Below, piece by piece: positions 1 to 64,000 of a stretch of DNA of 64,000 nucleotides (within the stretch, counting starts at the first letter, position 1; every line of letters starts with the position of its first letter). This stretch comes from Isoetes taiwanensis (lineage: Eukaryota; Streptophyta; Lycopodiopsida; Isoetales; Isoetaceae), in assembly GCA_021234155.1 (NCBI GenBank), contig JAJEKV010000004.1, positions 6,016,109 through 6,080,108 on the forward strand. Reading direction: 5' to 3'. The notes under the pieces were generated by a model, which worked only from the letters and a program-made list of their open reading frames with translations, had not been told where the DNA came from and made no database searches. The translations under genes were made by a program, and so were the position numbers.

Positions 1-200
1 ATTCTCAAAAAGTGGTTAGCACTCATACTAGAATCAAAGGTAGGCAAGGGAACAGGGACATTCAACTCAAACTGGTATGGCATGTTTTGAAGTAAGCTAG
101 TTGCGAAACTTGAAGGCAATGGCCTTTATCTGCAGTGATCTGATACATCAACATCCTCCAATGGTTCTGATTCTGCTGGAAATTTTTGCTTTGGAGCCAT
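1..200 (-). pseudogene. 5' end of Tat-type gag, running off the window
   Basis: First codons of a Ty3/gypsy Gag read on the minus strand, starting at the ATG at 198-200 (MAPKQKF, as in the full element at 24628-34794). The frame meets a TAA stop near 118-130, where other copies read on through RPLP, so this copy is defective or miscalled there. The rest of the element lies left of the window. The LTR at 242-2184 is its 5' LTR. Confidence 0.8.
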
Positions 201-220
201 GAGTTCTGAGATCCAGGAAG

Positions 221-238
221 ATCTCGGTAGGACCTCCA
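221..238 (-). promoter_or_regulatory. Putative tRNA primer-binding site
   Basis: On the minus strand the LTR ends in GGGTCAACA, then a 3-base spacer and TGGAGGTCCTACCGAG. A TGG-initial site just after an LTR is the usual position of a reverse-transcription primer site. The same block follows the LTR at 26577 and at 15437. I could not match it to a particular tRNA. Confidence 0.5.
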
Positions 239-241
239 AAA

Positions 242-2184
242 TGTTGACCCTAAACCTGGCTTAAAGGTCAACCACAAGGAACCAATTCAAGTTTTCACTC
301 AAATTGGGGTTAGAACCTCCTGATCACTTGAGGTGATCAGTCTATGCAAGGAAATCCCAAAAACAAGTTCAAAAAGTTTGAGTTCTATACCTTTCCCATT
401 TCCAAAAAATGGTACCTTTGCCAAAACAAATGTGGTGTCGAGGTGCAGATCGATCTTTTAAGTCAGATGCAATAGACTTGGTCAAAAAAGGGAAAAACCA
501 ACAGTAAAACCTCTGACCAAGTCAGAGACTTAATCTGTGAGTTATTCGAGCTCAAAGTGGGGTCAAATTTTGGTCAATAGAGGTCAAATGTAGAAAACAG
601 TGATCAGAAATTGAGATTTGGAGTTGCCAATCATCTTCTTGAGAAATTCCAAAGTAGATAGGTTGCAATGGTGCTAGGGAAGAGGGGCAATCAATCAAAT
701 CTTCATTTGGATGTGTAGAAGTATTTTTTGTGACTAGATTTGGCAAAATACAGTCAAAACTGTCCAAACCCGAGAGCAATTTTTTTGAATTTGAGCTATA
801 CTTGGTATTTTTGAATGATTCCAACTCCTTTGGTTTGCACAGGCCCTAAGAATAGATGGCAAGTGGTCCAAAAGAATAGAGAAACACACTAGAATTTTCT
901 GTAGAATATTTTGTAGCAAGAATTGTAGAATAACATATCAGAAATGGATTTGACAACTTGGCAATCGATTTGAATTGATATGGAGGCAAATATATCATGA
1001 TAACAGAATATAAGGATGCTTCATAGCTTTTAATCACAGGAAAATAATCTTCTCAAGTCAATAAATAATTTTTTGAAGGTAATGTCAACTAGATCTTGTG
1101 AATCCAATTGAGGAGAGCTCAAGAACTTCAAGGATCGTCCAGATCTTGCTCAGCAATGATCAATGTAGAATCTGAATACTTCTGGGCCTTCGAAAATGTC
1201 GAGATTGTGTTCCCCCTGTTTATAGTTTCAAATTTCGGTTCCAGTAGTTTCGGGTGATAAATTTAGGCTTAAATTGTTGCTTAAGTTCCGGAATCCAAGA
1301 ATAGATTGGTTGCAGGGAGAATGGAGCGCGGGATGGCGTGATTCGAGCTGGGTTTCCAATTTTAGGGTTCTTCAGCCGTATTTTCGCTTATTTTGCGCGA
1401 TACGGTTTCGTATTTCTGGAGGAATATGCCCTGTATATGCCGTATTTGGCCACTTAAAAAACTTGGCTAATGGTTTTAAGGCTTTTTCCATGGAATACCT
1501 AAAAAAAGGGTTATAACTTTTCAACCATGGGGAAGGATATCCACACGTGCAAAGGGATATAGAATCTTTAGAGCATCTTTTGACAAGGTTTAGGGTATAC
1601 CAAAGAGAGCATGATGGGGTAGGAATGGAGATAAAAGAAATCATTAAAGGCTAGTAGGAAGATAAGAATAGGAATGCAAAAGAGGGAAATAATAACCTTG
1701 CCACAAGGACTTGAAGTTTTTGAATAGTGACATTTGGAGGAATTGACAAGGGATTTGAGCAAAATGGTAGGTATGGCAAGGTGAGCATGGCAAGGAAATA
1801 GGCAATAGGTATGAAGGAGCAAATGCAAGAGTGAACAAAAGGGGGCATAAATATAGGAAAGGAGGCTAGGAAATTCCAAGGAGCAAGTAAGAATGGCTAG
1901 AGAATGAAACAAAATACCATGGGGTCTTCCAAACTTTGAACTTCCAATCTTCAAAAAATGCTTCTAGAGCATATTCTTGACTAAGCACTTTGGCCTTGAA
2001 TAGAGTACCTCATGTGAGTTTTGAACCTTAAGCTCTTGTTGACTTGAAGAATGAACATCCTTTGACCTCCACATCAACATTGAATGCCAAGAATCTTCCA
2101 AACTTTGACCTAGTATTCCAAGATTAGCTGACCTAGTTTTGAATGCACGGATCACAATTAGCATGTTGCCCTTTGGGGGCAACA
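242..2184 (-). repeat. Tat-family LTR shared by two elements
   Basis: A 1.94-kb LTR in minus orientation with TG...CA ends. Its element 5' end carries TGTTGCCC, five bases, GGGCAACA; its 3' end is GGGTCAACA. Gag of one element follows at 1-200, while the 3' untranslated region of another begins at 2185. One LTR therefore serves as the 5' LTR of the left element and the 3' LTR of the right one, the product expected from LTR-LTR recombination. A TATA-like box (CTATAAACAGG on the minus strand) lies near 1215-1225. Confidence 0.9.
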
Positions 2185-3061
2185 TCTCGCCAAAACAAGA
2201 AAAAGGCTGGTCCCCTCAGCCATATAATGTCAAGAATAAATAACTAGAGGGGTCTTCAACTTTGTACCAATGTGTCTATGATAGGATAAGAGTGCAAATG
2301 TTGGTGGAGTGAGTGTAATTGTGATGATGAAATGATGTGAATGGAATATGGTGAGTGAGAAAGGCAGAAATGAGTGTGAAAATGACAAGGTGATAATGGA
2401 ATGATAGTGAATGGAATAAAGTGAGTGAGAAGAGATAAGAGTGAATGTGAATATGACAAGATGATGATGAAATGGAGATGAAATGAGTGTACAAGTGTTT
2501 TGAAACTTCGCCAAAACAAGAAAATGTGTGTATCCCTCCTGATCTTCAACAAGTGCAGCTCTGCTGTGATGGTAAAGATGAATTGCAGAGTGCTTTTCTT
2601 CTTTAGGGAATGAGAACAAGAATAAGGAGTTCAGATGGAAGGTAGGGCCACTTATGACAGATGAAAAATATGGAGGAAGGGTGCACCTGTCATGGAAACA
2701 CATAAACCAATTAGTCTTAAAACCTTGCAACTCTGCTATGATGGTGAAGGTGATTTTGCAGAGTGCTGTTAAGGTATGGGAAAACAAGAATAGAGGGTTG
2801 GATGGATGGTAGGAAGGTTTAAAACAGGTGAATAAAAATGGAAGAAAGAATGCTCCTGCAAATGACACTTGGTAATCATTAGTATCAACCCTATTCTTGA
2901 GGTCACCTGCACTGCTACCTGGTCAAATCAACCTAAGAACATGAAACCAATTCTATTAGAGTAAGGTGCTCAAAGTCAGACTGTTCTATCTACTGAAATA
3001 GTGTGCTTAAAGATCTAACTGATTTAACTACTTTAAACCTACCATAAATCTCCAAACTTTT
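2185..3061 (-). other. 3' untranslated region of Tat element, copy 1
   Basis: Sequence between pol and the 3' LTR, conserved in four places in the window (also 5998-6885, 31971-32837 and 47369-48194). It contains two near-identical stem-loops, GCAACTCTGC with GCAGAGTGC, and a region of short CATT/CACT-type simple repeats. A 212-codon open frame (2230-2868) crosses it, but the frame is not kept in the other copies, so I do not call it a gene. Confidence 0.75.
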
Positions 3062-4612
3062 TTAATGAGAGAATAGGGACAAGCAAGCATGCTGGTCCCA
3101 ATACCTTTTCAGGTGCAAGATATTGATTGGATTTGGCGGTGGCATTCCTGAGGCAACCTCTTGTAGCCAATAAGAGTTAGTACCTGCAGGTTCCAATACT
3201 ACAAAGGGTCCTTCCCAAATATTGTCAAATTTGCCAGCTGAGTCTTCCTTTGACTTGTTCCATTTAAGTACAAGCTCTCCTTGCTTAAAAGTGCCTTGTA
3301 TTTTGTGTGCAGCCTTGAATGCAACCAGATCCTTGGCCTTTTTCAAAAAAATTGTATTCTCGACCTCCATCCTATATTCATCTAGGTGCAGCAAGGCATC
3401 CAATCTCTCCTGCAAGGCATGTTCAAAAGGTAAACATAATTTATAGGCTAACCTCAGGGAGGGCAACTCAAGTTCCACTGGTAAGACTGTCTCTATGCCA
3501 TAAACCAGGTTGAAGGGTGTATGATTTGTAGCTGTTTTGATAGTGACTCTATAAGCCCAAAGTGCATCCACTATTTTGACATGCCAATCTCTCTTGTTGA
3601 TCTCAACTGTCTTCTGCAAGATATTTTTCAACACTTTGTTAGTGGCTTCAGCTTGTCCATTACCTTGGGGATAGTATGAGGAGCTCTTGGTATGCTTGAC
3701 CTTCAAGATGTCTATCAAGTTAGTAATAACTTCATTAACAAAAGGCGTGCCCCTATTAGAATGCAACTGAAAAGGAATACCAAACCTGGAACAAACATAC
3801 TCATGTAAAAATCTTGCAGTTGTGGCAGCATTAGCCTGTCTCAAAGGTATAGCTTCTGCCCATTTAGTAAAATAATCTGTGGCCACAATGATATGCTGAT
3901 GTTGACCTGCAGAAGAAGGATTAATAGGGCCAATATAATCTAATCCCCAAATTTGAAAGGGCCCTGCAGATATGATGGGATTAAGGGCAGCTGGAAGTAA
4001 AATTCTTTTGCTAAAGATTTGGCATTGATGGCAAGTCTTTATAATATCATAACAATCTTTAAAAACAGTAGGCCAATAGTATCCAGACCTGAGAATCTTT
4101 TTTGCTGTAGTATCACCAGCAAAATGCCCTCCACAAATACCTTTGTGCATTTCCCTGATGATTAGAGCAGACACACTTTCACTCACACATCTCAACAAGA
4201 CTCCATCTCGGTTGACTTTGCACAAAACATTGTCTATCATCTTGAATTGTCTGCATTTATCCTTGAATCTCCTTTTTTGGTTTGAAGTGAGGTTTGAAGA
4301 GATAATTCCATGTTGTAAGAAGTCTCTGGTAGGTTGTTGCCACCCACCATCAGCTTGATCTTCTGAGTTAACTCTACATGAGCTACTACAAGTGAAATGT
4401 CAGCAGTATCCAACTCATCCTCATGGTCAAAAAATATATAAGGCAAATAAAGGCGGGCTTCGTACCAAATGTAATTCTTTTACAGAAATATCATAACTTT
4501 GCAACTTACAAGCCCACCTTTGGATTTTTGGCTTACTGGTTGCCTTACCAAATAGTAGACCAATTGGATTTTGCTTCATGTAGACTTGAACTTGACTTTT
4601 CAGGAGCAAGAT
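3062..4612 (-). pseudogene. Tat pol 3' part: degenerate RNase H and integrase, copy 1
   Basis: An intact 393-codon frame (3062-4240) encodes integrase: the CHQC half of the zinc site, the core GLDYIGP, the PQGNGQAEATNKV segment with the catalytic Glu, and a C-terminal domain ending in ILHLKRYWDQHACLSLF. A frameshift near 4240-4380 separates it from the end of the degenerate RNase H (SQVQVYMKQNPIGLLF). The second catalytic Asp is changed: HSNRGTP, with codon AAT at 3755-3757, where other copies read HSDRGTP. The enzyme should be inactive despite its long frame. Homology to pol stops abruptly near 4612, where foreign DNA begins. Confidence 0.9.
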
Positions 4613-5990
4613 CTCAATTGCCATGCAATGACTAGGGAAATTTGAAATTTGCAAAAGTTGACATGAACATGATGATGTGGCACTCCAGTGGTGACATGTC
4701 ATGCCAAGTAAGCAAGGCCAACTTTTGACTAGGCCAAACATTTAGAAAAAACTGTTCAACTTTGGTTTTTCATCGGGTAAGATGTGGATGATGTGGACAT
4801 GTCCATGACTACGCATTTTTGCAACAAATGGACAAAGCAAGTATGTTGGGTAGAGGGAATTTGGCAAAGGGAACTTCAAGGACTTAGAGCATCTTTTGTT
4901 GACTACTTGGACCTTGCATGCTTAATTTTGAATTCAAACTTCTTCCAGTGGAATCTTCGGCCATGTAAATGGCATGCTTTTCCAAGTCATACAAGGCAGA
5001 ACTTTGCGCGGATGCTACACTAGAGGGGAGAGGCCAGACCCCAAGAAGTTCCCAAGGCAGCCTTTCCTAGCGGCGCTCCTTCGGGAGGTTGTATACTAAT
5101 GCATCCCTTCCCATAGCTCGATTTCCCTATCTAATTATTGAATCCTCCGTCCAAGGACCCTGCTTCGAGCAGGTTCAAAAAAATCCAAGATCGGTCTGGG
5201 AGAACTTATCAAGCTACGAAGAAATCGTGTAGAAACCTATGTGTTTCTTTATTCGGGCAGTATAGGGGCTCCAAAATGGCAATTTGACTTTGCCACATCG
5301 TCCGGAATGAAAAACATTACCCTAGGGACCAAGTTACACGGTCAGTTTTGAAAATGAAAGAAACCGAACACTCTACATGGCAGTATTACACAGCCATCTC
5401 CTAGGCCAATTGACTACAAAAGTTCTGGACATAAGCTATTTTGGCGCTTCTTGGAGAAATGGTGGTCTTCTGCTCATGAAACTTGGTCCCCGGGGTAATG
5501 TCAACATTTTGAGTCCATTTGCAAAGCCATTTCACAATTCTGGAGTGGGAGAGTTGCCCGTCCTGGCCAGGGGCTTTTGGGAGAGGATTTTCGGGATGAG
5601 CTACTTCTTGGGTGTTGGGTTACTAGGTTACTGTAGGGTTTAAGTTATGGAGGTCGAGTTTTGGTCGTTTGCACTTGGGACATGGTCGAGAAATTGCACT
5701 TAAAAATGTGAAGTAATAGGAACTAACAGAATGGGGTTTGGATTTATCCTCCTCTCAATGTGGCAATTAGAAGTCAAGAGCGTCTTTTGCAGTAGCAAAA
5801 TTGTTTGGGATCATTCAGGATGGCCCATAGATTCAAACCCCACTTTTTCAGTACCCATGGCTCTACATGCATATTTGAGATGGTGCATCAAGTTATCCAT
5901 GAAAACGACCATGTTTCAGCCTCTGAAATGTAAACCATGTGTGTTGCTAGGTTTTTGAAGGGTTTACATTTTGGAGGTCAAGTTTTGGTC
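4613..5990. other. Non-Tat DNA inside the element, copy 1
   Basis: Sequence with no similarity to other Tat copies, joined directly to a broken pol frame. It recurs at about 8441-9803 as part of a tandem duplication. Short open frames (5377-5643, 5731-5958) have no recognisable domain. It may be an old insertion or a replacement of pol sequence; about 24 codons of the degenerate RNase H (LEERYTRIEK to INRQGH) are missing across the junction pair 4612/11325. Confidence 0.6.
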
Positions 5991-5994
5991 AAGT

Positions 5995-8900
5995 TTTGGG
6001 GGCAACATCTCGCCAAAACAAGAAAAAGGCTGGTCCCCTCAGCCATATAATGTCAAGAATAAATAACTAGAGGGGTCTTCAACTTTGTACCAATGTGTCT
6101 ATGATAGGATAAGAGTGCAAATGTTGGTGGAGTGAGTGTAATTGTGATGATGAAATGATGTGAATGGAATATGGTGAGTGAGAAAGGCAGAAATGAGTGT
6201 GAAAATGACAAGGTGATAATGGAATGATAGTGAATGGAATAAAGTGAGTGAGAAGAGATAAGAGTGAATGTGAATATGACAAGATGATGATGAAATGGAG
6301 ATGAAATGAGTGTACAAGTGTTTTGAAACTTCGCCAAAACAAGAAAATGTGTGTATCCCTCCTGATCTTCAACAAGTGCAGCTCTGTTGTGATGGTAAAG
6401 ATGAATTGCAGAGTGCTTTTCTTCTTTAGGGAATGAGAACAAGAATAAGGAGTTCAGATGGAAGGTAGGGCCACTTATGACAGATGAAAAATATGGAGGA
6501 AGGGTGCACCTGTCATGGAAACACATAAACCAATTAGTCTTAAAACCTTGCAACTCTGCTACGATGGTGAAGGTGATTTTGCAGAGTGCTGTTAAGGTAT
6601 GGGAAAACAAGAATAGAGGGTTGGATGGATGGTAGGAAGGTTTAAAACAGGTGAATAAAAATGGAAGAAAGAATGCTCCTGCAAATGACACTTGGTAATC
6701 ATTAGTATCAACCCTGTTCTTGAGGTCACCGCCCGCTACCGGTCAAATCAACCTAAGAACATGAAACCAATTCTATTAGAGTAAGGTGCTCAAAGTCAGA
6801 CTGTTCTATCTACTGAAATAGTGTGCTTAAAGATCTAACTGATTTAACTACTTTAAACCTACCATAAATCTCCAAACTTTTTTAATGAGAGAATAGGGAC
6901 AAGCGAGCATGCTAGTCCCAATACCTTTTCAGGTGCAAGATATTGATTGGATTTGGCAGTGGCATTCCTGAGGCAACCTCTTGTAGCCAATAAGAGTTAG
7001 TACCTGCAGGTTCCAATACTACAAAGGGTCCTTCCCAAATATTGTCAAATTTGCCAGCTGAGTCTTCCTTTGACTTGTTCCATTTAAGTACAAGCTCTCC
7101 TTGCTTAAAAGTGCCTTGTATTTTGTGTGCAGCCTTGAATGCAACCAGATCCTTGGCCTTTTTCAGCAAATTGGTATTCTCAGCCTCCATCCTATATTCA
7201 TCTAGGTGCAGCAAGGCATCCAATCTCTCCTGCAAGGCATGTTCAAAAGGTAAACATAATTTATAGGCTAACCTCAGGGAGGGCAACTCAAGTTCCACCG
7301 GTAAGAAGACGCCTCTATGCCATAAACCAGGTTGAAGGGTGTATGATTTGTAGCTGTTTTGATAGTGACTCTATAAGCCCAAAGTGCATCCACTATTTTG
7401 ACATGCCAATCTCTCTTGTTGATCTCAACTGTCTTCTGCAAGATATCTTTCAACACTTTGTTAGTGGCTTCAGCTTGTCCATTACCTTGGGGATAGTATG
7501 AGGAGCTCTTGGTATGCTTGACCTTCAAGATGTCCATCAAGTTAGTAATAACTTCATTAACAAAAGGCGTGCCCCTATCAGAATGCAACTGAAAAGGAAT
7601 ACCAAACCTGGAACAAACATACTCATGTAAAAATCTTGCGGTTTGTGGCAAGATTAGCCCTGTCTCAAAGGTATAGCTTCTGCCCATTTAGTAAAATAAT
7701 CTGTGGCCACAATGATATGCTGATGTTGACCTGCAGAAGAAGGATTAATAGGGCCAATATAATCTAATCCCCAAATTTGAAAGGGCCCTGCAGATATGAT
7801 GGGATTAAGGGCAGCTGGAAGTAAAATTCTTTTGCTAAAGATTTGGCATTGATGGCAAGTCTTTATAATATCATAACAATCTTTAAAAACAAGAGGCCAA
7901 TAGTATCCGGACACGAGAATCTTTTTTTTTCAGTAGTATCACCAAAGAAAATGCCCTCCACAAATACCTTTGTGCATTTTCCTGATGATTAGAGCAGACT
8001 CACTTTCACTCACACATCTCAACAAGACTCCATCTCGGTTGACTTTTATTGTCTATCATCTTGAATTGTCTGCATTTATCCTTGAATCTCCTTTTTTGGT
8101 TTGAAGTGAGGTTTGAAGAGATAATTCCATGTTGTAAGAAGTCTCTGATAGGTTGTTGCCACCCACCATCAGCTTGATCTTCTGAAGTTAACTCTACATG
8201 AGCTACTACAAGTGAAATGTCAGCAGTATCCAACTCATCCTCATGGTCAAAAAATATATAAGGCAAATAAAGGCGGGCTTCGTACCAAATGTAATTCTTT
8301 TACAGAAATATCATAACTTTGCAACTTACAAGCCCACCTTTGGATTTTTGGCTTACTGGTTGCCTTACCAAATAGTAGACCCATTGGATTTTGCTTCATG
8401 TAGACTTGAACTTGACTTTTCAGGAGCAAGACTTTTCTCAATTGCCATGCAATGACTAGGGAAATTTGAAATCTGCAAAAGTTGACATGAACATGATGAT
8501 GTGGCACTCCAGTGGTGACATGTCATGCCAAGTAAGCAAGGCCAACTTTTGACTAGGCCAAACATTTAGAAAAAAAAAACTTCAACTTTGGTTTTTCATC
8601 GGGTAAGATGTGGATGATGTGGACATGTCCATGACTACGCATTTTTGCAACAAATGGACAAAGCAAGTATGTTGGGTAGAGGGAATTTGGCAAAGGGAAC
8701 TTCAAGGACTTAGAGCATCTTTTGTTGACTACTTGGACCTTGCATGCTTAATTTTGAATTCAAACTTCTTCCAAAGGGAATCTTCGCCATGTAAATGGCA
8801 TGCTTTTCCAAGTCATACAAGGCGTAACTTTTGCGCCGGATGCTACACTAGAGGGGGAGAGGCCAGACCCAAGAAGTTCCCAAGGCAGCCTTTCCTAGCG

Positions 8901-9803
8901 GCTCCTTCCTGGAGGTTGTATACTAATGCATCCCTTCCCATAGCTCGATTTCCCTATCTAATTATTGAATCCTCCGTCCAAGGACCCTGCTTCGAACAGG
9001 TTCAAAAAAATCCAAGATCGGTCTGGGAGAACTTATCAAGCTACTTAAGAAATCGTGTAGAAACCTATGTGTTTTTTTTATTCGGCAAAGTGTAGGGGCT
9101 CCAAAATGGCAATTTGACTTTGCCACATCGTCCGTAATGAAAAACATTACCCTAGGGACCAAGTTACACGGCCAGTTTTGAAAACGAAAGAAACACGAAC
9201 ACTCTACATGGCAGTATTACGCAGCCACCTCCTAGGCCAATTGACTACAAAAGTGTTAGACATAAGCTACTTTGGCACTTCTTGGAGAAATGGCGGTCTT
9301 CTGCTCATGAAACTTGGTCCCCGAAGTAATATCGACGTTTTGAGTCCATTTGCAAAGCCATTTTATAGTTCTGGAGTGGGAGAGTTGCCCGTCCGTGGCC
9401 AGGGGCTTTTGGGAGAGGATTTTTGGGATGAGCTGCTTCTTGGGTGTTGGGTTACTAGGTTACTGTAGGGTTTAAGTTATGGAGGTCGAGTTTCGGTCGT
9501 TTGCTCGAGAAGTTGCAGTTGAAAAGCAATAGGAACTGATGGAATGGGGTTTCGATATATCCTCCTCTCAATGTGGCAATTAGAAGTCAAGAGCGTCTTT
9601 TGCAGTTGCAAAATAGTTTGGGATCATTCGGGATGGTCGATAGATTCAAACCCCACTTTTTCAGTACCCATGGCTCTACATGCATATTTGAGATGGTGCA
9701 TCAAGTTATCCATGAAAACGACCATGTTTCAGCCTCTGAAATGTAAACCATGTGTGTTGCTAGGTTTTTGAAGGGTTTACATTTTGGAGGTCAAGTTTTG
9801 GTC
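5995..9803. repeat. 3.8-kb tandem duplication of 2172-5990
   Basis: The two copies correspond base for base with an offset of 3823 near their starts. Copy 2 starts at the microhomology TTTGGGGG: it has the last bases of the LTR (GGGGGCAACA) but no LTR. It contains the 3' untranslated region, integrase, part of the degenerate RNase H and the foreign insert. Most differences between copies are small indels or changes at CTG/CAG sites. Confidence 0.9.
6912..8437 (-). pseudogene. Tat integrase and RNase H remnant, copy 2
   Basis: Same content as 3062-4612 but broken into about four frames (6912-7298, 7274-7687, 7654-7914, 8006-8437). This copy keeps the catalytic Asp (HSDRGTP), so the Asp-to-Asn change in copy 1 is private to that copy. 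The frame breaks near 7300, 7640, 7910-7945 and 8045 mostly fall on CTG/CAG sites and may partly be sequence errors. Confidence 0.85.
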
Positions 9804-11324
9804 TGTTACACTTGGGACGTAGCTGAGAAGTCGCAGTTGAGAACGCAAAGAAATTGGAAATAACGTAATGGAGTTTGGATCTGTCCTCCTCCCAGTGTGG
9901 CCAAGACTTGTTTCTGCAGCAGCAAGACATTATTTGGTAAGCCTTCCACAATTTATGCCTCAAGTTCGAAACCAACCGAAAAGGGCTAAGCACTGCGTAT
10001 TATGATGTAGATCCTGGTTCGAGCCTATTGGTCTTGTGTCATTTTGAGAAGTTTTCTCGCATTGTTCTATTTAGGTTATTACCTTTTTAGGATATCCTCT
10101 CACCCACCTTTAGGCATATTGTAACAGTTTGGGCATCCTAAAAATGTGGACTTGTATATGCCTAGTAAAATGCTTTGAGTTGTGTATTTTTGTTATACAT
10201 TTGTATTGGAGTTCAGAGACATGTGGAGATCGATGGAACATGTTGGACTTTTCGTAACCAACTTCCACTTACTTCAACTCATTCAAACCTAAAGTAGAGC
10301 ATTGTACCTACTTCTATTTATAGATTTTAGATATGAAAGGACCTCAGGTCTTCACATGTATAAGCACACACCCACACTATTGCGTTATTATCTAATATAA
10401 ATCTTTGTATAATTCTAAAATGGCACATACCTCACATGTATAAGCACATACCCACACTATTGCGTTATTATCTAATATAAATCTTTGTATAATTTTAAAA
10501 TGGCACATACTTGGATCCCCACACTCTGCTTCTAGAAACTAAGAAAATCCACTTGCCTTCATTCATATAGATCTACACAGTGTCACCAACTACTTTACCT
10601 TTGCATTATGAACCAGTGGATGTGATCAACAAACACCCATCCAGATACGATCACAAGAAATTGTAAACGAGGATGATGGAGACCTCAAGTTTTAGTAAAT
10701 GCGAAAGCATTACTTGAATGATATTAGAAGAACAAAAGTAGAATAAGAATTTCACAATATAAAAATTGAAACATTGACTATAATTATGGCAAAATTATAG
10801 GCGATGAAAGTTGGTAGGTCTACTTATTACTTATGTAGATTTGATATTTTGTCCTCCATAAGACTGAAAAGGACCTAAATTGTTATGAAGATTTTATTAT
10901 GATATCTAGTCATAAATTACTAAGGCCCAAAGAGCCTTGAACATCATGAAATGTTGACCTCGTTCGACGAATATAAGCTCTTAGTCCATTATATTGGTAG
11001 TTATACTTTATGGGAAAGTGGGCCTTTCTAGGAGGAAGTAAATGATACATGTGGCGTGGCAATCGAAATAAGATCTCTACGAGGAACATGTCTTAACAAT
11101 GTTGGAGTCATATAAACCTTGAGATTGACTGCAACAAACAGGTAAAATCAACATGAGATAATTGAGCAAGAAATGATAAAATAGAGGTGGAAGAAGCATT
11201 TGATAAGTTGGTTTGTGTCAGAAACATATTTGAATTATCCCGAGGAACTAGTCATATAGGCTACTATGGTTAGAAGGATTGGTTTGTTAGCTTTGTTAGT
11301 TATGCACATAGGGAAGCGAGCAAG
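9804..11324. other. No recognisable gene; AT-rich DNA between pol halves
   Basis: Continues the foreign insert beyond the duplicated part. I see no long frame or domain. The only structure is a direct tandem repeat at about 10352-10510. Homology to Tat pol resumes at about 11325 (minus strand, FASKQWSA). Confidence 0.6.
10352..10510. repeat. Two-copy tandem repeat, about 80-bp period
   Basis: The block CACATGTATAAGCACA, then CCCACACTATTGCGTT and TATCTAATATAAATCT, ending AAAATGGCACATAC, occurs twice head to tail with only a few differences. Confidence 0.9.
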
Positions 11325-14300
11325 CAGACCATTGTTTACTTGCAAACACTATGGTGTGCTTTTCCTGCAAAATGGCTAACCCTATAGCTTTTTTAGTAAC
11401 AGTAATGTAAACTTCAAATGGCATATTCAAATCTGGTTTCCTCAAAAGTGTGGCTTCACATATGGATTGAATGAGAAAGTCAAAAGCTTCTTGGCATTCT
11501 GAAGTCCATGTGATGGGTATATGCTTACTCTCAGACTTGGAGAACTTGCCTACCCTTGTCAATCTAGAAATAGGGCTCAAAATATGAGCAAAATTAGGAA
11601 TATACATCCTGAGAAAACTTGTCATACCAACAAAACTTTTGACCTGTTTTAGATTCTTGGGAGGTGCTAATTTTTTGAGGGCTTCAATCTTGTCTTGAGC
11701 AACCTGAATGCCTTGGCTGGATACTTCATGCCCTAAGAGTTGTCCTTTTGATGCAAAAAAGATGCATTTCTTTGGATTTAGATTGACTCCTGAGCTCCTG
11801 CACAAAGAACAAATTTTTGCAAGTAACTCCACATGATTAGATGGATTAGAGCCTAAGCAAAGGTCATCTAAGTACACCCTGAACTCTTCAGCAGATATTG
11901 ATTTGAAAATAACATCCATTGCCCTTTGGAAGGTGGCCGGAGCATTCATCAAACCAAAGGGCATTCTTTTCATAGCATATGTACCCCAGGGAGTGATAAA
12001 GGAAGTTTTTGGCTGGTCTTCTTCTTTGATGCTGATCTGGTTGAACCCTGAGAATCCATCCAAAAATGAATACACCTCCTTACCTGCTACAGCATATAGG
12101 ATCTCCTCTAAAAAAGGCAAAGGGTAACAATCCTTGATGGTAGCTTTGTTGAGATCTCGATAATCAATGCAAATTCTTAAAGCACCATTTTTCTTCTCTA
12201 CAGGAACAATGCAAGATACCCATTCAGGATTAATGATTTCAATAATCACACCTGCATCTAACAGCTTATTCAATTCCTCCTTGATTAGCCCCATAAGTGA
12301 AGGGTGAAAGCATGCTACGGTGTACCACTTTTGGAACCCTCAAAAGTACCTACACTGGGTACTTTAAAAACTAGTACTTTCTGTTTTTTCTTCCCATTAA
12401 AAACAATTCAAAATTTTTGAATTGGAGGTCAATAACATGTCAATCTATAGGACTAGACGATAACAATACTATTAGAGACTAAAATGAATGAATCAACTCT
12501 CAAAATTATTGTTTATTGAGACATTTATACAAGTTCCCAGTACCCAATGCTGGGTACTTTTTTAGGTAGTTTTGCACTCCCTAAAAAGAACTTTAGATGG
12601 TACACCCTAGCATGCTTTTACCCTGAAGCATTAATCCTCCTTAATTTTTGAAAAACAGGTTTACAACCTTCCTTGATTTTAATTTCAAATTGGCATACCT
12701 CAGTTTTGATACCTGATAGTTCTGAATAGTCCCAGGCAAATACATCTTTTCTTTTTTCAAAAAACATTTGTATGCTCTCCCTGTTTTGGTATTCAATCAG
12801 ATCTCCAACAAACAGAGTTCTAGGTGTACCATTTTTTGTGATTACAATCTCCTCAATATCCTTTTTCTCTGATGCATCAATGGTCAAAATAGGACAGAGT
12901 GCTTTTACTTCATTGTCATCAAGATCATCTTCAGGAATGGCTCCTTCAGTTAAATGTGACATGAGGGTCTCCCTACACAAAGCATCAGCTTCAAAATTCT
13001 GTTCCCTGGGAATATGAGTGATTCTCTATGAAGCAAAACTCGAGAGTACTCCCATTGCTTGATTCTTCAAGAGCTCCATATCTGCATTTTTTGTTTGATA
13101 CTCCCCTGAAACTTGTCTGCATATTAATTGTGAATCACCATAAATGTGAATATTGGCAATATCCATAGATTTAGCTTCCTGGAGACCTGCAATCAAAGCC
13201 TTTTATTCTGCCACATTAGAGGTGACTTGAGGAAAGATCCTTCCTACTTTAGCTAAGAGTTTGTGAGAAGAGTCTTTCAAAATGGCAGCAGATGATGCAA
13301 CATTTAGTTTTTTAGAAATACCTCCATCAAACCATAAGAGTCCTGTTGGTCCTTGTATGCTGGGAGGTGCACTTTCCATAATAAGAGGAACCATTTCATA
13401 TTTTCTTGGTTTTATATTTTTTACCCTGTAAGATCCCAAAGGTTCCTCAATTAGAATTTCTTTAATAAAATGTACCTCTTCTTTGGAGTCATAGGAGCCC
13501 TCTTGGTTATAAATTGTAGCAGTCTGAGAGCCATTGGAGATGGTACATCTCCCTTGAGACCAGACTGTCCTGGCATCCACAGTGGCTAACCATCTCCTCC
13601 CTAGACCTATATCTTCAAAAGCCACCACAATAAAGTTAGCAGCTACAGTTATGCCTTCTGTATTAACAGGCACTTTAGTCACCACACCAATAGGAGAAAT
13701 CTTAGCATTATAAAAAGATTTTAATAACATAGAAGCTTTCTTATCCACCTCGAAGCCACACTTCTTCATAATATGATATGGCATGATATTTAGGGGAGAA
13801 CCCCCATCAAGTAACACATTAGAAAAGGTATACCCTCCTAAGGCAGCTGAACATGTGAATGCTCCAGGGTCTTCTTCATGCTGTGCTAGAATAAGGTCAG
13901 TGGCATCAGTAAAATTCACACAAGCATTTAATGCCTCACTATTGGTTTGTTGAAGTACCCTTTTCCTGTAACTAGGTGCAATCTTTAATAAAGTAAAGAG
14001 ATCCACACTCACCTTGGAATTTTTGAGCAAAACATCAACCTCATCAAGGTCTTGATCTTTCTTACCATATTTTTGCTGAGGGGGTGGAGCTATGATCCGG
14101 CGCAGTGATTCCATTACAGTGGCACAGGCCCCGGCAAGAGAATGCCTACTTGGTTCAAGATGTACTTGAGCTTCATTCATGCTTCTAGTTTGCACCACCA
14201 TAACTTCTTCAGATTTAGGAACTTCTGTAGCTTGAATAAATCTTATAGAGGTGCTTGGTTCAGCAAATCTCACAGGGGGTTTAGACTCTGGTCTTTTCTC

Positions 14301-15395
14301 CTTTTCCTGTTTAGCAAAATATTCCTTAACAGCACACCTAGCATCAGTATGGCCAACCTCTTTACAAAAAGAACAAACAGGACATTCCTTCCCAAAATGG
14401 CCTTTTCTATTACATATGGGGCACACTTGCCAATAGCATATTTCTGATGGGTGAGAATTCCTATTGCAATGAATACATTCAGGGTAAGTTTTACCTGCTC
14501 TTGCAGCCTTGAGTTCAACCAATTGTTTAGTTATCTCTGCTAAGGCTTCAGTAACCTTGGATAGGTCTGACTTGACCTCTGCAACTTGAGAATTGGCTTC
14601 CTCCTCTTTAGATTTCTTTTTCTCCTTTTGTATGGCATAGACTGGAATAGAAGGGTGATGATCATAATGTGCATCAGTAACATCAGGGTAAAACGGGTCA
14701 TGATTATGATGAGGAGCATGGTGCTTGTCGAGCAAAGTAGAAAGCATCCGGGTCGATCGTGGTTTTGGCAAAGACTTTGTATATGGAATCAAACCCTTCA
14801 AAGACTTTGGATTTTGAGCAGTTTTCTTTTGGATATCTGGTCTTCTTTGCAGACCATTAATAAAAGCAGTAACTAAAAACAGAGTTGGGATGGTGATTTG
14901 TGCTTTTTGACACCTGCTCATGAATGTACTAAACCTTTCCTTGTACTGGTTCACACTTTCTCCTGCATGTATAGAAAAACCTTGCAATTCATTAACCAAA
15001 TCTTGTGGAGCAGCTAACTTACCAAATCTATCCGAAAACTTCTTGACAAGTTCATCCCATGAGGTGGTACCCATCAACTTTTCATAAGTTAACCAAGCAC
15101 CAGCTTTTCACTCTCATCTTTGAAACATTTTTCAAATTCTGATAGCTTGCATCCTTTCTTGAAACCATAATCCCTGTAGTAGTCTTCAAATATTCTCAAA
15201 AAGTGGTTAGCACTCATACTAGAATCAAAGGTAGGCAAGGGAACAGGGACATTCAACTCAAACTGGTATGGCATGTTTTGAAGTAAGCTAGTTGCGAAAC
15301 TTGAAGGCAATGGCCTTTCTCTCGCAGTTGATCCCGATACATCAACATCCTCCAATGGTTCTCGATTCTGCTGGAAATTTTTGCTTTGGAGCCAT
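11325..15395 (-). pseudogene. Tat gag-pol 5' part (gag, PR, RNase H, RT), interrupted
   Basis: Read from 15395 downward: Gag (MAPKQKF start, a QYKERFSTFMSRCQ helix region, three CCHC knuckles near 14360-14500), protease (LLDGGSPLNIMP near 13795-13830), RNase H (WFDGG at about 13320), then RT with YRDLNKA, FLDGFSGFNQI and YLDD. Lesions: a frameshift near 15080-15110, an in-frame loss of about 9 codons near 13605 (ESDIYDLL absent), a TAA replacing Tyr in AEYKALIAG near 13203, and the MITE at 12302-12623 that splits RT from its upstream linker. The frame ends at FASKQWSA near 11325, where foreign DNA starts. Confidence 0.9.
12302..12623. mobile_element. MITE-like element inserted in RT
   Basis: A 322-bp insertion absent from the same position in the copies at 24628-34794 and 47369-52604. 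Ends are 26-bp terminal inverted repeats matching at 24 of 26 positions (left GGGTGAAAGCATGCTACGG; right, reverse-complemented, GGGTAAAAGCATGCTAGGG). It is flanked by TGAA at 12298-12301 and 12624-12627; the empty site has one TGAA. Subterminal inverted motifs (AAAAGTACC, GGTACTTTT) extend the pairing. No coding capacity. The 4-bp duplication does not fit the common hAT, Mutator, Tc1 or Harbinger patterns, so I leave the superfamily open. Confidence 0.92.
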
Positions 15396-15436
15396 GAGTT
15401 CTCGAGATCCGGAAGATCTCGGTAGGACCTCCAAAA

Positions 15437-17342
15437 TGTTGACCCTAAACCTGGCTTAAAGGTCAACCACAAGGAACCAATTCAAGTTTTCACTCAAATT
15501 GGGGTTAGAACCTCCGCATCACTTGAGGTGATCACCTATGCAGGAAATCCCAAAAACAAGTTCAAAAAGTTTGAGTTCTATACCTTTCCCATTTCCAAAA
15601 AATGGTACCTTTGCCAAAACAAATGTGGTGTCGAGGTGCAGATCGATCTTTTAAGTCAGATGCAATAGACTTGGTCAAAAAAGTGGTAGTTAACCAACAG
15701 TAAAACCTCTGACCAAGTCAGAGACTTAATCTGTGAGTTATTCGAGCTCAAAGTGGGGTCAAATTTTGGTCAATAGAGGCCAAATGTAGAAAACAGTGAT
15801 CAGAAATTGAGATTTGGAGTTGCCAATCATCTTCTTGAGAAATTCCAAAGTAGATAGGTTGCAATGGTGCTAGGGAAGAGGGGCAATCAATCAAATCTTC
15901 ATTTGGATGTGTAGAAGTATTTTTTGTGACTAGATTTGGCAAAATACAGTCAAAACTGTCCAAACCCGAGAGCAATTTTTTTTGAATTTGAGCTATACTT
16001 GGTATTTTTGAATGATTCCAACTCCTTTGGTTTAATTTTCTGTAGAATATTTTGTAGCAAGAATTGTAGAATAACATATCAGAAATGGATTTGACAACTT
16101 GGCAATTGATTTGAATTGATATGGAGGCAAATATATCATGATAACAGAATATAAGGATGCTTCATAGCTTTTAATCACAGGAAAATAATCTTCTCAAGTC
16201 AATAAATAATTTTTTGAAGGTAATGTCAACTAGATCTTGTGAATCCAATTGAGGAGAGCTCAAGAACTTCAAGGATCGTCCAGATCTTGCTCAGCAATGA
16301 TCAATGTAGAATCAATACTACGGGCCTTCAAAATGTCGAGATTGTGTTCCCCGCTTTATAGTTTCAAATTTCGGTTCCAAAGTTTCGGGTGATAAATTTA
16401 GGCTTAAATTGTTGCTTAAGTTCGAATCCAAGAATAGATTGGTTGCGAGGGGAGAATGGAGCGATGGCGTGATTCGAGCCGGGGTTTCCAATTTTAGGGT
16501 TCTTCACCAGATTTTCGCTTATTTTTTGTGCGATACGGTTTTCGTATTTCTGGAGGAATATGCCCTGTATATGCTGTATTTGGCCACTTAAAAAACTTGG
16601 CTAATGGTTTTAAGGCTTTTTCCATGGAATACCTAAAAAAGGGTTATAACTTTTCAACCATGGGGAAGGATATCCACACGTGCAAAGGGATATAGAATCT
16701 TTAGAGCATCTTTTGACAAGGTTTAGGGTATACCAAAGGGAGCATGATGGGGTAGGAATGGAGATAAAAGAAATCATTAAAGGCTAGTAGGAAGATAAGA
16801 ATAGGAATGCAAAAGAGGGAAATAATAACCTTGCCACAAGGACTTGAAGTTTTTGAATAGTGACATTTGGAGGAATTGACAAGGGATTTGAGCAAAATGG
16901 TAGGTATGGCAAGGTGAGCATGGCAAGGAAATAGGCAATAGGTATGAAGGAGCAAATGCAAGAGTGAACAAAAGGGGGCATAAATATAGGAAAGGAGGCT
17001 AGGAAATTCCAAGGAGCAAGTAAGAATGGCTAGAGAATGAAACAAAATACCATGGGGTCTTCCAAACTTTGAACTTCCAATCTTCAAAAAATGCCTTCCA
17101 AACTTCTTTACCCAGAATCTTCTAGAGCATATTCTTGACTAAGCACTTTGGCCTTGAATAGAGTACCTCATGTGAGTTTTGAACCTTAAGCTCTTGTTGA
17201 CTTGAAGAACGAACATCCTTTGACCTCCACATCAACATTAAATGCCAAGAATCTTCCAAACTTTGACCTAGTATTCCAAGATTAGCTGACCTAGTTTTGA
17301 ATGCACGGATCACAATTAGCATGTTGCCCTTTGTGGGCAACA
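15437..17342 (-). repeat. Tat-family 5' LTR
   Basis: A 1.9-kb LTR with TGTTGACCC at 15437 and ending GTGGGCAACA at 17342 (minus orientation). It begins the internal region ending at 15436. It is close to the LTR at 242-2184. The differences cluster at CTG/CAG sites around 15500-15530 and 16300-16530, and a stretch of about 70 bases corresponding to 843-910 is missing. Confidence 0.9.
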
Positions 17343-17649
17343 TGTTGTTATCCACCTTTGGAGGGTTCCAGAGCGTGGCGTCTATGAGATTAATCGCATC
17401 ACTCAACTACCTTCTCATGATGATCCCGATTGCGAATGAGCTTCTTCATTCATGTATGCTATGCCTCTTATATGAGTTCTATGTATATGCTATGCCTCTT
17501 ATATGAGTTATAAGTATGTAACCATAAGTGATACATGTGATCCGTCTATTTACCGCACATTTTCAATTTGGAAAGCTCTTGGCCATTTTCCTTACGTGTA
17601 GATTCTAAATTCAGTTCAGCATTCTCTTCGCAGTGTGTGGAATAGTCTG
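17343..17649. other. Flank between LTR and first palindrome array
   Basis: No gene seen. Contains a 23-bp direct repeat (ATGCTATGCCTCTTATATGA at about 17456 and 17488). The boundary of element X probably lies here, but I found no terminal repeat. Confidence 0.5.
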
Positions 17650-17840
17650 TTTCGCACCGTAGTCACGGTGCGAAATTGCGCCCTCCAAAAACTTTGGAAC
17701 TACTATTTTCGCACCGTGGCCACGGTGCGAAATAGACCTTCCCAAAGAATGTGGAATAGTCATTTTCGCACCGTGGCGACGGTGCGAAATAGACCTTCCC
17801 ACAGAATGTGGAATAGTCATTTTCGCACCGTGGCCACGGT
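17650..17840. repeat. Palindrome array 1 of element X (57-bp period)
   Basis: Four copies of a 26-bp palindrome, TTTCGCACCGT, four bases, ACGGTGCGAAA, starting at 17650, 17707, 17764 and 17821 (last one half-size). The spacing is exactly 57 bp. Spacers are similar to each other within this array (AGACCTTCCCA, GTGGAATAGTCA) but unlike those of arrays 2 and 3. It lies just beyond the 3' end of the H3-like gene. Confidence 0.95.
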
Positions 17841-17972
17841 CAACACTAGTAGATAAATGCACAGCCGCAATAAATAGAATAGCAAATAATTACAGATAAA
17901 TATAAACCACTCATCACGATAAATACTGAAAAACTCATATATTAACAACCAAAAAAGTGTTACAAAAGGATG

Positions 17973-19408
17973 CTAAGGGAGGCATCCACGGAAGTATCTA
18001 GCTAAGGCATAGTCGTTGCCCTGCACAGTAACACATCCTCTGTGCACACAACAGCGGACACTGTCCTCAAAGAGGCTAATTAGATGAGCCTCTGCTGCCT
18101 CTTGCAGTATGTCCAAGGCCTCTGCTTGGATTCTATTCACCTCCTCCTCCACCATCGGGACGAAGTCTGGTGCTCTGTCCCTCCTCTTCCTCCTTGATTC
18201 CTTCCTCCTCTCAATAATTTCCTGCATCTCAAACCTGACCATTCTAGCGAAGGCAAGCTTGGGAATCGAGGAGGTTTGGGGTGCGTGCACGCCGATTACC
18301 TAATCTCCCTCAAAGCCTGAGTGCCAGGAGGAGCACCCTTTATCTTCTCAGGGCCACCATATCTAACACTAGGCTCCCCTTCCTTAGGCTTCCGCTTATT
18401 ACCAAGCTTATCTGTCTCCTTGGCTGCATCTCTCTCAGCTTGTCTCCAACTAGGAACAAGCCTAGGAGGCTTTGGCTTACTCGGATTTCTTCGGCTGGAT
18501 TTTTAGCTTTTCTTGCCGGGCTTCCTATTACCCATTCCCTTTCGAACTAGGTTTCCGGGATCAACATCTTTGGTCCACCGATGATGATCTTCTTTGGGCT
18601 GGTGATCCTGGCGATCTTCTTTGGACCAAGTGATCTTGATCTTGCGGCCCGTCGATCCTGGCTGATCATCTTTGGACCAGGTGATCTTTGGTCATCTTTG
18701 CACTTCCATAGTCTGCAGTTCTTCCTCCCCCCCACCACTGCCAAACGTTTGGGAATGCAATAGTGGTCCCAACGTCTGAGACGAGGAGATAGCCTGATTC
18801 ATGAGCCACTGGGCACCATGGCCCTGGTCAACCGGCCAAAGCACCTGGCCGTGTGTAGAACCCGGTTTCTTTCAACATGTAATCCAGCTCATTACACAAG
18901 AACCGAATGGCCGTGGCTTCGCGTCGGGACATGGATGCCATCAACCCGGGCCACACGACGTATAACCCACGGCTTCCTCCAATGTCTCCGCCTCGTGGGT
19001 GGGGAACGGCAGGTCGGGTCGTTGGATCGGAAGTGTCCCGGTCCACCGCTACCACAATACAATCGAATATTGTATTGTGGCGCATAGCGTCACGGAAAAC
19101 TCCTTCCCCAACAACCTTACCAGCCTTCAGCAAGGTGACCCGACTAGGAAGCACGGTCGGGTTTTCGAAATATTCGTCCACACTATTATTAATAGTGTGG
19201 ACGACATTTCCAAGGGTTTGCCCGAAGTCTTCTGTAAGGACAACCTCATCTACGTCCATCTGCTGGCTTGTGATGGGAATAACCGCCTTGCCCTCTCGTG
19301 ATTGGAATAGAAGTCTCTACCACCGCTAGTAATGACCTCGTCAACATTCTCAAGCCGGCTGGTCAAGCCATTTTGTGGGATTTCAGAGCTAGCGCCTTCC
19401 ATGGACAT
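17973..19408 (-). pseudogene. Element X gene A: protein with C-terminal histone H3/CENH3-like fold
   Basis: Minus-strand gene of roughly 480 codons from ATG 19408 to the stop at 17973. The last 110 residues match histone H3: PGTQALREIR, then a frame change, IPKLAFARMVR (start of the fold), a basic insertion in loop 1, QAEALDILQEAAEAHL and LISLFED (alpha 2), and a C-terminal helix ending YALARYFRG. The QAEAL start of alpha 2 and the long loop 1 are more like plant CENH3 than canonical H3. The N-terminal 300 residues (VVLTEDFGQTLGN, GLYVVWPGLMASM) are not recognised; a basic linker repeats KITWSK twice. Lesions: a frameshift near 19290, TGA stops near 18827 and 18690, TAA near 18508, and a break after REIR at about 18298. 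Several breaks lie at CTG or CGA sites and may be errors or C-to-T decay. It sits between arrays 1 and 2. Confidence 0.8.
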
Positions 19409-19493
19409 GAGCGGATTTTAGCAAGGAGAAGAAATTCAAATAAGCAATATTGTCTGTCCCGATCCAATAAACCCCTAGACTGAAAAATGTTCA

Positions 19494-19795
19494 TGGTAGC
19501 CACGGTGCGAAATCGGGCAGTCCAAAAACTGCCGACATCCTGTTTTCGCACCGTAGCCACGCTACAAATAGGGCAGTCAAAATCGCCGACAACTGTTGTT
19601 TTCGCACCGTAGCCACGCGGTCTTGAAATCGGCGATCCAAAACTGCCGACATCCTGTTTTTGCACCGTAGCCATGGTGCGAAATAGGGCAGTCCAAAAAC
19701 TGCCGACAGCCTGTTTTTGCACCGTAGCCACGGTGCGAAATCGGGCGGTCCAAAAACTGCTGACATCCTGTTTTCGCACTGTAGCCACCATTAAA
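19494..19795. repeat. Palindrome array 2 of element X (57-bp period)
   Basis: About six units with the same GCACCGT-AGCC-ACGGTGC core as array 1 and again about 57-bp spacing. Each unit also has a second inverted repeat in the spacer, GGCAGT, six bases, ACTGCC. Units near 19565 and 19615 are damaged (CACGCTAC, CACGCGGT). It separates gene A from gene B. Confidence 0.92.
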
Positions 19796-19979
19796 GAATA
19801 CCTAACATATACATCTAACAAGGATTTATTGCTCACATTGAATTCTAACAATTAATGAATATCATAAATGAACATTCATACAAAAGCAATTTCGTCATAT
19901 GAAAACAATTGATACATTATAGAAAAGACAATTTATAGAAAAGACATTATATTAATACAAAAGTTTTTTAAGTACATTT

Positions 19980-21433
19980 CCTTTTCTTGGCATCAGGGCC
20001 TGTAGTACCCGAATCAAAATCTTCTAAGTCCTCTTCTTTTACTCCAGCCCCTATCTAACAGATACAATATGTCAGGGTCCTTCTATGCACAGGACAAGCG
20101 CAGTGTTTCCTTGTCCGCTCCACACAAGCCTAGAGCTGCTTTATTTGCAAGGACAGAGTACATTTTGAAGCCCCCGAAGACATACATTGCGATAGCCCCA
20201 TCTCATCGCTACCACTTTCGATCATAGTTTGAGGCTAGGGGCACGTGGTTGCCAGCTAATGACAGAGCCTTAAGCTTGAGGACCTCCTAGTACTCCGGAT
20301 GGACTATATTTATTGTGAAACACAATAATTTCCCCCTTGTGAAGGTAGCCCATATAATGTGCACATCAAGGCCCCGACCTAGGGTAACTCTCTGATGCCT
20401 TGCACAGAAGTCATCAATAAATAACTCCTGCATAAAAGAAACATCAGATTCAAGAAGAAATAGAAAATGAAACCAGATAAATACCTCTCTTTTGTCCCGT
20501 TCGACAACAGCTGGCTTTGTTATTTTGAAAGAGGACTTCGACAGCTCACGTTCTATGAATACAGAAGCAGTGTTTGAAGAGCTAGCAGCTTCAAAATTGA
20601 CATCTTTCACTGCTTCATACCCTGCTTCAGCTTGCTGCATGACAATTTCAAATGCATCCTCTGGAGGTATTGAGGATCCATCATAAGTCACAGCCTCCAT
20701 CATTTGTCTGGGGACATCAGTCTCAAAGTCTATAAGTCCTCCCAGGCCTACAACATGGGCATATATCTGGCCCAATATCTCGTCTTCTCTCAATCCTGTC
20801 ACTTCAGATATGTCCGGCAGCAACAAGTATGGTTTCCCACCTCGAACCTCGATCCTCTTCCACAACCTCGATCTCCTCATTTTCCAGTACGAGCTTCTCT
20901 TCCTCAGGATCTATCGGCTCCTCTACTGGTGAGGCGGGGCGTTCTATTTGAGCGACCTGTGCACTTGAAGAAGAACTGGCATCTTTGCTTGGCTTAGTGT
21001 AAATCATGTATGTGCTGAACATGATATATAGGCCGAAAAAACTTTCCTTCCCCTCTTGCCTGCACAGTTCTGCAGGTAGTTTCTTCAAGAACCTTCTAAT
21101 TCGGTCTTGATCAGGTTTCGAAAACATCTTAAGAAAAGCTTGCATGCTTAGTGAAGGCAAACCAGTCACATGACATGGTTTCACGTCAGGACCAGCTCCA
21201 GCCATGAAGCTATGAAGGATGCCGCCATATGCATCAGTAAACCTGTTACACTCTGCCATAATGTCTACGCTCAGGCAAAAATTATTATATACAGTGGTTG
21301 CATCCACTGGCTCCTCTAGCTCCTCCTCGAACTCTTCAGGATGCTTCTGACGAAAATCCCGTTCTTTCTCCACTATTTTGTCATACCATGCGCTAAACAA
21401 ACTCCCATGCCTTATCGACCCGCTATTTGCCAT
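19980..21433 (-). pseudogene. Element X gene B: unknown acidic protein
   Basis: Starts at ATG 21433 (MANSGSIRHG) and runs to about 19980. Residues 1-180 form a predicted helical domain (VYNNFCLSVDIMAECNRF, PSLSMQAFLKMF, FSTYMIYTKPS), followed by a serine run and an acidic stretch (EEPIDPEEEKLVLENEE). A frame change near 20860 leads to EVRGGKPYLLLPDISEVTG and on to 20287. Beyond 20287 the same frame continues with TAG and TGA stops (TAG at 20287 and near 20109). The segment 20428-20484 starts GT and ends TTTATGCAG on the minus strand and could be a 57-nt intron, but it is also open in frame. I do not recognise the family. By eye, the first domain weakly resembles the protein at 42240-42830 in element Y. 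Confidence 0.65.
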
Positions 21434-21509
21434 TCTCGTGGAGCAAATACCGATTTATGACAGTTAGAATGTGAGCACCTTTGTAGCGGCTTGATTTGCA
21501 AGAGAGACT

Positions 21510-21880
21510 AACAACGTGGCAACGATGCGAAAATAACACTTCCTAAATTTATGCTATGCACAAATTCGCGCCGTGGCTACGGTGCGAAAACAAGACTTCG
21601 ATAATTTATTGTATTTACAATTTTGCACGGTGGCTACGGTGCGAAAATACCCCTTCCATTTTTTATTCTATGCACATTTTTGCACCGTGGCTATGGTGCG
21701 AAAACAACCCTTCAATATCTTATTGTATGTATAATTTCGCACCGTGGGTACGGTGTGAAAATACCCCTTTCATTTCTTATGCTATGCACATTTTCAAGAT
21801 TGCAGGGTTACTTGGTGCGAAAATGGCCCTTCCATATATTATGAGAGCCACAATTTCAAGACCGTAAGTGCGGTGTGAAA
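21510..21880. repeat. Palindrome array 3 of element X (57-bp period)
   Basis: About seven units around GCACCGTGGCTACGGTGCGA, 57 bp apart in the best-kept part (unit from 21571 to 21627). Its spacers (TATTGTATTTACAATTTT, TTATGCTATGCACA) are AT-rich and differ from those of arrays 1 and 2. The outer units are diverged. It separates gene B from gene C. Confidence 0.9.
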
Positions 21881-21960
21881 ACACGTCCACAATCAGAGGT
21901 GTACATAATTTCGCAATTAATATACAATAGATCTCCAATTAACAATCACTTATATTTATA

Positions 21961-22800
21961 TTAGATAGATTCATATACAGATATGACTTTGGGTGGCATG
22001 CATGACCCCAATTTATAGTATTCTTCTCTCAAGCTTTCCCACCTTCGGCCATCTATCATGAAATGGAAGAAATTTAAGTCCGTCTCAAACTCTAATTGCC
22101 GCCCGAACATCGAATAGAGACCACTTTCGCTCTCGCTCTCGGACTTTTTTGAACAGCCGGATTATCCTTATGAATGTTCAAGTCTATGACAACTAATGAG
22201 TGCCATCATTGTCATCTTGTTCGACAGAATCCGGGCGTACTTTCTTCCTTCCTTCACTCGACATTTCGCCATCACCTATACTTAAAAGTGACATACGAGT
22301 TTGCTTCCTAATGCAATATCCGAACCGAACCGATGTCTCGACTTATCCGCATTCAAGACATTCACTCCATTGTGAAGTCGAACACTCCAACCTTCAAGAA
22401 ATACACTATCTAAAAACTATCCACCGATTTGTTGAACTGTAAACATCTTCAAGGTCTTCTTTACATTGTCGGCTCTTGAATATGGCAATGAACAGATCAA
22501 TTCCTAAATTTATCTTCACATGCCCGCATGAGACTCCTCCCTTCTCCTTCAATGCAGAACATTTCCTGCGACAACTTACTACGTGCTAATAAGATAGAAG
22601 TGGCATCCGTGAGGCCTGCCCAGATAAATCGGACAGTCCGGGCAATGGAAGCTCGCTTAGCTTGGATCTTCGTGGAGAGTATTCATACCTCCGAACCATA
22701 TACCCCTTTCTCTCGAAATGCATGGTGTGCTACCTTTGAACAACAAGCAGCCCATATCTTGGTGAAAGCAATGGAATACACCGCTTTGCTTCGAGTGTGA
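21961..22800 (-). pseudogene. Element X gene C: unknown protein, fragmented
   Basis: Coding-like stretches on the minus strand in changing frames: SKAVYSIAFTKIWAACCSK and ARTVRFIWAGLTDATSIL (22800-22480), DLFIAIFKSRQCKEDLEDV (about 22500-22440), a polar part SSEGRKKVRPDSVEQDDND (about 22260-22200), and a C-terminus with FETDLNFFHFMIDGRRW ending VISVYESI and TAA at 21961-21963. No family recognised. Frame breaks are frequent, so the gene is either decayed or carries consensus errors. The region just upstream (22800-22920) could hold an intron. Confidence 0.45.
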
Positions 22801-22920
22801 AGAGACAAGTGTTCTCCACATCGATATACACAAACCCGAGAGAATAGGAATGAACCGGATAAGTAACTGAACTAATTTGAATATGGATTGCATAGAATTA
22901 CATACTCACAATTTGCTTCT

Positions 22921-24622
22921 AACCGTGGAAAAGTTAGGTTAAACGCTTATTTTTTCTTTTTGTCATATCTGTTGGAGTGTATACATGCCTTACTTGTACA
23001 AATATCTCTTTGCCTGATCGAACCGACCACCAAAGCCTTCCAATGTGCGTAAACATCATTTCTCCTGCATCTTTTGACTTCGCCATTCACCTCGCATTGC
23101 GGGTTGGAGTGTAACAAAGCTCCCTCGACATCACGAAGCTTTCAAACTCATTTCCGACCGTGATAGAGCTTATAGCCATCTAGTCACGTAATTCAAATCG
23201 AATGTGGAGCGGAATCGAAATACTAGGAAATGCTACGCGATTTTACCTTGATCGAAGTTTTTCGTGGTCGAAACTCCCTTTAGCGCAGTCGGCAGTTCGA
23301 AAGTGAACCGAACCGAAGCTCCCTTTGTCGGGCAATCGATCTTCGGCGCAAACTCGCTGTGGAAAACACCGAGGGAATTGAGGGCGGGAGCTAACGGTTA
23401 TAATTGCCACGCGTAATGCGTACGGACACCGGAAAGGCGAAAGCAAGGCTCGGTAAAAAAGTTCTGTACAAGCTCGGCTCCCCATTGGCCGCGAGCTTTT
23501 TGACGTGGCATCGAGTAAGGGCCCTTATTTGACCTCAAAAAAACTCTAATGATACCGCTGTCAATTCTGAAAGACAATATCTTTTGCTTGAATTAATTAG
23601 AACATCTGAATCTTACGAAATCACTCCCAAGAACAAAAACCGTGAAGGAAACAGGGCTTTCAAATCTTGGCAGTGGCATGGCGTGTAAATCTTCTGCAAT
23701 AAATCAGTCCATCGGCTTCATTTAATGCCTAAAGATCAACGTCACAAAATCCTCTGTAATAAATGAGATGTCGATGTCACGAAATCCTCCCTAATAAATA
23801 AGCATGTATACATGTCTCATCCTGCGTTGGGAAAGTTCCCGTTCCCTGGGAGACTGTTGAGCTACCATCCAGCCTGGCAAAAAATCCAGCCTATGTGGCA
23901 AACCTACAAAAGCCCTCCTGCCCCGATTTTGGTTCAGATCCTTCCTGCCCAGAAAGCTTAGGGCCAAAACTTGTACCCTTGCTGTTTATCTACTAGGAAG
24001 CAGGCGAATCCGACTCTTGCTAATCCGACACTTTTTATCTGTCTTAACATCGAGACATACATTACCAATTCCTTCCTTTCATGTATTTCTTGTAAATCTT
24101 TTCAGAGTCATAGATGGCGGTATGTTGCATCTGGCCCTTTTTTCTGAACTCTCTAGGTTAAAATTACATATTATGCTCAAGAATATCTTGTACTTTAAGC
24201 ATAGGCAAAGATGGAGATGGATATATCCTGTACTTTTAAGCATAGGCAAAGATGGAGATGGATTTTTAAGGAAAATGGATGATTACTTTTGTAAATGAAA
24301 GGGAAGGATGAATAATACAGTATTGCAACCCTTATCAAAGATTTTCTTACCATCTTCTTGTGCAAGTTTCAGTAGGTCTAATCCATAGCATATAGCTATG
24401 GGTTTGGTATTACATGTAGCCAGAAATAACTCTTGGTAATCTCGTAATCTATGGTTAGTACGAGAAGCATGTATCAGTAATCTTTTGAGGTCATAGTGGT
24501 AAATCCATCAGAAGATGCATTTCTGATATCTTTCAATATGTTCTTTGGAGATATTCGCAATCTAAAAGGGTATTTAAAGAGAAGCATATTTACTGTTATG
24601 GGAGTATCAGCTAGAGTCCCAC
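22921..24622. other. Right part of element X and flank; no gene recognised
   Basis: 23150-23500 is CpG-rich with a short open frame (23243-23485, minus) of no known type. 23684-23822 is a copy of 35677-35816. A 36-bp direct repeat (CTTGTACTTTAAGCATAGGC) occurs at 24187 and 24226. No right end of element X could be defined. Confidence 0.5.
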
Positions 24623-24627
24623 TGAGC

Positions 24628-26577
24628 TGTTGCCCCCAAAGGGCAACATGCTAATTGTGATCCATGCATTCAAAACTAGGTCAACTAATCTTGGGATACT
24701 AGGTCAAAGTTTGGAAGATCCTTGGCATTCAATATTGTTGTGGAGGTCAAAGGGTGTTCATTTTTCAAGTCAACAAGTGCTCAAGGCTCAAAACTCACAT
24801 GAGGTACTTTATTTGAGGTCAAAATGGTTAGTCAAGAATATGCTCTAGAAGATTCTGGGTTATGAAGTTTGGAAGACATTGCTTGAAGTTTGGAAGATTC
24901 CCCTATATGGTTCCACCCTTATCACCTTGCTTTTTGACTAGCCACTTTTCCCTTCTTATATCCCTAACCTATCTTATTTCCATTATTTGCTAATTTCCCC
25001 ATGACATCTTCCTTATTCATTTTTCATATCCACTTTTACACCATTGCTCTCCAAATTTGCTCCTTCTTTGCCATATTTGCCAAGTTGCTCATCTCTAGTC
25101 ATATTTTCCTTTTCTTTGCACACCCTTATGGGACCTTGTTGTTTTAGTTTTTCTCATGTTATCTTCCCTCACCTTTGTGACCACCATTCATTTTTCTTCT
25201 TCTACCATTGCACCTCATGGCGTGTACTTACTCAAGGCCTAAAAATGCCCCAGAATATTCTATGATTCCATCTCAAGCATGCAAAGGTTCCATGGTCTCC
25301 AAAATTCCCAAGTATTCCTTGCCTTTTTTCTAAGAGATCCTTAGAACCATGCTCGAAAAATCCAAAATAGCCAAAATACAGCATATTCTGGAAATATACC
25401 TCTAAAAATACGGAACCGTATCGCGCCATTTTCACGAAAAATACGCCCGAGAACCCTACATCCGAGTTTCTGGCTTGAATCACGCCGGATTTGATTCCAT
25501 TCTCCCTGCAACCAATCTATTCTTGGATTCCGGAACTTAAGCAACAATTTAAGCCTAAATTTATCACCCGAAATCATTGGAACCGAAATTCAAAAACTAT
25601 ATACAGGGGAAACACAATCAGAACATTTTCGAAGGCCCAGAAGTATTCAGATCCTACATTGATCATTGCTGAGCAAGATCTGGACGATCCTTGAAGTTCT
25701 TGAGCTCTCCTCAACTGGATTTACAAGATCTAGTTGACATTACCTTCAAAAAATATTTATTGACTTGAGAAGATTATTTTCCTGTGATTAAAAAGCTATG
25801 AAGCATCCTTACATTCTGTTATCATGATATATTTACCTCCAAATCAATTCAAATCGATTGCCAAGTTGTCAAATCCATTTCTGATATGTTCTTCTACAAT
25901 TCTTGCTACAAAATATTCTACAGAAAATTCTAGTGTGTTTTTCTATTCTTTTGGATCACTTGCCATCTATTCTTAGGGCCTGTGCAAGCCAAGGGAGTTG
26001 GAATCATTCAAAAATACCAAGTATAGCTCAAATTCAAAAAAATTGCTCTCGGGTTTGAACAGTTTTGACTGTATTTTGCCAAATCTAGTCACAAAAAATA
26101 CCTCTACACATCCAAATGAGGATTTGATTGCTTGCCCCTCTTCCCTAGCACCATTGCAACCTATTTACTTTGGAATTTCTCAAAAAGATGATTGACAACT
26201 CCCAAATCTCAATTTCTGATCACTGTTTTTCACATTTGACCTCTATTGACCAAAGTTTGACCTCACTTTGAACTCGAATAACTCACAGATTAAGTCCCTG
26301 ACTTGGTCAGAACTGTTGGTTACCTATAACTTTTTTGACCAAGTCTACTGCATCTGACTCAAAAAATCGATCTGCATCTCGACACCACAATTGTTTTGGC
26401 AAAGGTGCCATTTTTTGGAAATGGGAAAGGTATAGAACTCAAACTTTTTGAACTTGTTTTTGGAATTACCTTGCATAGACTGATCACCTCAAGTGATCTG
26501 GAGGTTCTAACCCCAATTTGAGTGAAAACTTGAATTGGTTCCTTGAGGTTGACCTTAAGTCAGGTTTAGGGTCAACA
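24628..26577 (+). repeat. 5' LTR of the complete Tat element
   Basis: 1,950 bp, starting TGTTGCCC and ending GGGTCAACA. Both ends can fold: TGTTGCCC with GGGCAACA at the start, GTTGACC with GGTCAAC at the end. The first 600 bases differ from the 3' LTR at about one position; most other differences sit at CAG/CTG sites between 25200 and 25720. Confidence 0.95.
25598..25603 (+). promoter_or_regulatory. LTR TATA box
   Basis: TATATA within ACTATATACAGGGG. The same motif recurs in the LTRs at 46425-46435 (minus) and 33809-33818, and as CTATAAACAGG near 1220, so it is the likely Pol II core promoter of this family. Confidence 0.6.
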
Positions 26578-26580
26578 TTT

Positions 26581-26598
26581 TGGAGGTTCTACCGAGAT
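26581..26598 (+). promoter_or_regulatory. Putative primer-binding site
   Basis: TGGAGGTTCTACCGAGAT begins three bases (TTT) after the 5' LTR. Position and initial TGG fit a tRNA primer site; the tRNA was not identified. Confidence 0.55.
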
Positions 26599-26618
26599 CT
26601 TCCTGGATCTCAGGACTC

Positions 26619-27908
26619 ATGGCTCCAAAGCAAAAATTTCCAGCAGAATCAGAACCATTGGAAGATGTTGATGTATCAGATCATTGCAGAGAGAGGCCAT
26701 TGCCTCCTAGTTTCTCAGCCAGCTTACTTCAAAACATGCCATACCAGTTTGAGTTGAATGTCCTTGTTCCCTTGCCTACCTTTGATTCCAGCATGCGTGC
26801 TAACAGCTTTTTGAGAATATTTGAAGACTATTACAGGGATTATGGTTTCAAGAAAGGATGCAAGCTTTCAGAATTTGAAAAATGTTTCAAAGATGAGAGT
26901 GAAGCTGGTGCTTGGTTAACTTATGAGAAGTTAATGGGTACCACCTCATGGGATGAACTCGTCAAGAAATTCCTGGATAGGTTTGGTAAGTTAGCTGCTC
27001 CCAAAGATTTGGTTAATGAATTGCAAAGTTTTTCTATACATGCAGGAGAGAGTGTGAATCAGTACAAAGAAAGATTTAGCACATTTATGAGCAGGTGTCA
27101 AAGAGCACAAGTTACAATCCCCACTCTTTTCCTAGTTACTGCTTTCATCAATGGCTTGGAAAGAAGACCAGATATCCAAAGGAAATTGCTTAAGATCCAA
27201 GCTGCTGAAGGATTTGACTCTATATACAAAGTTTTTGCCAAAACCACTGACCTAACTCAGATGCTCTCTACTTTGCCTGACAAGCATCATGTTCCTCACC
27301 ATAGCCATGATCCTTTCTACCCTGAAGCTTCTGATATCCATTATGATCATCACCCTTCTATTCCAGTTTATGCCATACAAAAAGAGAAAAAGAAACCTAA
27401 AGAGGAGGAAGCCAATTCTCAAGTTGCAGAGGTCAAGTCAGACCTATCCAAAGTTACTGAAGCCTTGGCAGAAATAACCAAACAATTGGTTGAACTCAAG
27501 GCTGCAAGAACAGGTAAAACTTACCCTGAATGTGTTTATTGTAATAGGAATTCCCATCCATCAGAAATTTGCTATTGGCAGGTGTGTCCCAAGTGCAATA
27601 GAAAAGGTCATTTTGGAAAGGAATGCCCTGTTTGTTCTTTTTGTAAAGAAGTTGGCCATACTGACGCTAGGTGTGCTGTTAAAGAATATTTTGCTAAACA
27701 GGAAAAGGAAAAGAAGCCAGAGCCAAAACCTCCTGTTAGATTTGCTGAACCAAGCACCTCTATAACATTTATTCAAGCTACTGAAGCTCCTAAGTCAGAA
27801 GAAGTTATGGTGGTGCAAACCAGAAGTATGAATGAAGCCCATGTGCATGCTGAACCAAGTAGGCATTGTCTTCTCCTCCTATGGTGGAAGCACCTGCTCA
27901 AATCATAG
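26619..27908 (+). pseudogene. Gag of the complete Tat element
   Basis: Start chosen at ATG 26619 (MAPKQKF) because all copies share this codon just after the primer site; an upstream in-frame ATG at 26580 overlaps the LTR junction. A retrotransposon Gag capsid-like domain (LRIFEDYYRDYGFKKG, QYKERFSTFMSRCQ) is followed by a Lys/Glu-rich linker and three CX2CX4HX4C zinc knuckles at 27531-27572, 27585-27626 and 27633-27674. The frame is lost near 27860, where a short deletion removes residues still present in the copy at 51930-52616. The ancestral protein ran on into protease. Confidence 0.9.
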
Positions 27909-28560
27909 CCCCACCTCCTCAACAAAAATATGGTAAGAAGGATCAAGACTTTGATGAGGTTGATGTTCTGCTTAAAAATTCCAAAGTAAGTGTGGACCTT
28001 TTCACATTGCTAAAAATTGCACCTAGCTATAGAAAAAGAGTATTGCAGCAAACTGGTAGTGAGGCATTGAATGCTTGTGTGAATTTTACTGATGCTACTG
28101 ACCTTATTCTAGCACAGAATGAAGAAGACCCTGGAGCATTCAAATGTTCAGCTGCTTTAGGAGGGTATACCTTTTCAAATATGTTACTTGATGGGGGTTC
28201 CCCTTTAAATATCATGCCATATCATATTATGAAGAAATGTGGTTTCGAGGTGGATAAGAAAGCTTCTATGTTATTAAAATCTTTTTACAATGCCAAGATT
28301 TCTCCTATTGGTGTGGTGACTAAGGTGCCTGTTATCTGAGAGGGCATAACCGTGAATGCTAACTTTATTGTGGTGGCTTTTGAAGATATAGGAGATGAAT
28401 CTGATATCTATGACTTACTTTTAGGGAGGAGATGGTTAGCCACCGTGGGATGCCGGCCACCCTCGGTCTCAAGGGAGATGTACCATCTCCAATGGCTCTC
28501 AAACTGCTACAATTTATAATCAAGAGGGCTCCTATGACTCCAAAGAAGAGGTAAATTTTA
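27866..28560 (+). pseudogene. Protease region of the complete Tat element
   Basis: Retropepsin-like segment: the active-site motif is LLDGGSPLNIMP, with the Asp codon at 28190-28192, so DGG replaces the usual DTG/DSG. The second half (NFIVVAFEDIG, YDLLLGRRWLA) is present but in another frame after about 28335. The breaks at 28330-28350 and 28440-28480 fall at CAG/CTG sites where other copies read cleanly, and may be sequence errors. Confidence 0.85.
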
Positions 28561-28568
28561 TTAAAGAA

Positions 28569-29945
28569 ATGCTAATTGAAGAGCCTTTGGGATCTTACAG
28601 GGTAAAAAATATAAAACCAAGAAAATATGAAATGGTTCCTCTTATTATGGAAAGTGTACCTCCCAGCATACAAGGACCAACAGGGTTCTTATGGTTTGAT
28701 GGAGGTATTTCTAAAAAACTAAATGTTGCATCATCTGCTGCCATTTTGAAAGACTCTTCTCACAAGCTCTTAGCTAAAGTAGGAAGGATCTTTCCTCAAG
28801 TCACCTCTAATGTGGCAGAATATAAGGCTTTGATTGCAGGTCTCCAGGAAGATAAATCTATGGATATTGCCAATATTCACATTTATGGTGATTCACAATT
28901 AATATGCAAACAAGTTTCAGGGGAGTATCAAACAAAAAATGCAGATATGGAGCTCTTGAAGAATCAAGCAATGGGAGTACTCTCGAGTTTTGCTTCATGG
29001 AAAATCACTCATATCCCCAGGGAACAGAATTTTGAAGCTGATGCTTTGTGTAGGGAGACTCTCATGTCACATTTAACTGAGGGAGCCATTCCTGAAGATG
29101 ATCTTGATGACAATGAAGTAAAAGCACTCTGTCCTATTTTAACCATTGATGCATCAGAAAAAAAGGATATTGAGGAGATTGTGATCACAAAAAATGGTAC
29201 ACCTAGAACTCTGTTTGTTGGAGATCTGATTGAATATCAAAACAGGGAGAGCATACAAATGTTTTTTGAAGAAAGAAAAGATGTATTTGCCTGGGACTAT
29301 TCAGAACTATCAGGTATCAAAACTGAGGTATGCCAATTTGAAATTAAAATCAAGGAAGGTTGTAAACCTGTTTTTCAAAAATTAAGGAGGATTAATGCTT
29401 CACTTATGGGGCTAATCAAGGATGAATTGAATAAGATGTTAGATGCAGGTGTGATTATTGAAATCATTAATCCTGAATGGGTATCTTGCATTGTTCCTGT
29501 AGAGAAGAAAAGTGGTGCTTTAAGAATTTGCATTGATTATCGAGATCTCAACAAAGCTACCATCAAGGATTGTTACCCTTTGCCTTTTTTAGAAGAGATC
29601 CTATATGCTGTAGCAGGTAAGGAAGTGTATTCATTTTTGGATGGATTCTCAGGATTCAACCAGATCAGCATCAAAGAAGAAGACCAGCCAAAAACTTCCT
29701 TTATCACTCCCTGGGGTACATATGCTATGAAAAGAATGCCTTTTGGTTTGACGAATGCTCCAGCCACCTTCCAAAGGGCAATGGATGTCATTTTCAAATC
29801 AATGTCTGCTGAAGAGTTCAGGGTGTACTTAGATGACCTCTGCTTAGGCTCTAATCCATCTAATCATGTGGAGCTACTTGCAAAAATTTGTTCTTTGTGC
29901 AGGAGCTCAGGAGTCAATCTAAATCCAAAGAAATGCAGGGCATGA
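28569..29945 (+). CDS. Tat pol: DEDD RNase H followed by reverse transcriptase
   Basis: One open frame of 458 codons. The first 150 residues are an RVT_3/archaeal-type RNase H with D (WFDGG, 28698-28700), E (AEYKALIAG, 28818-28820), D (IYGDSQLI, 28890-28892) and D (EADAL, 29040-29042). A linker of about 80 residues and the Tat-type segment DVFAWDYSELSGI lead to RT: RICIDYRDLNKA, FLDGFSGFNQI (Asp at 29640-29642), MPFGLTNAPATFQ, YLDD (29825-29836). The frame ends near 29940, where about 40 bases (IFFASKGQLLGH in other copies) are missing. RNase H upstream of RT is seen in all three copies in the window. Confidence 0.9.
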   Translation: MLIEEPLGSYRVKNIKPRKYEMVPLIMESVPPSIQGPTGFLWFDGGISKKLNVASSAAILKDSSHKLLAKVGRIFPQVTSNVAEYKALIAGLQEDKSMDIANIHIYGDSQLICKQVSGEYQTKNADMELLKNQAMGVLSSFASWKITHIPREQNFEADALCRETLMSHLTEGAIPEDDLDDNEVKALCPILTIDASEKKDIEEIVITKNGTPRTLFVGDLIEYQNRESIQMFFEERKDVFAWDYSELSGIKTEVCQFEIKIKEGCKPVFQKLRRINASLMGLIKDELNKMLDAGVIIEIINPEWVSCIVPVEKKSGALRICIDYRDLNKATIKDCYPLPFLEEILYAVAGKEVYSFLDGFSGFNQISIKEEDQPKTSFITPWGTYAMKRMPFGLTNAPATFQRAMDVIFKSMSAEEFRVYLDDLCLGSNPSNHVELLAKICSLCRSSGVNLNPKKCRA

Positions 29946-30045
29946 AGTATCTAGCCAAGGCATTCAGGTTGCTCAAGACAAGATTGAAGCCCTCAAAAAA
30001 TTAGCACCTCCCAAGAATCTAAAACAGGTCAAAAGTTTTGTTGGT

Positions 30046-31970
30046 ATGACAAGTTTTCTCAGGATGTATATTCCTAATTTTGCTCATATTTTGAGCCCTA
30101 TTTCAAGATTGACAAGGGTAGGCAAGTTCTCCAAGTCTGAAAGTAAGCATATACCTATCACATGGACTTCAGAATGCCAAGAGGCTTTTGACTTTCTCAT
30201 TCAATCCATATGTGAAGCCACACTTTTGAGGAAACCAGATTTGAATATGCCATTTGAAGTTTATATTACTGTTACTAAAAAAGCTATAGGGTTAGCCATT
30301 TTGCAGGAAAAGCACACCATAGTGTTTGCAAGTAAACAATGGTCTGCTCTAGAGGAGAGGTATACCAGAATAGAAAAAAGTGCTGCTGCCCTTATGTTTC
30401 TCATCAATAGGCAAGGACACTTGCTCCTGAAGAGTCAAGTTCAAGTCTACATGAAGCAAAATCCAATGGGTCTACTATTTGGTAAGGCAACCAGTAAGCC
30501 AAAAATCCAAAGGTGGGCTTGTAAGTTGCAAAGTTATGAGATTTCTGTAAAAGAATTACATTTGGTACGAAGTCCTAGCCTTTATTTGCCTTATATATTT
30601 TTTGACCATGAAGATGAGTTAGATACTGCTGACATTTCACTTGCAGTAGCTCATGTAAAGGTAACTCCAGAAGATCAAGCTGATGGTGGGTGGCAACAAC
30701 CTATCAGAAACTTCTTACAACATGGAATTATCTCTTCAAGCCTCACTTCAAACCAAAAAAGGAGACTCAAGGATAAATGCAGACAATTCAAGATGATAGA
30801 CAATGTCTTGTGCAAAGTCAACCGAGATGGAGTCTTGTTGAGATGTGTGAATGAAAGTGAATCTGCTCTAATCATCAGAGAAATGCACAAAGGTATTTGT
30901 GGAGGGCATTTTGCTGGTGATACTACAGCAAAAAAGATTCTCAGGTCTGGATACTATTGGCCTACTGTTTTTAAAGATTGTTATGATATTATAAAGACTT
31001 GCCATCAATGCCAAATCTTTAGCAAAAGAATCTTACTTCCAGCTACCCTTAATCCCATCATATCTCCAGGGCCTTTTCAAATTTGGGGGTTAGATTATAT
31101 TGGCCCTATTAATCCTTCTTCTGCAGGTCAACATCAGCATATCATTGTGGCCACAGATTATTTTACTAAATGGGCGTGGTTATACCTTTGAGGCAAAGCT
31201 AATGCTGCCACAACTGCAAGATTTTTACATGAGTATGTTTGCTCCAGGTTTGGTATTCCTTTTCAGTTGCATTCTGATAGGGGCACGCCTTTTGTTAATG
31301 AAGTTATTACTAACTTGATGGACATCTTGAAGGTCAAGCATACCAAGAGCTCCTCATACTATCCCCAAAGTAATGGACAAGCTGAAGCCACTAACAAAGT
31401 GTTGAAAAATATCTTGCAGAAGACAGTTGAGATCAACAAGAGAGATTGGCATGTCAAAATAGTGGATGCACTTTGGGCTTATAGAGTCACTATCAAAACA
31501 GCTACAAATCATACACCCTTCAATTTGGTTTATGGCATAGAGGCAGTCTTACCAGTGGAACTCGAGTTGCCCTCCCTGAGGTTAGCTTATAAATTATGTT
31601 TACCTTTTGAACATGCCTTGCAGGAGAGATTGGATGCCTTACTGCACCTAGATGAATATAGGATGGAGGCCGAGAATACTAATTTGCTGAAAAAAGGCCA
31701 AAGATCCGGTTGCATTCAAGGTCGCACACAAAATACAAGGCACCTTTAAGCAGGGAGAGCTTGTTCTCAAATGGAACAAGTCAAAGGAAGACTCACCGGC
31801 AAATTTGACAATATTTGGGAAGGACCCTTTGTAGTATTGGAACCCTGCAGTACTAACTCTTATTGGCTACAAGAGGTTGCTTCAGAATGCCACCGCCAAA
31901 TCCAATCAATATCTTGCACCTGAAGGTATTGGGACCAAAGATGCTTGCTTGTCCCTATTCTCTCATTAAA
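30046..31970 (+). pseudogene. Tat pol: RT thumb, dead RNase H, integrase
   Basis: 30046-31191 is open: RT thumb (SFLRMYIPNFAHILSPIS), then a Ty3-type RNase H whose catalytic residues are absent (TVTKKA instead of TDAS, EKSAA instead of EKELL, YMKQN instead of TDHKA), then integrase with zinc-site half CHQC and first Asp in GLDYIGP (31093-31095). After a break at 31165-31200 the second Asp (31276-31278) and the Glu (31384-31386) follow, 36 codons apart, the D,D(35)E spacing. The C-terminal domain (31690-31970) is frame-shifted at several CTG/CAG sites. Confidence 0.88.
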
Positions 31971-32837
31971 AGTTTGGAGATTTATGGTAGGTTTAAAGTA
32001 GTTAAATCAGTTAGATTTTTAAGCACACTATTTCAGTAGATAGAATAGTCTGACTTTGAGCACTTTACTCTAATAGAATTGGTTTCATGTTCTTAGGTTG
32101 ATTTGACTAGATAGCAGTACAGATGATCTCAAGAACAGGGTTGATACTAATGATTACCAAGTGTCATATGCAGGAGCATTCTTTCTTCCATTTTTATTCA
32201 CCTGTCTTAAGCATTCCTACCATCCATCCAACCCTCTATTCTTGCTTTTCCATACCTTAACAGCACTCTGCAAAATCACCTTCACCATCATAGCAGAGTT
32301 GCAAGGTTTTGAGACTAATTGGTTTATGTGTTTCCATGATAGGTGTCCTCCATATTTTTCATCTGTCATAAGTGGCCCTACCTTCCATCTGGACTCCTTA
32401 TTCTTGTTCTCATTCCCTAAAGAAAAAAGCACTCTGCAATTCATCTTTACCATCACAGCAGAGTTGCACTTGTTGAAGATCAAGAAGGATACACACATTT
32501 TCTTGTTTTGGCGAAGTTTCAAACACTTGTACACTCACTTCATCTCCATTTCATCATCATCTTGTCATATTCACATTCACTTTTATCCCTTCTCACTCAC
32601 TATATTCCATTCACCATCATTCCACCATCACCTTGTCATTTTCACACTCATTTCTGCCTTTTCTCACTCACCATATTCCCTCCACATCATTTCATTATCA
32701 CATTTACACTAACTTCATCAACATTTGCACTTTTATTCTATCATAGACACCTTGGTACAAAGTTGAAGACCCCTCTAGTTATTCATTCTTGACATTATAT
32801 GGCTGAGGGGACCAGCCTTTTTCTTGTTTTGGCGAGA
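31971..32837 (+). other. 3' untranslated region of the complete Tat element
   Basis: Carries two stem-loops 166 bp apart: GCACTCTGC/GCAGAGTTGC at 32263-32302 and at 32429-32467. A TC/CA-rich region follows. The conserved block TGAGGGGACCAGCC lies at about 32803-32817. No purine tract touches the 3' LTR; the bases just before it read TTTTGGCGAGA. Confidence 0.75.
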
Positions 32838-34794
32838 TGTTGCCCCCAAAGGGCAACATGCTAATTGTGATCCATGCATTCAAAACTAGGTCAACTAATC
32901 TTGGGATACTAGGTCAAAGTTTGGAAGATCCTTGGCATTCAATATTGTTGTGGAGGTCAAAGGGTGTTCATTTTTCAAGTCAACAAGTGCTCAAGGCTCA
33001 AAACTCACATGAGGTACTTTATTTGAGGTCAAAATGCTTAGTCAAGAATATGCTCTAGAAGATTCTGGGTTATGAAGTTTGGAAGACATTGCTTGAAGTT
33101 TGGAAGATTCCCCTATATGGTTCCACCCTTATCACCTTGCTTTTTGACTAGCCACTTTTCCCTTCTTATATCCCTAACCTATCTTATTTCCATTATTTGC
33201 TAATTTCCCCATGACATCTTCCTTATTCATTTTTCATATCCACTTTTACACCATTGCTCTCCAAATTTGCTCCTTCTTTGCCATATTTGCCAAGTTGCTC
33301 ATCTCTAGTCATATTTTCCTTTTCTTTGCACACCCTTATGGGACCTTGTTGTTTTAGTTTTTCTCATGTTATCTTCCCTCACCTTTGTGACCACCATTCA
33401 TTTTTCTTCTTCTACCATTGCACCTCATGGCGTGTACTTACTTACTCAAGGCCTAAAATGCCCTGCAATATTCTATGATTCCATCTCAAGCATGCAAAGG
33501 TTCCATGGTCTCCAAAATTCCCAAGTATTCCTTGCCTTTTTTCTAAGAGATCCTTAGAACCATGCTCGAAAAATCCAAAATAGCCAAAATACAGCATATT
33601 CTGGAAATATACCTCTAAAAATACGGAACCGTATCGTGCCATTTTCACGAAAAATACGCTCGAGAACCCTACATCCGAGTTTCTGGCTCGAATCACGCCG
33701 GATTTTATTCCATTCTCCCTCGCAACCAATCTATTCTTGGATTCCTAACTTAAGCAACAATTTAAGCCTAAATTTATCACCCAAATCACTGAACCGAAAT
33801 TCAAAAACTATATATATAGGAAACACAATCGTAACATTTTCGAAGGCCCGTAAGTATTCAGATCCTACATTGATCATTCTTGAGCAAGATCTGACGATCC
33901 TTGAAGTTCTTGAGCTCTCCTCAACTGGATTTACAAGATCTAGTTGACATTACCTTCAAAAATTATTTATTGACTTGAGAAGATTATTTTCCTGTGATTA
34001 AAAAGCTATGAAGCATCCTTACATTCTATTATCATGATATATTTACCTCCAAATCAATTCAAATCGATTGCCAAGTTGTCAAATCCATTTCTGATATGTT
34101 CTTCTACAATTCTTGCTACAAGATATTCTACAGAAAATTCTAGTGTGTTTTTCTATTCTTTTGGATCACTTGCCATCTATTCTTAGGGCCTGTGCAAGCC
34201 AAGGGAGTTGGAATCATTCAAAAATACCAAGTATAGCTCAAATTCAAAAAAATTGCTCTCGGGTTTGAACAGTTTTGACTGTATTTTGCCAAATCTAGTC
34301 ACAAAAAATACCTCTACACATCCAAATGAGGATTTGATTGCTTGCCTCTCTTCCCTAGCACCATTGCAACCTATTTACTTTGGAATTTCTCAAAAAGATG
34401 ATTGACAACTCCCAAATCTCAATTTCTGATCACTGTTTTTCACATTTGACCTCTATTGACCAAAATTTGACCTCACTTTGAGCTCGAATAACTCACAGAT
34501 TAAGTCCCTGACTTGGTCAGAGGCTCTACTGTTGGTTACCTACAACTTTTTTGACCAAGTCTACTGCATCTGACTCAAAAAATCGATCTGCATCTCGACA
34601 CCACAATTGTTTTGGAAAAGGTGCCATTTTTTGGAAATGGGAAAGGTATAGAACTCAAACTTTTTGAACTTGTTTTTGGAATTACCTTGCATAGACTGAT
34701 CATCTCAAGTGATCTGGAGGTTCTAACCCCAATTTGAGTGAAAACTTGAATTGGTTCCTTGAGGTTGACCTTTAAGCCAGGTTTAGGGTCAACA
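32838..34794 (+). repeat. 3' LTR of the complete Tat element
   Basis: 1,957 bp, TGTTGCCC to GGGTCAACA, directly followed by the target-site duplication TGAGC. Differences from the 5' LTR between 33430 and 33930 are mostly of the form CTG to CTCG or CAG to CGT. Confidence 0.95.
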
Positions 34795-34937
34795 TGAGCA
34801 TTATCATCTGGTTCTCTTTTTACAAGCATATGGATTTATCGTTAATGTGTTCATTCCTTATTTTTTATTATGTGAAAGATTTCAGATATACAAATAGAGT
34901 CTAAAGCAGGAGCTAGAGAGTCAAAGTATTTGAGTCA

Positions 34938-35050
34938 AGAACTTAGGTGGCATGTTGTGAGCCACCTTGGCATGTGAGCCTAGGTGGCATGTTGGAGCCC
35001 ACATGGCATGTTTGAGCCACCTTGGCATGTTTGAGCCTAGGTGGCATGTA
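34938..35050. repeat. Short tandem repeats around AGGTGGCATGT
   Basis: Alternating blocks of TAGGTGGCATGTT and GAGCCACCTTGGCATGT repeat several times. Since GCCACCT is the complement of AGGTGGC, the array can form local hairpins. Confidence 0.8.
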
Positions 35051-35572
35051 CAATCAATGGTGTCCAAGCAAAGCACAACCCGTTTTCTCTTATTTTTTAA
35101 GTTTCCATGTCTTCAAGTTGACATTAACAAGCATTGAAATAGTGCTAACAATTTTTCATGGCATATGCAGTGTAAGTGGTTGTGATGTCTTCCATAAGCT
35201 GATGGACAATCCCAACTTGTATCGGGAGGATAATTATCGTTATAAAACAAATGACAATATTCGATATGCTGATTGGGTTGCACCCAATTGTTGATTTTAT
35301 GGTTTGCCATCTCTATCACTTCAATCATGACGTTTTATTGGTCTGTAATCATATAATCAACATGGTATATGTTATGTGCATGTTTGTAATATATTGACTT
35401 GTATAAGATTACTCTTAATGTATCTGATATTCGGAGCAATTTACATCTGTTTATAACAAATATTTTATGTTTTGTGATGCTATAATGTAAAAAAAAAATG
35501 CGAATTTTATATTTCCGGTTTGAATTTTAATCGCAGGGAGCTTCCGACTGCATTTTGTAAATTCCGACTAAG

Positions 35573-35930
35573 GGAGAAAATGCGTGAGAACAAAAAAACG
35601 ATTATATAGGTGTTATGATTGTCTGCCATAAATGCCCGCAATGGATGAGTCTAGACGCGTGTCATGTTGTTGTAAGTGTAAATCTTCAGCAATAAATCAG
35701 TCCATCGGCTTCATTTAATGCCTGAAGGTCGACATCGCAAAATCCTCTGTAATAAATGAGATGTCAACGTCACGAAATCCTCCCTAATAAATAAGCATGT
35801 ATATGTGTCTCATCCAAGTAATTTTAAAGGGAGAAAATGTGTGAAAACAAAAAAATTAGTATATAGGTGTCATTATTATCTGCCATAAATGTCTGCAATA
35901 AATGAGTCCACACACGTGTCATGTTGTGGT
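35573..35930. repeat. Direct repeat (about 100 bp, 257-bp period) around a dispersed repeat
   Basis: Blocks at about 35573-35680 and 35830-35935 share GGGAGAAAATG, ATATAGGTGT and CGTGTCATGTTGT. Between them, 35677-35816 is a copy of 23684-23822 in the same orientation. Confidence 0.8.
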
Positions 35931-36505
35931 AATTTTCAATGAAGAAAATAGATAGAACGCTGCTTTAGATAGCAAGGAAAATAATATAAGATAGGTTTTT
36001 AACATCCGTGGGGACTCAAGCAGGCCATGGGATGAGTACATGCAGAGAGTGGGAGCCCAAAATGAAACTTGAGGACTAAGGCCCATCACAAAAGCACAAA
36101 AACAAATAGAAATAAAAGAAACAAATATGACAATTGATGATACCAATGAGGACATCGGTATCTACATATCAACTTCAGTATCATACTCTGTCCTAAAGTC
36201 GAGCAAAACCGAGCAATCGTTACTAATTACATATAATAGATTAAATTTACCTCCATGTTATCAAATTAAATCAGGAATATATTGTGGAGATTCGAGGTTT
36301 AGTATTATTGAATGTTTGAGACGCATGTTAATTTCTGATCTAAGCTCAATTTAAAATCGTTAATAAAAGTAACACTATGACAAAAAGTCCTCCCTAGTTC
36401 CTATCTTTGGTCAATGATCCTGTAAATTAAGTTCATCCTTCCTCTTTAGACAAAGCCTTCCATCCACCTGAGATTTCATTGTGCGGAACTTCCGTCGGCT
36501 GTGGG

Positions 36506-37747
36506 ATGGATATGGCGACAATGGCGGCATGGGCATGGATGTTAATAATAATGGCACTTGGGGTAGATGCGGCTACGTTTGCTACTGATATCGAAGTGTT
36601 GATGGAGATGAAGGCAGCCATTGATTCAGGGACTATACACTCAACCACATGCTTAGGCTCATGGGACTTCTCTGTAGATCCTTGCGAATCCAGGTCCACT
36701 TCTAAATTCGTGTGCGGTTTTAGGTGCGACAATCTTAATGAAAATAGAAGGATAACAAGTCTGACGCTGGATGGATCAGGCTACAAGGGAACCCTTTCTC
36801 CATTTTTGGGTAATCTTACATATCTGCAAGTGTTGGATGTTTCCGGAAACTCCTTCACGGGTTCCATTCCGGCATCGCTGGGCAACCTGAAAAGCCTTGT
36901 GAAGCTTGACATGTCAAGAAATTTGCTGTCGGGATCTTTGCCGGAAAGTTTAGGCAGCTTGTCTAACCTGACGTATCTCTCATTGTCCAGCAACCAACTG
37001 ACAGGTCCCCTTCCCAGTTCCTTCAACAATCTTTACAGTCTTGAGAGGTTGTTTGTGGACAACAATTTTCTTAGCGGCTTTGTTCCTTCTCTCAATGGCC
37101 TCCGTCAGTTGAATTACTTGGATGCAAGCAATAATCAGTTAACAGGGGAGCTTCCTTCCATGTTGCCCCCTTTGTTAATGCAGGTTTCTTTGAGGAAAAA
37201 TGCATTGGAGGGTAGGCTTCCACCTGACATCATCCAGCTTCAACAGCTGGAGGTGTTAGATCTGAGTTATAATCACTTTTCAGGGGAGTTGGATGCATCT
37301 TTATTCAATTCTCCTGCATTGCAGCAGATAAATCTGTCACACAATAACTTTACTTCGTTTGGAAGCGCCGACAACGGTAGCGTGGAAAGCGCATTGGTGG
37401 CTATAGACATGAGCTTTAATCAGATCGAGGGTCCACTGCCCATATTTTTGGCGAGGATGAGGAGATTATCTGCTCTTTCTCTGAGATATAACAAGTTGAG
37501 TGGCACCATTCCAAATGAGTTCGCATCAAAAGCCAGCGCGTCTTCTTCAGCAGGGGAAGTGCGACCCCTTGTGCGCTTTTATCTTGATGGCAATTATTTG
37601 ATCGGAGATTTGCCTTATAAATTCCTCACTCTTCCTAATCGAATGAGTGCCAGCTTCATCTTCAACTGCCTCACAAGCTGCCCTTTGAATTTTACCTTTT
37701 GCCAAGGAGGCGGCCAAAGGCCAAGGGAAGAATGCCTCATGTTTTGA
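36506..37747 (+). CDS. Secreted leucine-rich-repeat protein (receptor-like, no kinase)
   Basis: Intact intronless frame of about 413 codons. I chose ATG 36506 because it is followed directly by a hydrophobic signal peptide (AAWAWMLIIMALGVDA); an upstream ATG at 36479 would add nine residues. The mature part has an LRRNT-like segment (LLEMKAAI-type helix, SWDFSVDPC, paired Cys), then about nine plant-type LRRs of LxxLxLSxNxLxGxIP form (LSSNQLTGPLPSSF, LSYNHFSGEL), and a Cys-containing cap (NCLTSCPLNF). No transmembrane helix or kinase follows, and TGA ends the frame at 37747. The domain plan fits small plant extracellular LRR proteins or receptor-like proteins acting at the cell wall or plasma membrane. 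No lesion seen; it is the only clearly intact host gene here. Confidence 0.9.
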   Translation: MDMATMAAWAWMLIIMALGVDAATFATDIEVLMEMKAAIDSGTIHSTTCLGSWDFSVDPCESRSTSKFVCGFRCDNLNENRRITSLTLDGSGYKGTLSPFLGNLTYLQVLDVSGNSFTGSIPASLGNLKSLVKLDMSRNLLSGSLPESLGSLSNLTYLSLSSNQLTGPLPSSFNNLYSLERLFVDNNFLSGFVPSLNGLRQLNYLDASNNQLTGELPSMLPPLLMQVSLRKNALEGRLPPDIIQLQQLEVLDLSYNHFSGELDASLFNSPALQQINLSHNNFTSFGSADNGSVESALVAIDMSFNQIEGPLPIFLARMRRLSALSLRYNKLSGTIPNEFASKASASSSAGEVRPLVRFYLDGNYLIGDLPYKFLTLPNRMSASFIFNCLTSCPLNFTFCQGGGQRPREECLMF

Positions 37748-38142
37748 GCTTGTTCAATTTTGTAAGAACGGTTATCATACTTTAGATGCTCATTGTCTGT
37801 GTTATCAGCCGAAAATATCTTATGTAAAATATATCTCTCCGTAGACCTAAAGACTAGTAGAATGGATGAATCGTCGTGTAGGTTATTAGGTACTATTGGG
37901 CAGACAGAAAAAGAAATGCATACATCACAAGCTGCCATTGACAGCCCCAATTGTCTTTGGCGCAGGTGGAGGAACAGTGGACGACAGCTAACCATGGGCT
38001 GGCCACTTTATTACATTGCTAACAAGAACCAATTGGACCATTTATTTTTTAGGGTGGTTTTTCACGTGCGCAAAAAATATGAGCGTTTTTAAGAGGGGGT
38101 TAACGAGGACTATTTACGCCGATTAGGGTTATCCAAAAAAGA

Positions 38143-38203
38143 GAAACTTTATATAGTTTCTTTATATAGTTTCCAGTTTTATCTTGAAACTATATAAAGT
38201 TTC
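38143..38203. repeat. Perfect 18-bp inverted repeat
   Basis: GAAACTTTATATAGTTTC at 38143-38160 and its exact complement GAAACTATATAAAGTTTC at 38186-38203, with a 25-base loop. A third half-copy (TTTATATAGTTTC) lies in the loop. It is about 400 bp past the LRR gene. Confidence 0.95.
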
Positions 38204-38404
38204 AGTAGAAACTTTTTCAAACTTAACAAGGTGCTGCGCACGGAGGGTTGCCCTCCATGGCCGGAGGTTGAGGTGGCTTAAATCATACTTGAAAGTTATG
38301 TTTTTACAATCAATCACAATTGCTATTTTAAAACATTGACATTTTGTGAAGGTGATGGTACCCATTTGCATCACTAACTCCTCCTGAGATGCATTATGGG
38401 CATA

Positions 38405-38893
38405 TAGGACCACCATTAAAGCATCTACTAAACATACACCCTTTAGCCTTGTTTATGGCATAGAATCTATTGTGCCAATCGAGCTTGAGCTGCCATCTCT
38501 TAGGTTGGCTTATCAAATAAATTTAGAAATTGAGGATGCACTAAGAGAAAAGTGTATAAGGTTGATGCAGTTGGAAGAACACAGGTATAAAGCTGAGAAT
38601 GCAATTCTGATAAAAAAAAAGCCAAAGACATAGCAGCATTCAAAGCTGCTCATAAGCTCCAAGGTACCCTCAAAACAGGTGAATTGGTTCTTAAATGGAA
38701 TATGACAAGGGAAGATGTAGCAGCAACATTTGAGAATCTTTGGGAAGGGCCTTTTGAGGTAATTAGGGTAGCAGGTAAAGATTCCTATTGGTTGAAGGAT
38801 GTTCTTGATGGTAGAGAGCTGTTAAATCCCATCAACATTTTGCACTTGAAGAGGTACTGGCAACATCATGTTGCCTTGAGTTTATTTAGTTAA
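38405..38893 (+). pseudogene. Integrase C-terminus of a second Tat subfamily
   Basis: Begins abruptly with [14 protein letters not shown] and ends ILHLKRYWQHHVALSLF, parallel to the main family (NHTPFNLVYGIEA, ILHLKRYWDQHACLSLF) but clearly diverged. The last 210 bases (38684-38893) are open, and one frameshift lies at the A-run near 38613. Everything upstream of the integrase tail is missing, so the element is 5'-truncated. Confidence 0.9.
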
Positions 38894-39643
38894 AAATCTA
38901 TTGAGAATTTGTAGGTAGGGTAGTCTAGTTTGTTTTTAAACTGATTATAATTGCAAAACATAAAAACAAAAGAAAAAAAGACAAAAAATAATGCAAGGGT
39001 GCTTTAAGAGTTAGTTTGTGTTCTTAGATTAAAGAAGTTATTTAGCTAGAATTATTTATGTTAAAGGTTTCCACTACTGAAACTAATGCAAGGACAGGGA
39101 GATCCATGCCGGTGCCAGCTTGTACAAGGCTCAAGTTATGTGTGCTTATTGCCAAAGTTCTGATTTCCATGCAGGTGCATCTGAATTTGTATTCACACGT
39201 GTCATTTTCACACATCATACTGTTAGCTGCTGCCATTCTTACCATAACAGCAGCTCATTGTGCTAACAAGCATATTGTCACATGCAGGAACACTCTTCAT
39301 ACATTCATTCCACAATAACCTACTCAAGATTTGCCCCTGATCCACCTGAGACACTTCAATTCAAAGATTTCCCAACAAATACACCATGCTGCTGTCATTT
39401 CTCCATCCAACAGTGTTGTTTTTCTAATAATAACCTCATTTGTCATGCAGATTCACCGGTCTTCTACATTCATAACCACATACATATCATCTGGTTCACT
39501 TGTCAACATTTTTACTTTTCATCCATTGCAGGATCACAAGTTGCCAACCATATTTCCACATTGGTAGCTGACAGGAACTTCATTTGAATCATTTGCAAAG
39601 CACAAAGACTGGGGGACCAGCCTATTCTTTCTGTTTGGCATGA
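38894..39643 (+). other. 3' untranslated region of the second Tat subfamily
   Basis: No gene. Ends with GACTGGGGGACCAGCC shortly before the LTR, the counterpart of TGAGGGGACCAGCC in the main family. Confidence 0.65.
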
Positions 39644-42230
39644 TGCTGCCATGCTATGGCATCATAGAAGAGCAAGACACATATTGATATATGTATGCCT
39701 GCATGTTGACTTGAGCACAGATATACAAACACCATTGATTTGAAGAGAACACATTCCTAGAGATCATGAGTGGATACTTGAAGACCAGGGTGAAAACATT
39801 CATGAAAGATCACACAAGCATGCAAAGAAAGCTGATTCAAGCAGAGCAAGTTTGAAGTTTGGAAGGCTCCTCAAGTTGACTTGGTATGTGGTTTCACTAT
39901 TGAGATTCTTGGCATGACCATTTCACATGATCCATCTCGTGAGCTCATCACCTCTTCTCCTATGCAAAAGATCCCATATGTCTCCTAATTCCATGCCTAG
40001 CCTTCATATCCTATAGCAAATTGGCAAAGGAAACTTTTCTAGTCAAAACATGTCATTCATACACCATTCACACTTCACACATCCATCTTGCCACCACCAT
40101 CTTGTAAAAAGCAAAAAACTCCACTCAATTTGGCCACCTCCATGATCTAGGGCCAAATTCTCTCTCTAAAAGTAAAAAAAGGAGAGAGAAAGTGCAAAAA
40201 TTCCTAAGGGGATCAAGAAAAGTCAAAGGATCAACTTATTGCCTAAAGTTTGCAACTCTATATGCACTAGTGCCAAATTGACCCATGTCACCACTTTGCC
40301 AAATCATCCTACACATCATCACCATTGCCATGTCATCACACACGTGCCATCCTTCATAAAAAGTCTATTTTCTTCAAAATTTCTCCTAAATAAGTTATTT
40401 GGACCATTGAAGGGGCATGTCATCATGCCACATCATCAGTAATGCTTCCACATCACCACACACATGTCACACACATCACTCCCATCTCATCAAAAGTTTT
40501 GACTAGAAAAAGGATACTTTGCCAACTTGTTTGACACCTCATCATCTCTCATTGCCATGTCATCCTCATCTTGTCAACTCACCTTGTCGTCTTGCCACCT
40601 CACCATGTTCTTACCCCATATTGAGCCCAAAAGTCAAAGAGTTCATTTTGCAAAAGAGATTCTTTCTGGCATAGAGCATCAAAAAAGATTCTGTTTGCAA
40701 AAAAGAATTTTCAAAAAAGGGCTCATTTAGACCTTTATTTTTGGTTTCTTGGGAACCGTGCCAAACTCTATGAACTAAAAAATTTTCCTATCTACCCGCC
40801 CCACCCATGTGGTACACTCGGGCATGTGGGGCAGTAAGGGACCGAATCCCACATGGGCATAACATGCCAGTTTAATAATCTGACTGTGCTATCCCTTATA
40901 TATCCAAGTCTTCTTTCTCATAAAATGCCTGTGGGATATATCGAGAGTTTTTCCAAGAACCCTAAAAACTCTATTATGCCAAGATCCGGCTGTTTACCCA
41001 AAATTAACCACTTAATCATTAAGAAATGCCTTCGGATCTGCCTGTACCATACCAAGAACCATATGATTGAACAAAAAAACAAGATTCCTACCCAGATTGG
41101 CCAAGAACAGGCCGAAACAGAGGAATTTAAAAAGGGGGAATACAAAACAGAAGTTTTTTGAGGGCTTTGGGCGAAGCATTCAATGGAGATTTCTCTGGGA
41201 AAGACCGGCATTAAAGACTTATGCTTGAATCTACCTTCCAAGCATCGGATATCTATGGATTACCTGATGTTTCCAATTGATTTGTTGATTGGAAGACCGA
41301 TTTGATCCTGTACCCAAGACTCAGAGTTTGGGATTCTGTTTAATGACTGTGTGATTCTTGAATGAATGAAAATCCGACCCTTGGAGATATACTTGAGTAT
41401 GATTTTTCCTTTGCATTCTTAGAAAGTAAGACAGTGAGGGGTTTGTGCTTGTACATAGGTATAAGACATTTGTAGTAAGATATGCATATGGATAAGAGCA
41501 TAAGAGGTGAAGGACCATGAAAAAAGCATACATATTCCATTGAGCCAATAAAAATTTTCAGCTTGCTTTGCAACCTAAAGCCAAAATTCTGCAAATTTGA
41601 GTACATGATTGCATCTCAGACTAGTTAAGTAGTTGCCCCTTGCTTGCAGACCAGAAGTAGCTTTAGGATTCAATCCAAAAAAAGAAAAAAAAAAACAAAA
41701 CCCCACAAAAGTCGATTTGACAAAGTCTTGCTTGCTGTTTTCAAACTGTGACAATCTGTCAGAACAAGTTTTCAAAATCTCAGGATATTTTGCACCTGTT
41801 TATGCAAAAAGTGTGTTTGATCATTGTGTGCATACATATTGAAAGGAGATCCAAGCATTAAAACACAGAAAGAATTCATATTTTTAGATTTGCAAAAAAT
41901 TACTCTCTGCCAAGGATATTGACCAAGTTTTGACCCAGTCAGGAGTGCATATTTGAGTGATTTCTGCTATTCATAAGACATCTGACTTTTTGCCTAACAT
42001 TCATCAGAATCTTAAGCAGCTATTGCATTTGAAATCATGGTTAAATCTTTGATTGCTTGCAAATGGCACCATACTTTCTAGGGCAGTCTTTTTTCTGATT
42101 TGGGAAAGTGATTCAAAATTTGTGTTTGAGCTTTTTTCTTGGAGTTTTCTCAGATAGAGTGGTTGCTTTAAGCAACCTGAAGGTTCTAAACCATTGAGGT
42201 TGAAGGTTTTGCTAGGAAACACCTTCAACA
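39644..42230 (+). repeat. LTR of the second Tat subfamily
   Basis: About 2.6 kb from TGCTGCCATG to CACCTTCAACA. Its start folds (TGCCAT with ATGGCA) and its end folds (TTGAAGGT with ACCTTCAA), the same design as the main family with different sequence. A TATA box (TATATAT) lies at 40897-40903. Only this 3' LTR is in the window; the 5' LTR is missing. Confidence 0.75.
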
Positions 42231-42239
42231 GGGCCTACT

Positions 42240-42830
42240 TCAATAAAGTGCTCGACATTGTCGTCGTCGCCTTCTTTATCCTCTTCTTCCCCTGATCCGA
42301 GTCGTCGTACTCTAGAAGTAAGCCGTTTTCTGCAGTGGAGTCAAGGACTCCTATGTTCAAGGTCTGATATTTTGGTCTCGGTCTTGTGGAATAGGAATAT
42401 GGCCTAGGTAGTTGTGTAAGAGAAGTACCTTCTTCTGCTTACTGTCATAGTCATGTAGTCTGGCATGCGGGCAGCTTTGTTGTCTAGGTACCTAGCAATG
42501 TTTGGGATATGGCTTAAGGTGGCTTGAAGGGATGCCTTGGATACGAAGAATCCTATGCAGGGAGGCAGTTCCTGTAGTGTGGGGCCTACTTTCTCTTGAA
42601 ATTCTTGGATGACTTTTTGGTAGAAGGGGGTGGCTCTTATTATGGTTGTTACGCCAAATTCCTTTTGGAAAACTGAGAAGATAGAATTCACATCTACCTT
42701 GGCTATGTGCGATGTGGCGCTGTACCATCACCTGAATGATGAAGTAAGCTGGGGATATCAAACATAAGTATGAGCGCATCAGGATGTTAGACGATAGGCT
42801 TGGAGCGAGGAGCAAAGTTGTAAGTTGCTA
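42240..42830 (-). pseudogene. Element Y: unknown protein resembling gene B of element X
   Basis: Minus-strand frame with IAKVDVNSIFSVFQKEFGV, ATPFYQKVIQEFQ, SKASLQATLSHIPNI and RRRYFSYTTT, followed by a TAG stop (perhaps from CAG) and an acidic tail (GSGEEEDKEGDDDNVEHF). The order VD-hydrophobic, PC, S-hydrophobic-QA-x-L, aromatic helix parallels gene B of X (SVDIMAE, PCHVTG, SLSMQAFL, FSTYMIYTK). The similarity is weak and seen only by eye. The 3' end runs into the LTR at 42230. An upstream exon may join at the acceptor-like TTCATCATTCAG near 42730. Confidence 0.5.
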
Positions 42831-43036
42831 ATGAGGGGTATACTTATATTTATAGTCAAAATTTAACTGGGAATTTTCTAGGGTTTGGGGAATGTCACTA
42901 TTTTGGGGTACGGTCAGGTGTTTCTTGGGTAATTTGAAGTCCCAATCAAGAAAAAAAAACTCTCTAACGATCCTATTGCATTAAATTTCATTTAAATTAG
43001 AGCTGTTTTGGCCAATTGTGATAATTCAAAGGTTGA

Positions 43037-43304
43037 CTACTCACGGAGTGCGCCATAGGCCAGAGTAAAATTTCCAAAAGGGGTTCCTGGCATACTACGT
43101 GAGTAGTGGCGATCTGTTCGGGTCTTAGTTGTCGCCAAATTGATGAAGTAAGACCATTTTCCTACTTTACACGATGAGTGGAGCCAGAATTTACCCTTAC
43201 TTTCTAGTTTTGCATTTTGGGGTAGCATGGGGTCGACTACTCACGGAGTGCCCCCGGGCCAAAGTGAGATTTTCAAAATGGGTCTTGGCGCACTGCATGA
43301 GTAG
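43037..43304. repeat. Paired hairpin repeats of element Y, left
   Basis: Two stem-loops 200 bp apart (43037-43106, 43237-43304). Stems are CTACTCACGGAGTGCGCC or similar against GCACTGCATGAGTAG; loops carry TTTCAAAA. The same unit occurs twice on the other side of the H3-like genes. Confidence 0.9.
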
Positions 43305-43422
43305 TGGAGGCTTGTTTCGGCTTGGTTTGACATGTTTAAAACCCATACAACAAGTTATTTACTTATATTACTCAAAAATTCTTAATACAACAGTCTAAAA
43401 AATGATTATCTATTGGCCTTCT

Positions 43423-44010
43423 TTATGAAGGGGCTAGTTGCAAGTCCTTTGGCATGCAAGTTACTCTCTTGGCATGGAGTGCATAAGCCAAGGAGTCTTC
43501 AAAATGCTGAACTATCTCCTGCTCTGCAGCTTCTTGCAGGGCGAGGAGCATGTCGTCTATTACCTGCTTGTTCTTCTCGAATCCGCGCAGGATCTCATGA
43601 TCCAACCTCGAAAATGCCGGGCGCAGTATCAAAAACATATAACTCCTCTGGAAATGTCTGATTTCTCTGGTTGCTCGGGCAAACACAGAGTCTCTGCTCC
43701 GCTTCATGGATTTCTTGCGGGGGTTGGGGTTTTTTTGGGGGGGTGTTCTCCTTGGTTGGCCTCCCACCATCTACATATCTCACCTTGTGCTCATGATAGT
43801 ACTTAGAATATGCATTATACATTTTCATGTATGCCTTGTATTCTACTAGTTTGTGCTTATACTCCTTGTCCTGCTTCAAGGTGTATGATTCTTGAGTCGT
43901 CTTGCCTGATGTCTTGGCATCGGGCTTAGGCCAAGCTGGAAAGGGTGGTGGCACGCCGTGTTCTTCGGTGTTCGCCTCTTTTTCCCTAAGTTCTAATAGT
44001 CCCTCCCTGC
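43423..44010 (-). pseudogene. Element Y: histone H3/CENH3-like protein
   Basis: The C-terminal part (43423-43770) is a nearly whole H3 fold without introns: ATREIRHFQRS, RPAFSRLDHEI, LLALQEAAEQEIVQHFED, and HAKRVTCMPKDLQLA, ending shortly after. REIRHFQ is typical of CENH3, while HAKRVTxMPKD is the H3 consensus. In the neighbouring frame upstream (43595-44010) is a long polar N-terminal region (PPPFPAWPKPDAKTSG, YKAYMKMYNAYSKYYHEH). The two frames change near the G/T runs at 43727-43745. The protein would act on chromatin if made; whether it is expressed is unknown. It lies between the left and right hairpin pairs. Confidence 0.85.
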
Positions 44011-44149
44011 CTCAGTGTACTTTGGTAGTCTTTAAAACTAACCCACATATCCCTAAACTCAAGGTTTATAAGATGGCTTCTTCGATCTTCTTATCAATTC
44101 CTAGCCAAGGTCAAAATGGCCTTATAATGCGTCTCATTTCAAAGGTCAT

Positions 44150-44795
44150 CAAGATAGTCTATTTGCAACCACGTTTAACTTGCTTGACTTATAAAGTATC
44201 TCGAAATTATACTCTTCAAGAAATTCCATCCTAACGCCTTTGCATCAAACTAAGGAGTATTTTCTCAAAGATGTATTCTCACAGTTTGGTGGTTCTTATC
44301 CAGCTGAAACCGACTATCAAGAAATAAATGCCTAAAGCTCTTATGACCTTTAGAAGTTCCTGATCATGAGTCGGATGACGTTGCTCGACATTATTCATCT
44401 TCTTGGAGTCATATGCGATTAATCTTCCTTCTTGCGTGAGGACTCCTCCAGTTGTTACTCACTTGCATCTGTTGCTAATATGCAAATCCACTCTTTGATT
44501 TTCTTATACTTAGTGAGATCTAAGAAAGAGGCTTCTCACTTAGCAAAATTTTTTACAATTTCCTATAATAATCTGCAAGGCATAAGAAGCTTCTCTTTTC
44601 AGAGACGTTCTTTGGAGCTAGCCAATTGACTATCGCTTCAATCTTTGCTGGGTCGGTGGAGATTCTCTCCACTGTCATTACATGCCCCATGTATTCCACC
44701 TTACTTATTGCAAAATGGCGCTTCTCTAGTTTAAAATGTCAGACGATGATGGTGGCTGATCGGGCTGCCTCTCGAAGATTTTGATCCTCACTGGT
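44150..44795 (-). pseudogene. Chromovirus-type RT/RNase H remnant inside element Y
   Basis: RT thumb VEYMGHVMTVERISTDPAKI and APKNVSEKRSFLCLADYYRK, then in shifted frames the RNase H: TDAS, GGVLTQEGRLIAYDSKKM, HPTHDQELLKVIRAL and the RNase H end EFLEEYNFEI. These motifs are of chromovirus Ty3/gypsy type, unlike the Tat copies. Several stops and frameshifts; no protease, integrase or LTR is attached. It separates the MARTKQTAR frame from the H3-fold frame, all on the same strand. Confidence 0.85.
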
Positions 44796-45168
44796 CGTCT
44801 TCTTTGTCTTCCTCTTCGAGGCAGGGTCCTTGCCTTTTTTTGCCCTCTGCCTTGCTAGCCCTTCCCTTTCTGCCATCCTTCACTTCTTTTCTTCTCTTTT
44901 CTCCTTCATGATTCTTCCGCGGCGTCGAGTCTCCTTCTTGACAACTCCTCATTTTGGTCCTTCTCTGCCTATTTATCATGTTTTTGTGTCTTTGGATTCT
45001 TCTCCCCATTCTTCTCCGTTTGCTGCTCTTGCTCTTTTGTGAAGTTTTGCGGATCTTCAGTTCTCTTCCGTTTCTTGGCTTCTCGAGCTTTTGATGTGCA
45101 GCACGAACTTGGATGCTCGCTAATCCCTCGTCTGTCATCATCCTTGCTGTCTGTTTCGTGCGAGCCAT
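44788..45168 (-). CDS. Element Y: open frame with exact histone H3 tail start
   Basis: From ATG 45168 the protein begins MARTKQTAR, identical to the first nine residues of histone H3 (initiator Met included), then departs (MMTDEGLASIQVRAAHQK) into a very Lys/Arg/Glu-rich region of about 100 residues with no histone fold. Residue 9, counted without Met, is Met where H3 has Lys9. The frame also extends upstream to 45252. It may be the N-terminus of the H3-like gene at 43423-44010, now split by the RT remnant, or a separate tail mimic. No other domain seen. Confidence 0.65.
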   Translation of the reverse strand: MARTKQTARMMTDEGLASIQVRAAHQKLEKPRNGRELKIRKTSQKSKSSKRRRMGRRIQRHKNMINRQRRTKMRSCQEGDSTPRKNHEGEKRRKEVKDGRKGRASKAEGKKRQGPCLEEEDKEDDQ

Positions 45169-45389
45169 ACTTGATATCACCTCAAATGCCTCACTGGCAC
45201 CCCAAAATCGGCTTGTAAGTTGGAGCTCGGCAGAACAAGAGAAAAAACACAAATGGCAAAACCTAAGGGATCTATTTATAAGGTTGAAAAATTAGGGTTC
45301 GTTTGGAAAATTGATGTTATGTAACTATTTAGATCTTAAGTATTTGGTAGCTTAGAATACATGATTTCCCTTAGGCCTAAATATTCCCC

Positions 45390-45668
45390 CTACTCAAGAA
45401 GTGCTCGAGGGGGCCTTTTTGAATTCTCAAAAGTGTGTTGGAGCAGTGCCTGAGTAGTCGCCCTTTTTGATCCCTTGATTTATTTTCTTCCTATTACTTT
45501 CTCACTGTTCTGATAGGTTTTTCTAGCTCAATTCTTTATTTGAAGCTTAACCTATCATATTACAGTGTGACCTTATCATGGGTGGTCAACTATGGTCTGC
45601 TACTCATGGAGTGCGCCAAAATGCATTCTGGGATTTTCAAAAGTATGTCGGACGCACTGCATGAGTAG
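45390..45668. repeat. Paired hairpin repeats of element Y, right
   Basis: Two units 210 bp apart (45390-45457 and 45600-45668) with the same stems as at 43037-43304: CTACTCATGGAGTGCGCC against GACGCACTGCATGAGTAG, loop with TTTTCAAAA. The first unit is more diverged. Confidence 0.88.
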
Positions 45669-45905
45669 TGGCATCTCTGATGGCTAAAAATTTTAGGTTC
45701 TATTAGATTTCAAACTCATAGTTACTACAGATTCCTAACTCTTTATGCTATGATGGGAAAAAAAAATTCCCCATCATTCGAGGTTCATGCTGGAATTTCA
45801 ACTCCAAGACTGAAGCTGTTAGCGCTACTAGGAAATTGCCATTGCTCGACCTTGGTCAACAAGATCATTGCTTTGATACTATTGTGATGTCCCTTGCTCG
45901 CATAT

Positions 45906-47368
45906 TGTTGACCCTAAACCTGACTTAAAGGTCAACCACAAGGAACCAACCTGAGTTTACACTCAAATTGGGATTAGAACCTCCAGATCACTTAAGGTGA
46001 TCAGTCTATACAAGATAAATCTAGAGACTGATCAAAAAACTCAAAGTGTTATACCTTTCCCATTTCTTCAGCATCTTCAAGCATCTTCAAGCAGCAAGCA
46101 GTGAACATAGAAGAGAACAGCACCAAAGCATAATCCCGGGGAAAATTAAGATCTCGGTAGAACCTCCAAAATGTTGACCCTATACCTTTCCCATTTCTAG
46201 AAAATGGTGCTTTGACTCAAATGGTTGTAGTGATGAAAAATGGCTTGATTTTTCGAGTCAACTGTTTCAGACTGGCTCAAAAAAGTTGTAGGAATCCAGT
46301 GATGCAAATCCAGTCGAGGAATGCTCAGGGACTTCAAGAATCTTTCAGGTCATGCTCAGCATTGATCAATGTCGGATTTGAGTGCGTCTGGGCCTTCAAA
46401 AATGTTGTGATTGTGTTTCCCCTGTATATAGTTTTTGAATTTCGATTCCAGTGATTTTAGGTAATAAATTTAGGCTTAATCTGTTGCTTAGGTTCCGGAA
46501 TCCAAGAATAGAGTGGTGCCAGGGGGAATGGAGCCCGGGATGGCGTGATTCGAGCCGGGTTTCCAGTTTTAGGGTTCATCAGCAGTATTTTCGCATATTT
46601 TTCGCGATACGGTTTCGTATTTTTGAAGGAATATGCCCTGTATATGCCGTATTTGAGCATTTTTAAAAACTTGGCCAATGGTTTAAAGTCATTTTTCATG
46701 GAATATTTAAAAGAGGTCCTAACTTTTCAACCATAGGGAAGATTACCCACGCGTGTAAAGGGATATAGAATCTTTTGGGCATCTTTTGACAAGGCTTAGA
46801 ATATACCACTGAGAGCGTGATGGAGTGAGAATGAAGGCAAAAGAAATGATGAAGGGCTATTAAAGAGATAAAAGCAAAAATGCAAAAGAAGGGAATAATA
46901 TCTTTGCAACAAGGGTTCGAATGTCTTTTGAAATGTAGTGATATTTGAAGGAAATGGCAAAGGAATTGAGCAAAATGATGGCAAGGGAATAAGCAATGGG
47001 TATGAAGGCAATGTTGAGCCAATGGTGCAAGAATGGAGGTAGTGGGGTGAGGTGAATAGCTAAAATTAAAAACTATATACCATGGGGTCTTCCAAACTTT
47101 ATCTTCCAAACTTCAAATAGTATCTTCCAAACTTCATATCCCAGATTATCCTAAAGCATATTCTTGGCTAGGCCTTTGACCTTAAATGAAGTACCTCTTG
47201 TGAACTTTTTAGCTTGAACACTTGTTGACCTAGAAAGTGAGACTCCTTTGACCTTCATATCAATGTTGACTACCAAGCTCTTCCAAACTTTGACCTAGTC
47301 TTCCATAATAACTTAATCTAACTTGAATGCATAGACCACAATTAGTATGTTGCCCTTTGGGGGCAACA
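45906..47368 (-). repeat. Rearranged Tat 3' LTR
   Basis: Minus-orientation LTR ending GGGGGCAACA at 47368. It has two LTR-terminus motifs: TGTTGACCC at 45906 and again at 46172, the second preceded by the primer-site block GATCTCGGTAGAACCTCC at 46150-46168. So an LTR end plus leader is duplicated inside or beside this LTR. TATA-like box near 46427-46433. Confidence 0.8.
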
Positions 47369-48194
47369 TCTCGCCAAAACAAGAAAATGGCTGGTCCCCT
47401 CAGCCATGTAGATACATAGAGGGGTCTTCAAACTGTGCCAGAGTGTGCAATGAGAACAAGGTGAAGTAGAGTGTATGGTGCAAATGTTGGTGAGATGAGT
47501 GTGAGTGTGGTGATGGGGTGGTGGTAATGAGATGAAGTGAGTGTGAATATGGTGGTAGTATAGTATGAATAGAGTGTGATGAGTGGATAAGGATGAAAAT
47601 AAGTATGAGGATGATAAGGAGATGGTGTGAATAAAGTGTGAAGGGTGTAAAGAGATAAAATGAATGTGCTGATGCTGAGATCTCGTCAAAACAAGAAAAT
47701 GCATGTCTTTTCTTCAAGAATTTTTGCAACTCTGCTATGGTGGTGAAGCTGAGATGCAGAGTGCTTTTTGGGAGTGAAAACAAGAGTGAAGAGTCTAAAT
47801 GAATGGCAGGACCACTGATGACAAATGAATATAGATGGGAAAAGGATGCACCTGTCATGGAAACATAAACAAGTTAATCTTAATCCTTGCAACTCTGCCG
47901 TGATGGTGAAGCTGATTTTGCAGAGTGCATGTTTAGGGAAATGAATTGAAGAATATATGGCTAGATGGAGGGTAAGACCACAATAAGGCAGGTGAATGTG
48001 GATGGAAGAAGGGTGCTCCTGCATGTGACACTTGGTAAAACATTAGTAAACATTCCCCTTTGGGATCAATCACACTGTTCTCTGATCAGTACATCCTACA
48101 AACACAAAATTGACTTATCAAAGCAATGTGAACATAACAGAAGTCAAATTGAGTCTAACTATTCTAATTCTATTATAGATTTTTTTTGGATTTT
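47369..48194 (-). other. 3' untranslated region of the third Tat copy
   Basis: Contains the two GCAACTCTGC/GCAGAGTGC hairpins (near 47727-47762 and 47887-47927) and simple GTGA-type repeats. Open frames across it do not keep register with other copies. Confidence 0.75.
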
Positions 48195-51100
48195 TTAATG
48201 CAAAAAGAGGGACAAACAAACGTGCTGGTCCCAGTACCTTTTTAAGTGCAAGATGTTGATAGGATTTGGTAATGGCATTCCTGAAGCAACTTCTTGTAGC
48301 CAATAAGAGTTGGTACCTGCAGATTCCAGCACCACAAAAGGCCCTTCCCAAATATTATCAAATTTACCAGCTGAATCTTCTTGTGACTTGTTCCACCTAA
48401 GGACAAGCTCTCCTTCCTTAAAAGTACCCTGTATTTTATGTGCAGCTTTGAATGCAGCCAGATCTTTAGCCTTTTTTAACAGATTAGTATTCTCAGCTTC
48501 CATTCTATACTCATCTAGATGTAACAAGGCATCCATCCTTTCCTGCAAAGCATGTTCAAAAGGCAAGCATAATTTATGAGCTAACCTTAAAGAAGACAAC
48601 TCAAGTTCTATTGGCAAAACTGCTTCTATGCCATAGACCAAGTTGAAAGGTGTGTGGTTTGTAGCTGCTTTGATAGTGACTCTATAAGCCCAAAGTGCAT
48701 CCACTATTTTGACATGCCAATCCCTCTTGTTGACCTCAACTGTTTTCTGCAAAATATTTTTCAACACTTTATTAGTAGCTTCAACTTGTCCATTACCTTG
48801 GGGGTAGTATGAGGAACTTTTGGTATGCTTGACCTTCAAAATGCTCAACAAGTTAGCAATGACTTCATTAACAAAAGGTGTAACCCTATCAGAATGCCAA
48901 ACCTGGCACAAACATATTCATGTAGAAACCTTGCAGTTGTGAGGGCATTAGCCTGCTTTAGGGGTATGGCTTCTGCCCACTTAGTAAAATAATCTGTGGC
49001 CACAATGTTATGTTGATGCTGACCTGCAGAAGAAGGATTCATGGGGCCAATATAATCTAGCCCCCAAATCTGAAAAGGTCCTGGAGATATGATAGGATTA
49101 AGGGCAGCTGGTAGTAAAATTCTTTTGCTAAAAATCTGGCATTGATGGCAAGTCTTTATAATCTCATAGCAATCCCTAAAAACAATAGGCCAGTAGTATC
49201 CAGACCTGAGAATCTTTTTTGCTGTAGTATCACCAGCAAAATGTCCTCCACAAATACCCTTATGCATTTCCCTGATAATTAAGGCAGACTCATCTTCATC
49301 TACACACCTCAACAAGATTCCATCTCGGTTGACTTTACACAAGACATTGTCTACCAACTTGAATTGTCTGCATTTGTCCTTGAATCTCCTTTTTTGGCTT
49401 GAAGTGAGGCTTGGAGAGGTGATCCCATATTGTAAAAAATCTCTAATAGGTTGTTGCCATCCCCCCTTAGCTTGATCTCTTTGAGTTACCTCTAAATGTG
49501 CCACTGCAAGTGAAGTGTCAGTAGTGTCTAATTCATCTTCATGGTCAAAAAATATGTAAGGCAAGTAGAGGCTAGGACTTCGTACCAAATGCAACTCTTT
49601 CACAGAAATATCATAACTTTGCAACTTACAAGCCCATCTCTGGATCTTTGGCTTATTGGTTGCCTTAACAAATAACAAACCCATTGGATTTTGCTTCATG
49701 CAAACTTGAACTTGACTTTTTAGAAGCAAGTGTCCCTGTCTATTAATAAGAAACATGAGTGCAGCAGTACTTTTCTCCATTCTGGTATATCTTTCTTCAA
49801 GGGCAGACCATTGTTTACTTGCAAATACTATGGTGTGTTTATCCTACAAAATGGCTAAACCTATGGCCTTTTTAGTAACAGTGATATAAACTTCAAATGG
49901 CATGTTCAAAGCTGGTTTCTTCAAAAGTGTAGCTTCACATATGGATAGAATGAGAAAGTCAAAAGCCTCTTGGCATTCTGAAGTCCATGTGATAGGTATA
50001 TGCTTGCTTTCAGACTTAGAAAACTTGCCTACCCTTGTCAACTTGGAAATGGGACTCAGAATATGAGCAAAGTTTGGAATATACATCCTAAAGAAACTTG
50101 TCATACCAATAAAACTCTTAACCTGCTTTAGATTGGGAGGTGCTAGCTTTTTGAGGGCTTCAATATTATCTTGAGCAACTTGAATACCTTGGTTGGATAC
50201 TCCATGTCCTAAGAGCTATCCTTTTGATGCAAAAAAGATGCATTTCTTTGGATTTAGATCAACTCCTGAACTCCTGCATAGAGAACAAATCTTTGCAAGT
50301 AATTCCACATGATTAGTAAGATGAGAGCCTAGGCAAAGATCATCTAGGTACACTCTGAACTCTTCAGCAGACAATGATTTGAAAATAACATCCATTGCCC
50401 TTTGGAAAGTAGCTGGAGCATTCATTAAACCAAATGGCATTCTTTTCATAGCATATGTGCCCCAGGGAGTGATAAATGAAGTCTTTGATTGATCTTCCTC
50501 TCTAATGCTGATTTGGCTGAATCCTGAGAATCCATCTAAAAATGAGTATACCTCTTTACCTGCTACAGCATACAAAATTTCTTCTAAAAAAGGCAAAGGG
50601 TAACAGTCCTTGTTGGTGGCTTTGTTAAGATCTCGGTAATCAATGCAAATTCTTAAAGCACCACTTTTTTTCTCTATAGGAACAATGCAAGATACCCATT
50701 CTGGATTAATGATTTCAATGATAACACCTGCATCTAGCATCTTATCCAATTCATCTTTGATTAATCCGATCAATGAAGCCTTAATTCTTCTTAATTTTTG
50801 AAAAACAGGTTTACAACCTTCTTTGATCTTAATTTCAAATTGGCATACCTCAGTTTTAATACCTGTGAGCTCAGAATAATCCCAAGCAAATACATCTTTC
50901 CTTTCTTCAAAAAACATTTGTATGCTCTCCTTATTTTGGTATTCAATCAAATCTCCAACAAACAGAGTCCTAGTCTTACCATTTTTGTGATTGCAATCTC
51001 TTCAGTATCCTTTTCCTCTGATGCATCAATGGTTAAAATAGGACAGAGTGCTTTTACCTCACTAGCATCAAGATCATCTTCAGGAATAGCTCCCTCAGTT

Positions 51101-52604
51101 AAATGTGACATGAGAGTCTCCCTACATAAGGCATCATCTTCAAAAATTTTCTCTCTTGGGATATGAGTGATCTCCCATGAAGCAAAACTTGAGAGTACTC
51201 CCATTGCTTGATTCTTTAAGAGCTCCATATCTGCATTCTTTGTTTGATAATCTCCTGAAACTTGTCTACATATTAGTTGTGAGTCATCATAGATGTGGAT
51301 GTTGGCAATATCCATAGCTTTAGCTTCCTGAAGTCCTGCAATCAAAGCTTTATATTCTGCTACATTAGAAGTGACTTGGGGAAAGATTCTTCCTAGAATC
51401 TTTCAAAATAGCAGCACATGATGCAACATTTAATTTTTTAGAGATACCTCCATCAAACCATAAGAATCCTGATGGTCCTTGTTTGCTGGGAGGTGCACAT
51501 TCCCCATTTCATAATTCTTTGGTCTTGTGTTTTTTATCCTGTAAGATCCCAAGGGTTCTTCAATTAACATTTCCTTAACAAAATTTACCTCTTCTTTGGA
51601 GCCATAGGAGCCATCTTGATTGTAGATTGTAGCAGTTTGGGAGCCATTGGAGATGGTGCATCTCCCTTGAGACCAGACTGGTCTAGCATCTACAGTGGCC
51701 TGCCATCTCCTTCCTAAGAGTAAATCATAGATGTCAGATTCATCCCCTATATCTTCAAAAGCCACTACAATAAAGTTAGCAGCTATAGTTATGCCCTCTG
51801 TGTTAACAAGCACTTTAGTAACCACACCAATAGGAGTAATCTTGGCATTATAAAAGGATCTTAGTAATATAGAAGCCTTCTTGTCCACCTCAAAGCCACA
51901 CTTCTTCATAATGTGATATGGCATGATGTTTAGGGGAGATCCCCCATCACATTTGAAAAAGTATATCCTCCTAAAGCAGCTAAACACGTGAAAGCTCCAG
52001 GATCTTCTTCATTCTGTGCTAAAACAAGGTTAGTGGCATCAACAAAACTTACACAAGCATTTAATTTCTCACCACCAGTTTGCTGAAGTACTCTTTTTCT
52101 ATAGCTAGGTGCAATTTTTAACAAGGATAAGAGGTCTACACTTACCTTGGAGTTTTTGAGCAAAACATCAACTTCATCAAGGTCTTGGTCTTTCTTACCA
52201 TATTTTTGCTGTGGGGGTGGAGCTATCATTTGAGTAGGTGGCTCCACTAGTGGTGGAGAAAATGAAGGCCTGGCAGTACGATGTCTGCTTGATTCAGCAT
52301 GCACATTGGCTTCATTCATACTTCTAGTTTGCACTGCCATAACCTCTTCAGCTTTAAGAACTTCTGTAGCCTGAATAAACCTTACAGAGGTACTTGATTC
52401 AACAAATCTCACAGGAGGTTTAGGTTCTGGTCTCTTTTCCTTTTCCTGCTTAGCAAAATATTCCTTAACAGCACACTTGATATCAGTATGGTCAATTTCT
52501 TTACAAAAAGAACAAATAGGGCATTCCTTTCCAAAATGACCTTTTCTGTTGCATTTGGGGCACACTTGCCAATAACAAATTTCTGATGGATGGGAGTTCC
52601 TATT
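48195..52604 (-). pseudogene. Third Tat copy: gag 3' end to integrase
   Basis: In minus order: Gag zinc knuckles (from 52604), protease (51430-51987, LNIMPYHIMKKCGF), RNase H (51345-51000), RT (50950-50216, YLDD kept), dead RNase H (YMKQN position reads CMKQN) and integrase (49780-48195). Lesions: TAG in place of CAG near 49842, TAG near 50216, a deletion of about 17 bases at 48895, and frame changes near 50975, 51400 and 51950. 51930-52616 is uninterrupted from the knuckles to the protease and shows the residues lost at 27860 in the complete element. Gag upstream of the first knuckle is cut off by the LTR at 52605. Confidence 0.9.
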
Positions 52605-54232
52605 TGTTGCCCCCAAAGGGCAACATACTAATTGATGGTTTATGCATTGAAATTAGGACAAATCATTTTGGAAGAATAAATCAAAGAGGAGCTTGGTAGT
52701 CAACATTGATGTGGAGGTCAAACAATATCTATTTTCAAAGGTCAACACAAATACTCAAAGGTCAACTTTCATGGAATGCACTCCATTTGAGGTCAAAGCT
52801 AGTCAAAAAGATGCTGGGTTAAAGAAGATTGGAAGATGCTTTTTGAAGATTGGAAGTTAGAGTTTGGAAGATCCCATGGTACTTGGTTCCATCCCTTAGC
52901 CATTTTTTATCCACTTTCATACCATATTCTTACCTCCTTTTTGAATTTTTCCTAGTCATTTTCCCTTATACCCATACTCTTCCTTGCTCACCCTTTGCAA
53001 ATCACATTATGCTTTGCCTAAATCCTTTTTCCTAATGCATTTTATTTCCCCCAGGAGATGTCCTTCCTATTTCATATACTTCATTTACCATTGTGCCCTA
53101 AGTACCCATGCCACACAAATATCCCCCATGGAATATTCCAGTCATGGTATCTATCTAGTATATTCCCCAAAATATTAGGGTTGCCATAGACCCAAATGAT
53201 CAAAGCTTCATAATTGTTTTTTGGGTATCTTTGAACCATGGCCTAGCTTCTCGAAATTGCTAAATACAGCATATTCCTAGTTTATACCCCAAAAAATACG
53301 GCCACCGTATCGCGAGATTTCTGGAAAAATACTGTCGAACAACCCTAAGTTTGGAAAACTGCTCGAATCATGCCGGAATGGGATCATTGAGCTTTGAAAA
53401 CTATCTATTTCTGTATTCCCGCCCTTAAGCATCCTATCAAGCATAAACTTAAGCTCTAAGATGCCGGAACCGTTAAACCTAAACATATGTACTGGGAAAA
53501 CAATGACAGAAGATTTTTGAAGGCCCAGACGCATCAAACCTCAACATTGATACATGCTGAGCATGACCTGAAGACGTTTATGAAGTATCTGAGCATTCCA
53601 CAGTTCGATTTGAGAAAATTGGACTGATTATCCTACTACGATATTATTACATGACCTTTTGAGATCTTCTGATAATTGATTTATGTTCTTATGACCTACA
53701 TCTATCTTGTACTACCTTCAAATCAATAGAAATACTGTCATATTCTTTAAGCATTTTAGCTTTGAAAACATTTTTACAGTGAGATATTCTACACCCTTTT
53801 TTTGCATATGACCAGTTGCCCCTCATTTTCAATCATATTTGCACCTGTGTGCACAAAAAGTTCGAAAAAAAACCATTCCAAACTCAAGATATCATTTTTT
53901 GCATTCTGTCTGATACAATTTTAGACTATTATCCACAAAACAGTGCCAAAAAAATAGTTTTAGTGATCCAAAATAAGATTCGATTGCATGCCCCCCACCT
54001 TTGAGACCTCATCTCAGTTTTGGAATTTCTCAAAAATTCTCTCTGCAACTTAAGTTACAAAATTCTGAGATCTGTCTGTGGCTTTGACTGGTATTGACCA
54101 AAAATTGACTCAACTTTGAGATCGAATATCTTGCAGACTAAAGCTCAGACTTGGTCAAGATCTTTTCCTTTGCATGCTTATAACTTTTCTACACAAGTCA
54201 CAATCATTCGACCTTGAAAAACAATCCACCTA
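52605..54232 (+). repeat. Diverged Tat LTR, 3'-truncated
   Basis: Starts TGTTGCCC, five bases, GGGCAACA in plus orientation, fused exactly to the truncated gag of the minus-strand copy. It is much more diverged than the other LTRs, and similarity fades near 54232 before the usual GGGTCAACA end. Confidence 0.75.
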
Positions 54233-54721
54233 TGAGAACTACATCGATTTGAGTGAAGGCTCCTTATTCTTGAATCTTGAGCAGCTTTCTTTGGATATCT
54301 GGTCTATTAGCATCTTAAACAATCTTGAAAATAATTACATGGAGTCCCCATCTGATAAAACCAACAGAAGGAATCGGCTTGGCAGTTCTGATTTTCCTCC
54401 TATTAGCAGATTCTCACCTTGGGGACCAAGCTTGCAACAGGAATCTGCAATAACAAAAGCAAAATTCTGGAGCATTCTTTAACCCAGCCATGCACATGGA
54501 TGTAACTACCCAAATCATTTCTATTTGCCAATATTTAAAGGCAAGGCAGTTTGTAGATTCTGATAGCTAACAAATCCAATCTTTCCCTACCACAATACCT
54601 GGGTCGGGTCGTCTAGATCTGGTCGAAGGCCAATTGATTGGTCGGCGGGCTTTTAGGGCTTCAACAATCGTAGTTAGTTTCTTTCTATTATAATGGATAT
54701 AAGACTAAATGAGAATTTAAT

Positions 54722-54834
54722 AACTCTTTGCCTTTCAAGTCAATGACGAGGGTTCAATACTCGATCTAACCAAATTATAAGTTCTATTGGTTAGACTCTT
54801 TGTCTTTCAAGCCAATGACGAGGGTTCAATACTC
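54722..54834 (+). repeat. Two tRNA-Glu-like blocks in tandem (SINE head candidate)
   Basis: Two 41-bp blocks 72 bp apart: ACTCTTTGCCTTTCAAG...GACGAGGGTTCAATACTC. The second is preceded by TGGTTAG. TGGTTAGACTC resembles a Pol III A box, GGTTCAATACTC a B box, and CTTTCA fits a tRNA-Glu anticodon loop. This is typical of the head of a tRNA-derived SINE. Confidence 0.5.
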
Positions 54835-55682
54835 AGAACGTTTATCGGTTCTCTTTAGATGCTAATAAAGGTTTATGCAGGATCATTCTAGTTTTTGCTA
54901 GGTATTTTTGCAAGATCGATTTAGATTATCCTATTAGTTGACAAGAGATTTTTTTTTTTGGAAGATTGACCGCAATCTTAATTATTGATTAAGTAGGTAT
55001 TGAGTTATTATAAAATATTTTAGCTAGAAGGCCAAATTATTTTACCTTCATCATGTTGCTAACCTAGATGCACCTTGGTCTGCCCACAGCTCTCCGGGGA
55101 GACTAAGCAAAAATCGAGGCCACGAGTGCGTGTCACTCGACGCTAGCGAGTGGGCACTGATGAAGCTCGCTAGTGAGGACTTGACATTGGTCATGTCAAG
55201 TTGCACCTAGATGAAGGTTATCTCATGAGCTAGAGACCAGTAGCTCAGGGATGCCGCAACATGCTATTTTGGATTTTGGGTCAATACGCAGGTTCTGCAC
55301 TCGTGGATCCTGAGGTATTTGTGTTATGTATTTAAGTATTGACCGGTGTCGGGCGAAGGACCGTAGAGCCAATCACGGGTTGAACCTAGTTATTGTTATA
55401 CAAAAAAAAAAGAAACTAGCAAAAGACACACCAGAAGGCTTTAGCAAGGTTAAGACTTTAGCAGGTATGGTTGGTATCACTAGACTAGGTTTGCTGGCTA
55501 ATCTTTTCCCTTTGTATCCAAAGTCAAAGTCAAAGCCCAGGTCAAAGTTGTTAGGCATTTAGATTGGTTGTTAAAAAAAATAAAGATACCAAGTTAGGCG
55601 TTTAGATTGGTATTACCAAAAAAAAAGGGTCATAGGATCATAAAATAGTGAATGTAATTGTCTTATCTTGTGCCACCTCAAA

Positions 55683-55764
55683 TTTTGGTGATGTGGAGTT
55701 GATCCTGGATGGCCTAGAATTCCAGGTAAGGGTGTAGGCTTGGCAAGGCTAATGTGCTAAAAAA
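55683..55764 (+). repeat. SINE-like 3' end, copy 1
   Basis: Similar to 60671-60757: GATGTGGAGTTGAT, GGCCTAGAATT, GTGTAGGCTTGGCAAGGCT, then a run of A. Repeat ending in poly(A), as in non-LTR retroposons. Confidence 0.6.
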
Positions 55765-55810
55765 TGTACTTGGAGACCAATATACTAATTTTTTTGTCTT
55801 GTTCAATGTT

Positions 55811-56008
55811 GCGTTGAGGTTATTGTATACACTATTGTTGTTTTGCATGTACAAATAAAGTTAGAAGATATAAATGCTCATGAGGGTTGGAGCTTCTAAC
55901 ATTAGACATGCGTTGAGGTTATTGTATACACTATTGTTGTTTTGCATGTACAAATAAAATTAGAAGATATAAATGCTCATGAGGGTTGGAGCTTCTAACA
56001 TTAGACAT
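55811..56008. repeat. 99-bp tandem duplication
   Basis: 55811-55909 and 55910-56008 are almost identical (one G/A difference seen). Starts GCGTTGAGGTTATTGTAT. Confidence 0.95.
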
Positions 56009-56518
56009 GCATATTATACAGGAAAAGGCATTTGAGTGTGATGTTGTGTGGTTGGGGGATGGGGATGGGGATGGGGATGATGGAGACTGCAGATCGTTTC
56101 TTTAGCTAAGTTTGTGAGTGAATTGATTGAATGGCACTCCCTTGTAGTCATGGTGATTTCCATGTCGTATAAGAAGGGGAGAGATCTACTTTTGCTTTAC
56201 CTACATGGTATTCCGTTTTTGTTTTCTTGTCTTTTATGTGTGTAATTTTGCCCCTACACATAGAAAATAAAATAATAGATTTTATGCATTTCTACGTGGA
56301 CAATTCCTAACGTCATGCATTTAAGCCACACATATTAGACACAAAAGTTGGCATGGAGTTTGTAATAATTCCTCACAACATGGCTTGGCTCACAATAGGC
56401 TTGGCTCCACATATGTGAGTTTGTAAATTAAGCATAATCCTGAGAACCAGAATGATATCAAAAGGGTGATGGCAATTATGGTGGCTCCACATAGTTTTTT
56501 AATGATACAAGTTTGTGT

Positions 56519-57940
56519 TTCTAGACGAGAATGATGAAGAGGAGAAACCAAGCTGCCCTTTGCTTCCCTTGTCATCTGTACCAAACGATGCTAAGCTTGA
56601 CCTGATAATTGCAAGAATGTCGTGCACTGGATCTAACTGAGAAAGGGACACTGAATATCTTCAGGTACTCCTATCTGCTGCAAAAGTCGATGTGCAGACT
56701 GGAGATCAAAATATGTATGCGGTCTTATGTGGTCGTTGCAAACCTTTCCTGAACCTCTTCACATGTAAGGAGCTTATTGATCACCATGACAATCTCTGGC
56801 TTTACAAAGTTGACCTGAGGAAGAGCTTGGCTTTGCCATTGGGCTTGTGAACTTTCTGTACCAATGAAGTTAGAAGGTATTGAAATTAATTATCAAGTAA
56901 CACATTGTCATGTGTCACTATTAAATTCTCGATACAAATAGTTAAGATATTGCCTGAATGAAAGGTTATAACTCATTGAAAATAAATTAGCCTAGGGAGT
57001 TGTTTTAAAAAAACTGCAGGATAACGTCCTTAATTAGTTTACATCTTTGCAGGTTCACAGACTGATGAATTGAATGCAAAAAAAGAAGCATATGTAACTA
57101 TTCTTCATTTTGCTGAATCTTATATTTGTGGGGCAATTACACCAGCTCAAAGCATTCGGTTATCTGGTTCCAATGGAGACATGGTCATCCTTGTAGACAA
57201 GAACATCAGTCCAGAGCACAGATAGGATCTAGAAGCAGCTGGATGGAAAGTGTATCCAATAGAAAGAATAAGGAATCCAAATGCAGGGCCCGAATCGTAT
57301 AATGAGTGGAATTATAGCAAGTTTCGCCTTTGGCAACTTGTACAGTATGATAAAATCATCTTTCTTGATGCAGACTTACTAGTTTTAAAAAATCTGGATT
57401 TCCTGTTTAAGATGCCTGAAATTTCTGCAACTATCAACAATGGAAGTCTTTTCAATTCAGGGGTACTGGTGATCGAACCTTCAGATTGTACATTTGAGCT
57501 TTTGATGGAAAACATAGATATATAACGGTGGTGATCAGGGGTTTCTAAATGAAGTGTTCTGTTGGTGGCATAGGCTGCCTAAGCACATGAACTTTCTGAA
57601 ACATATGGACTATGCCTTAAACCTATTTCTAGCAGATCCACGAGTTCTGTATGCAGCGCATTTTCTAGGGATCAAACCTTGGCACTGCTTCAGAGATTAT
57701 GACTGCAACTGGAATAGAGAAGAAATGCACATATATGCAAGTGATGCTGCACATTCTTAATGGTGGAAAGTACATGACCTGATGCCTGATCATCTCCAGA
57801 AGTTCGGTTTATTGGGCAGCAGGGCAAAGGCATCTAGGGAATATGATAGATGCCGGGCTGAAAATACTGCCTATCAAGATGGACGTTGGAAAATCAAGAT
57901 CAAGGACTTCAGATTAGAGATTTATTATGAAGATTTCTGA
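56519..57940 (+). pseudogene. Xylan glucuronosyltransferase (GUX/PGSIP, GT8) pseudogene
   Basis: Family: Golgi GT8 enzymes that add glucuronic acid to xylan. First exon region 56519-56876 matches the N-terminal part (LDLIIARMSC, FLNLFTCKEL, LWLYKVDLRKSLALPLG); an intron follows (AG|GTATTG at about 56876 to TTTGCAG before 57053). The next exon has EAYVTILHFAESYICGAI, SYNEWNYSKFRLWQL, the DxD motif in FLDADLLVLKNLDFL (57367-57375), LFNSGVLVIEPS, GGDQGFLNEVF, WWHRLPKHMNFLKH, KPWHCFRDYDCNWN and WKIKIKDFRLE. Lesions: TGA near 56638, TAG 57223-57225, a frameshift at about 57515-57530 and TAA 57758-57760. The cytosolic/TM N-terminus was not found. Confidence 0.9.
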
Positions 57941-59267
57941 AACTGGGAAAGCATCTTGTCACATTGGTGTGAGAAAACAAGTGCTCAACTGCCAGTATAA
58001 TACCTGGTTATTTCTAGGATGTTCCTTTCTGGTCCACTTCCGCGTCGTGCATTCCTGATATAAGAACGAACACTCACCAGAATGAAACCTTCGGATGTGC
58101 AATGGCATACTGATATTAATATATACCTCCAAGTGCGTTGCATTCAGATTGAAATCATGAATGTACTTACCACCAAATCAAGAGATGGAATAAACTCGAA
58201 TACTTGTGAAGCACATGAGTTGAGAAGATGCAAAATGCAGAGGCAAAATAAATGGAAGCAATGAAGGAGGACAGAATACAAGAGGATGGAGCTCTGATCT
58301 GAGGCCTGAGTGGCAACTTGTACAGTATGATAAAATCATCTTTCTTGATGCAGACTTACTAGTTTAAAAAAATCTGGATTTCCTGTTTAAGATGCCTGAA
58401 ATTTCTGCAACTATCAACAATGGAAGTCTTTTCAATTCAGGGGTACTGGTGATCGAACCTTCAAATTGTACATTTGAGCTTTTGATGGAAAACATAGATA
58501 TATAACGGTGGTGATCAGGGGTTTCTAAATGAAGTGTTCAGTTGGTGGCATAGGCTGCCTAAGCACATGAACTTTCTGAAACATATGAACTATGCCTTAG
58601 ACTTATTTCTAGCAGATCCACGAGTTCTGTATGCAGCGCATTTTCTAGGGATCAAACCTTAGCACTGCTTCAGAGATTATGACTGCAACTGGAATAGAGA
58701 AGAAATGCACATATATGCAAGTGATGCTGCACATTCTTAATGGTGGAAAGTACATGACCTGATGCCTGATCATCTCCAGAAGTTCGGTTTATTGGGCAGC
58801 AGGGCAAAGGCATCTAGGGAATATGATAGATGCCGGGCTGAAAATGCTGCCTATCAAGATGGACGTTGGAAAATCAAGATCAAGGACTTCAGATTAGAGA
58901 TTTATTATGAAGATTTCTGAAACTGGGAAAGCATCTTGTCACATTGGTGTGAGAAAACAAGTGCTCAACTGCCAGTATAATACCTGGTTATTTCTAGGAT
59001 GTTCCTTTCTGGTCCACTTCCGCGTCGTGCATTCCTGATATAAGAACGAACACTCACCAGAATGAAACCTTCGGATGTGCAATGGCATACTGATATTAAT
59101 ATATACCTCCAAGTGCGTTGCATTCAGATTGAAATCATAAATGTACTTACCACCAAATCAAGAGATGGAATAAACTCGAATACTTGTGAAGCACATGAGT
59201 TGAGAAGATGCAAAATGCAGAGGCAAAATAAATGGAAGCAATGAAGGAGGACGGAATACAAGAGGGC
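57331..59267 (+). repeat. 980-bp tandem duplication of the GUX pseudogene 3' part
   Basis: 57331-58310 and 58311-59267 align with an offset of 980 and about 99% identity by eye. The second copy has the same stop (CATTCTTAATGG) and the same frameshift (GATATATAACGG), so duplication followed pseudogenisation. The junction block GGATGGAGCTCTGATCTGAG before 58311 also occurs at 59643-59662. The first copy therefore lacks the roughly 375 bp found at 59268-59642. Confidence 0.93.
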
Positions 59268-62077
59268 GTCCCAAGTCCCCTTCAAGGGCGAAAAAACATA
59301 GAGGGTGCCATCTCCTCTTTACCATAATTTTATTGATCCAGTTCGTGTGTACAACTTACACGGTCCACAAATATCCTCCACAAAACTATTGAAGAAAATA
59401 CATACACAGACATGGCAACAAAAGATGATAGAAGCTTATGATTTCTCGCCTTTGAAAAAACCTAAAAATCGTTTGATTAACAGATCATGAAGGAGCACCA
59501 CCTCAGCTATAACACTTTGTAATAACAAAAGCACTTCGTAAAATAAGAAATGTTCTGCAAGGAAATTTCGAAACCTTGTGTTGAAGACTATAATCTTGAG
59601 AGCAGGAAAAAGAATGAAGCAAGGATTAGAACACTGGTAAAAGGATGGAGCTCTGATCTGAGGCCTGAGTCCAAATACCACAAAGTGAAAATGCAACTTG
59701 GACTAGCATTGGAAACTAAAAAGATTAAAGCCAGTCAAAACTTAGAACACGAAACTATTCTTCTGAAGCAATTGATATGTATGAATGCCTAAGAATGCCT
59801 TAGATCTACAGTCAGAATATGCTTAAGGATTGATCAGGTAACTGTAATGTGTTCAAACAATTTCTGTAACCTGGGATATATTATGACGACTTCTTGTAGC
59901 CAATAGTCAGAAAATGGGGAGGGATGGAGTTAAGATTTCAAGCAAGAAACAAAAAGAACAATGAAAATATGGAAAGCAAACTTTTACCTAAATGCAATCA
60001 TAAAACGAAATGTGATGACCGCCAGAACAATCGAACTTCCTCGTTAAATGCATATAGGCACCACATTGAATCCGATACTCATTTCTGTCATAGGTCTGCA
60101 GATTTCAGTATGAAACCCATCCCTGTTTTGCCATCTTGCAACATGGAGTAAAAGCCCATCTTCTGTAGCATGGAGTCCGAAAGCAAAATAAAGGAAGACA
60201 CAAGCAGAGAAAAGCCAATCGGAAAGAAAAAAAAAACAAAAACGAAAGATTATGGCCATGTTTAGTGGCCGGGTTAGTTGTGGAGCAGGATTTGGCTGTT
60301 GGGTCTCTCCTTTTCCTTACATGCCCATCGTAGAAGCAAGGGCCACTTTCAAACTACATCACCGGATTTGGTGATCATCGCCATAGCTAGGGCTTGGCCG
60401 CTTGGCCTGCTCTTTATATCTATCCGATAGAAAAATCGGCTGATCCATCTGTATTGCCATACCCTAACGGCTGCCCGCGCTCACAAAAGGAGAGGGGAGG
60501 GGAGGGAAAAAAAAGGACCTAGACAAAGCATGTTTGATGAAGAAGAAGTTTGCTTCATCAAACGCCGGCATCGGATGCCATCTCCGTGCCAATTTTCCAA
60601 GCTTATCTAATTTTCATGGCCTTAAGATTTTAAAAAATGAAGATCTAACGGTTATTTATACACGTGAGATTTTGCTGAGGTGGAGTTGACACGTGGATAG
60701 GCTAGAATTGCAGAAAAGGCTGTAGGCCCGGTAGGGCTGGTGTCCAAAAAAAAAAAAGTGAGATCTGAACTCAAAGCAATTCTTATCTACAATGATTTTA
60801 TGGTGTAAGTCACCACAAAATGACCTTCGATGCCATGTAGACTATTTTTGAGACATAAGGGCTATTTCTTCTTTCATTAATGGAGCACCTAATATAGAGT
60901 GGTTATTGTTCCAGAATTGTATAGTATAGAATGTTTAAGAATGGTTCTAGATTATTCTATCACCTAATATAGGTAGAGCACATTTCACTGTTGCGTGTGT
61001 TTAGGGTCTTCGTTTCCTTTAATGTATAGCACTTTGTTACCTCTTGGAGGAACTCACAATGCTACTAAGAGTTGGAACTTTCAACCACGGTATTCACTAC
61101 TAGGATTGCTTCCAGACCATGATGGAGAACCGTGACATAATCACTAGATTTTTCGTAGTAATCTATTTGGGAGTAGTAAATGATTTTTTTAATATACATG
61201 GACTTGTAATATTGGGGGATGTAAATGAAAAACTATATCCGATGTTTAATTATCATAGGTTGCCTGCAATTAACAGTAAGCATTGTAAAGACATAGGATA
61301 TGCCTACGTGGATCTGACACAATTATAGTAGAGCGAAACGCTCAGGACACGTTGGACACATATGTGGCACCCCTGGAACCCGAAGTAACGAAGCTGTGGT
61401 TGTGGGGGATCAATCCACCAGTGGATAGCATACGGCGATGTAAAGAAACATGCTGCTTCCTCTTCCCTTGAGGAAACTCAAGGTGTACAGGCAGGTCTTA
61501 CAAGTGTAGGACTGGAATGGGCAACTTGTGGTTTGCTAACTATTAATGTTAAAATTTTTGTGGTCTTATTAGCTAATTAACCTAGTTCATTATATGGTCG
61601 CTTAATGGATGCAAATTAATAAATGAAATGAATGAGGACATGGGTAATAGGTAAGGAATGTGTGATTATGTCATGGCCCTTTATAAGAATTATGAAAGCA
61701 AAAATGTGATAGGAATCTGTTTTGAAAGTTTAGATAGTTTGATGTTATTTCGATAGACCTAAAGAGTTCATTGAGTACAAAATTTTTATGTATTTTCCAG
61801 ATGGAACTACCTTCTAAGAAACATATATCTAGTCCTTATCATGCTGCTAGTAATGCCAATCGAGAGGAGAGTAGTTTTGATACAATGAGGAAAACTTTAG
61901 AATCCTCTATGTTGCAAGCTTTCTTAATCTTCCAAACAAGCATAGAGAACTAACTTACTGATCCAAATCGAGCTAGCGCAGAGTAAATGCAAATTGAGAC
62001 ACTATGACAAGGACAAAGATAGGTTAGAGATCATAAATTTGCAAACTATATAAGGGGGAATTTTTTATTAATGTTGA
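59268..62077. other. Intergenic DNA, no gene recognised
   Basis: Short open frames only (59305-59490, 59550-59792, 61119-61328), none with a domain. A purine-rich GGAGAGGGGAGGGGAGGG run lies near 60490. The SINE-like end at 60671-60757 is listed separately. Confidence 0.6.
60671..60757 (+). repeat. SINE-like 3' end, copy 2
   Basis: TTTGCTGAGGTGGAGTTGAC, GGCTAGAATTGCAG, GGCTGTAGGCCCGGTAGGGC, then 12 A. Counterpart of 55683-55764. Confidence 0.6.
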
Positions 62078-62391
62078 TTGAATAAACATGGAGATGTTGG
62101 AGGTCCACAAATATTAAGAATAGATAGTGGGAGAAGCCACCAACGAGAATCTTCGATGCCCCTAAGCTCGCACTCTAGGTGGAGGAAAAGGAATAAAGAA
62201 GATGATACAACATCATCTATGCCTATGAGCCAAGGGAAGGAAAGTTCTCAGGCACAAAAGAAGTCATCTACTTTAAAGGAGATTGCCAAGAAATACAAGT
62301 TGGAACTATTTGATGGTTTCGATAAGGATGGAATTAAGACAGAAGCTTGGATTTAGAAGGCTGAAAATTATTTTGTTATAAGACAAGTTCC
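62078..62391 (+). pseudogene. Gag N-terminal fragment of another Ty3-type element
   Basis: Frame from ATG 62078 with a Ser/Gln/Lys-rich start, then KKYKLELFDGFDKDGIKTEA, W-I, stop TAG (62354-62356, likely from CAG), KAENYFVIRQVPVDP. The FDG...WI.KAE.YF pattern is the start of a retrotransposon Gag domain. It is cut at 62391 by a Tat-family LTR. Confidence 0.65.
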
Positions 62392-64000
62392 TGTTGACCC
62401 TAAACCTGGCTTAAAGGTCAACCACAAGAATCCAACTTGAGTTTTCACTCAAATTGGGGTTAGAACCTCCAGATCACTTAAGGTGATCAGTCTATGCAAG
62501 AAAATTCCAAAGAGACGTTCAAAAAATTTGAGTTCTATACCTTTCCCATTTCCAAAAAATGATACCTTTGCCAAAACAATTGTGGTGTCGAGATGCAGAT
62601 CGATTTTTTAAGTCAGATACAATAGACTTGGTCAAAAAAGTTGTAGTTAACCAACAGTAAAGCTTCTGACCAAGTCAGAGACTTAATCTGTGAGTTATTC
62701 GAGCTCAAAGTGAGGTCAAATTTTAGTCAATAGAGGTCAAATGCGGAAAACAGTGATCAGAATTTGAGATTTGGAGTTGCTAATCATCTTTTTGAGAAAT
62801 TCCAAAGTAGGTAGGTTGCAATGGTGCTAGGGAAGAGGGGCAAGCAATCAGATCCTCATTTGGAGGTGTAGAAGTATTTTTTGTAGCTAGATTTGGCAAA
62901 ATACAGTCAAAACTGTCCAAACCCGAGAGCAATTTTTTTGAATTTGAGCTATACTTGATATTTTTGAATGATTCCAACTCCTCTGGCTAGCACAGGCTCT
63001 AAGAATAGATGGCAAGTGGTCCAAAAGAATAGAGAAACACACTAGAATTTTCTGTAGAATATTTTGAATCAAGAATTGTAAAATAACATATCAGAAATGG
63101 ATTTGACAACTTGGCAATCGATTTAAATTGATATGGAGGTAAATATATCATGATAACAGAATATAAGGATGCTTCATAGCTTTAATCACAGGAAAATAAT
63201 CTTCTCAAGTCAATAAATAATTTTTAAAGGTAATGTCAACTAGATCTTGTGAATCCAGTTGAGGAGAGCTCAAGAACTTCAAGGATCGTCCAGATCTTGC
63301 TCAGCAATGATCAATGTAGGATCTGAATACTTCTGGGCCTTCAAAAATCTTCTGTTATTGTCTCCCGGTATATATGTTTTTGGTTTAACGGTTTCAGCAT
63401 ATTAGGGCTTAAATTTAGGCTTGATAAGATGCTTAAGAGCGGGAAATGCAGAAATAGATAGGTTTCAGAGTTTAATGCTTCCATTCCGGCGTGATTCGAG
63501 CAGGTCTCCATAATTAGGGTTCGTTGAAGGTATTTTCCCAAGAATTCCGCGATACGGTGCCGTATTTTTGAGTGAATATGCCTGGAATATGCTGTATTTG
63601 ACCTTTTTTGAAAGCTTGGCCAATTGTTTAAAGGCTTTTATCCAAGAAATATTTAAAGGGATGATAAACCATTGACCATGGAGAGAATGTCCACTTGTGT
63701 AAAAAGAATAGGGAATCTTTGGGGCATCTTTAGGCAAGATTAGGAATATGCCACTATGAATATGATGACACAAGGATGAAGACAAAAGAATTCATGAGGA
63801 AACATTTGGGGGGCAAAGGAAATAATGGGGAATGGTACTTTTAAAAACAAAGGCTTAGATAGATTTTTTGGGTGGACAAAGTGATGGCACATTGAAGGAA
63901 ATGGTAGGGGATTTGAGGGAGATGGTAATTATAGCAAAGCAAGCATGGCAAAAGAGTGAATAATGGGTGGGAAAATAATATTGAGCCAAAAGTGCAAAAA
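62392..64000 (-). repeat. Tat-family LTR, running off the window
   Basis: Begins TGTTGACCC at 62392 in minus orientation and is similar to the LTR at 242-2184 through about 63350, then more diverged. A TATA-like motif (CATATATACC on the minus strand) lies near 63368-63377. Its inner end lies beyond 64000, so it could be a 3' LTR or a solo LTR inserted in the gag fragment. Confidence 0.85.

What the first reader, a model, noticed from the sequence alone, without database searches (positions are those of the whole stretch)
17650..22800. Three-gene block with a CENH3-like histone gene and intergenic palindrome arrays
Seen: three minus-strand gene-like regions (A, B, C) alternate with three arrays of one 26-bp palindrome, and gene A ends in a histone H3 fold (LQEAAEAHLISLFED, ALREIR). 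Known: the QAEAL start of alpha 2 and a long loop 1 are CENH3-like features. Inference: this is a mobile or formerly mobile element that carries its own centromere-type histone together with repeated binding sites. It might recruit or imitate centromeric chromatin, or resist silencing. I know of no described plant element with this plan.
Basis: partly seen in the sequence, partly recalled or inferred. Interest (0 to 1): 0.93.

Follow-up and report, generated by a model that had tools for sequence, protein, structure and literature searches.

The report
Plant transposon carrying its own histone
The block is the right-hand part of a roughly 13,000-base jumping gene, repeated in this plant genome, that carries a gene for its own histone H3-like protein beside strings of a repeated palindrome, which suggests a selfish element that may bring its own chromatin building block.

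Summary
Window 17343-23551 is the retained right part of a ~13 kb DNA transposon. Eight other places in the same genome match 4.8-5.15 kb of the 5.15-kb query at 85-89% identity. Comparing copies gives 32-bp terminal inverted repeats. The left ~7 kb, cut off here by an LTR retrotransposon, encodes in other copies a transposase-like protein and two paralogous genes, with a further array of the palindrome.

Gene A ends in an H3 fold. Gene B shows the clearest constraint. Gene C is open in 3 of 9 other copies. Palindromes are 78% identical between arrays, spacers 34%.

A second family, seen once (L025), repeats array-B-array-H3-array with the same palindrome core (B 49% identical). A third, seen once in this window (42362-45668), has an H3 gene starting MARTKQTAR, different palindromes, and gene E, a distant B homologue.

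So H3 plus B looks like a conserved module, not a one-off capture. 'Centromere-type' is unproven: grouping with ordinary H3 is not rejected (AU p=0.142). Function, probably anti-silencing, is inferred.

The parts
17343..23551 (-). Retained right part of the ~13 kb DNA transposon; left ~7 kb separated off by a retrotransposon insertion at 17342/17343
   Evidence: copies in own genome, ends by comparison of copies
23520..23551 (.). Right terminal inverted repeat (ends ...CTCTAATG); left partner CATTAGAGTTTTTTTGAGGTCAAATAAGGGCC seen in 5 other copies
17636..17840 (.). Array 1, 57-bp units with 26-bp palindrome, downstream of gene A
19491..19788 (.). Array 2, between gene B and the start of gene A
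21515..21884 (.). Array 3, between gene C and the start of gene B
17973..19408 (-). Gene A (broken here): N-domain (about 18831-19316), basic linker, H3 tail and alphaN (18299-18502), H3 fold (17973-18290)
20000..21433 (-). Gene B (broken here): open runs 20804-21433 and 20287-20880; 57-nt GT..AG intron-like stretch 20428-20484, absent from the distant homologues in L026 and L020
21964..22881 (-). Gene C (broken here), open for 246-306 codons in 3 of 9 other copies
15436..17342 (-). 5' LTR of the retrotransposon that cuts the element on the left
24628..34794 (+). LTR retrotransposon to the right of the element, with 5-bp duplication TGAGC on both sides
43426..45168 (-). Gene D of a second, divergent H3 element: starts MARTKQTARMM, ends in an H3 fold (43426-43680); interrupted by a gypsy-type fragment at about 44330-44760
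45390..45668 (.). Two ~69-bp imperfect palindromes upstream of gene D (45390-45457, 45600-45668)
43037..43304 (.). Two ~69-bp imperfect palindromes between genes D and E (43037-43106, 43237-43304)
42362..42754 (-). Gene E remnant, 53% identical over 131 aa to an open 516-codon gene in L026, itself a distant homologue of gene B

Best explanation
It is the right half of a multi-gene plant DNA transposon of a lineage in which an H3-like histone gene (A) and a partner gene of unknown family (B) stay together, each with palindrome repeats at its start. Shown: a repeated element with inverted terminal repeats, the H3 fold, conservation of the palindromes over their spacers, and the H3+B pair in a second and a third family (one copy each). 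Inferred mechanism: an element-encoded protein (B, or the N-domain of A) binds the palindromes as a dimer. There the element's own H3 variant is placed with host H4, giving element chromatin that lacks the usual H3 tail and so escapes H3K9 and DNA-methylation silencing long enough for the transposase to be expressed.
For: 8 further near-complete matches, 85-89% identical; 32-bp inverted ends, 31 of 32 bases, left end seen in 5 and right end in 7 other copies. H3 fold: Pfam 2.4e-11 (8), PDB 1.1e-10 (9), natural copy 3.3e-16. Palindrome 77.6% versus spacer 34.2% identity between arrays. Second family L025: B' 48.6% over 444 aa, N-domain 34% (E 1e-14), H3' 42%, same palindrome core and 57-bp period, same order array-B-array-H3-array. 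Third family D/E in the window; B and E homologous, E 2e-18 or, with composition correction, 1e-16. Amino-acid-change ratios lower for shared than for single-copy changes in H3, A, B, transposase and F. Working analogy: VANC proteins bind tandem motifs in VANDAL elements and remove methylation (passages of PMC5735166).
Against: No functional data. No DNA-binding domain was recognised in B or in A's N-domain. G shows the opposite change ratio (1.58 versus 0.59), counts are small and not tree-based, and raw differences by codon position in H3 are only mildly coding-like (7.2, 9.5, 10.9%). L020 has an H3 next to an E-like gene but no palindromes near it. The D palindromes differ from those of A, and TATAAA lies between palindromes and start in D and E but not in A or B. 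Families two and three rest on one, partly broken, copy each. No target-site duplication was found in 4 complete copies.
Confidence: 0.5

Rival explanations
1. Passenger capture: the transposon picked up a host H3 gene and spread it without using it, as proposed for fungal hAT elements.
For: Fungal precedents. Every copy of A examined carries some damage or lies in a damaged element; singletons evolve neutrally (ratio 0.97, 118).
Against: The H3 fold stays beside the same partner B and palindromes in a second family at 34-49% protein identity; shared changes in H3 are more often silent (9 of 20) than singletons (21 of 75), though this difference is not strong.
Confidence: 0.2
2. Centromere mimicry: the CENH3-like protein places or keeps the element in centromere-type chromatin, for insertion targeting or better segregation.
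For: CENH3-like features: QAEAL or TVDAL at alpha2, LIP before alpha1, long loop 1 (features recalled). Best tree joins plant CENH3, UFBoot 80 (120).
Against: Grouping with ordinary H3 is not rejected, AU p=0.142 (120); long branches; the window holds an intact LRR gene and a glycosyltransferase-8 exon (40), not a satellite centromere. Genome positions of copies were not compared with centromeres.
Confidence: 0.13
3. Transposition complex: the H3-like protein and palindromes help the transposase assemble or bend DNA, rather than alter silencing.
For: An array also lies between the transposase gene and gene G.
Against: Arrays lie at gene starts through the element rather than only near its ends; palindromes also sit beside D and E promoters.
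Confidence: 0.12
4. Ordinary host cluster of H3 variant genes with minisatellites, not a mobile element.
For: Two H3-like genes lie in one window on the same strand (43).
Against: Copies on many contigs with one pair of fixed inverted ends. Flanks beyond the ends differ, except that the L007 and L013 copies share about 10 kb of right flank, a segmental duplication.
Confidence: 0.02

Closest known systems
Fungal hAT transposons carrying histone H3-like genes (Pyrenophora tritici-repentis H3L, PMC3538342; Pseudocercospora fijiensis, PMC6710886; passages read)
   Same: A repeated DNA transposon with inverted ends carries an H3-like gene with a changed tail, beside an ORF of unknown function
   Different: Fungal; hAT transposase, not recognised here; described as captures; no palindrome arrays mentioned in the passages I saw; here the H3 stays with the same partner in a second family
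VANDAL elements with VANC anti-silencing proteins (PMC5735166 and review PMC13317346; passages read)
   Same: Multi-gene plant DNA transposon whose noncoding parts hold tandem arrays of a short motif; arrays diverge between families
   Different: VANDALs are described as non-TIR MULEs; here 32-bp inverted ends, no MULE transposase in Pfam, a histone fold, palindromes. Anti-silencing is not shown here
Plant CENH3
   Same: H3 fold with long unusual N-terminal part, longer loop 1, AEAL-type alpha2 start (features recalled; alignment)
   Different: About 49% identical to H3 and 47-49% to CENH3, so no closer to either; carried by a mobile element; centromere location unknown
RAG1/Transib-type transposases
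   Same: All 12 PDB matches of the transposase-like protein at E<5 are RAG1 chains, at a GS.G.W..(x)G.E..K stretch
   Different: Best E 0.37, not significant; the 12 chains are one family, not independent; ends do not look like recalled Transib ends
Viral histones of DNA viruses (PMC9145170; passages read)
   Same: DNA parasite encoding histones with long tails or a longer loop 1
   Different: No Pfam match to viral genes in the stretches scanned; no relative of either H3 fold in viral contigs

Membership tests
DNA transposon with terminal inverted repeats | Dispersed copies with the same inverted ends | tested here: met
   left end in 5, right end in 7 other copies, 31 of 32 bases inverted
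DNA transposon with terminal inverted repeats | Target-site duplication | tested here: inconclusive
   none clear in 4 complete copies
DNA transposon with terminal inverted repeats | Transposase of a known superfamily | tested here: not met
   no Pfam family above cut-off in the left 7 kb of L016 or in the 680-codon frame of L014 (112); NCBIfam none
hAT element with H3-like gene | hAT transposase domains | tested here: not met
hAT element with H3-like gene | H3-like gene between the inverted ends | tested here: met
VANDAL (MULE) | MULE transposase | tested here: not met
   no Pfam match
VANDAL (MULE) | Tandem arrays of a short motif in noncoding parts | tested here: met
VANDAL (MULE) | Element-encoded protein that binds the motif and removes methylation | not testable with these tools
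   needs binding and methylation data
Histone H3 fold | alphaN and three fold helices matching H3 | tested here: met
   Pfam 2.4e-11 (8), PDB 3.3e-16 in a natural copy with two matched stretches
CENH3 | Closer to CENH3 than to H3 in a tree | tested here: inconclusive
   UFBoot 80 with plant CENH3, but AU p=0.142 for the H3 grouping; reference sequences recalled
CENH3 | Location at centromeres | not testable with these tools
   needs ChIP
RAG1/Transib transposase | Significant sequence match | tested here: inconclusive
   12 of 12 matches at E<5 are RAG1, best E 0.37 (125); 4 of 5 at E<1 with the full protein

The most novel reading that the evidence does not exclude
A new superfamily of DNA transposons that build sequence-addressed chromatin of their own: an element-encoded H3 variant is brought by partner B to palindrome arrays at the element's genes and replaces nucleosomes that could be silenced. 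In the D family the protein keeps H3 residues 1-8 (ARTKQTAR, K4 present) but has methionine where K9 should be (one decayed copy). It could thus stay unmethylated itself and, like known K9M histones (recalled), jam the host's H3K9 methyltransferases.
Probability: 0.25. Interest if true: 0.96.

Novelty: new variant of a known kind. Interest (0 to 1): 0.87.

Why it matters
Transposons are normally the target of host chromatin, not its makers. A transposon lineage that keeps an H3 variant with a partner gene and palindromic sites over long divergence would be a new route of counter-defence. It would offer natural H3 variants for testing which tail residues silencing needs, and it bears on where divergent H3 genes in plant genomes come from.

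Tried and rejected
Protein look-ups with pieces of A and B (E<=0.001) and with a read-through of A (E<=1, 7,685 candidates) found nothing; in the first two the pieces were probably too short for the tool's length limits. Viral and prokaryote collections hold no exact match to the A palindrome pattern; in viral contigs no relative of either H3 fold was confirmed. Five viral contigs matched the D half-palindrome once each; I take these as chance. Ends sought from the window alone at 17355-17665 and 21840-22700 gave 1 candidate, as in shuffled controls; the true ends lie elsewhere. A similarity of A and B was not found. A hAT or MULE identity of the transposase-like protein is not supported. Structure prediction could not be run, so no fold search was made. 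Paper searches for a histone-bearing or similar plant element without a find: 10, 21, 46, 63, 70, 132, for H3K9M, listed only papers on H3K9 methylation or silencing. Genome size 1.658 Gb recalls Isoetes taiwanensis; the paper search for that gave nothing, so I do not claim it. Not searched: PHROGs, PADLOC, Pfam with the open gene C.
Full report
WHAT IS IN THE SEQUENCE. The window lies in a 1.658-Gb genome rich in LTR retrotransposons. The left one has an LTR at 15436-17342, minus strand; the right one spans 24628-34794 and has the 5-bp duplication TGAGC on both sides. Between them three arrays of a 57-bp unit (17636-17840, 19491-19788, 21515-21884) carry a 26-bp palindrome. In 12 aligned units, palindrome columns are 77.6% identical between arrays and spacer columns 34.2%; within arrays 80.6% and 59.3%. 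The palindrome has been held while the rest drifted, as expected of a protein-binding site.

GENES. On the minus strand, gene A (19408-17973) encodes an N-domain, a basic linker and an H3 fold (Pfam E 2.4e-11; PDB E 1.1e-10). It is broken in several places. Gene B (21433 to about 20000) has a 216-codon open run that 0 of 500 shuffles reach; the longest runs in A, D and E are reached by 42, 23 and 39 of 500, and that in C by 233 of 500. Gene C is nonetheless open for 306, 278 and 246 codons in 3 of 9 distinct other copies. No Pfam family passes its cut-off for B, E, F or G (the best, NRD1_2 on B, has 17 bits against a cut-off of 25), nor for fragments of C, nor NCBIfam for B, E and F.

IT IS A MOBILE ELEMENT. 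The own-genome search listed 8 further places where one match covers 4.8-5.15 kb of the 5,151-base query at 85-89% identity, and more in pieces; 29 of 1,031 candidates were scored, so counts are lower bounds. Eight copies, the window's included, are 89-94% identical pairwise. Flanks of 9 copies show where similarity stops: on the right at window 23551, on the left about 7 kb beyond 17650. The ends are inverted repeats, CATTAGAGTTTTTTTGAGGTCAAATAAGGGCC; the left end was seen in 5 and the right end in 7 other copies, and in the pair compared 31 of 32 bases match. Four complete copies span 12,956-14,399 bp. No clear target-site duplication was seen in these four. Two copies (L007, L013) share about 10 kb of right flank, so they are not independent insertions.

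THE MISSING LEFT HALF. In copies it holds, on the plus strand, a frame with a coiled coil (L016:2474-3220) that overlaps in content a 680-codon open frame (L014:1604-3643). Its layout suggests a DDE-type transposase with a CxxC motif (my reading). All 12 PDB matches at E<5 are RAG1, but the best E is 0.37, so this is a lead only. Then come another palindrome array (L016 5121-5524) and two minus-strand genes G and F that are paralogues (39% identical, E 1e-39), followed by array 1, A, array 2, B, array 3 and C.

THE H3 FOLD IS KEPT. In 23 of 23 other copies examined, chosen because they match this region, the H3 stretch is found; 15 of these 23 show no stop in the aligned frame. Natural copies read ...PGTQALREIRYWQARTQPLIPKLAFARMVRFEMQEIIERRKES...NRIQAEALDILQEAAEAHLISLFEDSVRCCVHRGRVTV...LARYFRG, a full alphaN and three helices with 21-23 extra residues between alpha1 and alpha2 (counted). 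Changes shared by two or more copies have a lower amino-acid-change ratio than single-copy changes in H3 (0.46 vs 0.97; 9 silent and 11 not, against 21 and 54), in A's C-terminal part (0.62 vs 0.78), B (0.29 vs 0.52), the transposase-like frame (0.54 vs 0.93) and F (0.57 vs 1.52), but not in G (1.58 vs 0.59). Counts are small and not tree-based, and raw differences by codon position in H3 (7.2, 9.5, 10.9%) are only mildly coding-like. They fit selection on active elements and decay after insertion, without proving it.

THE MODULE RECURS. (i) L025, beyond the end of one copy, holds a second family, seen once: palindromes at 1931/1988, a B' gene (48.6% identical to B over 444 aa, E 1e-122), palindromes at 3716/3773, an H3' gene (itself frame-broken) with a homologous N-domain (34%, E 1e-14), an H3 fold (PDB E 3e-12) and a similar loop-1 insertion, then palindromes at 5367/5424 and 6685. 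Palindrome core and 57-bp period are the same while the proteins are 34-49% identical. (ii) In this window gene D (45168-43426) begins MARTKQTAR, the H3 N-terminus, and ends in an H3 fold (Pfam E 5.4e-18; 49% identical to H3 over 81 aa). It has two ~69-bp imperfect palindromes upstream and two downstream; 8 of the 9 half-site matches in the window lie in these four, against 0.06 expected. Beyond the second pair lies gene E. D and E have TATAAA between palindromes and start, A and B do not. A related E (53% over 131 aa) is open for 516 codons in L026 and is a distant homologue of B (E 2e-18 without, 1e-16 with composition correction). (iii) L020 has a less changed H3 (84% to canonical over 102 aa) followed by an E-like gene (E 2e-6 over 58 aa, not similar to B directly), but no palindromes near it, so the link of arrays to H3 is not universal.

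CENTROMERE-TYPE? A natural A is 49% identical to H3.1 and 47-49% to plant CENH3 (recalled references). Element H3s join plant CENH3 in the best tree (UFBoot 80), yet forcing them with H3 is not rejected (AU p=0.142). Long branches make this weak. I call it an H3 variant with CENH3-like features.

HOW IT PROBABLY WORKS. Palindromes at gene starts plus co-inherited H3 and B suggest that one element protein binds the palindromes and that the element's H3 variant forms chromatin there. No ARTKQ was found in any frame of the fetched A copies; D keeps residues 1-8 but has M at position 9 (one decayed copy). Either would deny the host its K9 silencing mark. This is inference; VANC of VANDAL elements is the working analogy, not a family membership.

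COMPARED WITH THE KNOWN. Fungal hAT elements that carry H3-like genes show that histone-bearing transposons exist; here the transposase is not recognisably hAT and the histone stays with the same partner in a second family. My paper searches found no plant element of this plan; the library lacks most subscription journals.

VERDICT. My estimates: mobile-element family with an H3 gene 0.97; H3 and B as core genes of the lineage 0.85; anti-silencing chromatin mechanism about 0.5.

Noticed in passing
window 45100-45168: Gene D starts MARTKQTARMMTDEG: H3 residues 1-8 kept, methionine at the K9 position (single decayed copy).
   Followed up: partly
L020:5800-6105 (+) and L020:6755-7708 (+): An H3 fold 84% identical to canonical H3 without the usual tail, followed by an E-like gene; possibly a fourth family, no palindromes near it.
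   Followed up: partly
L015, L026, L027 (C1045): An open 516-codon gene E lies between two copies of the A-type element, in a stretch that is segmentally duplicated (about 10 kb at 91%).
   Followed up: partly
window 36431-37744: Intact 438-codon leucine-rich-repeat gene, plus strand, a likely host gene.
   Followed up: no
window 57226-57757: Glycosyltransferase-8 type exon (Pfam on 57226-57522), with a 980-bp direct duplication at 57331/58311.
   Followed up: no
window 23683-23822 and 35676-35815: A 140-bp repeat, 93% identical, just outside the right end of the element and beyond the neighbouring retrotransposon.
   Followed up: no
window 43037-43304 and 45390-45668; arrays 1-3: Some palindromes contain E2F-like words (TTTTGGCGC in the D set, TTTCGCAC in the A set; motif recalled), which would fit S-phase expression of histone genes.
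   Followed up: no
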